Below, piece after piece: positions 1 to 64,000 of a stretch of 64,000 bases of DNA (the stretch's first letter is position 1; every line of letters starts with the position of its first letter). The DNA is from Paeniroseomonas aquatica (GTDB taxonomy: Bacteria; Pseudomonadota; Alphaproteobacteria; Acetobacterales; Acetobacteraceae), in the NCBI RefSeq assembly GCF_030409335.1, contig NZ_JAUFPN010000015.1, forward strand, positions 1 to 64,000, read 5' to 3'. The position numbers were made by a program, and so were the translations under genes. Below the pieces are notes generated by a model, which did no database searches, was not told the DNA's origin, and saw nothing but the letters and a program-made list of their open reading frames with translations.

Positions 1-1
1 T

Positions 2-517
2 GCTGCCCGCGAGCAGTTCGAGTTGCTGCGTGAGCGCCAGACCCAGATCCGAGAATTGCGAGCCGACCTGGCTCGTAGATCGACGATCGAGCGGCCGCGT
101 ATCGCCAATTTTGATGTCCTATGGGCACGCCAGGCCCGGCGACCAGACCCAGATAAGTTCGTGACCCTCGACCGCGACGTAGCAGAGGCGCGCAAGAACT
201 TATCCGCAGCGAAGGTGTCCGGCGTCGATAAACAAACCTTGGTTGGCCTGCAGACCGCAGTCGACGTGACCGAGTACCAGGTCCGCCGCGCAGAGCTGGC
301 GGCCCGGAGTGGAGAGGCCTGGGAGAAATTCCGCCAGGTCCAAGCCCTCGCTCAGCCTATGTTGACTGAGCTCAAGCGGCTCGAGGACAGCGTCCTGGCT
401 GAACACGAGGCGTCACTGACGACAGCGCTTGAGGGAAGCAACACCCGACCGGATCGAGTTTACCGGGCAGCGCCAGAACCGGATCATCTTCACGCGGCGC
501 CCAGCCCTTCGATGTAA
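2..517 (+). CDS. Coiled-coil-rich protein, 5' end outside window
   Basis: The frame is open from base 2, so the gene probably begins upstream; the first internal start-like codon is a TTG at 23. The visible 164 residues are rich in Arg, Glu, Ala and Leu with long predicted helices, typical of a coiled coil. No catalytic motif is visible and I do not recognise a family. It lies upstream of the DsbC-like gene of the transfer region, so it may be the tail of a backbone protein, but that is inference from position only. Confidence 0.5.
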   Translation, partial: AAREQFELLRERQTQIRELRADLARRSTIERPRIANFDVLWARQARRPDPDKFVTLDRDVAEARKNLSAAKVSGVDKQTLVGLQTAVDVTEYQVRRAELAARSGEAWEKFRQVQALAQPMLTELKRLEDSVLAEHEASLTTALEGSNTRPDRVYRAAPEPDHLHAAPSPSM

Positions 518-597
518 TCGCCGGGTATTAAGCCGCGCTGCATCCCGAAGCCACTGTGGAGCAGTGTCGATGGGTGGTGTGAGGGCGGGAGGGCTCC

Positions 598-637
598 ATT
601 CGCGCCAGCAGGTCTCACAGTCCTCATTTTAGAGGAG
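598..637 (+). promoter_or_regulatory. Transfer-regulon motif plus RBS hairpin (dsbC-like gene)
   Basis: ATTCGCGCC lies at 598-606, 38 bases before the ATG at 644. TCCTC (621-625) pairs with GAGGA (632-636), and the GAGGAG Shine-Dalgarno is in the 3' arm. This is one of about fifteen copies of the motif in the tra backbone. Confidence 0.6.
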
Positions 638-643
638 TGGACG

Positions 644-1933
644 ATGCGACGGATTCTACTTCTGGCAACCACAATCTTGGCTGCACCAATGATGGGTGCT
701 GTTGCTCAGACCTGTAGCTTGGATGCCGCAGCAGCGCCGGTGGATCAAACTCCGGTTGTAGCAGCCGCGGTGCAAACGCCCCGTATCAGTGATGAGGAGA
801 TCAGGAGCCATCAGGTCCTGCGTCGTCTCGCCAGCCGGGGCGCGATCCTTCGAGACCTCGGCAGCGAACATGGCGTGCGGGGCATCCTGGCACAGGCCCC
901 CGGCGGCGAGGCGCAAACCTTCTACCTGCTGCCTGATGGGATGGGGGTGGTGGCAGGAATGCTCTGGGATGTGACGAACCCGGACCGCAACGCATGGGAT
1001 GCCACCAGCCGGCAAGTCCGGCCATTCCTGCCGGCAGTGCGGGTGCAGGATAGGGGGCCAGCTCTCCAAGCCAGGGGGGCAGCGCTGCCACCTCTGACCG
1101 GGGTAGACGATACCGTTCGCCCAATCAGTGGGGGGGCGGTCACCGAGAGTCCAGTCCTCACGTATCTGGCGAGCGAGGGCGCCGCGCTGTCAGACATCGG
1201 TTTGGACCATGGCGTCCGAGCAGTCTTCGGCAGGACGCCAACCCAATTCCAGACGTACTATGTGACCCCTGATGGCCGAGCCGTCATCACCGGCATCTTG
1301 TGGGACCTGACGGCGGCAGACCCTGGTAGGCGCAATGTGACGCTACGGCAGACGCGGTCCATTCCCGGTGTGGTTCCGACAGTAGCGATCGGAACACAGG
1401 CTGCGGCAGCACTGCAGCAGCAGGGGCAACCGGCCGTGGAGGTCGAAAGGGTGCAGGCGGTTGACGGTCTTTCGCTGCTCGCAAATGCCCATGTTGGCGT
1501 CGTTGGCCAGGCAGGAGCGCCGATCGTCTATATGGTCTTCGATCCTCTCTGCCCATATTCGGTCAGAGGAATGGATGAGCTGCGGCCGGCGATCGCTGCC
1601 GGCCAGTTGCAGATTGCACTGCTGCCAGTGGCAGGGCTCGATAACCACAACAACGGGCAGAGCACGCTGGCCGCGCGCTCTCTCCTCTCTGTGCCCCCCG
1701 AGGACATGGCCGATGCGTGGACAAAGGTCGTTCAGGCGACCCGGCGTCGGCAGTCATTTGGGATTGGGATCCTGACAGGATCGGATGTGCAGTTGCAGGA
1801 TAACAAATCCATTGCGGTAAGCCTGGGCGTTGAATCCTTCCCCACCTTCGTCTGGCGTCAGCCAGACGGCACTGCTGGCACGTTCGTAGGCTCGGGCGGT
1901 GTTCAGCAGATCCTGCGGGCGGTAGGGCGCTGA
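644..1933 (+). CDS. Periplasmic DsbC/DsbG-like thiol protein with duplicated N-terminal domain
   Basis: A signal peptide (about residues 1-22, ending AVAQT) predicts periplasmic location. Two similar segments follow, about residues 60-125 and 180-245. Each has the pattern L..G..L.DLG..HGVR, then Y..PDG, then G.LWD, which resembles the DsbC/DsbG dimerisation domain present twice. The C-terminal third is thioredoxin-like, with CPYS in place of the usual CPYC and a cis-Pro loop (SFPTF). Loss of the second Cys argues against a normal dithiol oxidoreductase or isomerase and suggests a monothiol or chaperone role. IncI plasmids carry a DsbC-like TrbB in the same kind of locus, so a job in folding secretion-channel proteins is likely. 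Start chosen at the ATG behind GAGGAG. Confidence 0.8.
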   Translation: MRRILLLATTILAAPMMGAVAQTCSLDAAAAPVDQTPVVAAAVQTPRISDEEIRSHQVLRRLASRGAILRDLGSEHGVRGILAQAPGGEAQTFYLLPDGMGVVAGMLWDVTNPDRNAWDATSRQVRPFLPAVRVQDRGPALQARGAALPPLTGVDDTVRPISGGAVTESPVLTYLASEGAALSDIGLDHGVRAVFGRTPTQFQTYYVTPDGRAVITGILWDLTAADPGRRNVTLRQTRSIPGVVPTVAIGTQAAAALQQQGQPAVEVERVQAVDGLSLLANAHVGVVGQAGAPIVYMVFDPLCPYSVRGMDELRPAIAAGQLQIALLPVAGLDNHNNGQSTLAARSLLSVPPEDMADAWTKVVQATRRRQSFGIGILTGSDVQLQDNKSIAVSLGVESFPTFVWRQPDGTAGTFVGSGGVQQILRAVGR

Positions 1934-1938
1934 CTGCG

Positions 1939-2508
1939 ATGAGCGACCTACCAGCGGCCTTCCGGCCCAAAAGCGGATTTTGGGGGCAAGCGACCAGGCC
2001 AATCGTGGCGGTCGCGCGCTACAGCTACCAATGTGCTAACCCGCGAGCGATCGCAGCGGGCGCAAGAGACATCCAGTCGCTTTGGACACTGGTGCGCCAA
2101 AAGCGTCCGGAGGCCATGCGTATTATCACGACTGGTGGCGGGGAGTTCGACGTCGCCGCAACCGCGATGCTGCACAAGATGCAGGAGCAGGAAGTCGAAC
2201 GGCGGTTGCACGCCACTCTCTGGCGGAGTGGCTGGACAGCGCGGTTTTGCCTCGCAACAGCCTTGGGAGCCCTGGTTGGTTGGATCGGATTGATCATCAG
2301 TGGGCAGAGCATGGGCGGCTTGCAATCGGCCGCCCTCCTCGTTCTCGTTCTGACCGTCCTCACCCTGAAAACCGCCGAGCATTCCCATCGGAATTGGCAA
2401 ATCCGGCGGCGGCGGATGGGCACGATGGGCGAATTTCTGCTTACGGACGAAGCGTGGTGGCCGACGACGCGAGCGCGACCGTCGACCGACAGCCAGGCGG
2501 CGCCGTAG
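1939..2508 (+). CDS. Two-TM inner-membrane protein of the transfer region
   Basis: 189 aa, starting 5 bases after the DsbC-like stop and so co-transcribed with it. Two adjacent hydrophobic stretches at about residues 100-135 (ATALGALVGWIGLII and AALLVLVLTVLTL) form a helical hairpin. The N-terminal half is soluble and the tail is basic (RRRR). IncI tra loci have a small membrane protein (TraX) near TraY. I cannot assign it by sequence and leave it unnamed. Confidence 0.6.
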   Translation: MSDLPAAFRPKSGFWGQATRPIVAVARYSYQCANPRAIAAGARDIQSLWTLVRQKRPEAMRIITTGGGEFDVAATAMLHKMQEQEVERRLHATLWRSGWTARFCLATALGALVGWIGLIISGQSMGGLQSAALLVLVLTVLTLKTAEHSHRNWQIRRRRMGTMGEFLLTDEAWWPTTRARPSTDSQAAP

Positions 2509-2591
2509 TGCAAAGATCCCGACCGCGTCTCCCTGGGCCGGTCGTTGGTCGGCGGGGGCCAGCAGCGGCCCCGCCATACCTTACTCGCGTC

Positions 2592-2852
2592 TTAGAACGT
2601 ACCCGCGGGCCGTCCATAGGGGCTGCCTGAGAGGTTATGGCTGCCGGGACGGAACACGGTTCCGTCCCGGTCAAACACGCTTGGTCGCCACCGCGCGTTG
2701 GCTGAGCCGACAGCCGCGTAGGGGTCGTAAAACGGGTTGGCGATGGGCCTGGCCGAGACATTGCCGTAGTCGGCGGCCGCACGAAGGTTGCCGCGATGCT
2801 CACACCCCGGCAGGGCCAGAAGGCCAAGGGCTACTAAGATAGTCACTCGCAT
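2592..2852 (-). CDS. Small lipoprotein of the transfer region
   Basis: 86 aa with a lipoprotein signal: a hydrophobic run then lipobox ALPGC, Cys at about residue 17. The mature part is short, Pro/Arg/Tyr-rich, with no recognisable domain. It has its own copy of the transfer-regulon motif 44 bases upstream, so it is a separate transcription unit downstream of the dotA operon. Probably an outer-membrane-anchored accessory of the T4SS; inference from context. Confidence 0.65.
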   Translation of the reverse strand: MRVTILVALGLLALPGCEHRGNLRAAADYGNVSARPIANPFYDPYAAVGSANARWRPSVFDRDGTVFRPGSHNLSGSPYGRPAGTF

Positions 2853-2854
2853 CT

Positions 2855-2904
2855 AACTCTCCATAACTGATCCTGGAAGAAGGATCAGCTATGGCGGCGC
2901 GAAC
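2855..2904 (-). promoter_or_regulatory. Transfer-regulon motif plus long hairpin (lipoprotein gene)
   Basis: GTTCGCGCC on the minus strand at 2904-2896. A strong inverted repeat lies between it and the gene: CCATA-a-CTGATCCT (2861-2874) against AGGATCAG-c-TATGG (2881-2894), 13 of 14 positions paired. The GGAGAG ribosome-binding site (2855-2860) touches the hairpin's outer end. Confidence 0.65.
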
Positions 2905-2907
2905 GGA

Positions 2908-3351
2908 TCAGTTCGTCTGACGCAGAGCGTCACGCTTCGAGAGCTCGGTCGTAGCCCGGAGGATAGCCTCGTGTACCGACAGCTCTTGCCTCAGATCCGA
3001 GACCTGGACCTCTAACTCTATGGCTCGGCTGTGGTACTGCCGGGCGCTAGTCTCCCAACCTGTAGCCAAGGCCTCAGCCCTGGCCAGGCGCTCCTCCAGA
3101 GCCTGCCGATCAGCTGCAGCCTGCTGGAGATGCTGCGCAGCCTCCTGCAGCATACCCTCGGCGATAGTCAGTTGCGCGTCGAGGTGCCGTGCCGAAGCCT
3201 CCCATTCGGCAGCATGCTGCTGCCAAGATGCTACGGTGCAAGCGGTCCGGCGGTTCTGCCGGAGACGCTGGAAGTGAAGGACGGTTTCCTGGGTGTGCGC
3301 GGCGCTCTTCGCCGCGGTGTTCCCAAGAATCCATCCTGTCATGAAACTCAT
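2908..3351 (-). CDS. Coiled-coil protein downstream of dotA
   Basis: 147 aa. Starts 3 bases from the dotA stop codon, so it belongs to the dotA operon. A short N-terminal hydrophobic segment (MSFMTGWILGNTAAK) is followed by about 110 residues of heptad-like Ala/Leu/Glu/Gln/Arg sequence, a long coiled coil. Not recognised as a named family. Position suggests an accessory of the DotA/TraY channel component. Confidence 0.65.
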   Translation of the reverse strand: MSFMTGWILGNTAAKSAAHTQETVLHFQRLRQNRRTACTVASWQQHAAEWEASARHLDAQLTIAEGMLQEAAQHLQQAAADRQALEERLARAEALATGWETSARQYHSRAIELEVQVSDLRQELSVHEAILRATTELSKRDALRQTN

Positions 3352-3353
3352 GG

Positions 3354-5675
3354 CTAGCTGTCCTTGGCCGGGGGAGAGGAAGGCGGCGGAGGCACAATAT
3401 CAGAGGATGCGGCTACTGTCCGATCCAGAGCAAATGGCCCCTTAGAAGTTCCCTCCGGCGCCGGCATCGCAGGCGAAGTGGCATCTCCTCCTTCTTGCAC
3501 CGCAGACTTGGCCATCGTCGCCACGCTCGTCTTGATAGATTCGAGGCTCGTGGCCATCCCGGCCAAGCCCATCTGCTGAGCAACAGAGTCCATGTCGACC
3601 CGATTTGCCGGCGCGATGCCAGCCAGCTTGACGATATGGTGGGGCGCCAGGCTGATCAGGCGAAAAGCCTGGGTGGTAGTGACGATGTGCATGACGACGA
3701 AGCAGCACATCAGCAGGACAACGCCGAGCAGGTTGCCAACAAACCAGCCATTGCTGAGGGCGAAGCTGGCGACGACGCCGAAGCTCCTGGCCAGGACCCA
3801 GGAGCCGACGCCATAGATTACGTAGCCCAGGAACAGGCCGATGAGCATCAATGCTGGCCGCAAAAGGATGTTGAAAATAAGCGCATAGCCCTCGAACCCG
3901 CGCCCGTGCAGTCCTTCACCGCGATAAGTCAGGTGAGCAAACATCCAAAGGGGAACTGCGATCACCGCCTCGATCACCAGAATCAACCACCCCAGGACCC
4001 CGGCGTACCAGAAAAAATAGGGCATTAGGGGCAGCAGGAAAGCCAAGATCAGGCCGGGGATCAGTAGCGCCATGAGCCCGTAGAAAATGGGCGTGGCGAG
4101 GAATTGCATTGTCAGGTACCCGGCCGCTGTCGCTGCCGCCCCGCTGAAATTGAAGGTTAGCACGTTGACTGCCATCGTGCCCGCAGCCCCGGTAGTCGAC
4201 GCCAGGATGCTCGCCATGCCGAGCGCGCTGAGCGAGATGAGAATCAGCCGGTGGCCGAGCTGGATCTGCGCCGCGAAGGGATCCTGCCAGATCTGGGATG
4301 CTGGCGCGGTCACGGTGATGAAGGCATTGAGGACCCGCTCATTGATCCGCAGACTGCGGACCACACGCTCCAGGGTAGTGGCGCCGTCATCACCCGGGGT
4401 CGCACCGACGAACAGATCAGAGCTACCGCCAGGCACGTCGAGGCCATCAACCGTTTGGACGTAGTTGTTGAGCCGGTCGCGCCAGGTCAGCGCGGCATGC
4501 ACAAAGGGTGCGAGATCGGCCGAAAGATTGGGCCCAAGTCCGGCATAGGTGGGAGCGGTCACCGATGGCAGGGCTGACAACAGGCTGAGCGTTGAGCCAT
4601 TGAGCCGCATCATTTCGAGCGCATAGGAACCAGCCGACCACCAGCCCAACGCTGACAGCCGGTCCATGCTTCCCTGCACGGCAATTGCGCCGGTGCGGGC
4701 ACTGTCGGCCGAGACGGCACCGCGGAGCTTGCTGACAATCTCTGTGGCGGTGCTTGTCAGCTGTTGCGTGTAGGCATTGGTTGCGGTGATCAACACCGCC
4801 TGCATTGGCGCCAGGGAGGCGGCCTGCCTGCTCCGCCAGAAATTCGCCGCTACTTGCTCGATCTGGGGCCGGATGTTTTGCTCAAGCACGTTGGTGAGGA
4901 TCTGACGCTGTCGATCCGACATATCAACGCTCACCCCCATGATGTTGGCGCCAGCCGTCTCCGTGGGTTGGCGGACGGTCACTGTGCCGCAGACCGGGGC
5001 GCTGGTCTCATTGCCTGGAGCCAGGGAGTAGGACCAGGAGACATAGCCACCCATGGACCGGAGCCCGCCGGTTGACGGCGTAGGCACGGGCACCATGCGG
5101 GGATTATTGGTGGCCAGATTGATCAAGGCACGGCACAGCTCGTTGTGCATCAGCCCCGACACGATCGTTTTAGTCCCGGGGACCATGGGCGTAGCGATGG
5201 GCACGGCGTCCGGCCCAATGCCCTTAACTGCCGCAGCATATAGGGTACGGGTAATGCCAATAGAGGCCAAGCCGGATTGGACGACCAACTGTGCTCCGGT
5301 GGAGGTGCCGACGTCGGCGTGGGGATACATCATGATGGCTGCGATCGGGATGCGGACGGCGGCAAGCCAGGACGTTTTTTCGTCCAAAACCACACCCTTT
5401 TCGCCGGCGGCAAACATGGCCACGAGCGTCTGATAGATGATCAGTGTCATGGCAATGATGCCGACCGTCGCGGAGAACAGACCCATCAGAATGCCGATGA
5501 TTGTTCTCTGATTGGCGATCCCCTGGCCTGAGTTGGTCAGGAAGAGGTCGCGCAACACCTGAGCCAAAACGTCGTCGCCAGGGTCGAAGGCGGCCCAAGT
5601 GAGGTCGAAGGGGCCAGCCGAAGCAACGGATGGGATGGCCAGGAGTAAACCGGCCAGGGCTAGTTTCGGCATCAT
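3354..5675 (-). CDS. dotA: DotA/TraY family integral membrane protein of the T4SS
   Basis: 773 aa. Signal-like N-terminus, a TM at about residues 60-90, a large periplasmic domain (about 110-460), then a cluster of hydrophobic helices around residues 470-690 and a Pro/Ser-rich tail. This topology and the phrases around FLLPLMPYFFWYAG and VIEAVIAVPLWMFAHL are typical of DotA/TraY. DotA-family proteins are essential polytopic inner-membrane parts of Dot/Icm and IncI conjugation systems. The two ATGs at 5675 and 5672 are adjacent; 5675 used. It has its own motif and hairpin. Confidence 0.92.
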   Translation of the reverse strand: MMPKLALAGLLLAIPSVASAGPFDLTWAAFDPGDDVLAQVLRDLFLTNSGQGIANQRTIIGILMGLFSATVGIIAMTLIIYQTLVAMFAAGEKGVVLDEKTSWLAAVRIPIAAIMMYPHADVGTSTGAQLVVQSGLASIGITRTLYAAAVKGIGPDAVPIATPMVPGTKTIVSGLMHNELCRALINLATNNPRMVPVPTPSTGGLRSMGGYVSWSYSLAPGNETSAPVCGTVTVRQPTETAGANIMGVSVDMSDRQRQILTNVLEQNIRPQIEQVAANFWRSRQAASLAPMQAVLITATNAYTQQLTSTATEIVSKLRGAVSADSARTGAIAVQGSMDRLSALGWWSAGSYALEMMRLNGSTLSLLSALPSVTAPTYAGLGPNLSADLAPFVHAALTWRDRLNNYVQTVDGLDVPGGSSDLFVGATPGDDGATTLERVVRSLRINERVLNAFITVTAPASQIWQDPFAAQIQLGHRLILISLSALGMASILASTTGAAGTMAVNVLTFNFSGAAATAAGYLTMQFLATPIFYGLMALLIPGLILAFLLPLMPYFFWYAGVLGWLILVIEAVIAVPLWMFAHLTYRGEGLHGRGFEGYALIFNILLRPALMLIGLFLGYVIYGVGSWVLARSFGVVASFALSNGWFVGNLLGVVLLMCCFVVMHIVTTTQAFRLISLAPHHIVKLAGIAPANRVDMDSVAQQMGLAGMATSLESIKTSVATMAKSAVQEGGDATSPAMPAPEGTSKGPFALDRTVAASSDIVPPPPSSPPAKDS

Positions 5676-5680
5676 AAGAA

Positions 5681-5726
5681 AGCACCCTCAAGGTTTCCCC
5701 TGAGGGTGCTCTGCGCTGGCGCGAAT
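5681..5726 (-). promoter_or_regulatory. Transfer-regulon motif plus perfect hairpin (dotA)
   Basis: ATTCGCGCC on the minus strand at 5726-5718, 43 bases from the dotA ATG. A perfect 10-base inverted repeat AGCACCCTCA (5681-5690) / TGAGGGTGCT (5701-5710) with a 10-base loop follows. The only SD-like run (GAGGGT) is inside its 3' arm, so ribosome access should depend on hairpin melting. Confidence 0.7.
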
Positions 5727-5736
5727 AGACTGCGGT

Positions 5737-8700
5737 TTACGGGGTGGGGGAGGGTGACGGGCCGGAGGAGGCACCGACCGATGCCCGGACGGAGTTGACC
5801 GTGCTGGCAACCTTTTCGATAGCTCGGCGGAAGAACTCGGCCAGACGCTGCGCCATCTCCTCGAGGTGGGATTTTCCAGCCTCGACGCCGGGGAGTTTGG
5901 AGGCCTCCTCGCCGATCATCGCATCCGTCCGATCGAACCCGGCAGTCCGCGAGCCGTCTAGCCCGCGGGCGACTTGATCCATGGCAACCCGCTCCCGCGC
6001 CGCAGCATACGTGCCGATCGCGGAGGTCGTGGCTTGGTAGGCTCTGGCGAACTCCGGCCGGGCCATCATGGCCGTGAACTCGGACCGGAGCGCCTCGTGC
6101 CGCCCGCCAGCACGCATCTCAGACATCACAGCCTGCATGCCGCCCGGTTCGGAAGCTGCGACGGCCTCCAGCTTTGAATAGAGCTCACGGGCAGGGCCCG
6201 CGCTGAACCGACGTACGGCATCCATGGCAGCCCGAGCCCCTTGCTCCGCCGTGCTGATGAGGCGGTCCGTTTTAGAATCCGCTAGGAGGGTGCCGAACTG
6301 GCCGAGACGCTGTGCCAGGCCGACTGAGTTTGTCTCCCAAGGCGCAGGACCGGATCGCTCAGCTGGACCCTGCGGCAGGAAGCGCGAGAACAGAGTGCCG
6401 CCAGGATTAGCTCCGGCGGCGCGACCTGCCACAGCCGCGGCCGCGGGCATCGCGGCGGCCGGAGGAACCTGGCCCTGCAGGCCCGCGGCTGGCGGAACAT
6501 GGTGGCCAGGGCCTGGGGAGGGGATAGTGTGCCGGGTGGCGGCCAGAGCCTCCGGAGCCGTGTCTGTGCTGCCCGTCTGCTGCGCAACAGATGGGGGTAC
6601 CTCAGTTGCGGGAGTAATCGCCGCAGGGGAAGGGGGCGCCACTTCGGCCGGCTTGGATCCGGTGGCTTTGGTGGCCTCCTGCACTGCGACGGCAGCCTGG
6701 TCCAGTCCGGCTGGAATGGGCGGGCCGAACATCTCCGCAGTGCCAGTAGGTGGGGGTGCGGTCGGGCTGGTCGTCGCGGCGGCAGAGGTATCAGCCGCAG
6801 GCGCCTTGCCCGTCTTGTAATCGGCGACGGCCATCTGCAGGGCGGTGACGCGCTCCTCGGCGGCAGGGCACTCCTGCGCGGAGCCCATATGCCGGAGCAG
6901 ATCGGCACCATCGCGGATAGTCTGCACGAGGTGCTGGCTACCAATCGTCGAGGTGACTGCCATGAGGTCAGCCATGCGGGTGTTGGTCAGGCCCGGCGCA
7001 ATCATGGCGAGGTCAGTCATCTCCTGGCGGATGGCAGGGGGTAAGTCCAGTTTGAAGCCAGTCCGTTCGGCATCCTGGACGGCGTAGGCGACCCTGGCTC
7101 TGAACTCGGGGTTGCTGGCCAGCTCTGGCATCTGGGTGACGTTCGCACCCAGCAGATTGAGAATCTTTGCGGCCTTGATCGGGACGTCAGGTGCGCCACT
7201 GACCTGCTCTGTGATCTTCTGCAAAACGTCGTGCATTGGAAAGTCCTTTGGTACCGCCTGCTCTGGCGCATTCGGGGCAGGCGAGGGAGTGGTGGGAGGT
7301 GACGCCGCCACGGCGCCGGGCACGGCCGCGCCCTTTGCAGAGGAGGGCAGGTGTTGGAGGACTGCATCATCGCTCAGTTGGCTGACGGCTGACTGAGCCA
7401 AATCCAGAGCGCGGTATGGCGAGAGGCCCATGACGTTCTCACCATCCGCCACCATTGCTGCGACTAGACGCTGACGCGGTGTCGGCTCAAAGGCAGCGGG
7501 TACGGCGGACTGAGACGCTGTCGCCGCCGGTGCCTGAGCATCAAAGAGCACGCTGTCGGGCATTAGCACGTTGTCCTTTCTGGCTATGTTTCGCAGACCG
7601 TTGAGCAGTGCGGCGCCGATCTCCTCCGCGGTGCTGACTGTGCCCGCGCGACGGTGCCGGTCATTCCAGTCCGAACCCTCGGATGGATCGACGAACTGCG
7701 GTAAAATCGGGATGGAGCCGACGATACGCTGCAGGTGCCGCGCCATGGCGGCGCCGGCGTTCTGCTTGCCGGCCACGTCGTTGTCGGCAGCGTCCAGCAG
7801 GAGCTGGTCGGGATGCCGCTGCCGCCAAGCGGTCATCACCGCCTCTTTGTTGCCGACATCCCAGCAGACGACGACAGGCAAACCGGTGCAGACGTTGAAA
7901 CTCTTGCCGGTTGCCCAGCCTTCGGCAAAGGCCACGGGGCGGGTTGGGTCACTGGCATCGCCGATGACCATGTAAGTGCCCTCTTTGAGCACCCCAGCCG
8001 GGAACATCTTGTTTCCTTGCACCGGAAACTTGAGCTCCCGCCACTTCTCGCCGCCGTCGGGAGCGATGCGCTGCACACCCACCATCTCTCCGGTTGGCGT
8101 CCGCATTGGCGCAAGCAGGTTGCCGTAGCGGTCTAACCGCAGCTCGTCCGGCGAGACCTGCTTCGAAGCGGCATAAGGGTGGTCAGCAGGAGCCGGTTTC
8201 GATCGCTCCCACTCCGCACGAGACTTAACCGCGACCTCGCGCTGCTTGGCAGCAATCTCTTGTTGCCGCCGGACGTCAGCTGCGGCTGCTTCCACAAGCG
8301 CGGCAGCCTGGCGCTCTTGGTACTGCCGGCGATCGGCATCCGATAATGGCCGAGCCAAATCCGGGGCAGGGCGGTTGAGATGGGAGCGTGCCCAATCGAT
8401 AGCTGCCGGCAAAGAGCCGACCTGCGCCACGACGAAATCGAACAGGCTGCCGCCTTGGCCGGCGCCCTTGTCGTGCCACAGCCCGGTGTCGAGGGAGACT
8501 GAAAGCCCACCCCGAGGGTAGTAGCGGACATTGCGTGGTCCACGGAACGTCGGCTCCTGCCGCAGCAGGGCAGTGACGACCTTTTCGGGATTGCGCCGTA
8601 ACTCATCTTTCAGCTCGTAGAGGTCGTTGCGGAGGATCTCCGCGCGATCAGCGCGTCGCTCCGCATTTGTACGGTAGGATCCGTCCGGCATCGGGGTCAC
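5737..8700 (-). CDS. Large Toprim (primase-like) plasmid protein
   Basis: 987 aa, GTG start overlapping the previous gene's stop (GTGA). About residues 30-110 resemble the DNA-binding front part of plasmid primases (YYPRGGLSVSLDTGLWHDKG and GGSLFDFV). About residues 245-330 form a Toprim domain (AFAEGWATGKSF and then LLLDAADNDVAGKQNAG, with acidic metal-binding residues). The C-terminal 600 residues are Ala/Pro-rich linker and helices without a recognised domain. Conjugative plasmids often carry such primases to prime the transferred strand in the recipient. IncI plasmids use Sog for this, to which this protein is not obviously similar. Confidence 0.75.
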   Translation of the reverse strand: MTPMPDGSYRTNAERRADRAEILRNDLYELKDELRRNPEKVVTALLRQEPTFRGPRNVRYYPRGGLSVSLDTGLWHDKGAGQGGSLFDFVVAQVGSLPAAIDWARSHLNRPAPDLARPLSDADRRQYQERQAAALVEAAAADVRRQQEIAAKQREVAVKSRAEWERSKPAPADHPYAASKQVSPDELRLDRYGNLLAPMRTPTGEMVGVQRIAPDGGEKWRELKFPVQGNKMFPAGVLKEGTYMVIGDASDPTRPVAFAEGWATGKSFNVCTGLPVVVCWDVGNKEAVMTAWRQRHPDQLLLDAADNDVAGKQNAGAAMARHLQRIVGSIPILPQFVDPSEGSDWNDRHRRAGTVSTAEEIGAALLNGLRNIARKDNVLMPDSVLFDAQAPAATASQSAVPAAFEPTPRQRLVAAMVADGENVMGLSPYRALDLAQSAVSQLSDDAVLQHLPSSAKGAAVPGAVAASPPTTPSPAPNAPEQAVPKDFPMHDVLQKITEQVSGAPDVPIKAAKILNLLGANVTQMPELASNPEFRARVAYAVQDAERTGFKLDLPPAIRQEMTDLAMIAPGLTNTRMADLMAVTSTIGSQHLVQTIRDGADLLRHMGSAQECPAAEERVTALQMAVADYKTGKAPAADTSAAATTSPTAPPPTGTAEMFGPPIPAGLDQAAVAVQEATKATGSKPAEVAPPSPAAITPATEVPPSVAQQTGSTDTAPEALAATRHTIPSPGPGHHVPPAAGLQGQVPPAAAMPAAAAVAGRAAGANPGGTLFSRFLPQGPAERSGPAPWETNSVGLAQRLGQFGTLLADSKTDRLISTAEQGARAAMDAVRRFSAGPARELYSKLEAVAASEPGGMQAVMSEMRAGGRHEALRSEFTAMMARPEFARAYQATTSAIGTYAAARERVAMDQVARGLDGSRTAGFDRTDAMIGEEASKLPGVEAGKSHLEEMAQRLAEFFRRAIEKVASTVNSVRASVGASSGPSPSPTP

Positions 8701-9791
8701 CTCGTTGTTGGGACGGGCATGGTGGCCAAGCCAAGCAATGCCTGCTGGGGGCGACCGAAAGGTGCTTCGGCGCGATCTGCCAAGATGGCCGACAAAAGGG
8801 CAGTTTGAGTTTGGCTCGCCTTGAACTGCTGCCAGTCAATGTATGCCCGGAAGGCGTCTAGCTTGATTTGCTCGATCTGCCGGGCAGCGGGAGGCATGCG
8901 CTGCAGATCGCGGGCCCAGGCTCGGCCTGAAACGTAGCGATTCACTTCGAGCTCGGCTGCCAGCATCCACGAGCCCTTGGCGGTTTGGGTCATGCCTTGG
9001 GCGCGCTGCTGCTCGCGCTGAGCCGGCGTCAGGGTCACGGTGTTTGTCCGTGCCGCGACGATGTCGTTCATAGCGGTGCGGGCCAGAGAGATCATGGCGT
9101 TGTAGCGACGCCGCCACGCCTGCTTGTCCTGACCGGCAAGCGATCGCACCTCATCAGTCCGAAGCGCTCTGGGCGGGACGGGTTGGATGAGGTTGGTGAC
9201 GTAGTCGTTGGCTGCAGTCAGGTCTTCCGGGGTGTCGCCATAGGCCAAGGCCCCGAGCATGGTACTGGCCCGCTGATCCCAGTTCGGCCGGCTGCCAAGG
9301 GTGCACATACCGTCCTGGGCCTCGCCTTCGCCGCAGTAGCGGCCGAGATGGATCGCGGTATTGGCTGCCTGGGCATTGGCCTGACCGACATAAGCCGGCA
9401 TGTTGGGCGCGGCCTCGCCGCGAGGATCGCTCACTCGGCTGATGCTGTTACTGACAATCCAACTCTGCCCGGCGGCAACAGCGATTGCCTGACCGTTGTC
9501 GAGGGCTTCGCAGGCAGATGGTGTGGCAACATGCTCGTCGCGGACTACAACGCCTCGCAAATCCTTCTGCACGGCGAAGTTGGCGACGTTGCTCGCGTCG
9601 GTCGTCTGCTGCAGCGCTGATACCTGCCCCTTCAAGTAGTTGCTGACCTGAGTAAAACCCTGAATGGTCCGCACCATCAGCTGGACAATGGCGGCGGTAT
9701 CGGCGACCTCGGCGTGTGCGGGGCGCGACACGTTCGAGAGGGCGGCGGCGGTAACCACCACAGCAACCGTTGACAGGAGGAAAGTACGCAT
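8697..9791 (-). CDS. Secreted TraW-like transfer protein
   Basis: 364 aa with a cleavable signal peptide (about residues 1-27, ending RPAHAE). The N-terminal mature part contains IVQLMVRTIQGFTQVSNYL, and Cys residues in the middle (CEALDNG, RYCGEG and DGMCTLGS) suggest disulfides. Position between small secreted proteins and the primase, next to DotA, matches the region where IncI plasmids encode TraV/TraW/TraX. I suggest TraW-like on position and length only. Spaced 4 bases from the upstream gene; overlaps the primase start. Confidence 0.6.
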   Translation of the reverse strand: MRTFLLSTVAVVVTAAALSNVSRPAHAEVADTAAIVQLMVRTIQGFTQVSNYLKGQVSALQQTTDASNVANFAVQKDLRGVVVRDEHVATPSACEALDNGQAIAVAAGQSWIVSNSISRVSDPRGEAAPNMPAYVGQANAQAANTAIHLGRYCGEGEAQDGMCTLGSRPNWDQRASTMLGALAYGDTPEDLTAANDYVTNLIQPVPPRALRTDEVRSLAGQDKQAWRRRYNAMISLARTAMNDIVAARTNTVTLTPAQREQQRAQGMTQTAKGSWMLAAELEVNRYVSGRAWARDLQRMPPAARQIEQIKLDAFRAYIDWQQFKASQTQTALLSAILADRAEAPFGRPQQALLGLATMPVPTTR

Positions 9792-9795
9792 CGGA

Positions 9796-10326
9796 TCAGC
9801 GCCTCTGGACCGGGTAGCCGGTCGGCGTCATCGGCTGCCCATTGATGTAGTAGCCGTTGTAGTTAGTGCCTCCGCCGATGGTGGCACTGCCGATCGTTGC
9901 ACCGCCTCCGCCGAGGCTGATGTTCGGGCAGTAATTGCCCCCGCCAAGGCCGCCAAATCCGAGATTGAAGCCGCTGACAGTCAGGCCGCATTGAATCGAC
10001 CCGACTTGGCTACGCCATGCCGACAAAGCGACCTGGCACGCCTGGGCCATTAGTTTCTGGCCCGCAGAACTGAGCATGGCCATTGGATCAATACCGTCGG
10101 TCAGAACGTTGAGGCCTACGCCGTCGAAAAACCTGTCGAGGCAGGACAGCGAGGTGACGCTCTGGGGCGGGTGGATATCCCGCTCGTCAGCGGCCATGCG
10201 TGCCGCCATACCACTGGCCGCAGCCTGCTGGAGCTCGGCGCAGCCCTCGCTCTGTTGGGCGGTAGCGACGCCTGTTGACAGAGATGCCATCAGCACGAGA
10301 GCCGATGCCTGAATTCGCTTCGTCAC
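9796..10326 (-). CDS. Secreted Gly-rich protein with conserved Cys
   Basis: 176 aa, signal peptide ending GVATAQQ (about residue 24). Cys residues at about 29, 62, 97, 113 and 133 suggest disulfides in the periplasm. The C-terminus is a Gly/Asn/Thr-rich, low-complexity stretch (GFGGLGGGNY, GGGGATIG). Start ATG overlaps the stop of the upstream gene by 4 bases, so it is translated from the same operon. Function unknown; an envelope or pilus-associated component is plausible. Confidence 0.65.
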   Translation of the reverse strand: MTKRIQASALVLMASLSTGVATAQQSEGCAELQQAAASGMAARMAADERDIHPPQSVTSLSCLDRFFDGVGLNVLTDGIDPMAMLSSAGQKLMAQACQVALSAWRSQVGSIQCGLTVSGFNLGFGGLGGGNYCPNISLGGGGATIGSATIGGGTNYNGYYINGQPMTPTGYPVQRR

Positions 10327-10775
10327 GCGGGAATCTCCTCACTGTTGGCGCTGCGGCATGCCTCCAGCAGCTGTTTGACGCGGTCTGCGCCAAAGATTCG
10401 GGCTAGGACGGCCCGACGGTGCAGTGCGACCATCTCCGCCCGCAGGAAGCCGCTGTCCTGTTCGTCGCCCAGAAGTGCGGCAATCAAGGCCTCACCACGA
10501 GGGAGCGACACAGCGATCCAGTCGATGAGACGAACTCGGCGGGCTGGACCAATCTGCTCGAGAGCCTTGCGCAGCAGGGCAAGGCTCGGGACGGCCTCAA
10601 AGGCGGTATCGAGGTGCTCTCCGGCTGCAGTGTCGAGCGCCAGGCCGAACTCCTGCAGGAGCGCAAGACTCTCGGGATCAGCGTCGACGGCAGCTGGTCG
10701 ACAGAGGCGATCGGCTTCCGATGGCTCGACCGCGCGAACCCAGGCGGTCACGTCGGGGAGGCTGAGGCTGGGCAC
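10323..10775 (-). CDS. Small cytosolic protein of the transfer region
   Basis: 150 aa, acidic and helical, no signal peptide or membrane segment. Starts at a GTG with a good SD (AGGAAGGA) seven bases away in a hairpin arm. First gene of a four-gene minus-strand operon (this gene, a Gly-rich secreted protein, a TraW-like protein, a primase). Not recognised. Confidence 0.65.
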   Translation of the reverse strand: MPSLSLPDVTAWVRAVEPSEADRLCRPAAVDADPESLALLQEFGLALDTAAGEHLDTAFEAVPSLALLRKALEQIGPARRVRLIDWIAVSLPRGEALIAALLGDEQDSGFLRAEMVALHRRAVLARIFGADRVKQLLEACRSANSEEIPA

Positions 10776-10781
10776 TGGGGA

Positions 10782-10832
10782 TCCTTCCTGACTAGCAAAT
10801 CAGGAAGGAAGGTCAGTCCCCTTGGCGCGAAT
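10782..10832 (-). promoter_or_regulatory. Transfer-regulon motif plus perfect hairpin (10.8-kb operon)
   Basis: ATTCGCGCC on the minus strand at 10832-10824. Perfect 10-base arms TCCTTCCTGA (10782-10791) and TCAGGAAGGA (10800-10809) with an 8-base loop follow. The SD AGGAAGGA is in the 3' arm, then the GTG at 10775. Confidence 0.7.
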
Positions 10833-10843
10833 GGCGGCGACGA

Positions 10844-11233
10844 TCAGCGCGAAATGAGTGCCGTGTTGCTGGTGATCGTCAGCCGCAGATTGAGCGGTTT
10901 GAGAACATCCAGCAGAACCTGGTTCCAGGGCCGGCCGCCCTGCCAACTGACATTGGTAGTGGTGTCCACATTATCGGCGATTGCGAGCGCGACGTCAGAC
11001 GGGACGATTTGCCGGGCGGCAAATCGAAGGCTGATTTGCTCACCGAAACCCTTGGCGGCGGGCAGAACCCCAGGCCGGCGGCTAGGTGCAGCGACGGGCG
11101 GCAGGGAGGGGGCGGCAATGGCCGCCGTGCCGGGAGTGGGATTTGAGTTGCCGCCCATAAGCAGCTCCGCGCGAACGGGCGGGGCAGCAGCAAGGAAGGC
11201 TGCGGTGAAACCAAGAGCTAAAAGGGGTCGCAT
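10844..11233 (-). CDS. Secreted TcpQ-like/STN-like protein
   Basis: 129 aa from the ATG at 11233; a longer frame exists but the signal peptide (MRPLLALGFTAAFLAAAPPV) fixes this start. After a Pro/Ala linker, the C-terminal 70 residues (FAARQIVPSDV, VSWQGGRPWNQVLLDVLKPL) look like the TcpQ C-terminal or secretin short-N domain. Such folds act at the outer-membrane ring in type IV pilus and Dot systems, DotD being STN-like. Probably an outer-membrane core accessory. Single-gene unit with its own motif. Confidence 0.7.
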   Translation of the reverse strand: MRPLLALGFTAAFLAAAPPVRAELLMGGNSNPTPGTAAIAAPSLPPVAAPSRRPGVLPAAKGFGEQISLRFAARQIVPSDVALAIADNVDTTTNVSWQGGRPWNQVLLDVLKPLNLRLTITSNTALISR

Positions 11234-11282
11234 GACGATACTCCGAGTGACCCCTGAGCATCTACTAGGCCGCGGCGCGAAC
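11223..11282 (-). promoter_or_regulatory. Transfer-regulon motif plus hairpin over the start codon (TcpQ-like gene)
   Basis: GTTCGCGCC on the minus strand at 11282-11274, 41 bases from the ATG. AGGGGTC (11223-11229) pairs with GACCCCT (11249-11255); the start codon and SD (CGGAG) lie in the loop. Confidence 0.55.
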
Positions 11283-11336
11283 GCGGCTAAGGGTGTCCGC
11301 GCTTTATTTCCGGCTTGCCGCAAACCCTGTGGGCCT

Positions 11337-11345
11337 GTTCGCGCC
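11337..11345 (+). promoter_or_regulatory. Orphan copy of the transfer-regulon motif
   Basis: GTTCGCGCC on the plus strand, 106 bases before a 19-codon leader ORF and 167 bases before the XRE gene. No clear hairpin nearby. It may control the XRE gene or be a chance match. Confidence 0.35.
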
Positions 11346-11450
11346 GGATAAGAGCCAGAATCCCGCTTGGCGTTAGAACGGTCAGGTGAGAGTTGGCTTT
11401 AATAGCATGCCGTATTGTTACGGATAAACGATATAAGGGGGCTATCAGCA

Positions 11451-11510
11451 ATGATCGAGACATTGGAGGTTGTTGGGATCCTGTCCCGACATGGTGTAAG
11501 GGGCCTTTGA
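11451..11510 (+). CDS. Possible 19-aa leader peptide before the XRE gene
   Basis: ATG at 11451, 19 codons, TGA at 11508-11510, one base before the XRE start at 11512. Stop and start are close enough for translational coupling. It contains no run of one amino acid, so classical attenuation is not suggested. Could equally be chance. Confidence 0.3.
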   Translation: MIETLEVVGILSRHGVRGL

Positions 11511-11511
11511 T

Positions 11512-11820
11512 ATGAGTGTACTGCCCCAGACATCCTGGGAACCGGCGCTCCTACTTAGAGGCAATGCGGAGCTCATGGGCGAGGATGAGGCTGGCGGAGC
11601 AGCTGAAGGGGCCGAAGAGCAGCGCAAACTCTTTGGCGCCAGGGTGAAAGAGCTCCGTAAGACCTTGAACATGACGCAAACCGAGCTGGCCGAGCTCACT
11701 GGCCTCGAACAGATGCACATCAGCCAGATCGAACGAGGCAAGGTGTCCTCTCGCCACGACACGATGTTCCGGCTCGCTAAGGCGCTCGGGCAGGAACTTC
11801 ACACAATGTTGAAGCCCTAG
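11512..11820 (+). CDS. XRE-family helix-turn-helix regulator
   Basis: 102 aa. A 40-residue acidic Gly/Ala-rich N-terminus precedes a canonical Cro/C1-type HTH at about residues 43-95: LFGARVKELRKTLNMTQTEL, then LEQMHISQIERG and a closing helix. An ATG at 11575 would give a shorter 81-aa version. Located between the two arms of the transfer locus, a natural place for a tra regulator. A perfect palindrome at 11863-11888 lies just downstream. Confidence 0.85.
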   Translation: MSVLPQTSWEPALLLRGNAELMGEDEAGGAAEGAEEQRKLFGARVKELRKTLNMTQTELAELTGLEQMHISQIERGKVSSRHDTMFRLAKALGQELHTMLKP

Positions 11821-11862
11821 CGGTTTATATAGTTAAATCACTATTGCGGCCGGGCTGCCAAG

Positions 11863-11888
11863 TGTTTAGTGAGAATAATCACTAAACA
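11863..11888. promoter_or_regulatory. Perfect 10-base inverted repeat downstream of XRE gene
   Basis: TGTTTAGTGA and TCACTAAACA separated by GAATAA. It has no following U-run, so it may be an operator rather than a terminator, possibly for the gene now interrupted by the IS. Confidence 0.4.
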
Positions 11889-11960
11889 GCTGTGGCGATC
11901 AGCCGATGCCCCTCATCACAGTCTCCGGAACGTGTCAACGACGATGAGACAGGGATGGGC

Positions 11961-13041
11961 CTAATTTACGCTTGAAGGATCAGCCTTCTGGCTGGGTGGG
12001 TTGATCCAAACGGCGGTGGGCTTGGCGGGTGGCGACGGTGGCTGATTGACGAAGCGCTCGGGATGGGCGGCGAAGGCGTGGTCGAGGGTGCGTTGCCGAG
12101 CGGCATGGATGTCGTCGGCCTGGCCGTAATGGACCTGATCAGGGGTCATCAGGCCGAGGCCGCTGTGGTGGTGGTCCTGGTTGTACCAGACGAAGAAGTC
12201 GCGGCAGAACTGTCGGGCGTCCTCGATGCAGCCGAAGCGCTGGGGGAACTGCGGCTGGTACTTGAGGGTCTTGAAGTGTGCCTCGGAGAAGGGGTTGTCG
12301 TTGGAGGTGTGCGGCCTGCTGTGCGACTTGGTGACGCCGAGGTCGGCGAGCAGTTGGGCAGTGGCCTTGGCCTTCATCGGTCCGCCGCGGTCGGCATGCA
12401 GGGTGAGCTGCCCTGGCGGGACGTGGTGCTTGTCGATGGCGTCATCGAACAGGGCTTTGAAGATGGTGGCGCTCTCGGCATCGGCGACGGCCCAGGCGAC
12501 GACGCGGCGGCTGAAGATGTCGATCACGACGTAGAGGTAGAAGTAGGTCCACTTGGCCGGGCCCATCAGCTTGGTGATGTCCCAGGACCAGACGGTGTTG
12601 GGTGTGGTGGCGAGCAGCTCGGGCTTGCGGTAGACGGGATGCCGCGCCTGGTCACGGCGCTCACGGACTTCGCTGTGGGCGTCGAGGATGCGGTACATGG
12701 TGCGGATCGAGCAATGGTAGACGCCTTCGTCGAGCAGGGTGGCGTAGACCTCGTAGGGCGCGAGATCGGCGAAGCGTGGCTGACGCAGCAGGTCGAGCAC
12801 GACCTGGCGCTGGGCGCTGCCCAGCGCCCGCGGTGGCGAGGGGCGCAGCAGCGGCGCTGCTGGTGGCAGGGCCTGTTGACGCTGCCTGCGGTGCAGGCTG
12901 GCACGCGAGACGCCCAGTGCGGCACAGGCGTCGCGGATGGGGACCGGCGCGGGCGGGCTGGCGAGGAGGCTGTCCATCAGCAGGAGCTGTCGCTGTCGAT
13001 CGGCGGCAGCGGGATTTGCAACAGGTCGGCAACTTTTTTTT
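11961..13041 (-). CDS. IS3-family transposase OrfB (DDE catalytic part, made by frameshift)
   Basis: The open frame extends to 13208, but meaningful OrfB sequence starts after the A8 slip site. HTH_21-like segment with CAALGVSRASLHRRQRQ, then an integrase core with the DDE triad: D in SWDITKLMG, D in LHADRGGPM, E in NPFSEAHFKTLKY (35 residues between the last two, as usual). Length is normal for IS3 elements and no internal stop is present, so the element could be active. Confidence 0.87.
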
Positions 13042-13456
13042 GAAGCTCGATGATGGCTTCGGCGCGCTCGAGGCGCAGCCGGAGCCGGGCGTTGTCCTGC
13101 TGCGCCTTCGCAAGGTCTGCGGCCAGCGGGTTGGGCTGGTTTGGCTTCGGACCGCGCCTGGCCGGGGTCAGGCTGCCGAGGATGCCAGCCTCGCGCTGGC
13201 GCCGCCATTCGGTCAGCGCCGAGGAGTAGAGCCCCTCACGACGCAGCAGGGCGCCGATCTCGCCGGGGGTGGTCGCGCGGTCGGCCTCGGCCAGCACGCG
13301 CAGCTTGTCCTGCGCGGTGAAGCTGCGCCGCCGAGGGCGCTCCGACAGCTCCGGGTTGGCGGCCGCTGGCGGCGGCACGACGGTCGGCTTACGGCCGACC
13401 TCTGCGCCGCCGCCAGCGGCCGCCTGCTGCTCGGCAATCTTGTTGGGCATGACCAC
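12977..13456 (-). CDS. IS3-family transposase OrfA
   Basis: 159 aa. HTH region around residues 40-90 (RRRSFTAQDKLRVLAEADRA, then GEIGALLRREGLYSSALTEW) binds the IS ends. A C-terminal leucine zipper (LRLERAEAIIELQKKVADL) follows. Translation reaches a slippery AAAAAAAA on the minus strand (13041-13034), where a -1 shift would make the OrfAB transposase. Confidence 0.88.
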   Translation of the reverse strand: MVMPNKIAEQQAAAGGGAEVGRKPTVVPPPAAANPELSERPRRRSFTAQDKLRVLAEADRATTPGEIGALLRREGLYSSALTEWRRQREAGILGSLTPARRGPKPNQPNPLAADLAKAQQDNARLRLRLERAEAIIELQKKVADLLQIPLPPIDSDSSC

Positions 13457-13509
13457 GAGACATCTCCTGCGCCCTCAAGCCTAAACTTCCGGGGGAGCGC
13501 TGTCTCACT

Positions 13510-14346
13510 GTCATTGGCACAGAGGGCTCCCCTTCCGCTGCGCCGTGCGCAAGTCAGTCGGACCTGCTCCAAGAGCTTTGCCCGCCGCCCACCGAGGCGG
13601 AGATCCTGCAACGGCGTCTGATCAAAGGGTTGATCCAGGCCAAGAAGGGCAGGAAGGTGATTGCCGCCGTCCTGGGGCTCACCGACGACGCTCTGATGCA
13701 GCGAATTGTCGACCTCGACCTCCCAAGCCCGGCAGATATTCCGTATCTGGCGCCGCAGGGAACGAAGTGTTGGACCTTGCCGCACATGCAGCGTCTGGTC
13801 CAGTTGTGGACCTTCAACGTCACCGGCGCCGCGATCGGAGTTGAGCTCGGCCGCAGCGCCAGTAGCGTCTACTCCAAGGCGCGAAGCCTCGGCCTGTATC
13901 GCCGCGAACGGGCACAGCTCGTCCGAGTGATCCACGCGGTTAGCGAGCCCAGCCGCACGGGCGCGGAAGCGATCTCTGGGAAAGCAGCAGCGCGCCCAAA
14001 GCGCAAGGAAATCGCCTGGACGGAAGACCTTGAGGACCAGCTGGCCGATCGATGGTTCGCCATGCAGCATCATGCCGCCATTGCCGTTGTGTTTGGAGTA
14101 AGCCCCACAACCGTCGCATCCAAGGCATACAGGCTGGAGCTGCCTCGGCGCTGCGCGCAGCTGCTGACGAAGGATTATGATGCGGGCCGCAAGCAAAAGG
14201 GCATCGCAATGTATCCCGGCATCATGCGCAAGCAGTGCAAGTTTACGCGCAAGGTGTTCTGGGGCTACCGCAGTGGTCCGGCTACGTCGGCCTATGCCAA
14301 GCGTGAACTGGCGGGTTATGCCGCAGCGACGGCCGTGTCTAACTAA
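13510..14346 (+). pseudogene. GcrA-like regulator with two SANT/HTH repeats, 5' end cut by the IS
   Basis: The frame is open from the IS edge (13508) to 14346; the first start-like codon is TTG at 13630, but sequence before it (DLLQELCPPPTEAEILQRR) looks coding. Two similar HTH segments, about LPHMQRLVQLW...GRSASSVYSKARSLGL and WTEDLEDQLADRW...GVSPTTVASKAYRLEL, resemble the GcrA DNA-binding domain (W...LW, then a turn, then K..RLGL) present twice. Joining the left flank directly to this frame restores GTG TCA ACG ACG ACT at 11932, giving a complete gene. Translation from TTG 13630 may still give a shortened product. Confidence 0.6.
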
Positions 14347-14370
14347 GGGCTAGAGTTTTTGTCCGTTCGC

Positions 14371-14379
14371 ATTCGCGCC
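14371..14379 (+). promoter_or_regulatory. Transfer-regulon motif (dotI operon)
   Basis: ATTCGCGCC 41 bases before the dotI ATG. No convincing hairpin before the SD here. Confidence 0.55.
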
Positions 14380-14420
14380 GCTGTGGCCCAGCTTCAAGCA
14401 GAGGTCATGAGGCATGCTCC

Positions 14421-15077
14421 ATGGAAAACTCCGCAGACGCACGAGACAAACTACTAACGGACCCCGCATGGTCTAACGGCTTATTGCGACGCTCTCTTAA
14501 CGGTAACTGCGTCCAGGCGCTGGTAATTCTGGTTCTCGCTGGGCACGCGGTTTGGGCCGAGACGCGACCTGTGGAGCGTGTGTACTTTGCCACCAACAGC
14601 ATGTCTGAGCCGGTGCGGATGGCGCCGCTGAGTGAGTCTGTGGTGAGCAATGCCGATCTGCTTGAGTGGACGAAATCGGCGGTGGTTGCCGCCTATACAC
14701 TCAACTTCCTCGAGTACCGGCAGCAGGCTGAAGCGGCCAAAAAGAATTTCTCCACGGACGCCTGGGATTCATGGAGTTCATCGTTCATTACCGCAGGTAA
14801 TCTTGAGAGGCTCGTAGGCGGGAACATGCTATCGACGGCGGTTCTCACTGCGGCACCAGTGATCCGCGAAGAGACGGTGGTCAATGGAATCCGGATGTGG
14901 ATCATCCAGTTTCCCTTCGTCCAGACCTTCTTGAATAATTCCCAGGAAAACTCGGATCGCTTGATGGCGAATGTGCGTGTCAAGCGCACAACCGATCCGC
15001 GCTACCCGCGGGGCATTGTCCCCGACCAGTTGGTCGTCGGTCCAGATCGTGACATTCGCCGAGGAGGGGGACGGTGA
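14421..15077 (+). CDS. dotI: DotI/IcmL/TraM inner-membrane T4SS protein
   Basis: 218 aa. N-terminal TM at about residues 30-47 (CVQALVILVLAGHAVWA) and a periplasmic domain with AAYTLNFLEYRQQ, FSTDAWDSW and VPDQLVVG, features of the IcmL/DotI family. DotI forms inner-membrane complexes needed for conjugation and secretion. First gene of dotI-dotH-dotG; stop overlaps the dotH start. Confidence 0.9.
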   Translation: MENSADARDKLLTDPAWSNGLLRRSLNGNCVQALVILVLAGHAVWAETRPVERVYFATNSMSEPVRMAPLSESVVSNADLLEWTKSAVVAAYTLNFLEYRQQAEAAKKNFSTDAWDSWSSSFITAGNLERLVGGNMLSTAVLTAAPVIREETVVNGIRMWIIQFPFVQTFLNNSQENSDRLMANVRVKRTTDPRYPRGIVPDQLVVGPDRDIRRGGGR

Positions 15078-15979
15078 TGGATATCCGTAGTGCGCTTGCG
15101 GTCCTGGCCTGCTGTGCTCTTGCTGGACCAGTTCTCGCCCAAGGCGGGCCAGATCCAGCAGCGGCGGACGCCAGCTATGGCGCGGCCCGGGGGCGGGAGT
15201 TCCGACTATCGCCGCAGATGATCGAGGATCTGGCGAAACGATATGACGAGGATCAGCGGGCCCGTGCTCGGGTTGGGTCGTCCGCCACCTTTGTGTCGCC
15301 TATCACTCGGCGGATCGACGTTAGGTTCACGCCCGGGGATGCCGTTCCGATCGTCGAGGCCTCGTTGACCTATCCGACGGTGCTGAGCTTCTTCGATAGC
15401 TCGGGCCAGCCGTGGCCAGTTGTACGCGATCAGAATTCGAATCCTAAGGGCGAGGGGAACACTGGCGGCTTTGAAGTTACGCGCCCCATCGAGGGTGGCA
15501 ATACGGTTGAGATCACGGTGACATCGCAGTTTCCGCGAGGCGGTCTCGTGGTCTACCTACGCGGCGCTCCGAAGCCGATCAGCTTTATGCTTGTGTCGGG
15601 CCGAGGCCGTTACGATGCCAATGCGTCGGTATTCATCGCTGATCGGGGGCCGAATGCACTGTCGCCGGTCGTAGTCCGGCGGGAAGTGCCAGACACCGGG
15701 GACGAGGAGATGGGCAAGATGCTGGACGGCATCACGCCTGCCGGTGCCCGCTCCCTCACAATCGTCAATGGATCGCCGGATGAGTATCGCGCATGGCGCA
15801 TCCGGAATCTCGTTTATCTGCGGACAACCCAGATGCTGATGCTGCCCGAGCCGGTCGCCTACAAAATGGCGGAGGGCGGTTTGCGCCTCTACGCCGTTCC
15901 CGTGGGCAACGCCGGCGACACGTCCTTCCTCCTCTCGGATGGCAGCCAGAATTTCCGTCTTCGTACCAGGGAGCAATAA
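15074..15979 (+). CDS. dotH: DotH/IcmK/TraN outer-membrane core protein
   Basis: 301 aa with signal peptide (ending GPVLAQGG). The body contains the family's beta-rich pattern: LSPQMIEDLAKRYDE, LTYPTVLSFFDSSGQPWPV, VTSQFPRGGLVVYL. In the Dot/Icm core complex DotH sits at the outer membrane with DotC and DotD, and DotG inside it. The start GTG/ATG cluster at 15074-15077 overlaps dotI. Confidence 0.92.
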   Translation: MMDIRSALAVLACCALAGPVLAQGGPDPAAADASYGAARGREFRLSPQMIEDLAKRYDEDQRARARVGSSATFVSPITRRIDVRFTPGDAVPIVEASLTYPTVLSFFDSSGQPWPVVRDQNSNPKGEGNTGGFEVTRPIEGGNTVEITVTSQFPRGGLVVYLRGAPKPISFMLVSGRGRYDANASVFIADRGPNALSPVVVRREVPDTGDEEMGKMLDGITPAGARSLTIVNGSPDEYRAWRIRNLVYLRTTQMLMLPEPVAYKMAEGGLRLYAVPVGNAGDTSFLLSDGSQNFRLRTREQ

Positions 15980-15981
15980 CA

Positions 15982-17190
15982 ATGGCCGGTACAGCTCTCC
16001 GTCGCATTTGGGGTGCGCGTCCTACCACCGGGCACAAGCGGCTAGTGCTACTGGCGAGCTCCGCCTTGGGCACTCTGGTCGTGATTGGGCTGGTCGCCAC
16101 CCTCGCACGCACGCGACATGAAGTGGTTGATCCCTCAGAAACCGCCGAAATTCCTAACCTCGATCGGAAGCCCGGCGGGATGAACAGCAACCTTGAGCTG
16201 GAGCGGCTTCGGCGTCTCGACGCGGAGCAGAAGGCAAGACAGGCGGCCGAGGATGGGCGGAGTTTTACGCCACGGATGGCAGGCGGCACAGGGTACGAAC
16301 CGGGGTTCACGCCTCCTGAGCGGCTAGTCACGGCCGAAAGAGTGGCGCCATTCATTGATGTTGCTCTGCCGGCGGCTACGCCTGTGACAGAACCACGCAA
16401 GGAGGCGAACAACGACGACATCGAGGCTTATCGCGCCGCCATGTCAGGTCTGCTCGCCTCCTGGAGGGGGAAGAGCCCGGCCGGTACTACCTATACCGAT
16501 GATCGCAATTCCGGGCCTGCGAATGCAGGACGAGGCAGGGCGGGCACACGGGACGATTTCGCGCCTTCCCAGGCGGCCGGGAGCGCAGGCGCTACCCAGA
16601 CTGTGTCAGCCTCGGCTCAGGGCCGCAAGCGGGTGCTGTTGCCAGCCAACACCGGTGTGTTTGGCGAGGTGGTCATGGGCGGCAACACCGACCAAGGCAA
16701 CATGCCCGTCATCGTCCAGGCTCTATCGGGTCCAATTGTGGGGATGCGAATGAGCGGCACCTTCGTTGGATCACAGCCGTCGGCGTGTGGCCTGCCGGTG
16801 CGTCTGGACAAACTGACCCTGCTGGACGGTCGACAGGTCCCTGTGGATGCATATCTTGTCGCTCCCAACGACATGAATACCTGCGTTGCCTCGCGGGTAG
16901 ACCCGCACACGCCAGAGCGCGTCATCTATCCTGTGTTGGGCGCGTTCGCGGCAGGCGTCGGCCAGGCGCTCGGAGCATCAGGCTCGGTGATCTCGCAAGG
17001 GCCTTACGGCGGTTACAGCGCCTTCCGCAATTTCAACGCGTCGCAGGTCCTTGGGATCGGAGCCGGAGCCGCAGGGTCGGCCGCCAGCCAGATCTTCCGC
17101 GAGCAGGCCCCACGAGGTCGAACGGCCTATCTCGATGCACGGGATCAGGTCGGCATCATGTTTATGGCGCCGGTCGAAGTGCCTGACTAA
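15982..17190 (+). CDS. dotG: DotG/IcmE/TraO channel protein (VirB10-like)
   Basis: 402 aa from ATG 15982, two bases after dotH. An N-terminal TM at about residues 22-42 (LVLLASSALGTLVVIGLVAT), a Pro/Arg-rich linker, and a C-terminal VirB10-type domain from about residue 210 (VLLPANTGVFGEVVMGG, QALSGPIVGMRMSGTFVG, VPVDAYLVAPN). DotG spans the envelope and lines the channel. It is much shorter than Legionella DotG because it lacks the long pentapeptide-repeat region, as in IncI TraO. Confidence 0.93.
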   Translation: MAGTALRRIWGARPTTGHKRLVLLASSALGTLVVIGLVATLARTRHEVVDPSETAEIPNLDRKPGGMNSNLELERLRRLDAEQKARQAAEDGRSFTPRMAGGTGYEPGFTPPERLVTAERVAPFIDVALPAATPVTEPRKEANNDDIEAYRAAMSGLLASWRGKSPAGTTYTDDRNSGPANAGRGRAGTRDDFAPSQAAGSAGATQTVSASAQGRKRVLLPANTGVFGEVVMGGNTDQGNMPVIVQALSGPIVGMRMSGTFVGSQPSACGLPVRLDKLTLLDGRQVPVDAYLVAPNDMNTCVASRVDPHTPERVIYPVLGAFAAGVGQALGASGSVISQGPYGGYSAFRNFNASQVLGIGAGAAGSAASQIFREQAPRGRTAYLDARDQVGIMFMAPVEVPD

Positions 17191-17202
17191 ATCAGCGGCA
17201 CC

Positions 17203-17244
17203 ATTCGCGCCAGGGCTTCTCATCCTCCGGTGATCCGACGGAGG
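17203..17244 (+). promoter_or_regulatory. Transfer-regulon motif plus RBS hairpin (dotF)
   Basis: ATTCGCGCC at 17203-17211. CCTCCG (17224-17229) pairs with CGGAGG (17239-17244), and the SD GGAGG is in the 3' arm, five bases before ATG 17250. Confidence 0.68.
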
Positions 17245-17249
17245 CTCCC

Positions 17250-18332
17250 ATGGACACTCACGCTACCGTTCTCGAATCCAATCAGCAGCATTACACGATG
17301 GCCTTGCCGGGCGAGGAACCCGGTGAGGCCGTTGCTGCATCTGCTGCCTCGCCTGGTAATGCGCCTGCATCGCAGGGCGAAAAGTCAAAGTTCGCCAGCA
17401 CACTGGACAAGCCTGCCAAGCTAAGCCTCATCCGCGGTTGGTGGGCGGTGACCCCGCGACGGACCAAGCTCCTGGCGGGGGCGGCCATCCTGGCGGTCGG
17501 GACCCTTGGGGGGTACGGCCTCTATGCCAGCCAGACTAATTCCGCCCTCCTGAGCGTATCCGCTGAGCCTGGATACACGCCGAGCCGCGCAGTCCAAGAC
17601 CAAGCCGCCGCTTTGGAGCAGTCTGCGGCGACGCGGCAGACTATCGTTCCGCGTGAGCTGCCACAGGAGGCGGTTCTACCAACACCGGCGCCGATCGCTC
17701 AGCCTCTGGTGGTTGCGGGGGTGCCAGTCGCAGTTGCACCGCAGGATCCAGAACCCGCGGTCCAGATCGCCGCGACGGCTGATGATCCCCAAATCGCAGA
17801 CATGCGATGGCTGGTCCGTGAGGCGGCGACCGCGCCAACCGTGGCCCCGCCGAGGGCCGATGCGGAAAAGGCTCAGATGGCGGCCATGGTCACCGCGCTG
17901 AGCGGCATCACCCGGGAGTCTCTCGAGCAGCAGATCCAGCTGCGCAAGCAGCTGACCCAGGCGATCTCCGATCTGCAGGCCGAGATTGCCGATCTCAAGC
18001 AGCGGCTGACTTTTGCCGAGGCTCGCGCAGGCTTCCAGGCTGCAGTCGGTGCAGCTAGCTCCGATGCGCGGGGTCCTGCCCCTCGGCTGGCTTCCGGGCC
18101 GGTGCCGGCGCCACAGTCGCAGCGTACGGCGGGCCCGGCGCCGCAGTACCGGATCAGTGCCGCCAGTACCGGCATGGCAGCCTTGGTGGTGGTCAACGCA
18201 GCGCCTGGTCAAACCGACAAGGTCGAGGTCTTCGTGGGCGACGTCCTGCCTGGCTACGGCAAGGTACTCAAGATCGAGCAGAAGGGCACGGCGTGGCAAC
18301 TCATCGCTGAGCAGGGCAGCGTGGGGCAGTAG
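17250..18332 (+). CDS. DotF/IcmG/TraP-like inner-membrane protein
   Basis: 360 aa. Cytosolic N-terminus, one TM at about residues 73-93 (LLAGAAILAVGTLGGYGLYA), a Pro/Ala linker, a coiled coil at about 225-260 (LRKQLTQAISDLQAEIADLK), and a C-terminal globular part with VEVFVGDVLPGYGKVLKIEQ. Order after dotG and before dotE and this architecture match TraP/IcmG. Sequence identity is weak in this family, so the name rests partly on gene order. Confidence 0.75.
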   Translation: MDTHATVLESNQQHYTMALPGEEPGEAVAASAASPGNAPASQGEKSKFASTLDKPAKLSLIRGWWAVTPRRTKLLAGAAILAVGTLGGYGLYASQTNSALLSVSAEPGYTPSRAVQDQAAALEQSAATRQTIVPRELPQEAVLPTPAPIAQPLVVAGVPVAVAPQDPEPAVQIAATADDPQIADMRWLVREAATAPTVAPPRADAEKAQMAAMVTALSGITRESLEQQIQLRKQLTQAISDLQAEIADLKQRLTFAEARAGFQAAVGAASSDARGPAPRLASGPVPAPQSQRTAGPAPQYRISAASTGMAALVVVNAAPGQTDKVEVFVGDVLPGYGKVLKIEQKGTAWQLIAEQGSVGQ

Positions 18333-18337
18333 ATACC

Positions 18338-18886
18338 ATGCAAGCTCTAGTCAACATCGCCAATGCCTTTGCGGGCATCGTCCTCGCCTGGCTGGGACCA
18401 TGCTGCTATGTGGCGGGCGCGTCCTCGGTGATTGGTGGAGCCTACCTCCTCTACCAGTCACGCCTGCCGGGTCATCCGTTACGGCATCGCATGTGGGTGC
18501 CCGTAGCCATCATGATGATCGGCTTCATTTTCTTCGGGTTTCCGGAATTCCTGAACCTGGGAACGGCAACCATCGGTGGCTCGGCACGTGCGTCCGCAGG
18601 TGCCGCTCTGACTTCCTACACCGTACCGGATGGCAACTCCTGGCTCGGACTGTCTCCGACGGACACTCTCCTGGCCATCATCCAGAGCTTCATCCTGTTC
18701 TTCCGCGCCTTCGGAGCGATGTGGGTTTTCCAATCGCTCACCGGCCTCAAAGGCGTTTGGCAGGGCACGCGACGTCACGGCTGGTTTTCTTCTGCCGTGA
18801 AAGGGATCGGCGGCTTCCTCGTCATGAACATCGACACCGTCGCGCGCCAGTTCCTGACGACAGCACAGGGTGGCGGGGCCGCATAA
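18338..18886 (+). CDS. DotE/IcmC/TraQ-like membrane protein
   Basis: 182 aa, with about four hydrophobic segments (around residues 5-35, 50-68, 105-130 and 145-170) and motifs such as GGAYLLYQSR and FFGFPEFLNLG. Directly follows dotF and precedes dotP as in IncI (TraP-TraQ-TraR). A small inner-membrane component of the channel. Confidence 0.78.
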   Translation: MQALVNIANAFAGIVLAWLGPCCYVAGASSVIGGAYLLYQSRLPGHPLRHRMWVPVAIMMIGFIFFGFPEFLNLGTATIGGSARASAGAALTSYTVPDGNSWLGLSPTDTLLAIIQSFILFFRAFGAMWVFQSLTGLKGVWQGTRRHGWFSSAVKGIGGFLVMNIDTVARQFLTTAQGGGAA

Positions 18887-18898
18887 ATCCTCGAACGC

Positions 18899-18944
18899 AT
18901 TCGCGCCACGAGGACTGACTTTTCCAACACCGGGAATCATCCCG
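18899..18944 (+). promoter_or_regulatory. Transfer-regulon motif plus small hairpin (dotP)
   Basis: ATTCGCGCC at 18899-18907, 57 bases before the ATG. CGGGA (18931-18935) pairs with TCCCG (18940-18944). The SD (GAAGGA) lies downstream of the hairpin here. Confidence 0.5.
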
Positions 18945-18963
18945 ACGAAAGAAGGACGCGATT

Positions 18964-19329
18964 ATGCGTATTCGTAAGCTCGCTGCTGCCGCCCTCCTGG
19001 CCACCACTGCTCTGGGGTCCGCGGCACAGGCGCAGGGTATTTTCGAGCAGATGGGTCGGGCCGGCACGTCGGCCGGCAACGCGGCGGACCTGATCGTCCC
19101 GGCGATCGCCTATGGCCTAGGTGCCTTCCTGCTAATCGTTGGCGGCTGGAACATCTACAAGCACTTCCGCCGCGATGGCCGGCAGGAGGGCGGCCTGGGT
19201 CTCGCGGCCGGCGCCTTCATCGGCGGCTTCCTCATCCTGGGGATGTCGGCATGGGCGGGCCTGGGCACCAACACCATGACCGCCGCGGCGCCGTCCGTGA
19301 AAAACGGCACCACGGCACTGCGTTTCTGA
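18964..19329 (+). CDS. DotP/IcmD/TraR-like small membrane protein
   Basis: 121 aa, signal peptide (ending AAQAQG), then two hydrophobic helices (IVPAIAYGLGAFLLIVGGW and AAGAFIGGFLILGMSAWA) separated by a charged loop. This VirB2/pilin-like topology and the position between dotE and dotN match IcmD/TraR. Confidence 0.78.
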   Translation: MRIRKLAAAALLATTALGSAAQAQGIFEQMGRAGTSAGNAADLIVPAIAYGLGAFLLIVGGWNIYKHFRRDGRQEGGLGLAAGAFIGGFLILGMSAWAGLGTNTMTAAAPSVKNGTTALRF

Positions 19330-19341
19330 TCGGCGCGGGAG

Positions 19342-20004
19342 ATGCAGTCCAGCCAGACCAGCGTGGAGGCGGACCATGTGCGCCGCCTCCTGCCACTCGC
19401 CCTGACGTCGTCTCCCACGACCTGGACTGCTTCCATGGAGGCGACGGGACCTACTGCTGTTTGTGAGGCCATGCAGGCGCGGGATGCTGGGGTCTGCCGG
19501 TTTTGTGGCGATACCCAGCCGGTCGCGCCCGGCCCGTACCATCTTGATGACGACCACTCCCATTGGAGCGTGGATAACTTGGCAACCGCCTGCCTCCTCT
19601 GTCACTCGGCTCAACACCTGGGCCGGGTTACTACTGATGAGGAGGTGTTGCTGATCTGGGTCCCGGATAGCATCTCCCAGGCCGCCATCAACCGAACCGT
19701 TCGGGCCATCCATGCTGTTTTTGATGCGCATGGTCAGCCCCTCCACTTGGGCGCCGCTCCGACGGTTGACACGCCACGGCTGCGGGCGGCCTACCGGTCA
19801 TACCAAGCCCTCGCAGACCTCTCCCAGGAGGCAATGGCCCTGGTGAAAACGTCATCCGCGCAGGCCTTTTGCGCGTCACTAATTGATGCGCCGGCACGAG
19901 CCGCGGACCTGTCCAACTTGCGACTGCTGCACCGGGGGCGGTTCTACCGCCGCGGTGTCGATGTCTATCCGCAGCTGCTCGCTGCTGCCTCTCCCAAGGC
20001 CTAG
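19342..20004 (+). CDS. DotN/IcmJ/TraT-like zinc-binding (HNH-fold) protein
   Basis: Up to 220 aa; a later start (ATG 19435 or 19471) is possible because the first 40 residues are unconserved in appearance. The core has the family's metal site: CRFCG, then DDDHSHW, then ACLLCHSAQHLG. DotN of Legionella has an HNH-like fold that lost nuclease function and joins the DotL coupling complex. Position immediately before dotO is as in icmJ-icmB and traT-traU. Confidence 0.85.
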   Translation: MQSSQTSVEADHVRRLLPLALTSSPTTWTASMEATGPTAVCEAMQARDAGVCRFCGDTQPVAPGPYHLDDDHSHWSVDNLATACLLCHSAQHLGRVTTDEEVLLIWVPDSISQAAINRTVRAIHAVFDAHGQPLHLGAAPTVDTPRLRAAYRSYQALADLSQEAMALVKTSSAQAFCASLIDAPARAADLSNLRLLHRGRFYRRGVDVYPQLLAAASPKA

Positions 20005-20014
20005 GAGCCGTCCC

Positions 20015-23000
20015 ATGGGCATGCTCACCCGTATTCTGGCCGATGTCGCACTAATGGCGCGTCAGCCTCTCGGCAGCTTCGTCGATATTCGCTCCCCGAG
20101 CAGCGACGCTCTGTACAACAACCGGGGTGATGCAATGACCCTGGTCCGCATCCTGGGCGTCCGGCGTACCCTAAGCGAAGCGGATGTCGTGCAGACGGCC
20201 GAGGGTCTCCGCGAGGATCTGAGCGGTCTGGCGGAACAGCCGGGGTATGTCCAGCAATGGTGGTTCGGCAGCGATCCCACGGTCGCGGGTACCGAGGTCA
20301 AGCGGACGGTGGACGCAACCCGGTCGACAGCTCGGCAGCTCGGCCTGGATCTGGATATGATCTTTGACGAGCAGGAACGTCGATTGCCCCGCATCATGCG
20401 CTGGGAAGCCTGCTACCTCGCCTTGTGGACCCGCCGGTCTGCGGTCCTGAACTCCGAGGAGGAGAAGATTGCAACCGCGCAGGAAGGCGCGGAGCGCGAG
20501 AGCGTACCCCCTCTGGGCGACGCCCAGGACCCATTCATCGCGGTCGATGTCGTAGCAGACAAACACCGGGCTTATGTGGAGCGGGTACTGAGCTGCCTAC
20601 ATCTGCACGGGATTGGAGCTCTCAAGATGGATCCCCGAGATATGGTCGGGGCCATCCGGGAGAGCATCTACCCGGGCTCGATTGGGACGGGCTGGCGAGC
20701 CCGTTTGCTGGGTGACCGAATGCATCCACGGGTTCCGGAGGTGGGTCAGGAAGGCTCGGCCGAATCGCTCCTGCCGCCGAGCCTGCGGGACCAAATCTGC
20801 TCCGAGGATGCCAATGAGCTCGAGTTGCGCACGGTGCAGGTCGGCCAGCACATCTGGGCCAACGTTGATATGACACTCGTGCCGGAGCGGTCCCGTCCTT
20901 TTGCTGAGCTGGTGCGGACGATGTCAGGCTCGGGCATCCCGTGGCGGGTCTCGTTGCTCATCGAAGGAGGCGGCGAGACGATGTTCGCCGTCAAGCGCGT
21001 CGCGGCTACGTTGCTTGGCTTCGGGAAAAATCGCCGGATCTGGAAGGCAATCGCCGCCAATGAGGAGCTTGCCGCCAACACGAACGAGCGGTTGGTCAAA
21101 CTCCGAGTGTCCTTTGCGACCTGGGCGCTAGCAGGACGGGAATCGGCCCTCGCGTCGCAACGGGCTCTGCTACTGCAGTATGTCCAGTCATGGGGGAACG
21201 CGCAGGTCGCGACGGTCGCCGGCGACCCCCTCGCCGGGGTGATGAGTAGTGCCCTGGCGGTGGCGCCACGTTCGACCGCACCGGCCACCCAGCTGCCGCT
21301 CAAGGAAGCTCTCAAGATGCTGCCCTACGGGCGGCCGGGCTCGCCCTATACCCATGGGCCGGTGTTGTTCAAAACGCCGGACGGACGGATGTGGCCATAC
21401 GATCCGGTGGGACCGCAGCGTTGGAAGGTGACCAACCTGTTTTCCGGGCCAAGCCGGCGTGGCAAGTCTGTGCTGGCGAATACGATCCTCCGCGGCACGA
21501 TCCTAAGTTCGGCTGCCGAGGGTGCTGATGGGCCCAAGATCCCGCTGATTGCCAAGGTCGACATCGGCAAGTCGGCCAAGGGCCTGGTGGTGATGATCCA
21601 GGAAGCGCTCCCTGCGGATCGCAAGGGCGAGGCGATCTACGTTCGGTTCGACCTGACGACGCAGTATGCGGTCAACATCTTCCAAACCCAGACCGGCTGC
21701 CGGGCCCCACTCGAGCTCGAGCGGGCGTTCCTGACCAGCTTCCTGTCCCTTGGCCTGGCTCCGCTCTCCCGCGAGCGCTTTGAGGGCATGGACATGCTGA
21801 TCATGGCCGCACTCACCGAGCTGTATCGGATGCTCGGCACCGAGGGGCCGAACCTGCGGACCAAGCGGTATGAGCCTGGCCTCGATCCTGCGATCGACGT
21901 GGAGATCGCCGAGGCAGAACTGGAGATTATTCCGCCGAACAGTGATCCCAGTCGTGAGGTCTACTGGTGGGATGTGGTGGACGCCTTCTGCCGGCGTGGC
22001 ATGTACGCCGAGGCGGACAAGGCGCAGCGGTATGCCGAGCCGATCCTCGAGGACCTGATCGACGCCGTTCGCAATCCGTCCATCCGGCAGCGGTTCGACA
22101 GGGTCGTGCCGCACCAGAAGGAAACGCTATGCGAGCTGTTTGAACGTTACCTGCTGGCCTTCATCAAGAAATATCCCACGCTGAATGGCCCGACAAAAGT
22201 CGATTTCGGGCCGGCGCGGATCATCGTTCTGGATCTCGAGGCTGTCGCCCCCAGTGGCTCGCCGGAGAACAATCGACAGACCGGCCTCATGTTCATGCTG
22301 GCCAGGCACCTGATTGGCCGAAATTTCTTTTTGCATCCGGAGTACGCCGACCAAGTGCCGTCCATGGTGCGCCCCTATCACCGCCGCCGTTTCACGGAGG
22401 TCTATGAGGCGGTCAAGATCCTCGAATACGACGAGTGGCAGCGGACAAAGGACCAGCCAGAGGTTCAGGAGGCAGCGGAGCGGGACGACCGCGAGGGAGC
22501 CAAGCATGGCGTTATGCTGGGCTTGAGCTCGCAGCGTATGACCGATTTTGGCGATCATCTGGTGAAGGTTGCGACGGGCCTATTCATCTGTGGCGTCGGC
22601 AACATGGAGGAGGCAGACGAGATCATTAAGGCTCGCAAGCTGTCTGAGGCTACCGGGCAGATCATCCGGCATCGGTTGACCGGCCCGCGACGTGACGGCG
22701 GCGGCGCTCCCTTCGTGGTGGTGCTCAATGCCTCGGATGCACAGTGGGAACAGGTCCTGGTCAACGTGCCGGGACCAATCGACCTATGGGCGCTTAGCAC
22801 GACGCCAGAAGACTGCGCCCTCCGCGACCGGTTGTATGAGCGGCTTGGTGCAAGCGAAGCCCTGCAGCGGCTGTCGGCGGTGTTCCCGACCGGCAGCGCG
22901 GTGTTGGAGATCAACCGACGAAAGGAAGGCCGTCTCCGTCGGGGAGAGGATGACGATGTTGCGGCGGCCAGTGTCATCGAGGAGATGATGGGCGAACTCT

Positions 23001-23044
23001 ACAACGGGACCGGGCTGGGGGTGATTCTTCGTCCTGCCGCATAG
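20015..23044 (+). CDS. dotO: DotO/IcmB/TraU ATPase (VirB4-like)
   Basis: 1009 aa from ATG 20015, ten bases after dotN. Walker A GPSRRGKSVL at about residue 478, Walker B RIIVLDLEAV at about 737; in between and after are the VirB4/TraU family blocks. Powers channel assembly and substrate translocation at the inner membrane. Length matches IncI TraU and IcmB (about 1000 aa). An in-frame extension to 19883 is not needed. Confidence 0.94.
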   Translation: MGMLTRILADVALMARQPLGSFVDIRSPSSDALYNNRGDAMTLVRILGVRRTLSEADVVQTAEGLREDLSGLAEQPGYVQQWWFGSDPTVAGTEVKRTVDATRSTARQLGLDLDMIFDEQERRLPRIMRWEACYLALWTRRSAVLNSEEEKIATAQEGAERESVPPLGDAQDPFIAVDVVADKHRAYVERVLSCLHLHGIGALKMDPRDMVGAIRESIYPGSIGTGWRARLLGDRMHPRVPEVGQEGSAESLLPPSLRDQICSEDANELELRTVQVGQHIWANVDMTLVPERSRPFAELVRTMSGSGIPWRVSLLIEGGGETMFAVKRVAATLLGFGKNRRIWKAIAANEELAANTNERLVKLRVSFATWALAGRESALASQRALLLQYVQSWGNAQVATVAGDPLAGVMSSALAVAPRSTAPATQLPLKEALKMLPYGRPGSPYTHGPVLFKTPDGRMWPYDPVGPQRWKVTNLFSGPSRRGKSVLANTILRGTILSSAAEGADGPKIPLIAKVDIGKSAKGLVVMIQEALPADRKGEAIYVRFDLTTQYAVNIFQTQTGCRAPLELERAFLTSFLSLGLAPLSRERFEGMDMLIMAALTELYRMLGTEGPNLRTKRYEPGLDPAIDVEIAEAELEIIPPNSDPSREVYWWDVVDAFCRRGMYAEADKAQRYAEPILEDLIDAVRNPSIRQRFDRVVPHQKETLCELFERYLLAFIKKYPTLNGPTKVDFGPARIIVLDLEAVAPSGSPENNRQTGLMFMLARHLIGRNFFLHPEYADQVPSMVRPYHRRRFTEVYEAVKILEYDEWQRTKDQPEVQEAAERDDREGAKHGVMLGLSSQRMTDFGDHLVKVATGLFICGVGNMEEADEIIKARKLSEATGQIIRHRLTGPRRDGGGAPFVVVLNASDAQWEQVLVNVPGPIDLWALSTTPEDCALRDRLYERLGASEALQRLSAVFPTGSAVLEINRRKEGRLRRGEDDDVAAASVIEEMMGELYNGTGLGVILRPAA

Positions 23045-23078
23045 TCTTGGGTGCATCTGACCGCCAGCTATCCGGATC

Positions 23079-23105
23079 GTGTGCCCGTCACGACTGTGGG
23101 CACAC
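23079..23105. terminator. Hairpin after dotO
   Basis: Perfect 8-base stem GTGTGCCC / GGGCACAC with an 11-base loop, 35 bases after the dotO stop and 47 bases before the next gene. There is no U-run, so it could also be a leader structure of the lipoprotein gene. Confidence 0.4.
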
Positions 23106-23151
23106 ACGCCGGTCAGGCATCATCGTTGGTGCATCGCCATAGGAAACGACC

Positions 23152-23502
23152 GTGAAAGCTGTACTACCACTCGCCCTTCTGTTGCTGGGAGCGGGCTGCA
23201 CCGGAGACTATAATCGATCGGACGGATGTGGCCTGATCTCCTGCTCATCCTCGCCTCTGACAGAGGCACGAGGCATGGCAACGGTGGGCATGCAGGAGGA
23301 TCGCGCAATATCGCTGATGGGACTGCCGACCCGCATCGTGAATCACGCTGAATCCAGGACGCTGCTCTATTCCCGCTCTGACGGGCGAGGGAACATCTGT
23401 ACGGAGGCTTTGACCTCGATTGGAGGGACCATTCGCCATTGGACCTCAGAGGGTAACTGCGGGCTCGCTGCGGCGCAGGCGAAGCGCGAACAGCGTTCCT
23501 AG
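23152..23502 (+). CDS. Small lipoprotein, SmpA/OmlA-like
   Basis: 116 aa with a clear lipobox (LLLLGAGC, Cys about 16). The mature part (MQEDRAISLMGLPTRIVN, RTLLYSRSDG) resembles the BamE/SmpA-type fold, in which a 'G.P' turn precedes beta strands. Encoded just after dotO where IncI loci have small envelope proteins. Likely outer-membrane lipoprotein of the conjugation machine. Confidence 0.68.
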   Translation: MKAVLPLALLLLGAGCTGDYNRSDGCGLISCSSSPLTEARGMATVGMQEDRAISLMGLPTRIVNHAESRTLLYSRSDGRGNICTEALTSIGGTIRHWTSEGNCGLAAAQAKREQRS

Positions 23503-23604
23503 TGCAGCGACACAGACGGAAGATTCAGGGCTCCGTCACAGCACCACTGAGCGATAAGCTGAAGTCCGAGGTCACCTGCATCTTCCGTCTGTGTCTGAGC
23601 ACTA
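23501..23604. repeat. 104-bp element with 24-base terminal inverted repeats
   Basis: GACACAGACGGAAGAT (23509-23524) is a perfect 16-base inverted match of 23580-23595. Extending outward, AGTGC (23501) and GCACT (23600-23604) also match, giving 21 of 24 paired. The left end overlaps the lipoprotein stop codon. No ORF inside. Looks like a MITE-like element or an RNA hairpin. Confidence 0.6.
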
Positions 23605-23900
23605 GCTGAGCTGGAGGCTGGCCAGAAGAAGGGCGGTCACTTGGCACGGTTCAACCGAGGCTGTGGCTGTGTGCATGCGTTCAGCAGTGTAAATCAAGCC
23701 CGGCTCCAGCGGCACCGCACGGTGGCGCTGGAGGTGTTGTCGGGCAAGACATCTTCCATACTGGCAGCCCTCTCGGCATCGCCTGACGTTTAGGCTCTAA
23801 ACGGCCTAAGGGACCGAATGGTCCTGGTAGGGCTGGCAGTTTGGAAGGCTACCGCTTGGCATGAGTGTGAGGAATCGTTCTATGCTGTCTTGGCAGTTGG
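23605..23900. other. Intergenic stretch, nothing recognised
   Basis: About 296 bases between the inverted-repeat element and the AT-richer unknown gene. No motif copy and no convincing ORF. Confidence 0.4.
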
Positions 23901-25319
23901 GTGGATGAGTACGTGTCAGATAACGACTCCAGCAATCAGAACGAACCGCCTTTGAACGCCTACTTCCAACAAGCACTTGAGTTGTTAGCAGCAGCACAAA
24001 ATGTGGCCGCACGCGAGCCTGGTTCGCATGAGGCATCGAGTGACTATGGACAGTACCAAGTTGGTTTGATGGAGTTGAGGAGCCTCCTAGCGAGGGGGCC
24101 AGGCTTGCTTTCAAATAGTTTGGAAACGCAATCGAGATTTTTGCGGTCTTTCTTGAAAAGCAAGTCAGTTTCTCCTCTCTTGAAGGCGATCTTATCCGAA
24201 AACCTCAAAGTGCAAATGCCTTATCGCTTCCGGCCCCCTGAGGAGGTCTTCAATCAGTACAAGACTGCATACAGCATCGTGCTTCATTACACTGAACTGG
24301 TTGATGGACTTGATGATACATCGCAAGGCCCTCCAAGCGACAGACCTGTTCTAAGGCTACGCCGTCCCCCGGCATCTCAAAATTTCCGCAACCTAACCGA
24401 AGAAGAAGAAGAAGAAGATCTTTCAAACGAAACGCAACGCCATGTGCAGTGGGTAAGGATATCCAAGGCAGTACCAGAACAGCAAATTGCGCCAGTCTAT
24501 TTTGATATCACTGGTGCCAAGATCGTACTCAAGGACGTCAAGAGCGATTTTCCTGAGCAAGACAAAGCCATCGTTGATGTTGTTCGTGCTCAGGCAATTG
24601 AATCTGGGCGCAGGCTAATCGAGGTTCTTCAAGACCCCAATAGGACGCAGTTCAGCGCGCGATACCTTGATCAGCTGACTTATCTGCAGGATAAGTTGGA
24701 AAATGATGGTAATGCAATTGCTGTGGCGATGGCCAACGTACCTTGCCAACTCATCATTCAGGAAATGAAAGATGAGATTATGGAGGATTTGCAGGGCTTG
24801 ATGACAGGCCATGCGATTAATGTACATGGCTACGTAGCACAGTTTCCTGACTTTCATAAATATTCCGACAACATCAACTCGCTCAAAATTAGTCAGGACG
24901 ATATCAGGGATATTCAAACCGGCTTTGATAAGTTTCTCGCTGTCATTGAGGAAAACTTAGACCGAGTTGATGTCGCAGTGGTGGATGCCCTCAAGCGTCT
25001 GCGCCAATTTCTCAGTATGTCTGGTGAGAAGAAAACCAGTGTCTTTGCGGTATTGCGGACAGTGGGCAACTGGATCAGCAATGGCTTTGAGCATATCAAG
25101 CCATTTTTCACCAAATTAGCAGTAAAGACATCCGAGAAAACTATTGATGGCTTGGCAACAGTGATTTCTAAGGGGGTGGTGTTTGCTTTCCTTGGACTGA
25201 TTTATCAGGGTATCACCGTGGTATCACCAACTGCTGCCAAGGTAACAGAATTTCAATGGATTCCTCAGTTTGAGCAGTTCATTGGAAAGCAGATATCTGA
25301 GTTGACCAAGCCTAAATAG
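23901..25319 (+). CDS. Unknown 472-aa protein, AT-richer insert in the tra locus
   Basis: GTG start at 23901 (or GTG 23913). The gene uses visibly more A/T-ending codons than its neighbours. Protein is acidic and helical, with a run EEEEEE near residue 170, and a hydrophobic C-terminal segment at about 430-450 (GVVFAFLGLIYQGITVV) that could be a membrane anchor or pore helix. I recognise no domain. It lies between an inverted-repeat element and a CTAG-centred palindrome, with no transfer-regulon motif, so it looks like acquired cargo rather than transfer machinery. A defence or toxin role is possible but unproven. Confidence 0.75.
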   Translation: MDEYVSDNDSSNQNEPPLNAYFQQALELLAAAQNVAAREPGSHEASSDYGQYQVGLMELRSLLARGPGLLSNSLETQSRFLRSFLKSKSVSPLLKAILSENLKVQMPYRFRPPEEVFNQYKTAYSIVLHYTELVDGLDDTSQGPPSDRPVLRLRRPPASQNFRNLTEEEEEEDLSNETQRHVQWVRISKAVPEQQIAPVYFDITGAKIVLKDVKSDFPEQDKAIVDVVRAQAIESGRRLIEVLQDPNRTQFSARYLDQLTYLQDKLENDGNAIAVAMANVPCQLIIQEMKDEIMEDLQGLMTGHAINVHGYVAQFPDFHKYSDNINSLKISQDDIRDIQTGFDKFLAVIEENLDRVDVAVVDALKRLRQFLSMSGEKKTSVFAVLRTVGNWISNGFEHIKPFFTKLAVKTSEKTIDGLATVISKGVVFAFLGLIYQGITVVSPTAAKVTEFQWIPQFEQFIGKQISELTKPK

Positions 25320-25350
25320 GCTTCTCAGAAATCTAGCCAAATTTTTCCAT

Positions 25351-25405
25351 CGCTAGTGGATAAAACCTGACGCTTGGTACCCATCGCGCCATAGCTGCTC
25401 TCGAC
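25351..25405. repeat. Dispersed GGTACC/CTAG repeat, copy R1
   Basis: 55 bases identical at 54 positions to 50864-50918. Contains CTAGTGGATAAAACCTGACG followed by CTTGGTACCC. The left half of the palindrome is decayed here. Confidence 0.75.
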
Positions 25406-25843
25406 TTGAAGAAGACACCTGAGGCGCAGGCTGGGCGCGGGTTGAGCCCGTTTGTAAGCCGTCGGTCTGATCTGCCTCGGATGCACACGGCCGAGCAGGC
25501 GCGTAACTGGATCGCTTGTTTCGTCCTCCAGCGTTGCCGCGTGTGGATCGCTCGCGAGAACGGCGGCCGCGCTGTGGGCTTCCTCGTTCTCGACGGCGAC
25601 GAGGTGGACCAACTCTACGTCCTTTCGGGGTGTCAGGGGCGAGGGATCGGCTCGCAATTACTGGACCTCGCTAAGAGGGAGGCCCCAGGACGGCTACGCC
25701 TCCAGACATTCCAGCGGAACGCGTGGGCACGCGCCTTTTACGAAGCGCGGGGGTTCCGTGCCGCGGCCTTCGACGACGGGTCACGCAATGAGGAATGCAA
25801 GCCGGACGTGCGCTACAAGTGGGAGGCCACGCCAATGGCATGA
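25406..25843 (+). CDS. GNAT acetyltransferase, probably N-terminally trimmed
   Basis: 145 aa from a TTG touching the end of repeat R1. Contains GNAT motif A (LYVLSGCQGRGIGSQLLDLA) and motif B (NAWARAFYEARGFRAA), so acetyl-CoA binding is expected. The usual first strand and helix (the 'IR.A...D' start) is missing, suggesting the repeat boundary cut the 5' end. Substrate unknown. No transfer motif; part of the acquired patch. Confidence 0.7.
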   Translation: MKKTPEAQAGRGLSPFVSRRSDLPRMHTAEQARNWIACFVLQRCRVWIARENGGRAVGFLVLDGDEVDQLYVLSGCQGRGIGSQLLDLAKREAPGRLRLQTFQRNAWARAFYEARGFRAAAFDDGSRNEECKPDVRYKWEATPMA

Positions 25844-25868
25844 GCGGATGCGAAAAATCCCGCACTCC

Positions 25869-25915
25869 ATTCGCGCCAAGCCTGCCGATCCTCCACTCCT
25901 CAACAGGAGGTCGGC
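25869..25915 (+). promoter_or_regulatory. Transfer-regulon motif plus RBS hairpin (dotD operon)
   Basis: ATTCGCGCC at 25869-25877. GCCGA-t-CCTCC (25884-25894) pairs with GGAGGTCGGC (25906-25915), 10 pairs and one bulge; the SD GGAGG is fully inside the 3' arm, six bases before GTG 25917. Confidence 0.72.
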
Positions 25916-25916
25916 A

Positions 25917-26378
25917 GTGCCAAAGACTCTCTCAATCCTTCCCGTGCTGGCCATTGCTGGGCTGCTTTCGGCCTGCGCGAACCACGCCGTCGAGCGTCCT
26001 GACATTGACGCGGAGGGGATGGCCAACCCCGAAGTGGCCCTCCAGACCAGCATGACCCGCATCCAGAAGGCGATGGCAGCCCTCCAGGCTACCCAGGCAG
26101 GAGCGCGGCCTGTGGTGCCGGATGAGCTCAATCGGCCGATCGTCTGGCGGTTCGACGGCCCTCTCGACAAAGCGGCGAAGGCAATCGCGGAAAGCATCGG
26201 CTACAGCTACGCCCCGCCCGCCACGGACATGCCGGCTGTTATGCCGCAGGTCTCGGTCAACGCGAACGGCCGCCCTGTCATCGAAGTGCTGCGGTCGCTC
26301 GGCACTCAGTCGGGTGACCGTGCAACGCTGTTCGTCGATCCCGATCACCGCATCGTTCAGGTTCGCCGCCATGTTTAA
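25917..26378 (+). CDS. dotD: DotD/TraH lipoprotein
   Basis: 153 aa from GTG 25917; the longer frame to 25758 is rejected because the SD and lipoprotein signal fix this start. Lipobox LLSAC (Cys about 20). C-terminal STN-like domain with RPIVWRFDGPLDKAAKAIAE and GRPVIEVLRSLG. DotD anchors the outer-membrane core with DotC and DotH. Overlaps dotC by 8 bases. Confidence 0.9.
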   Translation: MPKTLSILPVLAIAGLLSACANHAVERPDIDAEGMANPEVALQTSMTRIQKAMAALQATQAGARPVVPDELNRPIVWRFDGPLDKAAKAIAESIGYSYAPPATDMPAVMPQVSVNANGRPVIEVLRSLGTQSGDRATLFVDPDHRIVQVRRHV

Positions 26379-27354
26379 GCACCTTCTCTGTGCCACCACG
26401 ATCCTTGCTAGCTTGGCGGCTCCGCCGACCCCAAGCAGGGCAGCGGAGCGCGAAGTGGGTATCACCGGCGCCCCTGTCCCTCCCATGCCCGATGCATCGG
26501 AAATCGAGCGCGCTCTCAAGACTCTGGGCCGCGGTACAAACAGCCCCATTACCGGAGCTTCGCGGAGTGGCCAGGTAACGGGTGGAACCCGTCTTCCATC
26601 CCTTGAGGCCCTGCAGGGACTGCGGGCGAGTGAGCTGCCCGGCGAGGGCGCGGAAGGCCTCAAACTCCAAGGCATCTGCCAGGAAGGAAAGCGGCTTGGG
26701 GCAAGTGGCGGCCTGGCGGCCCGATCCTCCGCTATTGTGGAGTTGCTGCGTCGCTACGAGGACCGGCTAGACCTCGCCTTTGATTTCGAACCGCTGATGC
26801 TGCCGGCAAGTGGCCGGATCCGCATGCGGCCGCCCGTGGTGACTGAGGCCCAACTTTCCGTGGCACTGTCAGATGACGGGCAGGCGGCGCGGGAAACCGG
26901 ACGCATCTACCAGATCACTCGCCGGGCAACGCTCAGCGCCGGCAAGCCGAACTGGCGCTCCTACCTAGTCCCGGTCTTCTCGCCTCCGACGATGTCGCCA
27001 GAATCCCTGCGCCCTCGCACGGATAAGGAAGCCGTGGCCTGGGATCGCTGTGTGGCTCAGGGCTGGGCCGACGGCGAGCGCATGGCGGTCGAGAACTTCC
27101 GCGACGGTTTGGGCAACCTCGAGCGCGACATGATTGGCATGGGACGCTTTCTCGTCCTGCTGCGGGCCGGGCTGGTTGAGCCGCCACGGGTGGCAATGCG
27201 TCATATCCGGGTCCAGGGCGGTGGCAATGACATGCGCCTCAACGACACGCAGCTGAACATCACCGGCGGCGCCCGTCTCAACAGCAACCAGGGTCGTTGG
27301 CGGGAGACGCCGCAGATTGCGCCTGGCGGTCCGATCGGCACGGTGATCCGGTGA
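26371..27354 (+). CDS. dotC: DotC/TraI family periplasmic protein
   Basis: 327 aa from ATG 26371. Signal peptide (ending PSRAAE) without a lipobox, unlike Legionella DotC, which is a lipoprotein. Family features include YQITRRATLSAGKPNWRSYL, ending PVF, and DRCVAQGWADGERMAVENF. Partner of DotD and DotH in the outer-membrane ring. Its stop overlaps the dotB GTG. Confidence 0.9.
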   Translation: MFKHLLCATTILASLAAPPTPSRAAEREVGITGAPVPPMPDASEIERALKTLGRGTNSPITGASRSGQVTGGTRLPSLEALQGLRASELPGEGAEGLKLQGICQEGKRLGASGGLAARSSAIVELLRRYEDRLDLAFDFEPLMLPASGRIRMRPPVVTEAQLSVALSDDGQAARETGRIYQITRRATLSAGKPNWRSYLVPVFSPPTMSPESLRPRTDKEAVAWDRCVAQGWADGERMAVENFRDGLGNLERDMIGMGRFLVLLRAGLVEPPRVAMRHIRVQGGGNDMRLNDTQLNITGGARLNSNQGRWRETPQIAPGGPIGTVIR

Positions 27355-28505
27355 GCGCGGCCCTCACCCTGGCTCCTAGCCCGATCATGTGGCCGGGTGA
27401 TGGGCCTCGCCTGACGGCGGAGCGGCTCGACGGACTGCTCGCCTGGGCGTCGAATCTCGGTGCATCGGACATCCGGTTGGAGACCGGCAAGCGAATCATC
27501 CTGCAGGTTCACGGGCGGGTACTGAAAGTCTCTACCCGGCGGCTGACAGAGTACGAGGCGGAGATGGCGGTCAACCGCCTGACCAACCAGGACGACGGCG
27601 TCGCCTGGCTGCGGACGGCGCGTCCGCTCGACGTGGCCTATGAGCCCGGCCTCTTGGAGGGCTATGGCCGCCTCAGGTACCGCATCAACGCCAAGGGCAC
27701 CCTGTTCAAGGGCCAGGGTGGGGTGGCGGTTATCGCCCGAACCCTCCCGACGACACCGCGCCCGCTCGCTACGCAGAATGTAGAATATGGCATCCTGCGG
27801 GCTTTCAAGCCCAAAACAGGATTGGTCCTGATCGCCGGCGGCACAGGCGAAGGAAAATCGACTTTGGCAGCCGGGATGGTCCTCGACATCCTGCTAGACC
27901 CCAGTAGCAACCGCATCATCGTGGAATACTCCGCACCGGTCGAATATGTCTTTGACGGGATCGATGGACCGTCATCCGAGATTACGCAGATACAAATCGG
28001 CCTGAACATCGAGACCTTCGCCATGGCAATCCGCGATGCCATGCGATCAAACGCGGACACGATCGTCATCGGTGAGTGCCGGGATGGCGAGACGATGGAG
28101 GCGGCGCTCGACGCCGCCCTCGCCAACCACGCCGTCTACACTTCGATTCACGCGGGTACGGCCTACGAGACGATCCAACGCGCCGTGCGGCTGTGCCCCG
28201 TGGCGCAGCGGGATGCCTTGACGACGTCGATGGCCCAGGCGCTCCGACTGATCGTCAATCAACGGCTACTGTGGTCGGCCGACGGCACGCGGACGCCGGT
28301 CAGGGAGTACCTGATCTGCGACAAGGGCGTGCGGCGACAGCTGGCGCTGACGAATCCTGAGAAGTGGCCGCAACTGGTCGAGGCCCTGGTCGAGGAACGA
28401 GGCACGAGCTTCGCCCACTCCATCCGTCGCGCCCTCGCCGAGGGACGGATCTCCGAGGAAGTCGCCAACGACAACCTGCTGGGAGAGGCCGCCCATGTGG
28501 CGTGA
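27351..28505 (+). CDS. dotB: DotB/TraJ secretion ATPase (PilT/VirB11 family)
   Basis: 384 aa from GTG 27351. Walker A GGTGEGKST at about residue 162, Asp-box-like EYSAPVEYVFDG, Walker B TIVIGECRDGETM, His-box YTSIHAGTAYETI. Hexameric ATPase energising the channel. The stop overlaps the next start. Confidence 0.94.
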   Translation: MSAALTLAPSPIMWPGDGPRLTAERLDGLLAWASNLGASDIRLETGKRIILQVHGRVLKVSTRRLTEYEAEMAVNRLTNQDDGVAWLRTARPLDVAYEPGLLEGYGRLRYRINAKGTLFKGQGGVAVIARTLPTTPRPLATQNVEYGILRAFKPKTGLVLIAGGTGEGKSTLAAGMVLDILLDPSSNRIIVEYSAPVEYVFDGIDGPSSEITQIQIGLNIETFAMAIRDAMRSNADTIVIGECRDGETMEAALDAALANHAVYTSIHAGTAYETIQRAVRLCPVAQRDALTTSMAQALRLIVNQRLLWSADGTRTPVREYLICDKGVRRQLALTNPEKWPQLVEALVEERGTSFAHSIRRALAEGRISEEVANDNLLGEAAHVA

Positions 28506-28743
28506 TACGGCGCGGCGCATCACCATCGCCGGGCTAGAGGCCTGGGCGTTGCTGCCGCTGCTGCTATGGGCGGGCCACATGCGGTGGTGGACCCTCTACG
28601 TGGCCATCGCGGGCGTCGCGGCCTTCGGGCTGCTCCAATACCTCGGCCTCACCCTGTTCGGCGCCCTACGGCGCATCCGGTCCTGGTTCGCAGGCAAGCG
28701 CCGGCCGGGCATCCCCCATCACAAGCAAAGGCACTTCGTCTGA
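28495..28743 (+). CDS. icmT: IcmT/TraK small membrane protein
   Basis: 82 aa with one or two hydrophobic helices (AWALLPLLLWAGHMRWWTLY and then AGVAAFGLLQYLGL) and a basic C-terminus. The pattern W...LW..H...WTL followed by an R-rich tail is that of IcmT. Follows dotB, as traK follows traJ in IncI. Confidence 0.8.
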   Translation: MWRDTARRITIAGLEAWALLPLLLWAGHMRWWTLYVAIAGVAAFGLLQYLGLTLFGALRRIRSWFAGKRRPGIPHHKQRHFV

Positions 28744-29195
28744 TGCGCCCGAACCGCCTGCCTGCCATCGCAGCCGTGCTGCGCGAGGTCCTCCAACAGT
28801 CGGGCCGGACCATCACGGTGTTCGACCAGCCGACCCGCCAGACCCTGCCCGTCTCGCTCGACATCGCCGTCTCTGAGCGGGGCCTGCTGCCGGTGTTTTT
28901 GGCCTCAGGGCAGGCCGTCTGGCAGGACGCGACCGGGCACGGGCTCGGCGTGGAACTCCAAAGGGACCGGGACACGGTCCTGGGCTACCGCGCCATCAGC
29001 GTGGGCTCGGCGTCGACGGCCGTGGTCTTGCTCAGCACCATGGAGGCGATCGAGCGGGTGGCCGCCCTAGGCATCCTGCAGGTCAACCGGCTGAACGCGG
29101 TGTGGCGGGATGCTATGGCGCGGGCGGCGACGGTGCAGCCGGAGGCGGATTATACCCTGGCGCCCTCCAGCCCCTTCCGGAGGGTTGCCCGGTGA
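28743..29195 (+). CDS. Conserved-position T4SS protein (TraL-like by position)
   Basis: 150 aa from ATG 28743, overlapping the icmT stop by one base. Soluble, no signal or TM; mixed alpha/beta sequence, e.g. ITVFDQPTRQTLPVSLDIA and RAISVGSASTAVVLLSTMEA. IncI has traL after traK; I can offer only that positional match. Confidence 0.6.
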   Translation: MRPNRLPAIAAVLREVLQQSGRTITVFDQPTRQTLPVSLDIAVSERGLLPVFLASGQAVWQDATGHGLGVELQRDRDTVLGYRAISVGSASTAVVLLSTMEAIERVAALGILQVNRLNAVWRDAMARAATVQPEADYTLAPSSPFRRVAR

Positions 29196-29764
29196 TCCGC
29201 AAGGCGCTCCTGGCGGGGGCGACCCTCGCCGTGTTGCTGGCGGGTGAAGCTGGAGCCTTCGAGCTCCGCAATGCCCCAGGACCGGTGCCGGTGGCGATGC
29301 CGGGGCAATCGGCGCAGCAGGTCATCCAGGTCTGCATCGAGACGGCGGCGCGGGTTCACCGGCTGCCGGCGCAGATCCTCGTCGTCATCCTCCGTGTGGA
29401 GAATGGACGCCTCGGCCGCATCAGCCCGAACGCCAGCGGTGCGCCGCCGGACGTCGGGCCTATGCAGGTCAATGCCATGTGGCTCACCAGGCTTGCCGCG
29501 AGGTGGGGCGTCAGCCGCGAGGAGGCCTTCCTCGCGCTCCGCGACGACTTCTGCACGAATGTCGAGGCCGGAGCCTGGCTGCTGCGGGAGGCGATGAACG
29601 ATGCCAAGGGCGACTTCTGGGAAGGGGTGGCCTTCTATCACTCGCGGACCCCGGAGTTTAAGCGCCGGTACAAGCGCCTCGCCCTGGAGCAGGCCCTGGC
29701 AGTGGCGCGGCTTGCCCCCTCCCTCGACGCACTCACGACAACCACGGCGGCGGCTGCCCAATGA
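29192..29764 (+). CDS. Lytic transglycosylase (SLT/VirB1-like)
   Basis: 190 aa from GTG 29192, signal peptide (ending AGEAGAFE). SLT-type domain: ILVVILRVENGRLG with the catalytic Glu in VENG, DVGPMQVNAMW, and NVEAGAWLLREAM, VAFYHSRTP. Opens peptidoglycan for channel assembly. Overlaps both neighbours, so tightly coupled. Confidence 0.85.
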   Translation: MIRKALLAGATLAVLLAGEAGAFELRNAPGPVPVAMPGQSAQQVIQVCIETAARVHRLPAQILVVILRVENGRLGRISPNASGAPPDVGPMQVNAMWLTRLAARWGVSREEAFLALRDDFCTNVEAGAWLLREAMNDAKGDFWEGVAFYHSRTPEFKRRYKRLALEQALAVARLAPSLDALTTTTAAAAQ

Positions 29765-30939
29765 ATACGCCCCCTCCCGTCCGGCAGAACCGCGACGAAG
29801 ACAACCTCATCCTGTTCGGCCTGATCGTGTTGATGATGGCGGGCCTTGGTTGGCTGCTCTGGATGACCTTCCGGCCGCAACTCGCCGCGGCGGTGATGAC
29901 CTGGCACCACTGGCTGATCCAGGGAGCCTCCCTGTTCACTGACCGCTTCGCTGCAATGGACCGCCAGTTGCTAGCCGCTGATCCCACGTCGCCGACTGTG
30001 ACGTTCGATCGACTCTACCGCCTCGCCCATAACGTCGGCGGCTTCTACAGCTACCCGGTCGCCGCCCTGGCCATCGGGCTGGCGGTCTGGTGCTGGAGGC
30101 GAGTGGGTACGGCCCGGTACCGGCGACGCTTCGACGTAGAGGGCCTGCTCGCGGAGCAGGCCACGGTGTTTCCCTTTATGGCGGCCTATGTGGGCCGGGG
30201 GCTGCGCCCCGTGAATCCGGCCGAGGGTGAACCTCGCCCGGCTGATCCAGTGCTGCACGCCGGCGAGTGGGTTCAGCGCTTCGCCCGCGGGCCCAAGGGT
30301 GAGTTCTGCGAGCGCCAGGCGCGCGAGGAGATGATGCGCCAGCTCGGACCGATCTGGACCGGCGTGGCCGACGCGGCGCCGCATGTCCGGGCCATGGTCG
30401 CCGCCATGGCACTCCATGCCGCTCGTCGACGGGAGGACGCGGTGCAGATGCTAGGCGCGCTGTCGCGGAGCCTACCGATCGACGCCAAGGACGGCCCCGC
30501 CGGTCCGGCGCAGCCATTGGAGTTCTCGGCCAAAGCGATCGCCATCGCGGACGAATACCTCCGCGACCCCGACCTTCGAGGCCGGATGGAGAAAGCCGCG
30601 GCTGGGCATGCCTATACCGCGACCGCGCTGATGAGCATGTTGTGTGAGGCGAGGGCACGCGCCGGCATCTTCAATCCAGGCATGTTTCAATTCCTCCAGA
30701 TGGTCGACCGGCGGCTGTTCCTGGCCCTGGACTCCCTCGGATTTCCGGTCATCGGCGTGCCCTGGCACTTGATCGCAGCGCAGACTCCTTTTGCCGAGGC
30801 GGCCGCTGCGCGCAGCCATTGGGCAGCTGAGCGCGAAGCGAAATGCCGCCTGGTTTTGCCGGTTTTTGGGCCAGCCATCGTCACCATTCGCGCCAAGGCA
30901 TCCGACTTTGGTCCGCGTAAGCAGGAGCACGTTCTATGA
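29761..30939 (+). CDS. dotM: DotM/IcmP/TrbA coupling-complex protein
   Basis: 392 aa. TMs at about residues 18-37, 45-60 and 97-112, then a cytosolic domain with FPFMAAYVGRGLRPVNP, HAYTATALMSMLCEARARAG and the ending common to IcmP/TrbA. DotM partners the DotL ATPase. The 3' end of the gene contains a transfer-regulon motif for the next gene (30886-30894). Confidence 0.9.
   Translation: MNTPPPVRQNRDEDNLILFGLIVLMMAGLGWLLWMTFRPQLAAAVMTWHHWLIQGASLFTDRFAAMDRQLLAADPTSPTVTFDRLYRLAHNVGGFYSYPVAALAIGLAVWCWRRVGTARYRRRFDVEGLLAEQATVFPFMAAYVGRGLRPVNPAEGEPRPADPVLHAGEWVQRFARGPKGEFCERQAREEMMRQLGPIWTGVADAAPHVRAMVAAMALHAARRREDAVQMLGALSRSLPIDAKDGPAGPAQPLEFSAKAIAIADEYLRDPDLRGRMEKAAAGHAYTATALMSMLCEARARAGIFNPGMFQFLQMVDRRLFLALDSLGFPVIGVPWHLIAAQTPFAEAAAARSHWAAEREAKCRLVLPVFGPAIVTIRAKASDFGPRKQEHVL
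30886..30894 (+). promoter_or_regulatory. Transfer-regulon motif inside the end of dotM
   Basis: ATTCGCGCC within dotM codons (encoding TIRAK), 41 bases before the next ATG. No clear hairpin. Confidence 0.5.
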
Positions 30940-31415
30940 AATTTGATTGCCCGAATGGCACGACGCTCGAGATCGACCCGACTGCAGGCGTCACTGTGCG
31001 AGTATTTCCAAGCGGCACGATGGAAATCCAGGGACCGAAGAAAGCGGGGGGAGGGAAGCTGGCAGTGAGCGTGATGCTGTCTATGGTCGCCGCCGGCGCA
31101 ATCGGTTTCCTGGCATCTGACGTGATCCGTGATGCATCCAATGTCGAGGCCGAAAGGTTAGCGCGATACGATAATACGACCGCACCACGCATCCGAGGTG
31201 CCGAGCCGCCGGCATGGGTTGGGTCGCCGGAAACTGCGGAGGCTATTCCGCAGTACCTGCCTCCGCGTTCACGCCCGGCCCCACCAAGTAGCGCTCCAGT
31301 GGTGATCACGCCCTCGGATGTGGAGCGACTTTACCAACAGACGAACCCCGCTCGTGCACCGGCGCAGTCTCCGAGTAATGCGCCGCAGAGCCCATTCGGG
31401 CTTGATGCTCCGTGA
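30936..31415 (+). CDS. Single-TM membrane protein between dotM and dotL
   Basis: 159 aa. The N-terminal 45 residues are a small beta-rich unit (CPNGTTLEIDPTAGVTVRVF), then TM at about 46-65 (LAVSVMLSMVAAGAIGFLAS), then a Pro-rich tail. ATG overlaps the dotM stop and its stop overlaps the dotL start. Not recognised; the position suggests a role with the coupling complex. Confidence 0.68.
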   Translation: MKFDCPNGTTLEIDPTAGVTVRVFPSGTMEIQGPKKAGGGKLAVSVMLSMVAAGAIGFLASDVIRDASNVEAERLARYDNTTAPRIRGAEPPAWVGSPETAEAIPQYLPPRSRPAPPSSAPVVITPSDVERLYQQTNPARAPAQSPSNAPQSPFGLDAP

Positions 31416-33775
31416 GCACCGTCCCGCGGGTCCAGCATGGCCCGAGCGCCGCCAGTGAGCGCCAGGCACAGCAAATCTACCGGCCGATCCGCTCACCATT
31501 TCAGACTGCCCGGGAGATCCTGGAGGGGCGAGGATCGGCGGTAGTCCTGGCGCTTATGGGCGGGTTTGCAGTGGCGGAGCCGGCAACGGTCACCGCCATT
31601 GCTCCCTTGAGCCTGCTGTATGCCGGGACGGTTCTCAGCCGCCCGGTCGTTCTGCCGTTCCGGCTGCCCAAATCGGCGGGGATCAAGGATCGCAACTTCC
31701 CGGCGCCCGGGGGCCGCAAGCCGCAGACAGCAGCAGGCATCTTCTACCTCGGCTACGACGCCGAGACGGGCGAAGAGTGTTGGGTTACCAACCCGGACCT
31801 CCGACAACACATCAGCGTCCCCGGGATCACCGGCGCGGGCAAGACGGAAACCTTGCTGGGCTTCTGCTTCAACTGCATGTCGGTTGGTTCAGGCCTCGTC
31901 TATGTGGATGGCAAAGCGGACACAGACCTCTATGCCCGGATCTACGCACTCGCCCGACTGCTGAACCAAGAGCGCAACATCCGGGCGCTCAATTTCATCG
32001 TCGCCAGTGGCGACCGCGACTCTTCCACATTCAACCCCTTCGGTGCCGCCTCGCCCGATGCCATGCGCGAAATGCTCATGGCGCAGATCGAATCGAATCC
32101 AGAAAAGGGAGGTGGTGAAAACCACATCTTCATGCAGCGCGCCGGCGCCCTCGTGGGTGCGCTAACGCCAATCTTCGATTGGGTTCGCACAAACTTTCGG
32201 ATCGTGCCCGACATCGAGTTGATGCGCTTCTCGATCCTACTCGAAAATATCGCCAGCATCGCCGTCGATCGCATGTTCCCGCGCCTGAACGTGGATACCA
32301 ACGAGGTCGAGATGGTGGACATCTCGGCGATGCCGGAGCGCTTGATTGCACCATTGGTGAGCTTTTTGAAATCCACCGGCGGCTATGACATGACGCTTCC
32401 TTGGAATAAGCAGCGGAGCGAGGAGCCGACAAGGCAACACGGCTTCGTCGCGATGCACTTCGATGCCTGCTTCACGCAACTTGCTGGATCTCTTGGGCAC
32501 ATTTTCCGAGCCGGCATCCCCGATATCGACATGCGCGATATCGTGTTGAACCGGCGCATCCTGCTGGTCAACCTACCAGCTCTCGAGAACTCAGGAGAAA
32601 CCACTACGAGCCTGGGCAAGCTCACGATCGCCGTTCTCCGCAGCATGATGGCGCAAAGCCTCGGTGGGCAGTTGGAGGGTGACTACGAAGAGATCATCGC
32701 TAATAAGCCCGCCACGGCCGACACCCCCTTTGGAGTAGTGCTGGACGAGCTGGCCGCCTTCGTCTCGACCAGCACAACGACGCTGCTCCAGCAGGGCCGG
32801 GGCCAAGGCTACAGTTTCGTCCTGGGCTGGCACGATGTAGCGGGGCTGCGAGCCAGAATCGGCGACGCTGCATATACACTCCTCAACAACGCGCCCCTCC
32901 AGCTCCTCATGCGACAGCATGAGGGTGGCGAAAACCGGCGGCATATCGAGTCCACGGTTGGCGAAAGCGACACAACCCAGATCACCAGCTACCGCTCCAA
33001 GGATGGCGGCGCCTACCAAGAGGCAGAAACGGCAGAGGTCCGACGCACGAGCCGGGTGGACTGGCGGGATCTCCGAGGGCTGATCGCGGGCGAAGGCGTC
33101 ATGGTCCTGGGCAATACCAAGGTTCACGCGAACCTCTTCTACGCCAACACCTCCGCCAAGGGGGCCATCCGTCGAGCCCGACCAGTGCCCCTGACCATGC
33201 ACGATCCCGCGGCGATCCGCCAAGCCGTGGACAGTGGACAGCGGGTGCGGAAAGCGATCGAAGGCGCAGACCGTCCCGAGCGGGTGACACCACCCCTCTC
33301 CCCGGTTCTGCAGGCCCTGTTCCAAGGGTTCGGCACTGCCAGAGCAGCGGGCATCGGGGTGTCCGAAGCGATCGACGCGGGGATCAACGCGGCCGGGGCG
33401 GTGCCCATGGAGGATTCGCTGTATGAGGCCGAGCCAACACCGGCAACGCCACCAGACGGGCTGGGCGAGGCTCCGGTAACGGAGTTCAGTGCGACCCTTG
33501 CCTCGGTGGTTGATCGGCCGCAGCACGCCGCCAGTGAACAATCGACGATTGTCTCTGTCGATCGCCAAGTGGCGGACCTATTGCAGCAAATCGCTGAGAT
33601 CGAGGAGAGAACCGGGCTCGACCCTGCCGATGCCAGGACAGCCTCGATCCAGGCCTGTACGGAGCGGGATGCCGCCCTGGACGGCCTGGCGCTGCAGGAG
33701 CCGAGGGCACTGCCGCCGGAGGAACTTCGCCGGCTGCTGGGGTCGTTGGTGGCCGAGGTCAGGCGGGCGGCGTAG
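31412..33775 (+). CDS. dotL: DotL/IcmO/TrbC type IV coupling ATPase
   Basis: 787 aa. Two N-terminal TMs (about 42-56 and 60-76), Walker A GITGAGKT at residues 138-145, Walker B GVVLDELAAF near 442, then a C-terminal extension. Brings the relaxase-DNA complex to the channel. Length matches IcmO/TrbC. No TrwB/TraD-type coupling protein is present despite the TrwC-type relaxase. Confidence 0.94.
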   Translation: MSTVPRVQHGPSAASERQAQQIYRPIRSPFQTAREILEGRGSAVVLALMGGFAVAEPATVTAIAPLSLLYAGTVLSRPVVLPFRLPKSAGIKDRNFPAPGGRKPQTAAGIFYLGYDAETGEECWVTNPDLRQHISVPGITGAGKTETLLGFCFNCMSVGSGLVYVDGKADTDLYARIYALARLLNQERNIRALNFIVASGDRDSSTFNPFGAASPDAMREMLMAQIESNPEKGGGENHIFMQRAGALVGALTPIFDWVRTNFRIVPDIELMRFSILLENIASIAVDRMFPRLNVDTNEVEMVDISAMPERLIAPLVSFLKSTGGYDMTLPWNKQRSEEPTRQHGFVAMHFDACFTQLAGSLGHIFRAGIPDIDMRDIVLNRRILLVNLPALENSGETTTSLGKLTIAVLRSMMAQSLGGQLEGDYEEIIANKPATADTPFGVVLDELAAFVSTSTTTLLQQGRGQGYSFVLGWHDVAGLRARIGDAAYTLLNNAPLQLLMRQHEGGENRRHIESTVGESDTTQITSYRSKDGGAYQEAETAEVRRTSRVDWRDLRGLIAGEGVMVLGNTKVHANLFYANTSAKGAIRRARPVPLTMHDPAAIRQAVDSGQRVRKAIEGADRPERVTPPLSPVLQALFQGFGTARAAGIGVSEAIDAGINAAGAVPMEDSLYEAEPTPATPPDGLGEAPVTEFSATLASVVDRPQHAASEQSTIVSVDRQVADLLQQIAEIEERTGLDPADARTASIQACTERDAALDGLALQEPRALPPEELRRLLGSLVAEVRRAA

Positions 33776-33825
33776 AAAGGGGGAAACCGTCTCAAACACC
33801 GATAGAGGCCAACTGGCGTGTGTCC

Positions 33826-33859
33826 GTTCGCGCTGCCGGTCACTGTATTTGGGACCGGC
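33826..33859 (+). promoter_or_regulatory. Variant transfer-regulon motif plus perfect hairpin
   Basis: GTTCGCGCT at 33826-33834, followed at once by GCCGGTC (33835-33841) / GACCGGC (33853-33859), a perfect 7-base stem with 11-base loop. Upstream of the 194-aa gene. Confidence 0.5.
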
Positions 33860-33903
33860 CACACAGACTTGCGCAGCGGGGGACGACGGTATGGATCGGG
33901 CAC

Positions 33904-34488
33904 ATGGCTAAGGGCATTGGGAAGCAGAAGCCCTCCCTGCCGCGGGCATCGGATGAGCGGTGGATGGTCATCCGTATGGGCTCCGATGAGCTCGAGGAGC
34001 TACTGACCGATCTACGCGGTATGATCCGCGGAAGCCGGGGTCGGCTTACCAAAAGATGGGTAAGCAACGTCTCCAGGGCAGCCGTCATCCGGGCCGTCTT
34101 GGAACGGCGGGAGAAAATTGCCCCGAATGTCGAGCCCGGCGACGGGCGGTCGTTTGACGAGGCGGTTATCGAGGAAGCGCCACCGGAGGAGAGCGGGCCG
34201 CCAACCCTGACGAAGTACACGACCTTCATCGACCTCTGCCTGTTGGGCCTCTGCCGCATAGACGATGTGGATGGGTGGGTTCGGGCTTGGAATACGGGCG
34301 AGCCGGCCGTGATGTCGGAGGAGCCTTTGAACTTCTCTCTCGGACTGTTTGCCGATGAGATGGAGGCTTGGGAAAGTGGGACGCTGTCGCTTAGAGCGAT
34401 CTTGGCGAAACGGAAGGAGGAGGCGCTGGCTCGCGGCGCCTCAATGAATGCGGTTCAGCAAAAGCCTGAACCAAATGGGACGAACTAG
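33904..34488 (+). CDS. Unknown 194-aa protein after dotL
   Basis: From ATG 33904; the frame extends to 33820 but runs through the motif hairpin. Basic N-terminus, then acidic and helical (TLTKYTTFIDLCLLGLCRID, FSLGLFADEMEAWESG). No known domain. Convergent with the relaxase gene. Perhaps a relaxosome or regulatory protein. Confidence 0.6.
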   Translation: MAKGIGKQKPSLPRASDERWMVIRMGSDELEELLTDLRGMIRGSRGRLTKRWVSNVSRAAVIRAVLERREKIAPNVEPGDGRSFDEAVIEEAPPEESGPPTLTKYTTFIDLCLLGLCRIDDVDGWVRAWNTGEPAVMSEEPLNFSLGLFADEMEAWESGTLSLRAILAKRKEEALARGASMNAVQQKPEPNGTN

Positions 34489-34534
34489 ATTGATACCAGG
34501 TCTTCCATCCACCTTTGCCAAGCAGGGGTTACAG

Positions 34535-37500
34535 CTACATCCCTGGTGATGGCGAGAACCGGGGACTTGGCAAGATAGGCTCTGGCACGGGCATCCTACG
34601 CAGAGTGGTGGCCGGCGCCATGCGCTCCGGCGCCAGCCCGTCGAGGGTGGTCCGCATCCGAGATGCCATACCATCCAGTCGTGGCGCCAGGGCAACCCGA
34701 ATCTCTTCGGACTGCGCGGCCTCCTGCCGCTCGGCAGCGGCGTTGCGGCCATCCAACTCCTGCCGCTGTACCCGAATGTCGGCACCGATGAAGCGGGTCC
34801 GGGCGATGGCTTCTTGTTCCTGGAGGGTGGCCTGCAGGTCCATACCGAGAGATTTGTAGGTGGCGCGGGACATGTCCTTGCCTGCCTGTTTCCAGAGATC
34901 CTCCGAGGTGATCGGGGTCTGCTCTCCGATCGCCCTCTTAGAGCGAATGGCCTCGAACTGCCCGGCCTCGCCGATCATCGTCCAAGTCCACCACTCGGCA
35001 CGGCTCTCGGCGGTGTAGCCGCGGAACTTGCCCATGGCCGCGGTGCCGCGGGGCATGGCGTCGATGTGCTCGTCCGAGGTAACGCCCTGGATGCTGTCGA
35101 TGGTCTGCGCCCAACCAAAGCCGAGCAGCAGCCGGTTGGAGCCATCGGCCTTCAGGCGGCGCCACTGGACGTCGCCCACCACGCCCGCCTTGGTCCGGAT
35201 CCGCAGCCCCTGATCGGTGACGGCCTCCACGGTCACCACGTCGCCGTTGGAGCCGATGCTGGCGCCCTCGCCGTCGATGGTGGCCCAGGTTTTCCGGTAG
35301 AGCCGCACCCGATCACCGACTGAGAGGGGCAGTTGGTACCGTTCACCATTCTGGTCCTCCGCCTGGTAGACGGTCTCGGCCGAGGCGATCTCTCCCCGTG
35401 CTTTGAGCCGGCTCCGGATGGCTCGACTGATTTCGCCGGCGTCCTGGTTGGTCAGGGTCGAGCAGGTGATGCCCTGCTTGAAGCCCGCCGCGGCGAGGGC
35501 ATCCTTCCGGCGGATGAAGTGCTCGGCGATCGCCTCGTTCACCTCCTCGAGGTCGCCGCCCAGCATCTGCGCCGAGCCGTTCCGCCGCTTGAGATCGAGG
35601 GCCTTCGCGGCCTCGCCGTCGCGGAAGTAGTTGGCAATCCGCAGCCCTTCAGCCGTTTTTTGCCGGACTGAGGATAGCAGGGCGGGCCGCTCGGATTGCG
35701 GCAGAGTTCGGTTCAGGATCTCGATGCTGTCGCCCGCCTCAATTGCTTGGCACTGCTCGCGGTCGCCAAGCCCTTTGATGACGCAGCCGGTACGGGCCTG
35801 CAATTCCAGCAGCGCGGTCATGGCCCGCGGCGCGATCTGGCTGACCTCCTCAAGGATGATGACGGTGTTCTCGGTCGGGCGGAACTTGCCAGTCTCCATG
35901 GCGCGCAGCAGGGTCGCCACAGCGTATGTCTGTTTGATGCCCGCGCCCTTCAGAGCATCGGCCTGGCCCCAGGCAGTCGACACGCCGATGACGTGCCGGC
36001 CGCCCGGGTCGAAGCGGGTATCGGCCTGGTAGGCGGCGACAAGGGGCTTGAGGAGCGTCGACTTGCCGGCGCCCGCCACGCCGGTCAGGAGGGTGAGGGC
36101 GCTGCCGCGGCCGAGGGCGAAGATTGCTGCCACTTGGGCCCGGCCATGGTCGTTGTCGAAGTTGAGACCCGAGGCCCTAATCTCCTTGACCAAAGCCTCC
36201 TCGGACAGCGCGCCGGAAAAATCCCGGCAGGCCGCGAGGGCGAGCTCAGTCATGCGCCGCTCGATCTCGACCTGGACAGAGTTGGTGACCCGGACCCGGC
36301 CGTCCATGACGCCGCTGATGAGCATGGCCTTCTGGCCACGGATGGTGATGCCCCGCTCCTCGAGGAGGGCGACCACCTTCTCGATGTCCTCCTCGCCCTT
36401 GAACCCGACCCCGATGAGGCCGCGGGTGGCCCACAGCGCCAGCTTGTCCCGGTCGAGGACGGCGTCGGTGTAGAATTCCTCAGCCAGCCGGCTCGCCGCG
36501 ATCTTGTAGGCGATGTCGAACCGCTGCTCGTCGGTCAGCTCCGCCGGCTTCACCCCGCGCAAGACGGTGGAATGCTCCCAGGCGATGGAGGCGGCCTGTT
36601 GCCGGTAGAACTCCCGGTCGGTCGGGGCTTCGTCGACGGGGACGCCGGCGCTGTTCTTCTTCAGCCGCTCATTGGTCGAGGCAGAGCGGGCGAGCTCGTA
36701 CTTCGTCTCGGCCGAGAGGTTCGACCAGTCGAGCCCCATCCGCTTCGCCGCGGCCTTGGCGTTCCGCAGGGTCTGCATGTGCCCCTTGGAGAACAGATCG
36801 ACGGCATCGCCACGGATGTCCGTGAGGATAGCATAGCGGCCGCTCGGATCGACGGAGACGGCAATGCCCTGGTCGCGCAGCTCTTGGGCCAGGATCGCCT
36901 GGGCATAGGCCGCGTAGAGCAGGACGCGGGTGTCGGTCATCCGCTGAGAGTCGAGCGAGCCGACCCGGCCGTCCTTGGTGACGACCAAGTTGAAAAACGC
37001 ATTGTGGATATGGGCGTGCGGGTCGCCTGGCGCCGAGAGCTCGACGAGGTAAGTGACGCCGGTCTTGCCGTCACGGACCTGGTGGGTCGGCCGCGCCTGG
37101 TCATGGCGGAAACTAACCCAGCCGGTCTCGCCGGGATCGACGCCCTCCTCGCCACCCTTGCCGCGGCGGGCCCATCCGAGATCCTTGCCGATCAGGGTCA
37201 TGGCCTTGTGGTTCACCCGGTCGAGGATGGACCACAGCAACCCAGCCTCAGCCGGGGTGTCGGCAAACTCGACTGCGAGCGAGATGGACTTGTGGGGGGC
37301 GAAGGTGAAGTCGAAGGCCGAGTTCACCCTAGAAAACCTGCTCCAGGCATCCCCGGTATCGCCGCGGCGGGCCTCGAATAGCCGGTCGAGCTGCAGATCA
37401 CTCGGCAGCGCGGTGGGGTCGATGCCCAGCACCCGCGCGACCGAGGCTGGCATGTCCTTTCGCCAGTGCGCCCGGCTGTCCCGCCCTGTGTAGTAGGACG

Positions 37501-37633
37501 TCAGCCGCCCGGATGCGTCTGGCTTCTTCTCCGGCTGGCACCGGAGGTTGGTCGGCTCGGGGGCGTTCTGGGTCAGGTAGGCGCGGACGAGCTTCCCCGC
37601 CGAGGTCGCCAGGATCTTCCGGAAGGTGATCAC
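34535..37633 (-). CDS. TrwC/TraI-type (MobF) relaxase-helicase
   Basis: 1032 aa from GTG 37633 (an open frame continues upstream but lies over another gene). Relaxase domain: early Tyr at about residue 19 (KLVRAYLTQ), further Tyr in SYYTGRDSRAHW, and the metal-binding three-His motif PHAHIHN. Helicase part: Walker A LLTGVAGAGKSTLL with RecD-like motifs downstream (VIILEEVSQIAPRAM). Nicks oriT, stays bound to the strand and unwinds it. R388 TrwC is 966 aa. GTG overlaps the stop of the upstream small gene. Confidence 0.93.
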   Translation of the reverse strand: MITFRKILATSAGKLVRAYLTQNAPEPTNLRCQPEKKPDASGRLTSYYTGRDSRAHWRKDMPASVARVLGIDPTALPSDLQLDRLFEARRGDTGDAWSRFSRVNSAFDFTFAPHKSISLAVEFADTPAEAGLLWSILDRVNHKAMTLIGKDLGWARRGKGGEEGVDPGETGWVSFRHDQARPTHQVRDGKTGVTYLVELSAPGDPHAHIHNAFFNLVVTKDGRVGSLDSQRMTDTRVLLYAAYAQAILAQELRDQGIAVSVDPSGRYAILTDIRGDAVDLFSKGHMQTLRNAKAAAKRMGLDWSNLSAETKYELARSASTNERLKKNSAGVPVDEAPTDREFYRQQAASIAWEHSTVLRGVKPAELTDEQRFDIAYKIAASRLAEEFYTDAVLDRDKLALWATRGLIGVGFKGEEDIEKVVALLEERGITIRGQKAMLISGVMDGRVRVTNSVQVEIERRMTELALAACRDFSGALSEEALVKEIRASGLNFDNDHGRAQVAAIFALGRGSALTLLTGVAGAGKSTLLKPLVAAYQADTRFDPGGRHVIGVSTAWGQADALKGAGIKQTYAVATLLRAMETGKFRPTENTVIILEEVSQIAPRAMTALLELQARTGCVIKGLGDREQCQAIEAGDSIEILNRTLPQSERPALLSSVRQKTAEGLRIANYFRDGEAAKALDLKRRNGSAQMLGGDLEEVNEAIAEHFIRRKDALAAAGFKQGITCSTLTNQDAGEISRAIRSRLKARGEIASAETVYQAEDQNGERYQLPLSVGDRVRLYRKTWATIDGEGASIGSNGDVVTVEAVTDQGLRIRTKAGVVGDVQWRRLKADGSNRLLLGFGWAQTIDSIQGVTSDEHIDAMPRGTAAMGKFRGYTAESRAEWWTWTMIGEAGQFEAIRSKRAIGEQTPITSEDLWKQAGKDMSRATYKSLGMDLQATLQEQEAIARTRFIGADIRVQRQELDGRNAAAERQEAAQSEEIRVALAPRLDGMASRMRTTLDGLAPERMAPATTLRRMPVPEPILPSPRFSPSPGM

Positions 37634-37944
37634 GGAGACTGCCTCTGAGCGAGGAGCGCGACGGTCTCGCCCGGGATGGCTTTGACCGCCCTGGTCAACT
37701 CGCGGATCGCTGCAACCTGCGCGGTTGCAGACGCCTCGATGACAGTCACCAGCTTCTCGATGGCCTCGGTCGTGGTCGGACCTTCCTGAGGCTTCGGTGT
37801 CAGCAGCTTGACGATCGTCTCGAGCAGTTCGCCCTGCTCGAATTGTCGTTCGCCGAAGGTGGTCATCGTCTGATTCACGATGACCAAGCTGTCGGTCAGG
37901 CCGTCGTTCAGGCCCTCGAAGGCCGCGATCAGGTCTTTGTCCAT
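37630..37944 (-). CDS. Small protein in the TrwA position
   Basis: 104 aa from ATG 37944. Helical (LIAAFEGLNDGLTDSLVIVN, ATAQVAAIRELTRAVKAI), no membrane segment. Directly upstream of and overlapping the relaxase gene, beside the likely oriT. In R388 that place is held by TrwA, the oriT-binding accessory. No ribbon-helix-helix is obvious here, so this is analogy only. Confidence 0.6.
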   Translation of the reverse strand: MDKDLIAAFEGLNDGLTDSLVIVNQTMTTFGERQFEQGELLETIVKLLTPKPQEGPTTTEAIEKLVTVIEASATAQVAAIRELTRAVKAIPGETVALLAQRQSP

Positions 37945-37951
37945 GGTCCCG

Positions 37952-37975
37952 AGGGTGACCCCTCCTGGCGCGAAT
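37952..37975 (-). promoter_or_regulatory. Transfer-regulon motif plus RBS hairpin (relaxase operon)
   Basis: ATTCGCGCC on the minus strand at 37975-37967, directly followed by AGGAGG and a small hairpin GAGGG-gtca-CCCTC that includes the SD. The ATG is at 37944. Confidence 0.6.
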
Positions 37976-38042
37976 GGAGCCACCCTGCCGCACCGGAAAA
38001 ATGCGCGGTCAGCGCAAAACTTGTCCCGCAGTGAGCCGCCTC

Positions 38043-38072
38043 GCACCAAAGGTGCATTCGTGTATTACCACT
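38043..38072 (+). other. Predicted oriT (TrwC-type hairpin and nic region)
   Basis: GCACC (38043-38047), AAA, GGTGC (38051-38055), then ATTCGTGTATTACC. From memory, the R388 TrwC target is a GCACC/GGTGC hairpin with a GAAA loop followed by GTATTGTCT, with nic just downstream; the resemblance is close. The site lies in the only large divergent gap beside the relaxase gene, exactly where R388 has oriT between trwA and stbA. Nic would be expected about 8-15 bases after the stem. Confidence 0.6.
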
Positions 38073-38195
38073 CTTTCTTTTCCCTCTCCTCGCCTTTTCC
38101 TGGCTGTTTCCTCGCCAGACCCTGGCTAAATCCTCGACAGATCCTCGCCGCAGGCGGCCGGAAGCGTACGCAGGCGCATCGGAAAGCCGGATTCC

Positions 38196-38204
38196 ATTCG
38201 CGCC
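38196..38204 (+). promoter_or_regulatory. Transfer-regulon motif (stbA-like gene)
   Basis: ATTCGCGCC 22 bases before ATG 38227. Only a tiny GGG-aca-CCC stem follows. Confidence 0.5.
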
Positions 38205-38226
38205 GTCGGGGGACACCCTTCCGGGC

Positions 38227-38754
38227 ATGACGAAGCGATCTGCCCCGAGGCCCCTGAAAGACCGCGTGAGCGAGCGCGTCCACGGCAACACCTCCGAAGC
38301 CTACCTGTGGATCCGGGTGGCCTATCGGCGGCTGAGGTCGCGGATGGCCGTCCGCTACCCACCCTACGACAAGCTGACGGCTGAGATGGTGGAGGCCGGA
38401 GTACCTGGCGGTGGAGGTACCGTCCTCACGGCAAAGGCAGTGCGGCGTCTCTGGCTGAAAGTCTGCGAGGACATCGAGGCCGAGGCGAAGGCACGGGGAA
38501 AGGTAGCCAAGGCAGCACCCGTCGACTGGAAGCCCCAGCCCACCCGGCCGCCGGCGCCAACCGCTGCCGTGGCTCCCAGGCCAGTGGCCGCCGTGACGCC
38601 CCGGCCAGCCCCGATCCAGGCCGCTCGGCCCATGGCCGACATAACTTCCGGTCAACTGGCCTCCCTCCTTACGAAGCGACCGCCAGAGAGCCGAGAGGAG
38701 AGGCTGCTGGAGATTGAGAGGACGCGGGCCGAACTGCGAAAGCGCAACGAGTAG
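38227..38754 (+). CDS. Small DNA-partition-type protein in the StbA position
   Basis: 175 aa. N-terminal basic helical domain of about 90 residues (SEAYLWIRVAYRRLRSRMAV, VLTAKAVRRLWLKVCEDI) that could bind DNA, a Pro/Ala linker and a charged C-terminal helix (EERLLEIERTRAELRKR). Divergent from the relaxase operon across the oriT region and followed by a ParA-like ATPase. This is the stbA position of R388. Homology not established. Confidence 0.6.
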   Translation: MTKRSAPRPLKDRVSERVHGNTSEAYLWIRVAYRRLRSRMAVRYPPYDKLTAEMVEAGVPGGGGTVLTAKAVRRLWLKVCEDIEAEAKARGKVAKAAPVDWKPQPTRPPAPTAAVAPRPVAAVTPRPAPIQAARPMADITSGQLASLLTKRPPESREERLLEIERTRAELRKRNE

Positions 38755-38775
38755 CGGCCCCAACTAGCACGTCCC

Positions 38776-38784
38776 ATTCGCGCC
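38776..38784 (+). promoter_or_regulatory. Transfer-regulon motif (ParA-like gene)
   Basis: ATTCGCGCC 60 bases before ATG 38845. A weak inverted repeat (CCGTCGTCC against GGACGGAC, 38812-38840) lies between. Confidence 0.5.
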
Positions 38785-38844
38785 ACGGCCCCTCACACCA
38801 TTCCGACCGGGCCGTCGTCCGGTTGCATCAGAGGACGGACATTG

Positions 38845-39741
38845 ATGACCAAGAAGCAGGATCACAGCGGGGCGGCCGTGATGGATGCCGTAGGCACCGA
38901 GGCCTTAGTAGAGCGGCTCGGCCAGTCGTCGGATCAGATCGGCGATGGGAACGCCGGAGCGGTCACGGAGGACACCGCTCCAGTCCTCCTCGTGCGTGGC
39001 GGCCGCGGTAAGAGCGGTGGGTCCTTCTTCCTCGACCACGCCATTCAGCGGGCCCGCCACGCCGGCCGCCAGGTCAAGCCGCTGGATGCCGACAAGCGAT
39101 CCGAGACGCTGATCAGGGCCTATGGCCAGCCGGCCGACCTGAAAGACAGCCGGCCGATCGACCCGCAGTGGGCAACCGCGCCAACCTCCGAGGATCCGAT
39201 CGTGGTCCGCGACTGGCTCATGCAGGAACTGGACCTGATGGCCGAGGACCGCATCTCGCGGGTCATCGACTTCAACGGCGGCGACAGGGTGATCTCGGAT
39301 GTGCACCGCGACCTCGACCTCGGCCCCTTTTGCCAGGCGATCGGCGTAAAGCTGGTGAGCGTCCTGACGCTGGGCCCCGAGGTCGAGGACTTCCGGCACA
39401 TGGTCAAGGCGGCTCATGCCGGCCACCTCGAGCCCCATCAGATCGTGCTGGCCTTCAATGAGGGCGTGATCCCGATGGGCGTCACAACGTTGGGCGCCTT
39501 CGAGCCGATCCTGGCAGCGCCCGAGCTCGAAGAGCTGGTCGCTATGGGGGCGGAAATGATGGTGATGCCGCGGCTGGCCTGCGTGAAGGGGCTGAAGGAG
39601 GCGGGGCTTTCGCTCTACCAGGCAGCATATCCGGCCCAGGGCACAAGGGTCAGCGCGACGCTGCTGCACATGACCCGTCAATGGCTGCAGAAGCAGGAGA
39701 AGGCCATTGTCGAGAAGGGCATCGCGGAGAAACTTCCTTGA
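38845..39741 (+). CDS. ParA/StbB-like P-loop ATPase
   Basis: 298 aa from ATG 38845. N-terminal loop VRGGRGKSGGSFFLDHAI is a deviant Walker A (GGRGKSGG). Later VIDFNGGD and VLTLGPEVEDFRHMV resemble the rest of the MinD/ParA fold. Probably positions the plasmid or recruits it for transfer, as StbB does in R388. Its stop overlaps the TTG of the next gene. Confidence 0.72.
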   Translation: MTKKQDHSGAAVMDAVGTEALVERLGQSSDQIGDGNAGAVTEDTAPVLLVRGGRGKSGGSFFLDHAIQRARHAGRQVKPLDADKRSETLIRAYGQPADLKDSRPIDPQWATAPTSEDPIVVRDWLMQELDLMAEDRISRVIDFNGGDRVISDVHRDLDLGPFCQAIGVKLVSVLTLGPEVEDFRHMVKAAHAGHLEPHQIVLAFNEGVIPMGVTTLGAFEPILAAPELEELVAMGAEMMVMPRLACVKGLKEAGLSLYQAAYPAQGTRVSATLLHMTRQWLQKQEKAIVEKGIAEKLP

Positions 39742-40310
39742 GCACGACCGCCGAGCCCGGCAGCTTCCTGCAGCAGCACCTGGACCAGATGGTCGAGGCG
39801 GGCTTCCGCGAGGGTATCCTGCCTGATAGCCCGCTAGGTCAGTGGCAGGAGGCGGTGGTCCTGCTGACCAGAGACTTCGACCGGGACCTCAAAGCGGTGG
39901 TCGGCGAGGCACGGGCTGCGGCCCAGGCCTCAGCCGCCATGGCAAATGCCGCTTCGCACAAAGCGGAATCCATGGTCCGCCATGCCGAGATCCAAACCGA
40001 GCAGGTATTGGCTCAGACCGTCGAGCAACTGACGCCGGCGGTTGCGAAGGCATTGGGGGAGGCGGTGGTTATCCGCGAGCGCCGGTGGAACCGTCAAAGA
40101 CACGCCATGACGGCAACCGCTGTGGCTGCGGTGCTGCTGGGGGTGTTCGTCGCGGGCTACGTCGTCCGCGGCTTCCAGGACGGTCCCAACGCGGAGCTGG
40201 TGCAACGGTGTATCCGGGCGTCGGTCAAGGATGCCGCCGGCAACACCTACTGCAACATCATGGCCCTACGAGATCCGGTGGGGCAAGGAATGGGAGCACG
40301 CAGACCATGA
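39738..40310 (+). CDS. Single-TM protein in the StbC position
   Basis: 190 aa from TTG 39738 (overlapping TGA of the ATPase gene). A helical region rich in Ala/Glu (residues 50-115), one TM at about 124-143 (MTATAVAAVLLGVFVAGYVV) and a short periplasmic tail with two Cys. Co-translated with the ATPase. Function unknown. Confidence 0.65.
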   Translation: MSTTAEPGSFLQQHLDQMVEAGFREGILPDSPLGQWQEAVVLLTRDFDRDLKAVVGEARAAAQASAAMANAASHKAESMVRHAEIQTEQVLAQTVEQLTPAVAKALGEAVVIRERRWNRQRHAMTATAVAAVLLGVFVAGYVVRGFQDGPNAELVQRCIRASVKDAAGNTYCNIMALRDPVGQGMGARRP

Positions 40311-40759
40311 TGCGAGCAACGATCGCAGCCCTGGCGCTGGTTGGGTTTGCTGGGGCGGCATCTGCCCAAACACCGGAGGATCTTCGTCGCTTGGATCGCT
40401 GGTCGGCCGAGCGGAGCGCGGCTCATCCAGTCCGGCCGATGGCCCCTCCCGTCGCAGCGCCGGCGCCGAGGATCACTCCCCTGAGCCGTCATTGGGTGTG
40501 CATGTCCGCGGCTGAGCAACAGCCGGTCTACAGCTCGCCGACAGTGGAATCCCGGCAGATCGGCACCACTCTTGAATTCGTCGCCTCGACCGGAGCCATG
40601 GTCGACGGCTATGTCGAGGTGCTCCACTACAGCGGGCAGATCGGCTTTGTACGGCAGAGCGCTCTCCATGCTTGGTCTGGGACACAATACAATCCGCAGG
40701 CAAGCTGCCGGGTCCTCGGCGTGCGGGACAATAAGACGCCGGTATTTTCGATCCGATGA
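40307..40759 (+). CDS. Secreted SH3-like protein
   Basis: 150 aa, signal peptide (ending GAASAQT). Two Cys and an SH3-like core (QPVYSSPTVESRQIGTTLEF, VEVLHYSGQIGFVRQSAL), a fold that often binds peptidoglycan. Overlaps both neighbours; the following gene is a transglycosylase, so the two may work together on the cell wall. Confidence 0.7.
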   Translation: MMRATIAALALVGFAGAASAQTPEDLRRLDRWSAERSAAHPVRPMAPPVAAPAPRITPLSRHWVCMSAAEQQPVYSSPTVESRQIGTTLEFVASTGAMVDGYVEVLHYSGQIGFVRQSALHAWSGTQYNPQASCRVLGVRDNKTPVFSIR

Positions 40760-41541
40760 TGCGCCCTCCCCTAACGCTGGCGATTACGATTGCCCTGGCT
40801 GGTCCCGCTGTGGGCCAGTCCGTTGTTGTGCCGCCTGGCGGCTGGCCGCCGCAGGTCATCCCGCAGTTGTCGGAGCCGGGTCAGCCGCAGTTCCGGATTT
40901 CCGAGGGATCGCCAGGCTTCATGGGCGACGCAGGAGGCACCGTATCAGGTGGCATCGGTGCAGGGTCGGACTATGGCGGTACGGCAGGCGACGGAGCGGC
41001 TGTGCTCGCTACGCTCTCGTCTCAGAGTTATGGACAGACCGCTATCTCCACGGCACAGCGGCTTGGAGTTAATCCCATAACCTCGGCCGCGATTGCCGGG
41101 GCCGAGAGTAACTTCCGCAACGTCGGTACGGCGAACGGCAGCACGACGGCGAGCGGGCCCTGGCAAATCACGGGCCCTACTTGGGCTGATGCGGTATCGC
41201 GCTACAATCTGCCCTACTCCGCTACGGATCGCGGCAATCCTGAAGCACAAGCCGTCGTGTCGGGATACATCATCCGCGAGTACGCGGCGACGACACAGAA
41301 TGCCTTGGGGCGACCAGCAACGACGCAGGATACCTGGGCTAGCTACCTGTTCGGTCCAACTGAGGGCACCAGGGTTGCCGCTGCAGGCAGTCCTGACACG
41401 CCGCTGAGCAGCCTCGTATCGGCTAGGTCACTGTCGAACAATGGCATGAGCAGTTGGACCGTCGGGCAGTGGAATACCTTCGCCAGTCAGCGGCTTGGCG
41501 GAGCGGCTGGACAAACAGTGTTGCAGACGCCGGGTAGATAG
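40756..41541 (+). CDS. Second lytic transglycosylase-like protein
   Basis: 261 aa, signal peptide (ending GPAVGQS), Gly-rich linker, then an SLT-like domain at about 95-190 (ITSAAIAGAESNFRNVG with Glu in AESNF, ASGPWQITGPTWADAV, EAQAVVSGYIIREYAA). Last gene of the backbone before the accessory region. Confidence 0.78.
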   Translation: MMRPPLTLAITIALAGPAVGQSVVVPPGGWPPQVIPQLSEPGQPQFRISEGSPGFMGDAGGTVSGGIGAGSDYGGTAGDGAAVLATLSSQSYGQTAISTAQRLGVNPITSAAIAGAESNFRNVGTANGSTTASGPWQITGPTWADAVSRYNLPYSATDRGNPEAQAVVSGYIIREYAATTQNALGRPATTQDTWASYLFGPTEGTRVAAAGSPDTPLSSLVSARSLSNNGMSSWTVGQWNTFASQRLGGAAGQTVLQTPGR

Positions 41542-41648
41542 CTCATCAGAGAGCATAAAACCGAGCAGACCTGCCTCGCGCATTACTTCGGACTGTCCAC
41601 CTTGTTCGCAAGCCACGATTTGGCCGATCATCGTTGGGAACTACAAAC

Positions 41649-41930
41649 ATGCCGACCATCACGATCGACTTCCCAGAATCGGTCATGGCTTCGCTGGAGC
41701 GTCTTGCTAATGGCGCCCCCCTGGGCGATCTGTGTGCGGCTCTCGTAGAGGATGGCATCAGCCTCGCTCTCAACGAGCTTCCACCGTCTGAAATCCCGTC
41801 GTTGCTCTACGAGCCCCATGATTTCGGAGTACGGCGAGGCCATCTCGTTACCGCCTCTGATGAGCCGTCCATCCTCAAGCAAGTGGGCACGGCGCAGATA
41901 GCGGCGCATCGAGGTCAAGGATCGCTGTAG
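41649..41930 (+). CDS. Small unknown protein
   Basis: 93 aa from ATG 41649. N-terminal MPTITIDFPESVMASLERLA looks like the strand-helix of a small DNA-binding or antitoxin-type protein. The rest is not recognised. No partner toxin is seen. Confidence 0.45.
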   Translation: MPTITIDFPESVMASLERLANGAPLGDLCAALVEDGISLALNELPPSEIPSLLYEPHDFGVRRGHLVTASDEPSILKQVGTAQIAAHRGQGSL

Positions 41931-41992
41931 AGCCGGCCCTTTACCTCGATCAACTATGGCCGGCAGTATTGCGAGATGGAGAACACCCATCA

Positions 41993-42715
41993 ATGCTAAT
42001 CCCTTTGTGTGTGTCCTATGCAGTAAGGGGCCAGGCCGCAGCAGCGGGTGCAGTCTGGAACGGTGACGCCAAAATTTGGGAGATCGATGAGGCGCTGGTG
42101 ACTTCGCGCTTCGACGCCCTGCGCCCCTTCCTCCCGCGAATGTATCGGCCGGATCGCCGGCCTCCGTACATCCGACCGCACATGGTTCCGCAGACCAGTT
42201 GGGGCAAAAACCTGCGCGCGGTCCTCACCCCGGATGAGTGGAAGAAAGTCAAAACGCACGCCTACCAAGCAGCGGGTTATCGTTGCATCGTCTGCGGAAG
42301 CAAAGGGCCAGAATGGCCGGTCGAAGCAGATGAGGCGTGGGAGCTGGACGATCAGAGCAAGCGGCAAACCTTGAAGGGCGTAATCGCCCTTTGCCCGGAC
42401 TGCCACCTCGTTCGGCATTGGGGGCAGGCGACAATCTCAGGGCGGACCGAGGTTGCGCTAGCACAGATGCAGCGGGTGAACCGGTGGACGCGAACGCAAG
42501 CGGAGGCGGCGGGCAAGGAGGGCATGGACGTTTGGACTGCCCGCTCCCGCCACCATTGGACTATCGACTATGCGTGGGTCACTCGGGTTCATGGGCTCAC
42601 GATCACGGCCACAGGCCTTAATCAGGCTGAGGCAGCAAACCGGGAGCTCGTAACAAAGGCCGAGGAGCGCGCTACAGGCGCTGAGAGATCATGGCTCAAC
42701 CATCTCCTCAGATAG
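41993..42715 (+). CDS. DUF5710-like plus HNH-like zinc protein
   Basis: 240 aa from ATG 41993. About residues 2-28 (LCVSYAVRGQAAAAGAVWN, then KIWEI) match the DUF5710-type motif seen in plasmid primases and helicases. Residues 95-150 contain CIVCG, EADEAWELDD and LCPDCHLVRHWG, a Cys4/His zinc site of HNH type. The C-terminal part is helical. Could be an HNH nuclease or, as with DotN, a dead HNH fold. Confidence 0.68.
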   Translation: MLIPLCVSYAVRGQAAAAGAVWNGDAKIWEIDEALVTSRFDALRPFLPRMYRPDRRPPYIRPHMVPQTSWGKNLRAVLTPDEWKKVKTHAYQAAGYRCIVCGSKGPEWPVEADEAWELDDQSKRQTLKGVIALCPDCHLVRHWGQATISGRTEVALAQMQRVNRWTRTQAEAAGKEGMDVWTARSRHHWTIDYAWVTRVHGLTITATGLNQAEAANRELVTKAEERATGAERSWLNHLLR

Positions 42716-42892
42716 CCGCATAAGCCGGAAGGGACCTTCGCTGCGATCCACGCCGTTGGCGGCAGATACTCATGTCACCTCAGCGCGCTTCAGAATGGAG
42801 ACGGAATAGCCGCTTTGGGTGAGAAGCGGACGATCACTTGCCGGCCGGCGCCCTGTTGTACACGAAACGTCACACCGCCTCCGGAGGCCGCC

Positions 42893-43540
42893 ATGCCAAT
42901 ACGCCCCGCCGCCGTCGTCTTCGACATGGACGGACTTCTGTTCGACAGCGAAGCCCTTTACCGAGAGGCGTTCTTCGTGGCCGCGCGAGACCTGGGCCAC
43001 CGCTTTACTACCGAAGACTTCCTGGAGCTGGTCGGCCGGCCCTGGACCGCCAACCGCGCCACGCTGCAAGCGCGTTTGGACGGAACGGGCGACGCCGACG
43101 CCCTCAAGTCCGTCTGGATGCGGCATTACGAAGCTAAGCGGGCGTCCCTCGCGCTAAAGGCCGGCGTGGCGGAGTTGCTGGACCGGCTGGACGAACTCGG
43201 CCTGCCGCGTGCCATCTGCACCTCGTCGAGCCACGCGGATGTGCGCTACAATCTTGCCTTGCACCGCCTGGGCGGGCGTTTCAATGCCGTCGTCGCCGCA
43301 GGCGACTACGCCCGAGGCAAGCCTGCGCCGGATGCGTTTCTGCGCGCGGCCGAGGTGCTGGGCGTGGCTGCGGGCGACTGCCTGGCGCTTGAGGACTCCC
43401 ACAACGGGGTACGGGCCGCCGCAGCCGCCGGGATGTGCACGGTCATGGTCCCGGACTTGCTCTCTGCGACGGAAGAGGTGCGGGCTCTCTGCCACTGTGT
43501 CGCGGCGAGCCTCCACGACGTCCGCGCCCTCCTGGGCTGA
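42893..43540 (+). CDS. HAD-family phosphatase/phosphomutase-like
   Basis: 215 aa from ATG 42893 with SD CGGAGG. HAD motifs: I FDMDGLLFDSE, II ICTSSS, III GKPAPDAF and LALEDSHNG. The helical cap between motifs I and II marks it as subclass I, like beta-phosphoglucomutase or phosphoglycolate phosphatase. Substrate unknown. Confidence 0.9.
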   Translation: MPIRPAAVVFDMDGLLFDSEALYREAFFVAARDLGHRFTTEDFLELVGRPWTANRATLQARLDGTGDADALKSVWMRHYEAKRASLALKAGVAELLDRLDELGLPRAICTSSSHADVRYNLALHRLGGRFNAVVAAGDYARGKPAPDAFLRAAEVLGVAAGDCLALEDSHNGVRAAAAAGMCTVMVPDLLSATEEVRALCHCVAASLHDVRALLG

Positions 43541-43809
43541 CGGCAGAGCAAACGGCGAATGTCCGCATCGGGTCGAGAGCTACTGTTCCGTTCTCATTTT
43601 GAAGCAGGCTCTCACAAGTCCAAGGTAGCGGCCGGGCTGTCTTCGTACCGACCGACAACCTGGCCAGTAACGAGATGACGGGCTGGACGGTGAGTGACCT
43701 ACAGGCCTTCACCTTGCGCCGCCTCGGCCATTCAGTTGCGCCGCCAATCTTCGCCTTAAACCGCACGAGATAGTGAGGTCAGGCGATCGATAGGAAGCTA
43801 TATCAAGTC

Positions 43810-43846
43810 GTATGCAATCGTGTACCATGTGTCCACGATTGCATAC
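43810..43846. promoter_or_regulatory. Perfect 13-base inverted repeat (candidate operator)
   Basis: GTATGCAATCGTG and CACGATTGCATAC separated by 11 bases, 10 bases before ATG 43857. Each arm contains a TTGCATAC-type half site like those bound by GntR/FCD regulators. Confidence 0.6.
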
Positions 43847-43856
43847 GGGACCGAAA

Positions 43857-45014
43857 ATGCGCTTTCCAACCCTCCATAACCTCTTTGGCTTGATGATCAG
43901 CCGAGGGGCGCAAGCGGGTTCCGCCGCGGTTGCGGAGATCCCTGGCGATACGGCGACCATCCCCCTCAGCGTGCGGGTACAGCCGCGAGTGAAGGCCTAT
44001 TACGAGGCCCAGGCCGATGCCTGCGGGGCGGCTAGCGCGTCAGCCATGGTCGCTATGGTGCTGGAGGGCGTCATGGCCTCCACTCAGTCGTCCCAGGTGT
44101 CCCAGGCGACTAGCTCAGCCGATCTCCTCCGCGGCAACGTCTCACTCGTGGTGGAGCGGTTTCTTCACCTGTTCCATATTCACCGCTTCACCCCACTCAT
44201 GATCGCCGACGTCCTGGAGCCGTACGGCATCACGCTGGCCGACATCATGGATGACAGCCGGATGCTGCCCCTACTCAGCGACACCGTAATGTCGGACCAA
44301 GCGATGCGCTTCAACGCTTCCCTCGAATGGCTGCATGGCAAGAAGGTACGACCTGTTGCAGACGTTCCTCGCTTCGGCAAGCAGCCAGGAGTGGTGTGCA
44401 ACAAGGTCATCGACCTACTCTTGGAAAGCGATAATCAGCGCAACCTGACCGTCATCTTCCTCAAAGACATGGAGCTGCGCTTCAACACTGCGCACAATGA
44501 GATTTATAGGAGTGAGAGGAATACCGGCAACGTCAGCATCGTTCTCCGGGAAACCTACCGTACTTCTACGGGCAAGCCGTACCATCGCTACCAGCCTTGG
44601 GACAGTGTGCCGTGGGATTATGGTGAGACGCGTTTGACCGTGAAATCCCTGATCCTCTGGCTGAAGCGGCTCGACAAAGGCACATACCATCATGTCCGGG
44701 TGGAAGGTCGTGAGATCGACCCACAAACCCTCATCGCCCTCACCCGTGGTGACGTGCTGCCGGCCGAGGTGTTGGATGATGATGCAAGCCGGCGCCTGAA
44801 ATCCTGGGATCCAAGCGATTACGTGGCAAAGCCCGAGATCGTGCTGGCGAAGGCGACGCTGCCTAATACGTCAGCCCGGGAAACCCAGGAGCGGGCAGTG
44901 GCTCTGTACTATTACGACCTCTATAAGATCGAGGGCCTGTTCAACCGCCTCACCCATGTAAACCGCGAGGCCCTTGCCGAACCGGTCGGTGAGGAGTGGT
45001 GGTGGAATAACTGA
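43857..45014 (+). CDS. Unknown 385-aa protein behind a palindromic operator
   Basis: ATG 43857 preferred over 43812, which lies inside the palindrome. Residues around 35-75 (IPLSVRVQPRVKAYYEAQAD, then a helix) look like a ribbon-helix-helix unit. The remaining 300 residues (VIFLKDMELRFNTAHNEIYR, WLKRLDKGTYHHVRVEGREI) are not recognised. Ends EEWWWNN. It may autoregulate through the adjacent repeat. Confidence 0.65.
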   Translation: MRFPTLHNLFGLMISRGAQAGSAAVAEIPGDTATIPLSVRVQPRVKAYYEAQADACGAASASAMVAMVLEGVMASTQSSQVSQATSSADLLRGNVSLVVERFLHLFHIHRFTPLMIADVLEPYGITLADIMDDSRMLPLLSDTVMSDQAMRFNASLEWLHGKKVRPVADVPRFGKQPGVVCNKVIDLLLESDNQRNLTVIFLKDMELRFNTAHNEIYRSERNTGNVSIVLRETYRTSTGKPYHRYQPWDSVPWDYGETRLTVKSLILWLKRLDKGTYHHVRVEGREIDPQTLIALTRGDVLPAEVLDDDASRRLKSWDPSDYVAKPEIVLAKATLPNTSARETQERAVALYYYDLYKIEGLFNRLTHVNREALAEPVGEEWWWNN

Positions 45015-45051
45015 AATCAGCAGATTCCTGAACAGGGCAGATAGCGACCGA

Positions 45052-45468
45052 TCATAACCCCACTGCCGCTGCGGCACTGTCCTCTACCAGCCAGGCCCGG
45101 AGGACGTAGCAGCGCCTACCGACGGCGGCCTTCATCGCCGCCCCAACGGCCTTATTGGATGTATTGAATGCCGCTAATGCGTCGTCGATGGCAGCCATTG
45201 CCGCATCTGCCTCGGCCAGGGTAGTTGCCGGGCGGCTAGTGGCTAGGCACAGGCTCTCTGCTGCCCGGCCCAACTCCTCAACAGCGGAGACGAGAGACGC
45301 CTGCATCGGCCTAGCAGGCATGGCGCGTACATCGCCTAGGAGCTTCGCCGCAACCAGTCTGTGCCTTAATGCCACGGCGTGCATCTCGGGCATGGCCTGT
45401 GCTGCCTCCTCGAGCTCTTCAGAAGTGTACGGCTCTGGATCGGCCTCTACAGCCGCGACATCACTCAT
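45052..45468 (-). CDS. Small Ala-rich helical protein
   Basis: 138 aa from ATG 45468. Helical, Ala-rich (TLAEADAAMAAIDDALAAF), no TM. Overlaps the stop of the upstream minus-strand gene, so translated with it. Not recognised. Confidence 0.55.
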   Translation of the reverse strand: MSDVAAVEADPEPYTSEELEEAAQAMPEMHAVALRHRLVAAKLLGDVRAMPARPMQASLVSAVEELGRAAESLCLATSRPATTLAEADAAMAAIDDALAAFNTSNKAVGAAMKAAVGRRCYVLRAWLVEDSAAAAVGL

Positions 45469-45835
45469 TGTCGCACTCCCGACGCTTGGCATCCCCGTCG
45501 TCCATAGCCTCCCACTCCTGGCGGTATTCTCGCAGCAAACGTTCCGCTTCGGCCTTTACCAAGGGCATCGCACCTCGGAGATAGACGGTTTGAGGGCCGG
45601 AGCCGCGGCTAGCGTGAATCATCTCCACCGCAAACCCGCCATCGGTCAGCAGGCTCAGGACGGCGGTGAAGACGTCATGATCGAGACCGAAGCCATCGCT
45701 ATAGTTGTGCTCGCGGCCTTCGAGTTCGGCAAACCATTGGCTGCCTCGCCTTTCCCAGGTCAGAGCAGCAGCCGCCGCGCCGTCCGCTGTGTCGATGGGC
45801 TCTGTTGACGGGGTCGGGTCTGCAGCACGCGCCAT
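45461..45835 (-). CDS. Small unknown protein
   Basis: 124 aa from ATG 45835; the longer frame to 45943 would run through the palindrome at 45923. Contains LTWERRGSQWFAELEGREHN and GFAVEMIHASRG. First gene of a two-gene operon. Not recognised. Confidence 0.55.
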   Translation of the reverse strand: MARAADPTPSTEPIDTADGAAAAALTWERRGSQWFAELEGREHNYSDGFGLDHDVFTAVLSLLTDGGFAVEMIHASRGSGPQTVYLRGAMPLVKAEAERLLREYRQEWEAMDDGDAKRRECDNE

Positions 45836-45922
45836 GCCTCTATCACTCCTGTTGCCGGATCCGGCGGGAATTGACGCGATCGAGGATAGCAGAGTCCTCC
45901 TAGTTTCGCGAGCTTCTATGTG

Positions 45923-45943
45923 TTGATAACCCTTTGTTATCAA
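45923..45943. promoter_or_regulatory. Perfect 8-base inverted repeat
   Basis: TTGATAAC / GTTATCAA with a 5-base spacer, 88 bases upstream of the two-gene minus-strand operon. Candidate operator. Confidence 0.45.
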
Positions 45944-45990
45944 TCCTTAAGATGTCGGATGAACGCTTGGCTCCTCGATGATTGCTTGGC

Positions 45991-46009
45991 CAGCGTCGAT
46001 CCGACGCTG
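45991..46009. terminator. Perfect 8-base hairpin between divergent units
   Basis: CAGCGTCG-ATC-CGACGCTG. It lies between divergent genes and has no U-run, so it may be an operator. Confidence 0.35.
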
Positions 46010-46068
46010 AAATAGCCTTCCGTCCTATTAGGCTTGCGCCCGACCCCTGTTCTCATTGAGTGTGAGGG

Positions 46069-46083
46069 GAACGAATCGGGAAC
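46069..46083 (-). promoter_or_regulatory. LexA box, alphaproteobacterial type (umuD)
   Basis: On the minus strand GTTC-CCGATTC-GTTC, exactly the alphaproteobacterial GTTC-N7-GTTC consensus, ending 7 bases before the umuD ATG. Predicts SOS control. Confidence 0.75.
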
Positions 46084-46090
46084 AATTGCT

Positions 46091-46519
46091 ATGCTCGTGT
46101 CTATTCCACTCGCTTCCTTCCTCACCACCCTCCCCATGCCAATGCATGGCCGCTTCGTGCCGGCAGGCTTCCCCTCGCCTGCCGATGACTACTTGGAAGG
46201 CGAGATAGACCTGGCGACGTTTCTGATCGAGCGGCCCAGCTCGACCTTCGTCATGCGCGTCTCCGGCCAATCGATGACCGGCGCGGGCATCATGGACGGC
46301 GACTACATCATCGTGGATCGCAGCGTGACGGCGCGGCATGGCCATATCGTCGTGGCGAACTGCAGCGGTGATATGACTATCAAGCGGCTGCATATGCTGG
46401 CCCGAGGCCGCGCCGTCCTCCGCGCCGAGCATCCCGATTTTCCGGAGTTCGTCATTTGCGAGGAGACCCCTGCCGAGGTGTGGGGCGTCGTCGTCGCCAC
46501 CTTTCGAAAAACGCTCTAA
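46091..46519 (+). CDS. umuD: UmuD-like SOS mutagenesis protein
   Basis: 142 aa from ATG 46091. Cleavage site AG in VPAGFPSP, catalytic Ser in SGQSM and Lys in TIKRL: the Ser-Lys dyad of the LexA/UmuD family. Self-cleavage would yield the active polymerase V subunit. Four bases before umuC. Confidence 0.92.
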   Translation: MLVSIPLASFLTTLPMPMHGRFVPAGFPSPADDYLEGEIDLATFLIERPSSTFVMRVSGQSMTGAGIMDGDYIIVDRSVTARHGHIVVANCSGDMTIKRLHMLARGRAVLRAEHPDFPEFVICEETPAEVWGVVVATFRKTL

Positions 46520-46523
46520 CATC

Positions 46524-47795
46524 ATGGCCGGTCCGACGCCGATTGCGCTGATCGATTGCAACAACTTCTATGTTTCCTGCGAGCGGGTGTTCAATCCCCG
46601 GCTTGAAGGCGTGCCGGTGCTGGTGCTGTCGAACAATGACGGCTGCGCCATTGCTCGCAGCAATGAGGTGAAGGCGCTCGGCATCAAGATGGGTGACCCG
46701 GCCTTCAAGCTGCGCCCGCTGATCGAGAAGCACGGCATCCGGGTCTTCAGTTCCAACTACGTCCTGTACGGTGATATGAGCCGCCGGGTGCAGGAGGCTT
46801 TGGGCCAGTTCTCCCCCGAGACCGAATGCTACTCCATTGACGAGACGTTCCTGGATTTCGGTGGTTTCCCGCATGTCGATCTCTGGGCCTACGGCCAGGA
46901 GATGCGCGGAACGGTCCAAAAATGGACGGGCATTCCGACCTGCGTCGGGATCGGCCCGACCAAGACCCTCGCCAAGCTGGCGAACGCGGTCGCCAAGAAA
47001 AACCCGACTTTTGGCGGGGTGTGCGACGTGATGGAGGAGCCGGTACGCGCCGCCGTGCTACGTGCCTTCGAGGTGTCGGACATTTGGGGCATTGGACGGG
47101 CGACGACCGCTAAACTGGCAGGTATCGGCACCACCACCGCCGCCCAGCTACGCGATCTCAGCCCGAAGCGGGCGCGGAGCATGGGTACCGTCGTCCTCGA
47201 GCGCACCATTATGGAGCTGCGCGGTCTGCCCTGCCTGGCACTGGAAGACGTGGCCCCGCAGCGCAAGGGAATGGCCTGTACCCGCTCCTTCGGGCGGGTG
47301 GTGACGAGCAAGGCTGAGATGCTCGAAGCCGTTGCCTCTCACGCCAGCCGGGCCGGGGAGAAGCTGCGCCAACACGGCCTGGTAGCGGGCAAGCTGACCG
47401 CCTTCTTCCACACCAGCCCGCACCGCGACGACCCGCAGCATCATGCCTCGCGCGTGACCAGGCTGTTTCCGATGTCGAGTGATACCCCGACCCTCATCAC
47501 GGCCGCCTCCCGTTGCGTCGAAGCCGCCTGGCGGCAGGGTTTCCGCTACGTTAAAGCCGGGGTGTTGCTCGATGACCTGTGCCGCGCCGAGGATGCACCG
47601 CGCACCCTGTTTGATGCGCCGACCGAGCGCGAAGCGAAGTGCATGGCGACGATGGATCAGCTCAACGTCCGCTTTGGGCGCGGCACGGTGGCACTGGCGG
47701 CTACCGGCATCGAGAAGGGCTGGAAGCTGCGCGCCGAGCATCATTCGCCCTGCTACACCACCCGGCTCGCAGAGGTGCCAGTCGTTCGCGCCTGA
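46524..47795 (+). CDS. umuC: UmuC-like Y-family DNA polymerase
   Basis: 423 aa. Y-family motifs: IALIDCNNFYVSCERVF, VLSNNDGC, ECYSIDETFLDF with the catalytic acidic pair, GIPTCVGIGPTKTLAKLAN, and an HhH region near 190. Full length (E. coli UmuC is 422 aa). Translesion synthesis with UmuD'. Confidence 0.95.
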   Translation: MAGPTPIALIDCNNFYVSCERVFNPRLEGVPVLVLSNNDGCAIARSNEVKALGIKMGDPAFKLRPLIEKHGIRVFSSNYVLYGDMSRRVQEALGQFSPETECYSIDETFLDFGGFPHVDLWAYGQEMRGTVQKWTGIPTCVGIGPTKTLAKLANAVAKKNPTFGGVCDVMEEPVRAAVLRAFEVSDIWGIGRATTAKLAGIGTTTAAQLRDLSPKRARSMGTVVLERTIMELRGLPCLALEDVAPQRKGMACTRSFGRVVTSKAEMLEAVASHASRAGEKLRQHGLVAGKLTAFFHTSPHRDDPQHHASRVTRLFPMSSDTPTLITAASRCVEAAWRQGFRYVKAGVLLDDLCRAEDAPRTLFDAPTEREAKCMATMDQLNVRFGRGTVALAATGIEKGWKLRAEHHSPCYTTRLAEVPVVRA

Positions 47796-47995
47796 TCGGG
47801 TCAGCGCTACTCCGCCGACGTCGAGGCAGCAGGTTTGGCATGTCTCGAAGGGGCTCAGTCGTCACTCGGATGACAGGTCGCTTGGCGAATGCAAGGCCAA
47901 GGCCGAGCGCGACCATCGCCGCGCCTGAGGCTTCACGTAACCGCCGAACGAGACCAGGGCGTGCCTCATCGTACAGGCTGGGCTAGGATGGAGAC

Positions 47996-48814
47996 ATGCT
48001 GAAGTATCATCATGTCACTTCAAGCCGTGCCTTCCTCTCCGCTGCGACGGTTGGAGAAGGCCCGCCCGTCATTTTCCTTCATAGCAATGCTGGCGACCGT
48101 CGCGAGTGGTATGCATCGATGAAGGGATGTGTCGGCACGACGCACCAAGCCGTTGCCTACGATCGACGCGGCTTCGGCGAGACAACGGCCGAGCGGGAGG
48201 ACCACTCCGCAATTGCGGACCTGATAGCTGTACTGGATGCCGTGACGGACGGCGCGCCTGCCGTCCTTGTCGGCTGCTCCATGGGCGGCAAAATCGCGCT
48301 CGACGCTACGCTACGGCATCCCGCGCGCGTCTGCGGCCTAGTTTTAATTGCGCCGAGCGTCGAAGGCGCACCCCGGCCGGATCACCCCCCAGGTATTGCG
48401 GATACAGTGGCTTGGGCGCAGGCAGCAGAGGCGTCGGGCGATCCTGGTCGCGCGGCGGCGGCGAAGGCGCGGCTCTGGCTTGACGGCCCGCTCGCGTCGG
48501 AAGGACGTGTTGGGGGGACGGCACGTCAGCTGTTCCTCGACATGATCGGGATCGCGCTTCGTACACCGGCGGTAGGGTCGAACCTCGACCGGGCGCCGGC
48601 TTACGGGCGGCTCGACGTGGTTACGGTGCCAACCCTTGTTGTCCAAGGCAACCTTGACTTCCCGCATATCCAGGCACGCTCGCGCCACGTCGCCGCGACA
48701 GTGCCGGGCGGTTCTTGGCACGAGATAGGAGGCGTCGGGCACCTGCCAGCGCTTGAGCGGCCTGACGAGGTGGCAAGCCTCGTCAGCAATTTCCTCGCCC
48801 GCTACCTGGGCTGA
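47996..48814 (+). CDS. Alpha/beta-hydrolase
   Basis: 272 aa. Oxyanion LHSN, nucleophile elbow GCSMGG, acid Asp near QGNLDFPH, catalytic His in GGVGHLPALERP. Substrate unknown; resembles the broad esterase/haloperoxidase-like group. Confidence 0.88.
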   Translation: MLKYHHVTSSRAFLSAATVGEGPPVIFLHSNAGDRREWYASMKGCVGTTHQAVAYDRRGFGETTAEREDHSAIADLIAVLDAVTDGAPAVLVGCSMGGKIALDATLRHPARVCGLVLIAPSVEGAPRPDHPPGIADTVAWAQAAEASGDPGRAAAAKARLWLDGPLASEGRVGGTARQLFLDMIGIALRTPAVGSNLDRAPAYGRLDVVTVPTLVVQGNLDFPHIQARSRHVAATVPGGSWHEIGGVGHLPALERPDEVASLVSNFLARYLG

Positions 48815-48932
48815 AGGTGGTACGTCGGTGCGCAGAACAGTTGTCAGCGGGACCAGAGCTGGGCACTGGATGTGCGCATTTCACTCAAAATGGTCCGCCC
48901 GCTTTGGGCGCAATCATCGGACTGATTTCAAG

Positions 48933-48962
48933 TTAGTGGCCAAAACCTGACGCTTGGTACCC
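48933..48962. repeat. Dispersed GGTACC repeat, copy R3 (half element)
   Basis: TTAGTGGCCAAAACCTGACG followed by CTTGGTACC; shares about 25 of 30 positions with R1. Followed by GCGCTTAG, whose complement CTAAGCGC occurs in R2. Confidence 0.65.
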
Positions 48963-49042
48963 GCGCTTAGATTAAACCTAAGTGGGAAGCAGACTTTGGT
49001 CAGGCGTGGATTGAAATCTACCTTCGTGGCAACCTTAGTATC

Positions 49043-50008
49043 ATGGAAAAGACCTTCGTTGCCGGACGGGAGGACCGCCCTGGAACGGCGTGGCTCGCAC
49101 GCTTCCAGGCAGGGCGAGACGAGGCCGCGCGCTGGTACCGCGGCGCGGGGCTCACCGAGCCGCCGACAGCCTCCGAATGCCGCGCGGCCATGCGGCGGTA
49201 CATGCCCGAACTCGTGCCCTGCTACGATGACGTATGCCGTCTGGTAGGGGATGACGACGTCGCACATCGTATCCTGAGCCACTACCGCCCTGCATCGCTC
49301 CCGCACGGATGCAGCCAAGCAATCTGGCTCGGAAAAGACGGCCCGGCGCTGGTGCGCAATTACGACTATCCTCTCCACATCATCTCCGACCGCATTGAGC
49401 TGACTGCGTGGTCGGAGCGCCGTGTGATTGCAAAATCACAGCGCCCATGGGGCGGATGTCTCGATGGGATGAACGATGATGGGCTGGTAGCCAGCCTCAC
49501 GTTCGGCGGCAGCGGCAGAAACGGTGTGGGTTTCGCCATCATACTCATGCTGCGCTACGTGCTTGAGACGTGCCGCTCCGTACCCGAGGCGGTTGCGGCT
49601 CTCTGCCGCGTTCCCGTCGCACAGCCTCAAAACGTCATGCTGCTAGACCGATTGGGCGATTATACGACCCTGTTCCTTGGTCCCGATCGCGAGCCGGCGG
49701 TTACCCGGCTCAGGACATGCACAAACCATCAGGAGACGGTCTCAACGGCTTCTAACTCTGCCCTGCGCAGACGCGTACTGGACGAGGCTCTCGATGCGTC
49801 GGCGATGACGCTTCCATCACTGGTAGACCTGTGCCTCAAAGCTCCGTTGTATTCCCGCCACGTCGGCTTCACCACTGCCTACACCGCCGTCTACAGGCCG
49901 GAACAGGGACGGGTCGACTATCTTTGGCCCGGTCGGTGCTGGACCCAGAGTTTTGGGCACTTCGATGAAGGATCTTACACGCACGCTTATGGCGATCTGG
50001 TCCAATGA
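49043..50008 (+). CDS. C45-like Ntn hydrolase/acyltransferase
   Basis: 321 aa. HGCSQAIW carries the likely nucleophile Cys, followed by VRNYDYPL and GGCLDGMNDDGL, the signature order of the acyl-CoA:6-aminopenicillanate acyltransferase (C45) group. In such enzymes the Cys becomes N-terminal after self-processing. Substrate unknown. Confidence 0.8.
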   Translation: MEKTFVAGREDRPGTAWLARFQAGRDEAARWYRGAGLTEPPTASECRAAMRRYMPELVPCYDDVCRLVGDDDVAHRILSHYRPASLPHGCSQAIWLGKDGPALVRNYDYPLHIISDRIELTAWSERRVIAKSQRPWGGCLDGMNDDGLVASLTFGGSGRNGVGFAIILMLRYVLETCRSVPEAVAALCRVPVAQPQNVMLLDRLGDYTTLFLGPDREPAVTRLRTCTNHQETVSTASNSALRRRVLDEALDASAMTLPSLVDLCLKAPLYSRHVGFTTAYTAVYRPEQGRVDYLWPGRCWTQSFGHFDEGSYTHAYGDLVQ

Positions 50009-50032
50009 CCGCTCAGCGTAGAGCGGCTGGCC

Positions 50033-50305
50033 ATGGCCGTTGAAACATCAAGGCTGGTCCTGCGTCGGCCGCGTTTGGCAGATGTGACGGCTCTGTTCAT
50101 AAACCGAACTCCATCAGACGACCTGCAGTTTCCGGAGATATCAAATGCTCCACGCCTTGCCGCTGAGTTCAGAAATGCCGCTCGTTTTTCGGCGAGAAGT
50201 GTCGTGCCTAAAAGAATCGGCTGCGAACGAAGGGCTGGGCCGTCTTATGGCCGCGTATTTGAAAAGTCGAAGCGTAAGTTCGGATCGACCCATTGCAGTC
50301 CTTGA
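50033..50305 (+). pseudogene. GNAT N-terminal fragment
   Basis: Begins MAVETSRLVLRRPRLADVTA, a typical RimJ/RimL-type GNAT start, but sequence after residue 25 does not continue the domain and the ORF ends at 90 aa. A remnant. Confidence 0.5.
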
Positions 50306-50353
50306 AGCCATCCAAGCTAACGTCCTCATCTCATCCCGGGTGAGGGCGTTTTA

Positions 50354-50806
50354 GTGAGCACCAACATGCAGATTAGGCCGGCGTCTCCCGACGATAGGGC
50401 AGAATGGCTTAGCCTCTGGCAGCAATACTGCGCCTTCTACAAAGTATCCCTGCCGCAGCACGTAGTTTTTGGGACTTGGCAGAGGATTGTCACAGAAGGG
50501 GAAAGTATCAATAGCCTTGTCGCGGTCGGAAGCAATGCAAAACTTCTGGGTTTCTGCAATTACGTACTCCATCCCAACACATGGAGTGACCAGACGGTCT
50601 GCTATCTTGAAGACCTATTTGTCCATGATGCTGCACGGAGGCTGGGTGTCGGTACTAAACTCATCAATGAACTGACCACTCTAGGACGCCAAGAAAACTG
50701 GTTCAGGATTTACTGGATCACCAACTCCGACAACCAAGAGGCGCGCGCCGCATACGACCGTCTCGCCAAACGGACTGAGCATGTGCGCTACGAGATAGCT
50801 CTTTAA
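50354..50806 (+). CDS. GNAT acetyltransferase
   Basis: 150 aa from GTG 50354 with GAGGG before it; ATG 50366 is an alternative. Start MQIRPASPDDRAEWLSLW, motif A LEDLFVHDAARRLGVGTKLI, motif B NQEARAAYDRLA. Full-length family member; substrate unknown. Confidence 0.88.
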   Translation: MSTNMQIRPASPDDRAEWLSLWQQYCAFYKVSLPQHVVFGTWQRIVTEGESINSLVAVGSNAKLLGFCNYVLHPNTWSDQTVCYLEDLFVHDAARRLGVGTKLINELTTLGRQENWFRIYWITNSDNQEARAAYDRLAKRTEHVRYEIAL

Positions 50807-50839
50807 GTCTGCTGTCCAACTAAAACCAACCTAAGCGCA

Positions 50840-50918
50840 GGGTACCGAGCGTCAGACTTTGACCGCTAGTGGATAAAACCTGACGCTTGGTACCCATCGC
50901 GCCATAGCCGCTCTCGAC
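50840..50918. repeat. Dispersed GGTACC/CTAG palindrome, copy R2
   Basis: Imperfect 56-base palindrome 50840-50895 with ends GGGTACC / GGTACCC and centre CTAG (50866-50869). The right half and 23 bases beyond are 54/55 identical to R1. Confidence 0.8.
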
Positions 50919-50943
50919 CCACAGTAAACCTAAACCAACCGAT

Positions 50944-51375
50944 TCAAAAAGATTTTTTGAGAAAAAACCGGGTGTGACCGGGTAGGTAATCCTCGATCAT
51001 TCCAAACACGCTATAGCCAAGGCGTTCGTAAAAGCCTCGTGCTTGGAAGCTGTAGGTATCTAGCCAGACCCCGCGGCATTCACGCCTGAGAGCCTCCGCT
51101 TCTGCATCATGCATGATCCGGCTACCGATGCCTGAGCCGCGGAGGTCTTCCGGGACAAAAAGCAGGTCTATATGGAGCTGTGTGAAGTTGGTGCCGCCCC
51201 ACAAGCCACCAACAATCTCGCCTGTATGTACATCCGTGATCAGGATGGCGAGCGGTCGGAATTCCTCACATCGACCACTCTGTGCCTCGTTGAAGCGGAT
51301 GAGCGGACGAACGATGGCCTGACGTACCGATGGGTCGGGAGTGTCGGTCAGCGTTAGGAGCGGCTGCATGCTCAT
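50944..51375 (-). CDS. GNAT acetyltransferase
   Basis: 143 aa. Motif A LLFVPEDLRGSGIGSRIMHD, motif B FQARGFYERLGYSVFG. Flanked on both sides by copies of the palindromic repeat (R2, R4). Confidence 0.88.
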   Translation of the reverse strand: MSMQPLLTLTDTPDPSVRQAIVRPLIRFNEAQSGRCEEFRPLAILITDVHTGEIVGGLWGGTNFTQLHIDLLFVPEDLRGSGIGSRIMHDAEAEALRRECRGVWLDTYSFQARGFYERLGYSVFGMIEDYLPGHTRFFLKKSF

Positions 51376-51441
51376 CTTTCTACTAGGCTAGGTTCAACCA
51401 CGGCCAATAACCCCTTTCCGCCCAAATCTGACCTCTCGCGC

Positions 51442-51496
51442 GGGTACCAAACCTCAAATTTTGACCACTAGGGATGAAATCTGACAGATGGTACCC
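51442..51496. repeat. Dispersed GGTACC/CTAG palindrome, copy R4
   Basis: GGGTACC (51442-51448) to GGTACCC (51490-51496), centre CTAG (51468-51471). A diverged copy of R2. Confidence 0.7.
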
Positions 51497-51537
51497 AAGG
51501 CGGGAAGATCGCTTTAGCTGCACGCCGATTTATGCGG

Positions 51538-51966
51538 TTAAGTAGATGACGGTCGCCCTCTCGGGTAACTCGGCAAACCTGGGGGGACCTGAGCCCAGGA
51601 TGCTGCTGAACCGGTGTAACTTTGGTAAGCGGGGGTTATGCTGTTTGGGTCATCAAGCGCTCCCCCTTTGACGTAGATGCGGTCAGGGTAACGGTCCAAG
51701 AAAGTGTAAACCGGTGAGCCGCAGTCGGGACAGAACAGCCTCGTCAACTTGACGCCTTGATCACTAGCTTTGGTAAAGCCCTTCGGCGACCCAGAAAGAA
51801 GCCTGAAGTTCTCTCGTGTGACTGGAACGCTAATATTGAATGCACTGCCGGTTGTTTTGCGACAATCCGAGCAAAGGCAATAGGCGGCCAATGCCAACGG
51901 TTTGGAGACGGCAAACCGGACCGATCCACACAAACATCCACCTTCGACAGCGTTCTCCAAGGTCAT
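51538..51966 (-). CDS. GFA-family (CENP-V/GFA) zinc protein
   Basis: 142 aa. Metal-binding Cys pattern GGCLCGSVRF, YCLCSDCRKTTGSAF and LFCPDCGSPVY, the hallmark of the glutathione-dependent formaldehyde-activating fold. Catalytic role in this subgroup is uncertain. Confidence 0.9.
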   Translation of the reverse strand: MTLENAVEGGCLCGSVRFAVSKPLALAAYCLCSDCRKTTGSAFNISVPVTRENFRLLSGSPKGFTKASDQGVKLTRLFCPDCGSPVYTFLDRYPDRIYVKGGALDDPNSITPAYQSYTGSAASWAQVPPGLPSYPRGRPSST

Positions 51967-52184
51967 GGCGCTTCACCTTATTCTGCGGGGACTGAGCAAA
52001 CTCTAGGAATGTCATCTAGCTAAGTCCACACTATGAATGACGAAATTTCGCGTAATAAATAACTGGCGCGCGTGTCCAAGATGGGAAAGAGGGGCGAAGG
52101 CGCAGATGGCAGACGACCCACAGCGATCCTTGCCATTTGATACGACAAATTAGCGCTCCAACTTTGTACGGTCGATAGCATGCT

Positions 52185-53045
52185 TTAATCAACAATGAAT
52201 TGGCGAATGATTGGCATTGCTTCAGCCTCCGCGTCGGCAATCACCCCGTGTCCGCAGCGTGCGAAGCGTTCAAAGCGCACCAAGTCGGACGGCAGGGCAG
52301 CTGCAATGTCAGCTTGGCTTTCAATCGGAGTCATCGGGTCGTCCTCTCCACCCAAAATAAGTATTGGGCAGCAGATGCGCGGCAAGTCAGGAACTAGGTT
52401 AAATTCCTGCCCTTCACCGTCTGGGCGTGTGAACCAACGCAGCACCTCGGGATGCTTAATCGCGCGCTGTGCCACGTGCGGGTTTGGCTTAGAGCGTGTG
52501 TAATGCGGCATCGCTAAACGGATCCAGGCGTCCATGGTAGCAGCGTCGCTTTTGCGTTCGATAAACCTTTGATAGGCCAGCGCGCCAACCTCCGGGCCGC
52601 CAAGCCTGTTGAACAGTGCAACCCGTTGCTTGCGATACGAAGTGCCGACCGCTTCCGTGCTGACGAGGATGAGCTTGGCGGGGTGCTCAGGGTGGCGGGT
52701 GGCATATGCCATAGCCACCATGCCGCCGAACGACACGCCTAAAACAATTGGTCGCTCAATTCCAAGTGCATCGCAGAAGCCACGAACATCATCGCCCCAC
52801 TGAGCGAGATTCCAGGTTTCGGAGGAAGCTGGATCACTACGGCCATTTCCACGGTGCTCTAGGAAAATAACTTGTGCGATGTCAGCCAAGGTCGAATAAG
52901 CGGGTTTGAATACGGAATGATCAAAACCAGGTCCACCATGTAGCAAAATTAAGGTTGGTTTTTGCCGCATTATGGAACCGTCTGGCACCAAGCTGGAGCC
53001 TTCGACATCGAAGAAAAGTCGAGTACCATTAACAAGTATTTTCAT
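52185..53045 (-). CDS. Alpha/beta-hydrolase, proline iminopeptidase-like
   Basis: 286 aa. LLHGGPGFDHSVF (the HGGPG oxyanion motif of prolyl iminopeptidases), nucleophile GVSFGG, acid LGGEDDP, His CGHGV. Probably an aminopeptidase or lactonase-type hydrolase. Confidence 0.88.
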   Translation of the reverse strand: MKILVNGTRLFFDVEGSSLVPDGSIMRQKPTLILLHGGPGFDHSVFKPAYSTLADIAQVIFLEHRGNGRSDPASSETWNLAQWGDDVRGFCDALGIERPIVLGVSFGGMVAMAYATRHPEHPAKLILVSTEAVGTSYRKQRVALFNRLGGPEVGALAYQRFIERKSDAATMDAWIRLAMPHYTRSKPNPHVAQRAIKHPEVLRWFTRPDGEGQEFNLVPDLPRICCPILILGGEDDPMTPIESQADIAAALPSDLVRFERFARCGHGVIADAEAEAMPIIRQFIVD

Positions 53046-53191
53046 GGACTAGGATCCTTTTATCGTTTTGAGGAATTATTTAATCTTATTAACATGCGGG
53101 TGGCCCTGAACAATCATTTGAAGAGTTTAGCACCCCCGATGCTATAAGACTTCCTGCGACGCTTTCGCACCTGGACTCAATTGAATGAACC

Positions 53192-54589
53192 CTACTGCAC
53201 AACTTGCTCATGTCGGGGCCGGGCTGCTGCATGCTGCGTTCGCACGCAATCCCCGAGCCGCGAGCGGAGGCGGTGTAAATACAGCCCAACCGTAAGGCAG
53301 GCACCACCCACCAGGCCGCACCAGATACCGGCTGCTGGATCCGGGCCAAGCCATGCCAGCACGAGGCCTAAGGGAAGCCCGAAGCCCCATCCGCCCAGGA
53401 TGGCGATCAACAACGGTCCCTTGGCATCGCGGAGGCCGCTGAGCGCTCCACCCGCCGCGGATTGCACGCTTTCGAGAACAAGTAGGCAAGCGGCGATGGG
53501 GAGCAGCGCCGCCGCGGCCTCAATATCGGCCGGATCAAGGTCGCCCAGGACCGCGCGCACGATCGCCGTGGGCGCGAGCACCAGCATGGCGGCAGCGCCG
53601 AGGCCGACAACGGTCGATAGTTGGACCGCCACCCATGCTGACCGTGCGGCATGGGCCGGGTTGCCAGAGCCGACAGCATGACCGACGCGCGCGTTCGCGG
53701 CGTCGCTGAAGCCGAAGGTGAACACCCCGCACAGGTCCACGATGCGGGTGGCAACGACATGAGCGGCGACAGCAGCGGCACCGAAAGGGACTAGGACAAA
53801 GGCTGCGGCTGGCAGGAGCCCCTCCCGCAGGACAATGCGGCAGGCGAAGGGTACCCCAAGCTGGACGATCTCCCGGCAGCAAGTGCGATCAAAGACGAAA
53901 GGGCTGCGCAAGCTCGCGCCGAGCGCGCCGGCGGGGCATAGCCGTATGGCGATGGCCAGTAGCATCAGGGCAGCATGACCCGTTGCGGCGTAGGCCAAAC
54001 CCGCGCCGAGGGCTCCAAGCGGAGGCAGAAAGAAGCCGCCAAAGACCAACCACGGTGCCAATGCGGCATGGATCGGGATGACGGCCAGCATCACGGCAGT
54101 CGTGACCCGAACCTGTCCGGTCGCCACAGCCAGGCTGCGGACCGCGACATACAGGACCCAGGCCGGCAAGCCACCGGCTGCACCTGCGAGGTAGGCCGAG
54201 GCGCTATCGGCTTCGATACCCGGCCCCATGGCGGCCACGAGGATGGACCGGCACCCAAGCAAGACGAGGACGCCAGGAACCGATACCGCCAAGCCAACCA
54301 AGAGCCCTCCTTGGCCGTATCGCCGTAGGCGCTCGAAATCACCACGGCCGCGGGCTGCCGCGGCCAGGGGCGTGACGGCGGTCACGACACCCAGGGTGGC
54401 CAGGAACACCAGGAGGTCGATGCTCAGCGCCAGGGCGACGCCGGCGAGCTCGTGGATGCCGAGCCTTGCGACGATCAGGATCTCAACCGCTGAAATGGCA
54501 AGTTGAGCAAGCATGGTGATGGTGACGGACGCGGAGATGCCGGCGAGGGTGCGCGCTTCGGCGACCCATTCCTTGCTGATCGAGGGCAT
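53192..54589 (-). CDS. MATE-family efflux transporter
   Basis: 465 aa, about twelve hydrophobic helices in two similar halves; start ISASVTITMLAQLAISAVEI and NARVGHAVGSGNP fit NorM-like MATE proteins. Exports drugs or metabolites using an ion gradient. Confidence 0.9.
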   Translation of the reverse strand: MPSISKEWVAEARTLAGISASVTITMLAQLAISAVEILIVARLGIHELAGVALALSIDLLVFLATLGVVTAVTPLAAAARGRGDFERLRRYGQGGLLVGLAVSVPGVLVLLGCRSILVAAMGPGIEADSASAYLAGAAGGLPAWVLYVAVRSLAVATGQVRVTTAVMLAVIPIHAALAPWLVFGGFFLPPLGALGAGLAYAATGHAALMLLAIAIRLCPAGALGASLRSPFVFDRTCCREIVQLGVPFACRIVLREGLLPAAAFVLVPFGAAAVAAHVVATRIVDLCGVFTFGFSDAANARVGHAVGSGNPAHAARSAWVAVQLSTVVGLGAAAMLVLAPTAIVRAVLGDLDPADIEAAAALLPIAACLLVLESVQSAAGGALSGLRDAKGPLLIAILGGWGFGLPLGLVLAWLGPDPAAGIWCGLVGGACLTVGLYLHRLRSRLGDCVRTQHAAARPRHEQVVQ

Positions 54590-54923
54590 AGCTTATCCTG
54601 CTGAACCGGCCTCGCCGCGGCGGAGGTGCGGCAGGCCTCGTGGAAGCTGGAGACGATTCTCCGGGCGAGCGTGTGCCCATCGAAGATGCGTCCGTCAGGA
54701 CCGGTTCAGAATGGAAGACGCCGAGGCGTCAGCGCAGGCTGGAGGCCGGCCCTGCGACGTGCTGTCGCAGGGCGTATACGGGGCCACGGGGGTGATGCTG
54801 GTTGTACGCGGTCATCCAGCTCCCCCATCCTGCTTTGTGTCGCGCGCAGCCTAGCACTTTTCAAAACTCGGATAGCAAGAGAAAGCAAAACCTCTTAAAT
54901 CGTCAGCACCAACCCAGCGTCTC
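54590..54923. other. Intergenic, nothing recognised
   Basis: 334 bases between two minus-strand genes. Only shadow ORFs; no strong repeat seen. Confidence 0.4.
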
Positions 54924-55661
54924 CTAAACCCGTCCGGTCGATGTCCAGCGTGCCATAGCCGGCTTGCCGTTCTCTCGAGCCTGCTGCGCGGCTCGGTCCC
55001 AATCATAGACAACAGCGCGGAGATCGACTGACCATTTGCCGCCCTGCCCGCGCGTGACCACCGCGTAGCGGGCGTGCGGCGTCCCAGTTTCAATCACGTG
55101 CGGAACCGGATTGTCGTCGGTGTATGCCGGCATGCCGATGCTACCGGGGTTCACCACGGTCACGGCACCGACCTGGACCACACGCGGCATATGGGTATGG
55201 CCGCACAGGACGAGGCGCGCAGAGCCGATGCCTGCCAGGCGTGGCCGAATGACGTCATAAGAAGCAAGGACCGATCGGCCGCTTCCGACATCATCAAGAA
55301 GGTAGTCGAGATCGCCGCCGGCGGGGCTGCCGTGGCAGGCGAACACCTCATCGCCCGCAAGCCGCAGTGTCTTGGGCAGGCTCTGGATCCATAACATATG
55401 CGTCGCCGACAAGCGCGGGCGTGCAAAGGCGACGGAGCTGCTGGCGTCATCTCCTTCAACCAAGTTGCGCTCGTGGTTGCCAGCCAGGGTCGGGCACCCT
55501 AGCGCGATCTGCGCATCGGCACTGCCGGCCGGATCGAAAGGGCCCGTGACTAGGTCGCCTAGATTGACGATTAAGTCGGGCGCCTGCGTTCGCATATCTG
55601 CCAGCACGGCTTTGAAGGCGAGCAGGTTGCCATGGGCATCAGCAAGAACGGCAATGCGCAT
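54924..55661 (-). CDS. Calcineurin-like metallophosphoesterase
   Basis: 245 aa. Metal motifs DAHGN, GDLVTGP, GNHERN, CHGSP and CGHTHMP in order, ending NPGSIGMP: the YfcE/MJ0936 type. Hydrolyses phosphodiesters; biological substrate unknown. Confidence 0.9.
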   Translation of the reverse strand: MRIAVLADAHGNLLAFKAVLADMRTQAPDLIVNLGDLVTGPFDPAGSADAQIALGCPTLAGNHERNLVEGDDASSSVAFARPRLSATHMLWIQSLPKTLRLAGDEVFACHGSPAGGDLDYLLDDVGSGRSVLASYDVIRPRLAGIGSARLVLCGHTHMPRVVQVGAVTVVNPGSIGMPAYTDDNPVPHVIETGTPHARYAVVTRGQGGKWSVDLRAVVYDWDRAAQQARENGKPAMARWTSTGRV

Positions 55662-56176
55662 CAGTCAAATCTTCGATCCGGAAACAGCACAGCCTTGTTT
55701 GGCTCAACGACAGCCTTGGTTGGCCTGGGATCAAGATTGCCAAGAAATCTCAGAGCATGACGTGCCATGTCCACCCTCCGTTGAATCAAGCAGGAAGGAC
55801 GCAGTGGCATTGACCCGTTTGGTGCCGGTCGGCCACATCCTCCCTTGCGGAAGCGCCACCTTGCCCGGGCGGGCAGGTTGGCGTTAGGCGTCCGCCCAAC
55901 TCTTGATGCCCCGTTGATTTAGAAAGCAAAGCACGACTTTGCAATGCTGCCGCATCGCAGCCTTCGGTTTGTCGTCCTTTAAGGACACCAACCGCCTAAC
56001 CGGCAAATAGCTTTCCACCAGAAACATCCTCTACCGCATTGGGCGGTTAGCGGCTGTGGAAGATCAACGCCCGAATGTCAGCTCCATCCTCCTGAACGGA
56101 CATGGGGAGGAGGCCGCCTAGCCTGACGCCCAACGGCATGGTCTGGCCGAAAGCGGATCGGCTGTTTACGAGCCCG
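55662..56176. other. Intergenic, nothing firm
   Basis: About 515 bases. An 85-codon minus-strand frame (56047-56304) overlaps the end of the next gene but has no clear support. Confidence 0.4.
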
Positions 56177-57616
56177 TCAATCGGGAAGTTGCCGATCACT
56201 CCAGTGATATCGCCGTTGGAGAAACTCATCAGTTGCTGCGGCTGGGAGATCGATAGGGAGACCCGGCAGCCAGTCTGCATCGGCTGCTGATCGGCGTTTC
56301 GCATGGGCCATAACCTGATGCCGAGAGATCAGCCGGAAAAACTCAGAAATGGCTGAGCTTAACGAGGCGTGCCATCGCATTTCCAAGCTGCGCAGATCAT
56401 CCGAGAAAAAACGCTCCAACTCGGCGAACGACCTTTGCTGCTCACCCTCGATGAGCCAGCCCACCACGCCGTAGTCCAATGCGCTCCGAGCGAGAGAAGT
56501 GAGGTTCTGCCCCTCGTCCTCCGCAAAATTCCAGCCCTGCCATCGCTCGAAGGCCGCGCGCCAAAGCGCACGTCTGCGATCGGCGCCAGCCCGCGCTCGA
56601 AACACCGACAGACAACGGGTGACGTTTGCCCGAGTATCGCTATCCGACGTGCTCAACGAGACGCTTTCGACATAGGCCTGAAGCGCGGTTCCATCGCTAC
56701 GGGCCAGAGCCCGACCGAAAGCAGCCTGCATGTGGGGATGGCGAACGGGGTAGTGATTGCACACGGCAAGCCAGCGCGGCCAGTCATCCGCGTCCTTCGC
56801 CAGAACGATCAGCAGGTTTCTGAGTGCCGTTTCCTCCTGAGGCAGCAGATCGCGCACTTCTCTGTAGGCGACGCGTTCCAGTGTTGCGAACTGGGCGTAT
56901 CGATTCCCGCTGGCTAACGCGAGACGAAGGGCATCCACGAGCGGCAGTGGCGCTATAAGGAGATGGCTATGCAACCACCCCTCGCTTCTATTTGCCAGAC
57001 GGATCAGGCGTGGCCAGTCGAGAAGAGAGAGCGCCAAGGTTGCTTGTCGCGCACCCGGATCGGGGTTTGGCAACTGCTCGAAGGCTCGGGCCCGCTTACT
57101 CAACTCCGCCCAGTCCCGCGCCCGTTCGGCCTCCTGCATGGCATGCAGATGTTCGCGCTCCCAGACCGGCGCATCATCGGGAACTCGTGCTACCGGTGCT
57201 CGATGGCGCAGCACGATCTCGATCGCCGCGATCGTGAGGCGACATCCTCGAAGACGAGCCTGCACCGCTTCCCAGAAGCCCCCATCCACGTTCCAGGCCG
57301 ACACAGACGCCAACGCCGCCTCGATCCGCAAGCTGGATGGATCCTGGTGTGGGTCCCAATCGGCGAGCGCCTTCACAGTCCAACCAAGACGTCTCGCCAG
57401 ACGGAGAGCCTCTTCAGCCGCAAAACCCGACGAGGCGGCCAGGGCGCGTGGAACGTCTCCAAGGTCCGCGCGCGTTGCCGACGTCAGGCGCTCGACCATG
57501 GTGTCGGCGTTCGACGCCTCCGGCTCCGCAATCACGCTCTCAATGCCGGGGGGAGCGACGACCTCTCCATCCCAAATATCGAGGAGCCGCCGAAGCGCCA
57601 ATGCGGCTTCCCTCAC
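56177..57616 (-). CDS. Unknown 479-aa partner of the PLD-like protein
   Basis: Soluble, almost wholly helical with repeated W, L and R (RLIRLANRSEGWLHSHLLIA, RRALWRAAFERWQGWNF), like a helical-repeat scaffold. ATG overlaps the stop of the upstream 545-aa gene by 4 bases, so the two are obligately co-translated. No known domain. Probably acts in a complex with its partner. Confidence 0.75.
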   Translation of the reverse strand: MREAALALRRLLDIWDGEVVAPPGIESVIAEPEASNADTMVERLTSATRADLGDVPRALAASSGFAAEEALRLARRLGWTVKALADWDPHQDPSSLRIEAALASVSAWNVDGGFWEAVQARLRGCRLTIAAIEIVLRHRAPVARVPDDAPVWEREHLHAMQEAERARDWAELSKRARAFEQLPNPDPGARQATLALSLLDWPRLIRLANRSEGWLHSHLLIAPLPLVDALRLALASGNRYAQFATLERVAYREVRDLLPQEETALRNLLIVLAKDADDWPRWLAVCNHYPVRHPHMQAAFGRALARSDGTALQAYVESVSLSTSDSDTRANVTRCLSVFRARAGADRRRALWRAAFERWQGWNFAEDEGQNLTSLARSALDYGVVGWLIEGEQQRSFAELERFFSDDLRSLEMRWHASLSSAISEFFRLISRHQVMAHAKRRSAADADWLPGLPIDLPAAATDEFLQRRYHWSDRQLPD

Positions 57617-59250
57617 CAGGACCTCCAGATGACGTGCTGCGGCTCGTCCAAGGTCGCCCAGAGATCCTCGAACGCCCCGGCCACCATGGCTGGGTTCGAC
57701 ACCCGCTGCAGGATGTGATGGGCTTGGCCGAGGCTGTTAACCGAGGTTCCAAGCGACCATGCCCGCGGGCCATCGCGCATGTTCGGAAAGATCAAGAAGC
57801 GGTCGTGAAAGTGCCATCCCTTCGGCCCCCGGCGGGTTCGGTACTCGAGGCGCAAACCCTCACGATTTCCGGCATCGTGTTCGAGAACGGCTCTTTGCCG
57901 ATCCGGAAAAGACGGCCTCGGTGCCGCTGGTTCTTCCGGGGTTGAGCAGTCCCGCCAAGTCTTGCAAGGAGGATCGCCACCGTCCGTCAGAGCGCGCAGC
58001 AGTGCGCCACTGTGGCAGCAGAAGAAGAGTGTCCGGAGAAGGTCTTCTGCAGAGAGATATGGGTCCCATAGATCCACTCCGGTCTCGCCGTGCCTGTCGA
58101 TGAGGAAGCGGACATCAGCCAGAGCCTGAATCTGCTGTGCCGACGAGTTCGCCTGGGGGCGGTATTGAACGAAGTCGCGAGTCTCATCGAGCCGGCGCCT
58201 CTCCTCGAGGTCCTGCCGGCGACTGAGCCAGAAATTCGCATCCTGGCGGGCCTCCGTGCCAACTAAACTGGTCCTCGTCTTTGTGAGCTCTATCCGCTCG
58301 GCAACGGGCTGACCTCTCAAGTCGGGCGCGTTGAACAGACGCGGTTCATGCTGTATCACATGCATGTCTAGGCTGATTCGCTTGATCGTCGATGTCGATG
58401 GCGTTGCCCCGACCAGAATGCCCGCCTCGGCGTCCCAAATTTCCATTTCCAGAGGTTGGCGGTGATTGTCGACTGGCAGACGAGCGCCATGCATGAAGCG
58501 TTCACTGACTGCCGCCCCGGTTAGGAGCTCGTCCCATCGGGTGCGGGCGGCGGTCGCCAAAGTACGCGGCGTGGAATCATTGCGCCATGTCACTGCGACA
58601 TCAGAATGCTCCGCGCCGGGGGGTGCGGTGACGCTCGGCACCAGGACCGTGACAGGAAGCTGGATCAGAACATCGCCGAGAAGATCCGCGAGGCCGGCAA
58701 ACGCGATCGGCACGCCGGCTGAAACGGCATCGGAAAGTACCTGCAGCCGTCGCCGGTCAGCGAAGAAGGGCGCGAAAGGCGTCTTGTCCTGGTCCGTGAG
58801 CCGGAACACGTGCGATCCCGCCCAAAAATTGTTCTTCAGAACATTGTTGATCGGAACTCGAACCGTTCCGTCAGGTGGGACGAACATGGCGGGATCGGGG
58901 CGCAAGGTGCCCGTCCCGAGCGTGTGCCCGCTCAAGGTCCACTCTCCCGAGGCAGCGAGCGTTGACAGGGCTTGATCGAGGGCTGCAACTGGCCGGAGCG
59001 TGCGCATTACGCCAAACGACCAATCTCTGAAGCCGTCAATCCGCCCGATCCGTTCGGTTAGGCGCTCCGTCCGTTCGGTATCGCCAATGTTGGGGTGACC
59101 CTCCGCGAGCACCGCGACGGACAGGACGTTGATCGTAACACCTCCGCGCGGCGTACCAATCACTTCGATCAGCTCAATATGATCGAAGGCGCCGATACGA
59201 CCTGGGGCGAGAAGGAAGGCCAACTCTTCACGTAGCTTTTCGAACGTCAT
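57613..59250 (-). CDS. 545-aa protein with PLD-like C-terminus (VPA1262-like)
   Basis: N-terminal 200 residues are alpha/beta and resemble, by memory, the 'VPA1262 family N-terminal' proteins. C-terminal region has GWHFHDRFLIFP and, 13 residues later, AWSLGTSVNSLG: the H.R and G.S.N pattern of the phospholipase-D-like nuclease fold in which the usual HKD Lys is changed. A block FFCCHSGALLRAL is also striking. Such proteins occur in predicted defence cassettes. First gene of a two-gene operon. Confidence 0.65.
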   Translation of the reverse strand: MTFEKLREELAFLLAPGRIGAFDHIELIEVIGTPRGGVTINVLSVAVLAEGHPNIGDTERTERLTERIGRIDGFRDWSFGVMRTLRPVAALDQALSTLAASGEWTLSGHTLGTGTLRPDPAMFVPPDGTVRVPINNVLKNNFWAGSHVFRLTDQDKTPFAPFFADRRRLQVLSDAVSAGVPIAFAGLADLLGDVLIQLPVTVLVPSVTAPPGAEHSDVAVTWRNDSTPRTLATAARTRWDELLTGAAVSERFMHGARLPVDNHRQPLEMEIWDAEAGILVGATPSTSTIKRISLDMHVIQHEPRLFNAPDLRGQPVAERIELTKTRTSLVGTEARQDANFWLSRRQDLEERRRLDETRDFVQYRPQANSSAQQIQALADVRFLIDRHGETGVDLWDPYLSAEDLLRTLFFCCHSGALLRALTDGGDPPCKTWRDCSTPEEPAAPRPSFPDRQRAVLEHDAGNREGLRLEYRTRRGPKGWHFHDRFLIFPNMRDGPRAWSLGTSVNSLGQAHHILQRVSNPAMVAGAFEDLWATLDEPQHVIWRSW

Positions 59251-59651
59251 GATCGCTCCCGGTCTACCTTCTCAATGGTCGCAAACGTAAGGCACCTTGA
59301 AACCCATGCGGCCTAAGCCGGTGTCGGGTTCGCAGATGCTGGCGAAGTACAGCGGATGGCAGGCAGGGATGGACGCTTGATGTCAGAGCCTTGGCAGCAT
59401 TCCATCCGACCGTCAGCGATCTCAGCCGGCGAAGGGGAAGGCATATCTGCTTTCAAGGAGGCGATGACGGCGTCCATACGGCCGTGATGGGCGCGAAGCC
59501 GTCGATTCTGTGAGCCTCGGCATATGGCCGCTTCCCTTCCAGAAGCAAATCTTGGCGGCCCGCGTACTAAGGTCCGAAAAGATCAACAGCGGTCGTGGCC
59601 GATTTCATTCTGAAATTAGATCTAAGTTCCCCTTTGGTTTGGAGACACTAG
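59251..59651. other. Intergenic, nothing recognised
   Basis: 401 bases between divergent genes; should contain promoters for both. No motif found. Confidence 0.4.
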
Positions 59652-60266
59652 GTGTCCAAGGCTTTCCCACCCGGTTCGGACGCGCCGCTCGCCGCTGGCG
59701 GTGAAATAAGCCAGCTGGTTCAGTTGCGCGGCTTTCGCACGTTTGCTGCAACTGTTCGGCACATTCAGGGCCTCCCCTACGGCCGTACGAGTAAGATGGA
59801 TTATCGCCTCGTGTTGACCGAGGGCCGGGGCACCTGCAGCAGCAAGCACGCTTTGCTGGCCGCCCTGGCGCAGGAGAACGAGCTGGCAGTTAAGTTGACA
59901 CTAGGCGTCTACGAGATGACGGAGACAAACACCCCCGGAGTGGGGAAAGTTCTAGCCAGCAGCGGCCTATCCAGTATCCCGGAAGCGCACTGCTTTCTGC
60001 GCACAGCCTTTAGCGTCATCGACGTGACCATGCCGGGAGAAGCGCTAAGCGCGGCGGAGCGCGTTTTCCTGCATGAGGAGGTGATCGGCCCCGCCGATGT
60101 AGGCGCGTACAAGACGTCCGTACATCGTCGTGTACTGGCCAATTGGCTCTACGCTACAGGCCGCTCCTCCTTTGGGCTGGACGCGGCCTGGGCGGTGCGC
60201 GAAGCCTGCATCGCCGCGCTCAGTGGAGAAGCGCCAAAACCCTCGTCGACGCTTCAGGCCTCTTGA
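59652..60266 (+). CDS. Transglutaminase-like protein
   Basis: 204 aa from GTG 59652. Cys-His-Asp order GRGTCSSKHALLAALA, PEAHCFL and VIDVTMPG fits a transglutaminase/papain-like fold. No other domain. Substrate unknown; no partner gene evident. Confidence 0.65.
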   Translation: MSKAFPPGSDAPLAAGGEISQLVQLRGFRTFAATVRHIQGLPYGRTSKMDYRLVLTEGRGTCSSKHALLAALAQENELAVKLTLGVYEMTETNTPGVGKVLASSGLSSIPEAHCFLRTAFSVIDVTMPGEALSAAERVFLHEEVIGPADVGAYKTSVHRRVLANWLYATGRSSFGLDAAWAVREACIAALSGEAPKPSSTLQAS

Positions 60267-60333
60267 GCTGAAGGCGGGGCCAGGGCGGTCCGTCCGAGAG
60301 TCCGCTCCGGATCGACCCCGACGACTCGTACCC

Positions 60334-60364
60334 GGCTACCAAGCGTCAGGCGCATACCACTAGG
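60334..60364. repeat. Dispersed GGTACC-type repeat, copy R5 (partial)
   Basis: GGCTACCAAGCGTCAGG then CGCATACCACTAGG: the left half of the palindrome with several changes. Confidence 0.5.
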
Positions 60365-60482
60365 TCCGGAATCCGCCAGTCTAGGACATTCAGCAATCAT
60401 CCCGAAGCGCGCTATGGTCGCTCTCGACCCTGAGCGGACCACCACTCGTCAGACGACGCCGGCCGACGCGCCCACCTGCTCC

Positions 60483-61037
60483 CTAGAGCAGCCCTTTCAG
60501 CCGCAGCAGACCAAGTGTGGCCACCGTCGTGGCGTCCCTGATTTCACCCTCACAGATCATTCGCTCGACTTCCGAAGCAGCGAAGGCGCGTGCCACAAGA
60601 TCCTGCTCTTCCGCTTCCGGGCTTGCCGCGCCGCGGCTCAGGCCGCTAGCTAGGAAGATGTGGTAACCCTGCGTCGAGTAGCCGTAGCCCTGGAACAGAT
60701 GTCCTGCATACGACATGTGCTCCGCCCTCAAGCCGGTCTCCTCCTGTAGCTCGCCGCGTGCCACCTCCAAAGGGTCCATCTCTGGCGCCGCTTCCCAGGA
60801 GCCTTGCGGAAATTCCCAGTGACGAGCACGCACGGGGTATCGGAACTGCTGAACGAGATGTAGGCGACCGTCATCCTCCGCTGGAACGACCACGACGAAA
60901 TCAGGCTTCTCGACCACGCCGTAGATACCCTCTGAGCCGTCGCGCCTGCGGATAACGTCCTCGCGGACCCGCATCCATCGATTCTCATAAGCTACACGGC
61001 TTCCAATAGTCTCAATGTCGGCACTGTCGTCCGCCAT
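60483..61037 (-). CDS. Nudix hydrolase, ADP-ribose pyrophosphatase-like
   Basis: 184 aa. WEFPQGSWE and a Nudix box reading LEVARGELQEETGL; Gly replaces the usual Arg of REL in this box, while the catalytic EE is kept. Likely cleaves ADP-ribose or a similar nucleoside diphosphate. Confidence 0.88.
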   Translation of the reverse strand: MADDSADIETIGSRVAYENRWMRVREDVIRRRDGSEGIYGVVEKPDFVVVVPAEDDGRLHLVQQFRYPVRARHWEFPQGSWEAAPEMDPLEVARGELQEETGLRAEHMSYAGHLFQGYGYSTQGYHIFLASGLSRGAASPEAEEQDLVARAFAASEVERMICEGEIRDATTVATLGLLRLKGLL

Positions 61038-61196
61038 GATGTCCGCCTCTCTTTGCTAACCGCTACCCAATTAGTAACGCGTCTTCACCAAGCGTTCTCG
61101 CCATCAAGGAAGATCTGTGGTCCGTGCCATTGTGGTTCTGAAGAAGCCGCTGAGGGACAGATTTAGCCTCAGCTGGTGGATGATCTTGCGAACAGA

Positions 61197-62048
61197 TCAG
61201 CCCTCTGCTGGTGCGGCGAGCGAGAGTGACCAGCCGTCCCCGCAATACCAAGTCTCGCTGTCATGTCGGTCGTTTAGATGGAAGGACCGCACGTGCTGCC
61301 AGCCTCCACCAGCAAAGGCAGTTACGAGAGCTTCGTCGGCTGTTGCTATCGGTGCATCGCAGGGAATGAAGCTCGCGCGGCTGACGAAGCGCGCGGGCCA
61401 ATCGATGCCGCCAGCAGCAGGCTTGGTGATGAGCAGCATGCCACCGAACCCCTGCTCCGGCTGCAGTGGAAAGAGTAGCCGCCCGCCGGGCCGCAGGGCA
61501 TCGAGCCAGGTCCAACTCGGCGCGCCCAGGCCAGCATTGACGTAGACCGCGTCGGCTGCAGGCAAGCCCTCGCCGATACCGGAGCGGGTATGGACGCTGA
61601 CACCCTCAATGCCGGATAGATTAGCCTTTGCACGAGCTGCCAAGTCGGGGTCGACTTCGTAAGCATGCACGATCCCGCCCGGAGCGACCAGATGTGCCAG
61701 AAGAGCGGTGTAGTAACCCGCACCGGCACCGACATGAAGCACGGTCTCACCTGGACGAAGGCCGAGCGCGTCAAGGCAGCGGGCGTGCAGGCTTGGTTGG
61801 CCATTGTTCACGCCGCGCGAGGGTTCGAGGGCGATAAGGACGTCGGCATAGAGGAAGGCCGGGTCGTCGTCAGGGGCCTGGACATAGGTTGGACCTGGAC
61901 CGGCATAAACGAACCACGGAGCCGGTCCGACGAAGGTTTCGCGCGGGACAGAAGCGAATGCCGCCTCAACGCGGGGATCGCGGGCTTCACCATGCTGGCT
62001 GACGAAGCGTGCGTAGAAAATCCGGAGCTTGGCGGCTCGTTCGTTCAT
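61197..62048 (-). CDS. SAM-dependent methyltransferase, PCMT-like
   Basis: 283 aa from ATG 62048. RVEAAFASVPRETFVGP and motif I VLHVGAGAGYYTALLAHL are those of protein-L-isoaspartate O-methyltransferases, then EVDPDLAARA and GGRLLFPL. The target may be a damaged protein or another substrate. Confidence 0.85.
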   Translation of the reverse strand: MNERAAKLRIFYARFVSQHGEARDPRVEAAFASVPRETFVGPAPWFVYAGPGPTYVQAPDDDPAFLYADVLIALEPSRGVNNGQPSLHARCLDALGLRPGETVLHVGAGAGYYTALLAHLVAPGGIVHAYEVDPDLAARAKANLSGIEGVSVHTRSGIGEGLPAADAVYVNAGLGAPSWTWLDALRPGGRLLFPLQPEQGFGGMLLITKPAAGGIDWPARFVSRASFIPCDAPIATADEALVTAFAGGGWQHVRSFHLNDRHDSETWYCGDGWSLSLAAPAEG

Positions 62049-62112
62049 CGAGTGTGTCCTGCTTGCTGTAGGCAATCCTGCTAATGCTTTGCCGGCTGAG
62101 CAAACTTTCGGA

Positions 62113-63063
62113 TCAGAGCCCTACGAGTTTAGCCGGACTATCAGCGACCAGCTTAGCCCGCCTGACATAGCCGCGCATCGTTTTGAGATCTTTGTGGCGG
62201 GAGTGCTCCATGATCGCCTCGTCGCGGGCCCCGGCCTTGTAGGCCTCGGTGATGAAGCCGGCGCGCAAGCCATGCGCGGAAAGCCGCTCGAGCCCAGTGT
62301 GAGTCAGACCGGCTATGGCCACCCGACGCGCCAGGATCTTCGGCAGGGCGTACGCGTGCAACGCGGTCAGCTCCACCGTGCTCCAGCGATCGATCTTGCG
62401 AAACACCGGTCCATACTGGCATCCGGAAGCGCGCAGCCAAGTCTCTGTGGCGCGGACCGGGCAGGTCTCTGGCTTCATGCCGCGCGGAATTCCCAGCTCA
62501 ACGCCATGGCCTTCCTGGTCGGATTTAGCGCGAGGGATGAGCAGCTTCATGCCGTCAGGCGTAAAGGTAAGGTGCTCTCGCTGTACGGCGACCAATTCTG
62601 AGCGTCGCAACGCTCCGGCAAATCCGAGCAGCAACAAAGCTCGGTCGCGCAGACCAGCCAAATCGGTGCCACAGGTCGCTACCAGCTTGCGTAACTCAGC
62701 GATGCCGATCGCCGCGGCCCGGCGTTGAGGCATGCCATGCCTGCGGAAGATGCCGATCAGCGTGTCGCGGATTGCCGGATGCGATGCTGCCCAAGCGACA
62801 CCTTTCATCCGGTGTGCCCGTCCAATGGCCACCAACCTGCGTCGCAGGGTCGATCGGGCATGGCTGACGGCAATCGAGGCTAGATAGGCCGCGACGGTGG
62901 TGGGGTCAGCGGGCAAGGCCGTGGCATTCCGTTGCTGGCACCACGCCGAGAACTCCGCCCAATCGGCCGCATAGGCCTTGAGCGTCGCCGGTGCCAAAGC
63001 CTGGCGGGCGTAGTTCGCGGCCAGCGTCAAGTCCGCAGCGGGCAGGATGGTTAGCTCTGACAT
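62113..63063 (-). CDS. Tyrosine recombinase/integrase
   Basis: 316 aa. N-terminal SAM-like domain (ALAPATLKAYAADWAEFSAW), catalytic Arg I in AGALRRSEL, H-x-x-R in SAHGLRAGF, final HSRHKDLKTMRGYVRRA with the nucleophile Tyr. Catalytic set complete. A palindromic candidate core site lies 56 bases upstream. Confidence 0.93.
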   Translation of the reverse strand: MSELTILPAADLTLAANYARQALAPATLKAYAADWAEFSAWCQQRNATALPADPTTVAAYLASIAVSHARSTLRRRLVAIGRAHRMKGVAWAASHPAIRDTLIGIFRRHGMPQRRAAAIGIAELRKLVATCGTDLAGLRDRALLLLGFAGALRRSELVAVQREHLTFTPDGMKLLIPRAKSDQEGHGVELGIPRGMKPETCPVRATETWLRASGCQYGPVFRKIDRWSTVELTALHAYALPKILARRVAIAGLTHTGLERLSAHGLRAGFITEAYKAGARDEAIMEHSRHKDLKTMRGYVRRAKLVADSPAKLVGL

Positions 63064-63118
63064 GCAGCAATTCCAACGGGTTCAGCGGCTCAGGGCAGAG
63101 AATATGGCATGATAGTGA

Positions 63119-63149
63119 AAGGCTCCATAATAAAGCATTATGGAGCCTT
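63119..63149. repeat. Candidate recombinase core site
   Basis: AAGGCTCCATAAT and ATTATGGAGCCTT, perfect 13-base arms around AAAGC (or 12-base arms with a 7-base spacer). Geometry fits a tyrosine-recombinase core site; could also be an operator for the integrase gene. Confidence 0.55.
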
Positions 63150-63170
63150 AGTTCAGATGCGAGGTAGGCA

Positions 63171-63197
63171 GCCCCAGCCGTTAAAACCGGCTGGGGC
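63171..63197. terminator. Perfect 10-base hairpin
   Basis: GCCCCAGCCG / CGGCTGGGGC with a 7-base loop TTAAAAC. Lies between the integrase and the broken small gene. Only a short A-run follows on the plus strand, so terminator activity is uncertain. Confidence 0.45.
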
Positions 63198-63253
63198 AAA
63201 CGCATCGTGACGGCATTCGGGCCGCCAACGTAAGCCTGTGGAAGTTTGGCAGC

Positions 63254-63523
63254 CTACCCGGGTCGCTCCTTCCTACCCAGGGGGTCTGTGTCTAGCGGCA
63301 CGACGTCGAGCTCGAGCCGCCTGGCGGCGGCTTGCTAAGCGGCCACGTCGCCAGCGCACCATTGCCGGCGATTTAGCAGGTTTACGGCCTCACCTGCAGG
63401 CAGGCCGACTGCAGCGCCGAACGCCGCCGAGGTGGTGATGCCCCGGTCGTCCAAAGTGGTGTTGATCGTGTAGCGAAGGCGAATAGCTAGCAGCCGCTCA
63501 GCTTGTCGGGCGGGGTCACGCAT
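63254..63523 (-). pseudogene. Small HTH-like gene with an in-frame stop
   Basis: ATG 63523. 62 residues (AFGAAVGLPAGEAVNLLNRR, then WCAGDVAA) run to TAG at 63337-63335. The frame continues with QAAARRLELDVVPLDT to a second stop at 63256-63254, as expected if the TAG was once a Leu TTG. Confidence 0.5.
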
Positions 63524-63557
63524 GCGCCCTGCCCTACTGCCTCGCTCTGCTGGCGGC

Positions 63558-63590
63558 CAGTGGTCAAAACTTGATGTTTAGTGCCGTCCA
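63558..63590. repeat. Dispersed GGTACC-type repeat, copy R6 (diverged)
   Basis: CAGTGGTCAAAACTTGATG then TTTAGTGCC; aligned with R3 over about 30 bases with changes including GGTACC to AGTGCC. Confidence 0.45.
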
Positions 63591-63608
63591 CTTCCGATCC
63601 GAACGGAC

Positions 63609-63986
63609 CTAAGAGGCTACAACGGCCATAGTTTGGCCGGCGGCCCAAAGCCAACGTCCTGAGGACTGACTGAAGACGCACAGGGAGTGATACCGCCCAC
63701 TCACTGCCCGTCCATCGACCCGTAATTCATCGTTGATCGAAAGGGTAGCTACCGCGAAGCTGTCGATCGACTTCACTGTGAGGTTTGCGATCCGTTGTTG
63801 CGTGAACACCACCCTTCCAGAGGTGCAGTACGCCTCGATGTAGCCGGCCTTGTCGAACGACCTGCCGCCCGCATTGAGGTAGACAAAGTCGTCGTGAATT
63901 AAGACGTCCAGGTGACTGGCCTGCCTCGCAACGAGAGCTTCGGCCTTCGCCTCCAGCACAGTCCGTATCTCATCTGCTGTCACCAT
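63609..63986 (-). CDS. NTF2-like (SnoaL/DUF4440-type) protein
   Basis: 125 aa from ATG 63986; an upstream TTG at 63998 is also in frame. EAKAEALVARQASHLDVLIH, VYLNAGGRSFDKAGYIEAYC and WLWAAGQTM give the usual helix-helix-cone strands of the NTF2-like fold. Function unknown. Confidence 0.75.
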   Translation of the reverse strand: MVTADEIRTVLEAKAEALVARQASHLDVLIHDDFVYLNAGGRSFDKAGYIEAYCTSGRVVFTQQRIANLTVKSIDSFAVATLSINDELRVDGRAVSGRYHSLCVFSQSSGRWLWAAGQTMAVVAS

Positions 63987-64000
63987 GACATTGAGCAAAG

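Follow-up and report, generated by a model that had tools for sequence, protein, structure and literature searches.

A probable origin of transfer with a conserved hairpin and core, followed by an 11-bp phased repeat array, in Paeniroseomonas aquatica

Plasmid R388 is of the MPF_T kind. Its relaxase TrwC recognises the proximal hairpin arm of the origin of transfer (oriT) together with a single-stranded segment, which forms a U-turn, and cuts after T-N-T before a purine (PMC4176350). The stb genes of R388, a kind of gene for which its authors saw a bias towards MPF_T plasmids, are accompanied by the stbDRs, two sets of five 9-bp repeats with 2-nt spacing that are bound by StbA, and StbA acts on segregation through these repeats as well as on conjugation (PMC3098194). 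Small plasmids that carry only an oriT are a known class (PMC11389934).

The DNA analysed here, referred to as the window, is a stretch of 64,000 nt from Paeniroseomonas aquatica. A preliminary description had pointed to a hairpin GCACC-AAA-GGTGC with a downstream tract as a probable oriT of the R388 TrwC type, placed in the divergent gap between a relaxase operon and stb-like genes. Direct reading of the letters gave GCACC at 38043, AAA at 38048 and GGTGC at 38051, followed by ATTCGTGTATTACC at 38056-38069, which confirms hairpin and tract over 38043-38069. The gap was found as described: 282 bp (37945-38226) separate the divergent predicted genes 37630-37944 (-) and 38227-38754 (+), and the hairpin lies inside, starting 99 nt from the start of the left-hand, 104-aa ORF. 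Very probably, this feature is the oriT nic region of a conjugative plasmid, or of an element resembling one, with a MOBF relaxase and an MPF_I system. The features at and around the site are:

38043..38055, +: probable oriT hairpin GCACC-AAA-GGTGC, 5-bp stem and 3-nt loop, supported by fold, conservation and compensatory stem changes.
38056..38063, +: putative 8-nt single-strand recognition segment ATTCGTGT, from the hairpin to the predicted nick; relatives have a similar segment, and R388 was used for comparison.
38063..38064, +: predicted nic phosphodiester T^A, from T-N-T before a purine by analogy to R388 (PMC4176350) and from a GTCT^GTAG variant.
38087..38152, +: six 11-bp phased direct repeat units, a stbDR-like, putative accessory array; four units are exact to TCCTSGC plus 4 variable bases.
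37967..37977, -: CCATTCGCGCC box, 33 nt before the small ORF (box start to start codon).
38194..38204, +: CCATTCGCGCC box, starting 33 nt ahead of the start codon of the stbA-like ORF; it forms an inverted pair with the box at 37967-37977.
37630..37944, -: ORF of 104 aa that lies ahead of the relaxase gene and overlaps it; by its position a candidate relaxosome accessory protein.
34535..37633, -: MOBF relaxase-helicase, from Pfam, NCBIfam and alignment; in the list of ORFs its frame begins at 37993.
38227..38754, +: first gene of the leading region, by its position StbA-like, with a helical domain predicted confidently for about residues 20-94.
38845..39741, +: second leading gene, StbB-like; predicted P-loop ATPase of the MinD/MipZ/Get3 fold class with a GGRGKSGGS loop.
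39681..40310, +: third gene of the leading region, by its position StbC-like, with a single hydrophobic segment (by eye); start uncertain.

The likeness to the TrwC hairpin holds for the arms, GCACC/GGTGC, which are identical to those of the R388 oligonucleotide in PMC4176350; the hairpin stands 5' of the nick in both, a TNT precedes a purine, and a relaxase side and a stb side diverge from the site. It does not extend to the loop, which has 3 rather than 4 nt, or to the linker, which is the 8-nt ATTCGTGT rather than the 9-nt GTATTGTCT (PMC4176350). Because of this loop and linker, the window site may be said to work like the R388 nic, not to be a strict member of its type. Unlike in R388, which has a trwABC operon, the coupling-protein gene is on the opposite strand, and the secretion genes are of MPF_I. 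Literature searches gave no title on this oriT among the matches listed.

The gene adjoining the small ORF encodes a MOBF relaxase by its domain content, with a TrwC relaxase domain (Pfam PF08751, 3.2e-29) followed by an SF1 helicase-type domain (AAA_30, PF13604, 9.4e-24), and the NCBIfam model MobF (NF041492) scores 118.4 bits against a cut-off of 100. Alignment places its start at GTG 37633, overlapping the stop of the small ORF, and most aligned relatives begin with MMTFRK or MITFRK. Y139, Y167 and Y168 (listed-ORF numbering) are conserved in 20 of the 22 aligned relaxases, L140 and L141 being without aligned residues there, and an HxHxH motif is present as HAHIH; these tyrosines and histidines are candidate catalytic residues. 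In a phmmer search of the PDB at 1e-3 the relaxase matched no chain, and a search of a genome collection with one genome per species gave no confirmed relative. The 104-aa ORF had no Pfam match; a gene of similar size precedes mobF in the annotated plasmid relatives examined.

The coupling and secretion genes of the window are:

31412..33775, +: coupling protein, TrbC/DotL-like; Pfam cut-off passed, NCBIfam TrbC at 236 bits below its cut-off of 800.
26122..30939, +: MPF_I genes, with a TraI-type T4SS protein (26122-27354), a DotB/TraJ-like ATPase (27297-28505), an SLT transglycosylase (29102-29764) and DotM (29761-30939).
14421..17190, +: MPF_I core complex genes DotI, DotH and DotG/TraO-like.
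3354..5675, -: DotA/TraY family gene, NCBIfam 347.8 bits against a cut-off of 100.

Pfam cut-offs were passed by DotI, DotH, TraI and DotM and the NCBIfam cut-off by DotA/TraY, and NCBIfam scores for TraO, DotG, DotB, TraJ, DotM and TrbC were below their cut-offs; the main T4SS ATPase TraU/DotO was not found in the Pfam/NCBIfam searches. DotI and DotH presumably correspond to TraM and TraN. An MPF_I assignment calls for at least four of the type-specific genes TraIKLMNPQRWY (PMC3158045), and with TraY, the TraI-type protein, DotI and DotH, scored with Pfam/NCBIfam models and not with the profiles of that paper, the system classifies as MPF_I (type IVB), of the R64/Dot-Icm kind. The pairing with MOBF is not new, since PLSDB already types three relatives so, among them Beijerinckia pBIND01 and Komagataeibacter pA. 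These two have the relaxase family, the small ORF before the relaxase and the MPF_I pairing in common with the window; in pBIND01 a scan of 2,075 nt gave no core of this kind, and in pA the core lies 1.6 kb from the relaxase.

Folded as single-stranded DNA, the hairpin forms as drawn (-4.6 kcal/mol, z -3.1). GCACCNNNGGTGC has one copy in the window against 0.22 expected, and because at least one copy arose in 21 of 100 shuffles of the 64 kb, the hairpin alone is not beyond chance. The longer core GGTGCANTNGTGTAT has a single copy in the 6.5-Mb genome, at the 38043 site, and its reversed control has 0 matches. The evidence beyond chance is the conservation of these letters at the same place in relatives.

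Six Roseomonas plasmids with relaxases 51-54% identical contain in the gap the hairpin, roughly 90-115 nt from the small ORF, and GGTGCAWTGGTGTATGG; the left arm is GCACC in five of them and GCATC in one (L014). For a wider survey, 44 relaxase-anchored places were fetched without use of the motif, and up to 4.5 kb upstream (1,036 to 4,500 nt, depending on the place) was scanned for [AG]TGCAWTBGTG[TC]AT, a pattern widened after earlier looks at relatives and fixing the purine at +1 by itself. The core was found at 19 of the 28 places whose relaxase is 44% or more identical, the window included, in every case on the strand reading away from the relaxase; on the other strand it was found at 0 of the 44 places, and the reversed control likewise at 0 of 44 (128,735 bp over all 44). 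This same-strand recurrence of hairpin and core, together with the adjoining MOBF relaxase, supports the probable oriT reading. We define here a grouping, the oriT of the Acetobacteraceae MOBF clade, by the above core with its stem, lying upstream of a MobF gene that runs in the divergent direction; judged from its sequence, the window site belongs to it.

The nine related places at which the scan gave no core comprise five Hyphomicrobiales plasmids (two of Methylosinus and one each of Methylocapsa, Beijerinckia and Methylocella), three genomes from the window's own family (L130, L131, L133) and L138, for which 1,036 nt upstream only was available. None of the 16 places with more distant relaxases has the core; four of these show a similar left arm followed by GGTGCAWTGGTCTGTAG, and contigs C13 and C261 of the window's genome account for two of the four. 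As observations in their own right, distant MobF relaxases with 30-37% identity (L140 and L141 on C13 and C261, also L115 and L126) go with what appears to be a second oriT type, which reads GCACCTTCTAGGGTGC ATTGGTCTGTAG at L140 and L141. Contig C252 of the same genome (L005/L006/L007) carries a second, broken relative of the relaxase, in three pieces of 46-57% identity, to which belong a separate oriT core, GCACT-AAC-AGTGC ATTGGTGTAT, an array and a StbA-like ORF.

Among the 19 relaxase-anchored sites, 14 have a loop of 3 nt and 5/5 stem pairs; L018, L101 and L108 pair at 4/5, L148 (GCACC-GAGGAGC-GGTGC) pairs fully with a loop of 7, and L132 pairs with a loop of 8 (5 bp) or as GCATCC-GAGGGC-GGATGC (6 bp). 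Covariation was tested on the loop-3 rows, 17 of the 19. Two of the five stem pairs are changed on both sides (GCATC/GATGC in L135 and L136, GCACT/AGTGC in L005), and 96.5% of the stem cells pair, with 3 cells unpaired, against 14-52% when the partners are slid. The covariation score was reached in 2 of 500 shuffles and the number of pairs changed on both sides in 16 of 500. L132 and L148 differ by a further compensated stem change. These compensatory changes amount to few events, because related rows share ancestry.

The collection genome_contigs, with one genome for each of 84,980 species, was scanned for GCAYSNNNGGTGCAWTSGTGTAT, which yielded 72 sites in 71 stretches. By title, 65 of the 71 are from Acetobacteraceae, in which we take the named genera to belong; the others are three unspecified Proteobacteria MAGs (L038, L045, L051) and three other taxa (L024, L025, L071). 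We estimate that about seven sites would be chance matches in a collection of this size. A MobF relaxase domain is encoded within the flanking DNA (at most 8 kb) at 19 of the 72 sites, in all 19 on the left, on the opposite strand and divergent, as in the window, and a StbB-like ORF lies on the right at 25 of the 55 sites with at least 1.7 kb of right flank. Twenty of the 72 sites have at least 4 kb of left flank without MobF; two of them (L024, L025) are probable chance matches, and one (L085) has a StbB-like ORF.

The core is also present on pGOX4 (13.2 kb), a plasmid of G. oxydans ATCC 9937 (8.9 kb) and pTT14-9 (14.6 kb), all typed non-mobilizable in PLSDB, and on a K. rhaeticus plasmid typed MOBQ, where it occurs besides an annotated TraA relaxase; none of the four shows convincing MobF relaxase-domain homology (best E 0.51). 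Strain TT14 also has pTT14-2 and pTT14-4, both with MobF, and pTT14-2 has its MobF gene, yet is typed non-mobilizable in PLSDB. pTT14-9 and pTT14-2 have identical core letters, but judged by eye the array of pTT14-9 resembles that of L020/L101 more closely than that of pTT14-2; downstream of its array, pTT14-9 has an unannotated StbA-like ORF. A pairing of pGOX4 with pGOX1 as its helper proved unsupported, with no core in the 6 kb upstream of the pGOX1 relaxase, a region that contains a Tn3-family transposase gene. On pGOX4 itself, two oriT cores are inverted and face to face less than 100 bp apart (L149 about 10782-10880; the same pair in L150). The copies without MobF are like the pOriT hitcher plasmids, small plasmids with an oriT and without a matching relaxase, but in contrast to those described in PMC11389934 their mobilisation is putative.

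Downstream of the core in the window, the array units read, in order, TCCTCGCCTTT TCCTGGCTGTT TCCTCGCCAGA CCCTGGCTAAA TCCTCGACAGA TCCTCGCCGCA. Period 11 has z = 4.0 over 38070-38226. Over 38076-38160, limits that were picked to fit the array, it has z = 6.0, and period 22 scores slightly above period 11. TCCTSGCNNNNTCCTSGC, a pattern derived from the array, has two copies within the window, both in the array, against 0.01 expected; TRF left the array undetected at score 30. For the comparison with relatives, the 130 nt after the core were evaluated at periods 7 to 25 against dinucleotide shuffles, and an array was called significant at p <= 0.01 for period 11 or 22. Of 110 starting sites, 60 remained after exclusion of those whose stem had under 4/5 pairs at loop 3-7, those followed by less than 130 nt and those resembling another site downstream; L132 was excluded on account of its stem, although a longer loop closes it. 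The best period was 11 or 22 at 47 of the 60 non-redundant sites, and the array was significant downstream at 45 of 60, against 3 of 57 upstream control stretches. It was not significant at 15 of the 60, three of them probable chance matches, and the three sites from other taxa fail. Between plasmids the repeat unit varies and the period is kept, frequent 5-mers being TCCCG, CCAGC, CGGAA, TGGAC and others.

In having tandem repeats with a period of 11 bp ahead of the leading operon, the locus resembles a stbDR-stbABC module. The R388 stbDRs have the same period (9 bp + 2) and the same placement at the head of the leading operon (PMC3098194), whereas the array sequence here differs between plasmids. 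The leading genes, called stb-like in the preliminary description, are so in their order: a helical protein comes first, then a P-loop ATPase, then a protein with one hydrophobic segment, and stbABC of R388 likewise has its P-loop ATPase second of three. The 38227 product, StbA-like by position, gave no credible Pfam, PDB-sequence or PDB-fold match and is at most a candidate StbA homologue. What speaks for the label stb-like is gene order, position, the array and the ATPase, and not homology to StbA. For the 38845 product no Pfam family passes; its predicted structure (pLDDT 79.6) matches Get3 best in Foldseek (E 1.7e-5), MipZ at a TM of 0.53, and also MinD, nitrogenase Fe protein and dethiobiotin synthetase, which predicts a P-loop ATPase of the MinD/MipZ/Get3 fold class. 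Because this class also includes enzymes such as dethiobiotin synthetase, we only infer a ParA role. Relatives of all three leading products occur right of the core among the examined loci, the second most often.

The StbB-like P-loop reads GRQRVGKT or GRGKSGGS, the latter in the window; in L010, L013, L031, L078 and L137 it reads GRGR.GGS/T, apparently without the usual lysine, and this branch may possibly have lost ATPase activity. Similarity of the StbA-like helical domain is weakly correlated with similarity of the array (Mantel r = 0.21, p = 0.004; 20 loci, shared ancestry included), and with that of the upstream flank the correlation is r = -0.05 (p = 0.69). The array might instead serve the leading operon as a site for partition or regulation and play no part in transfer. 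We think this somewhat unlikely: R388 StbA does work on segregation through the stbDRs too (PMC3098194), and six of the ten tested sites without MobF in at least 4 kb, as well as both pGOX4 sites, lack a significant array, but the other four (L057, L062, L079, L084) have one, and the effect of R388 StbA on conjugation also runs through the stbDR repeats (PMC3098194).

Just before both divergent genes lie inverted arms (37952-37978 and 38193-38219; 27 nt, 81% complementary) that contain the two CCATTCGCGCC boxes. Exact copies of this 11-bp box start at 596, 10834 (-), 17201, 25867, 30884, 37977 (-), 38194 and 38774 (+ unless marked). Each is followed, 33-68 nt on (from the first base of the box to the start codon), by an ORF of 90 codons or more, and many of these ORFs are transfer genes. 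The 6.5-Mb genome has 27 exact copies, 8 of them on the window's 79-kb contig and 3 on the 3.2-kb contig C252, and the reversed pattern has 3 copies genome-wide; the box is probably a shared promoter or operator of a transfer regulon. The window also encodes a tyrosine recombinase (62113-63063, -), a UmuC/ImpB-type polymerase (46524-47795, +), a Toprim-domain protein (5737-8700, -) and a MATE-family transporter (53192-54589, -).

By analogy to R388, the nick is predicted on the + strand at 38063/38064. A cut at GTGT^A is supported, since a second core variant, GTCT^GTAG, which precedes two further relaxase genes in this genome, resembles R388 GTCT^ATAG. That the site is an oriT nicked instead at 38064/38065 or 38065/38066 is an unlikely alternative. 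A 9-nt linker like that of R388 would shift the nick one base onward, and in three relatives (L019 GTGTATATGA, L044 GTGTATATATGAAG, L080 GTGTATTGAAG) the bases after GTGTAT differ from those of their neighbours, so that recognition may extend to GTGTAT. A shifted nick, however, would put T at +1, where efficient transfer of R388 needs a purine (PMC4176350), and in the GTCT^GTAG variant the R388 trinucleotide TCT precedes the same cut as predicted here.

It is very improbable that the site is a degenerate, non-functional relic. Its core is unlike that of the Roseomonas plasmids (ATTCG against AATGG/ATTGG before TGTAT, TTACC against TGG after GTGTA), but the relaxase frame is without an internal stop, many transfer genes are present, and the closest relative, L075, has ATTCGTGTAT in common with it. 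A terminator or regulatory hairpin between divergent operons, with the real oriT elsewhere, is hardly credible and was rejected together with an RNA-family reading: the hairpin does sit between divergent genes and is by itself within chance, but a T-run after it is absent on both strands, the sole terminator-like match in 37900-38300 is a different stem (38002-38016; 0.6 expected), no Rfam family reaches its gathering score, conserved bases extend beyond the stem on one side only (in rows picked by the core pattern), and the core travels with the relaxase gene.

For the site as an oriT nicked at 38063/38064, we propose the following course of transfer. The adjacent relaxase would recognise the segment ATTCGTGT and the 3' (proximal) arm GGTGC (38051-38055), which is likely its recognition arm, cut the + strand between T38063 and A38064 (ATTCGTGT^A) and remain bound to the 5' end at 38064. 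The + strand would exit with 38064 first, led by the 38227 side with its stb-like genes, and the left-hand genes for relaxase and secretion would reach the recipient last; there the hairpin would re-form and the relaxase rejoin the ends. The array at 38087-38152 may be the platform to which an accessory DNA-binding protein attaches. The 38227 product is the most likely candidate for this protein, and together with the StbB-like ATPase it might link the oriT region to gene control and to the positioning of the plasmid, in the way of stbDR, StbA and StbB in R388.

Tentatively, we suggest for the Acetobacteraceae MOBF plasmids that the relaxase target is near-constant and that the adjacent array changes from plasmid to plasmid as an address specific to each, which a StbA-like protein diversifying alongside it would read. 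Because plasmids with the core and without MobF come with or without the array, the array may decide which helper serves which plasmid. In the staphylococcal pWBG749-family oriTs with SmpO (PMC8136818), a constant relaxase core is likewise combined with divergent accessory-protein sites and with copies on other plasmids; the accessory family there is RHH, and specificity was proved by experiment. For specialists, the interest lies in the phased, drifting array and in the copies without MobF. The plasmids form a natural series in which the relaxase site is nearly fixed and the accessory array changes, and the role of phased oriT arrays is therefore open to testing. They also provide a sequence-level oriT definition for a plasmid group that typing can miss, as with pTT14-9, pGOX4 and pTT14-2, so that transfer links would become predictable in acetic acid bacteria, Roseomonas and relatives.
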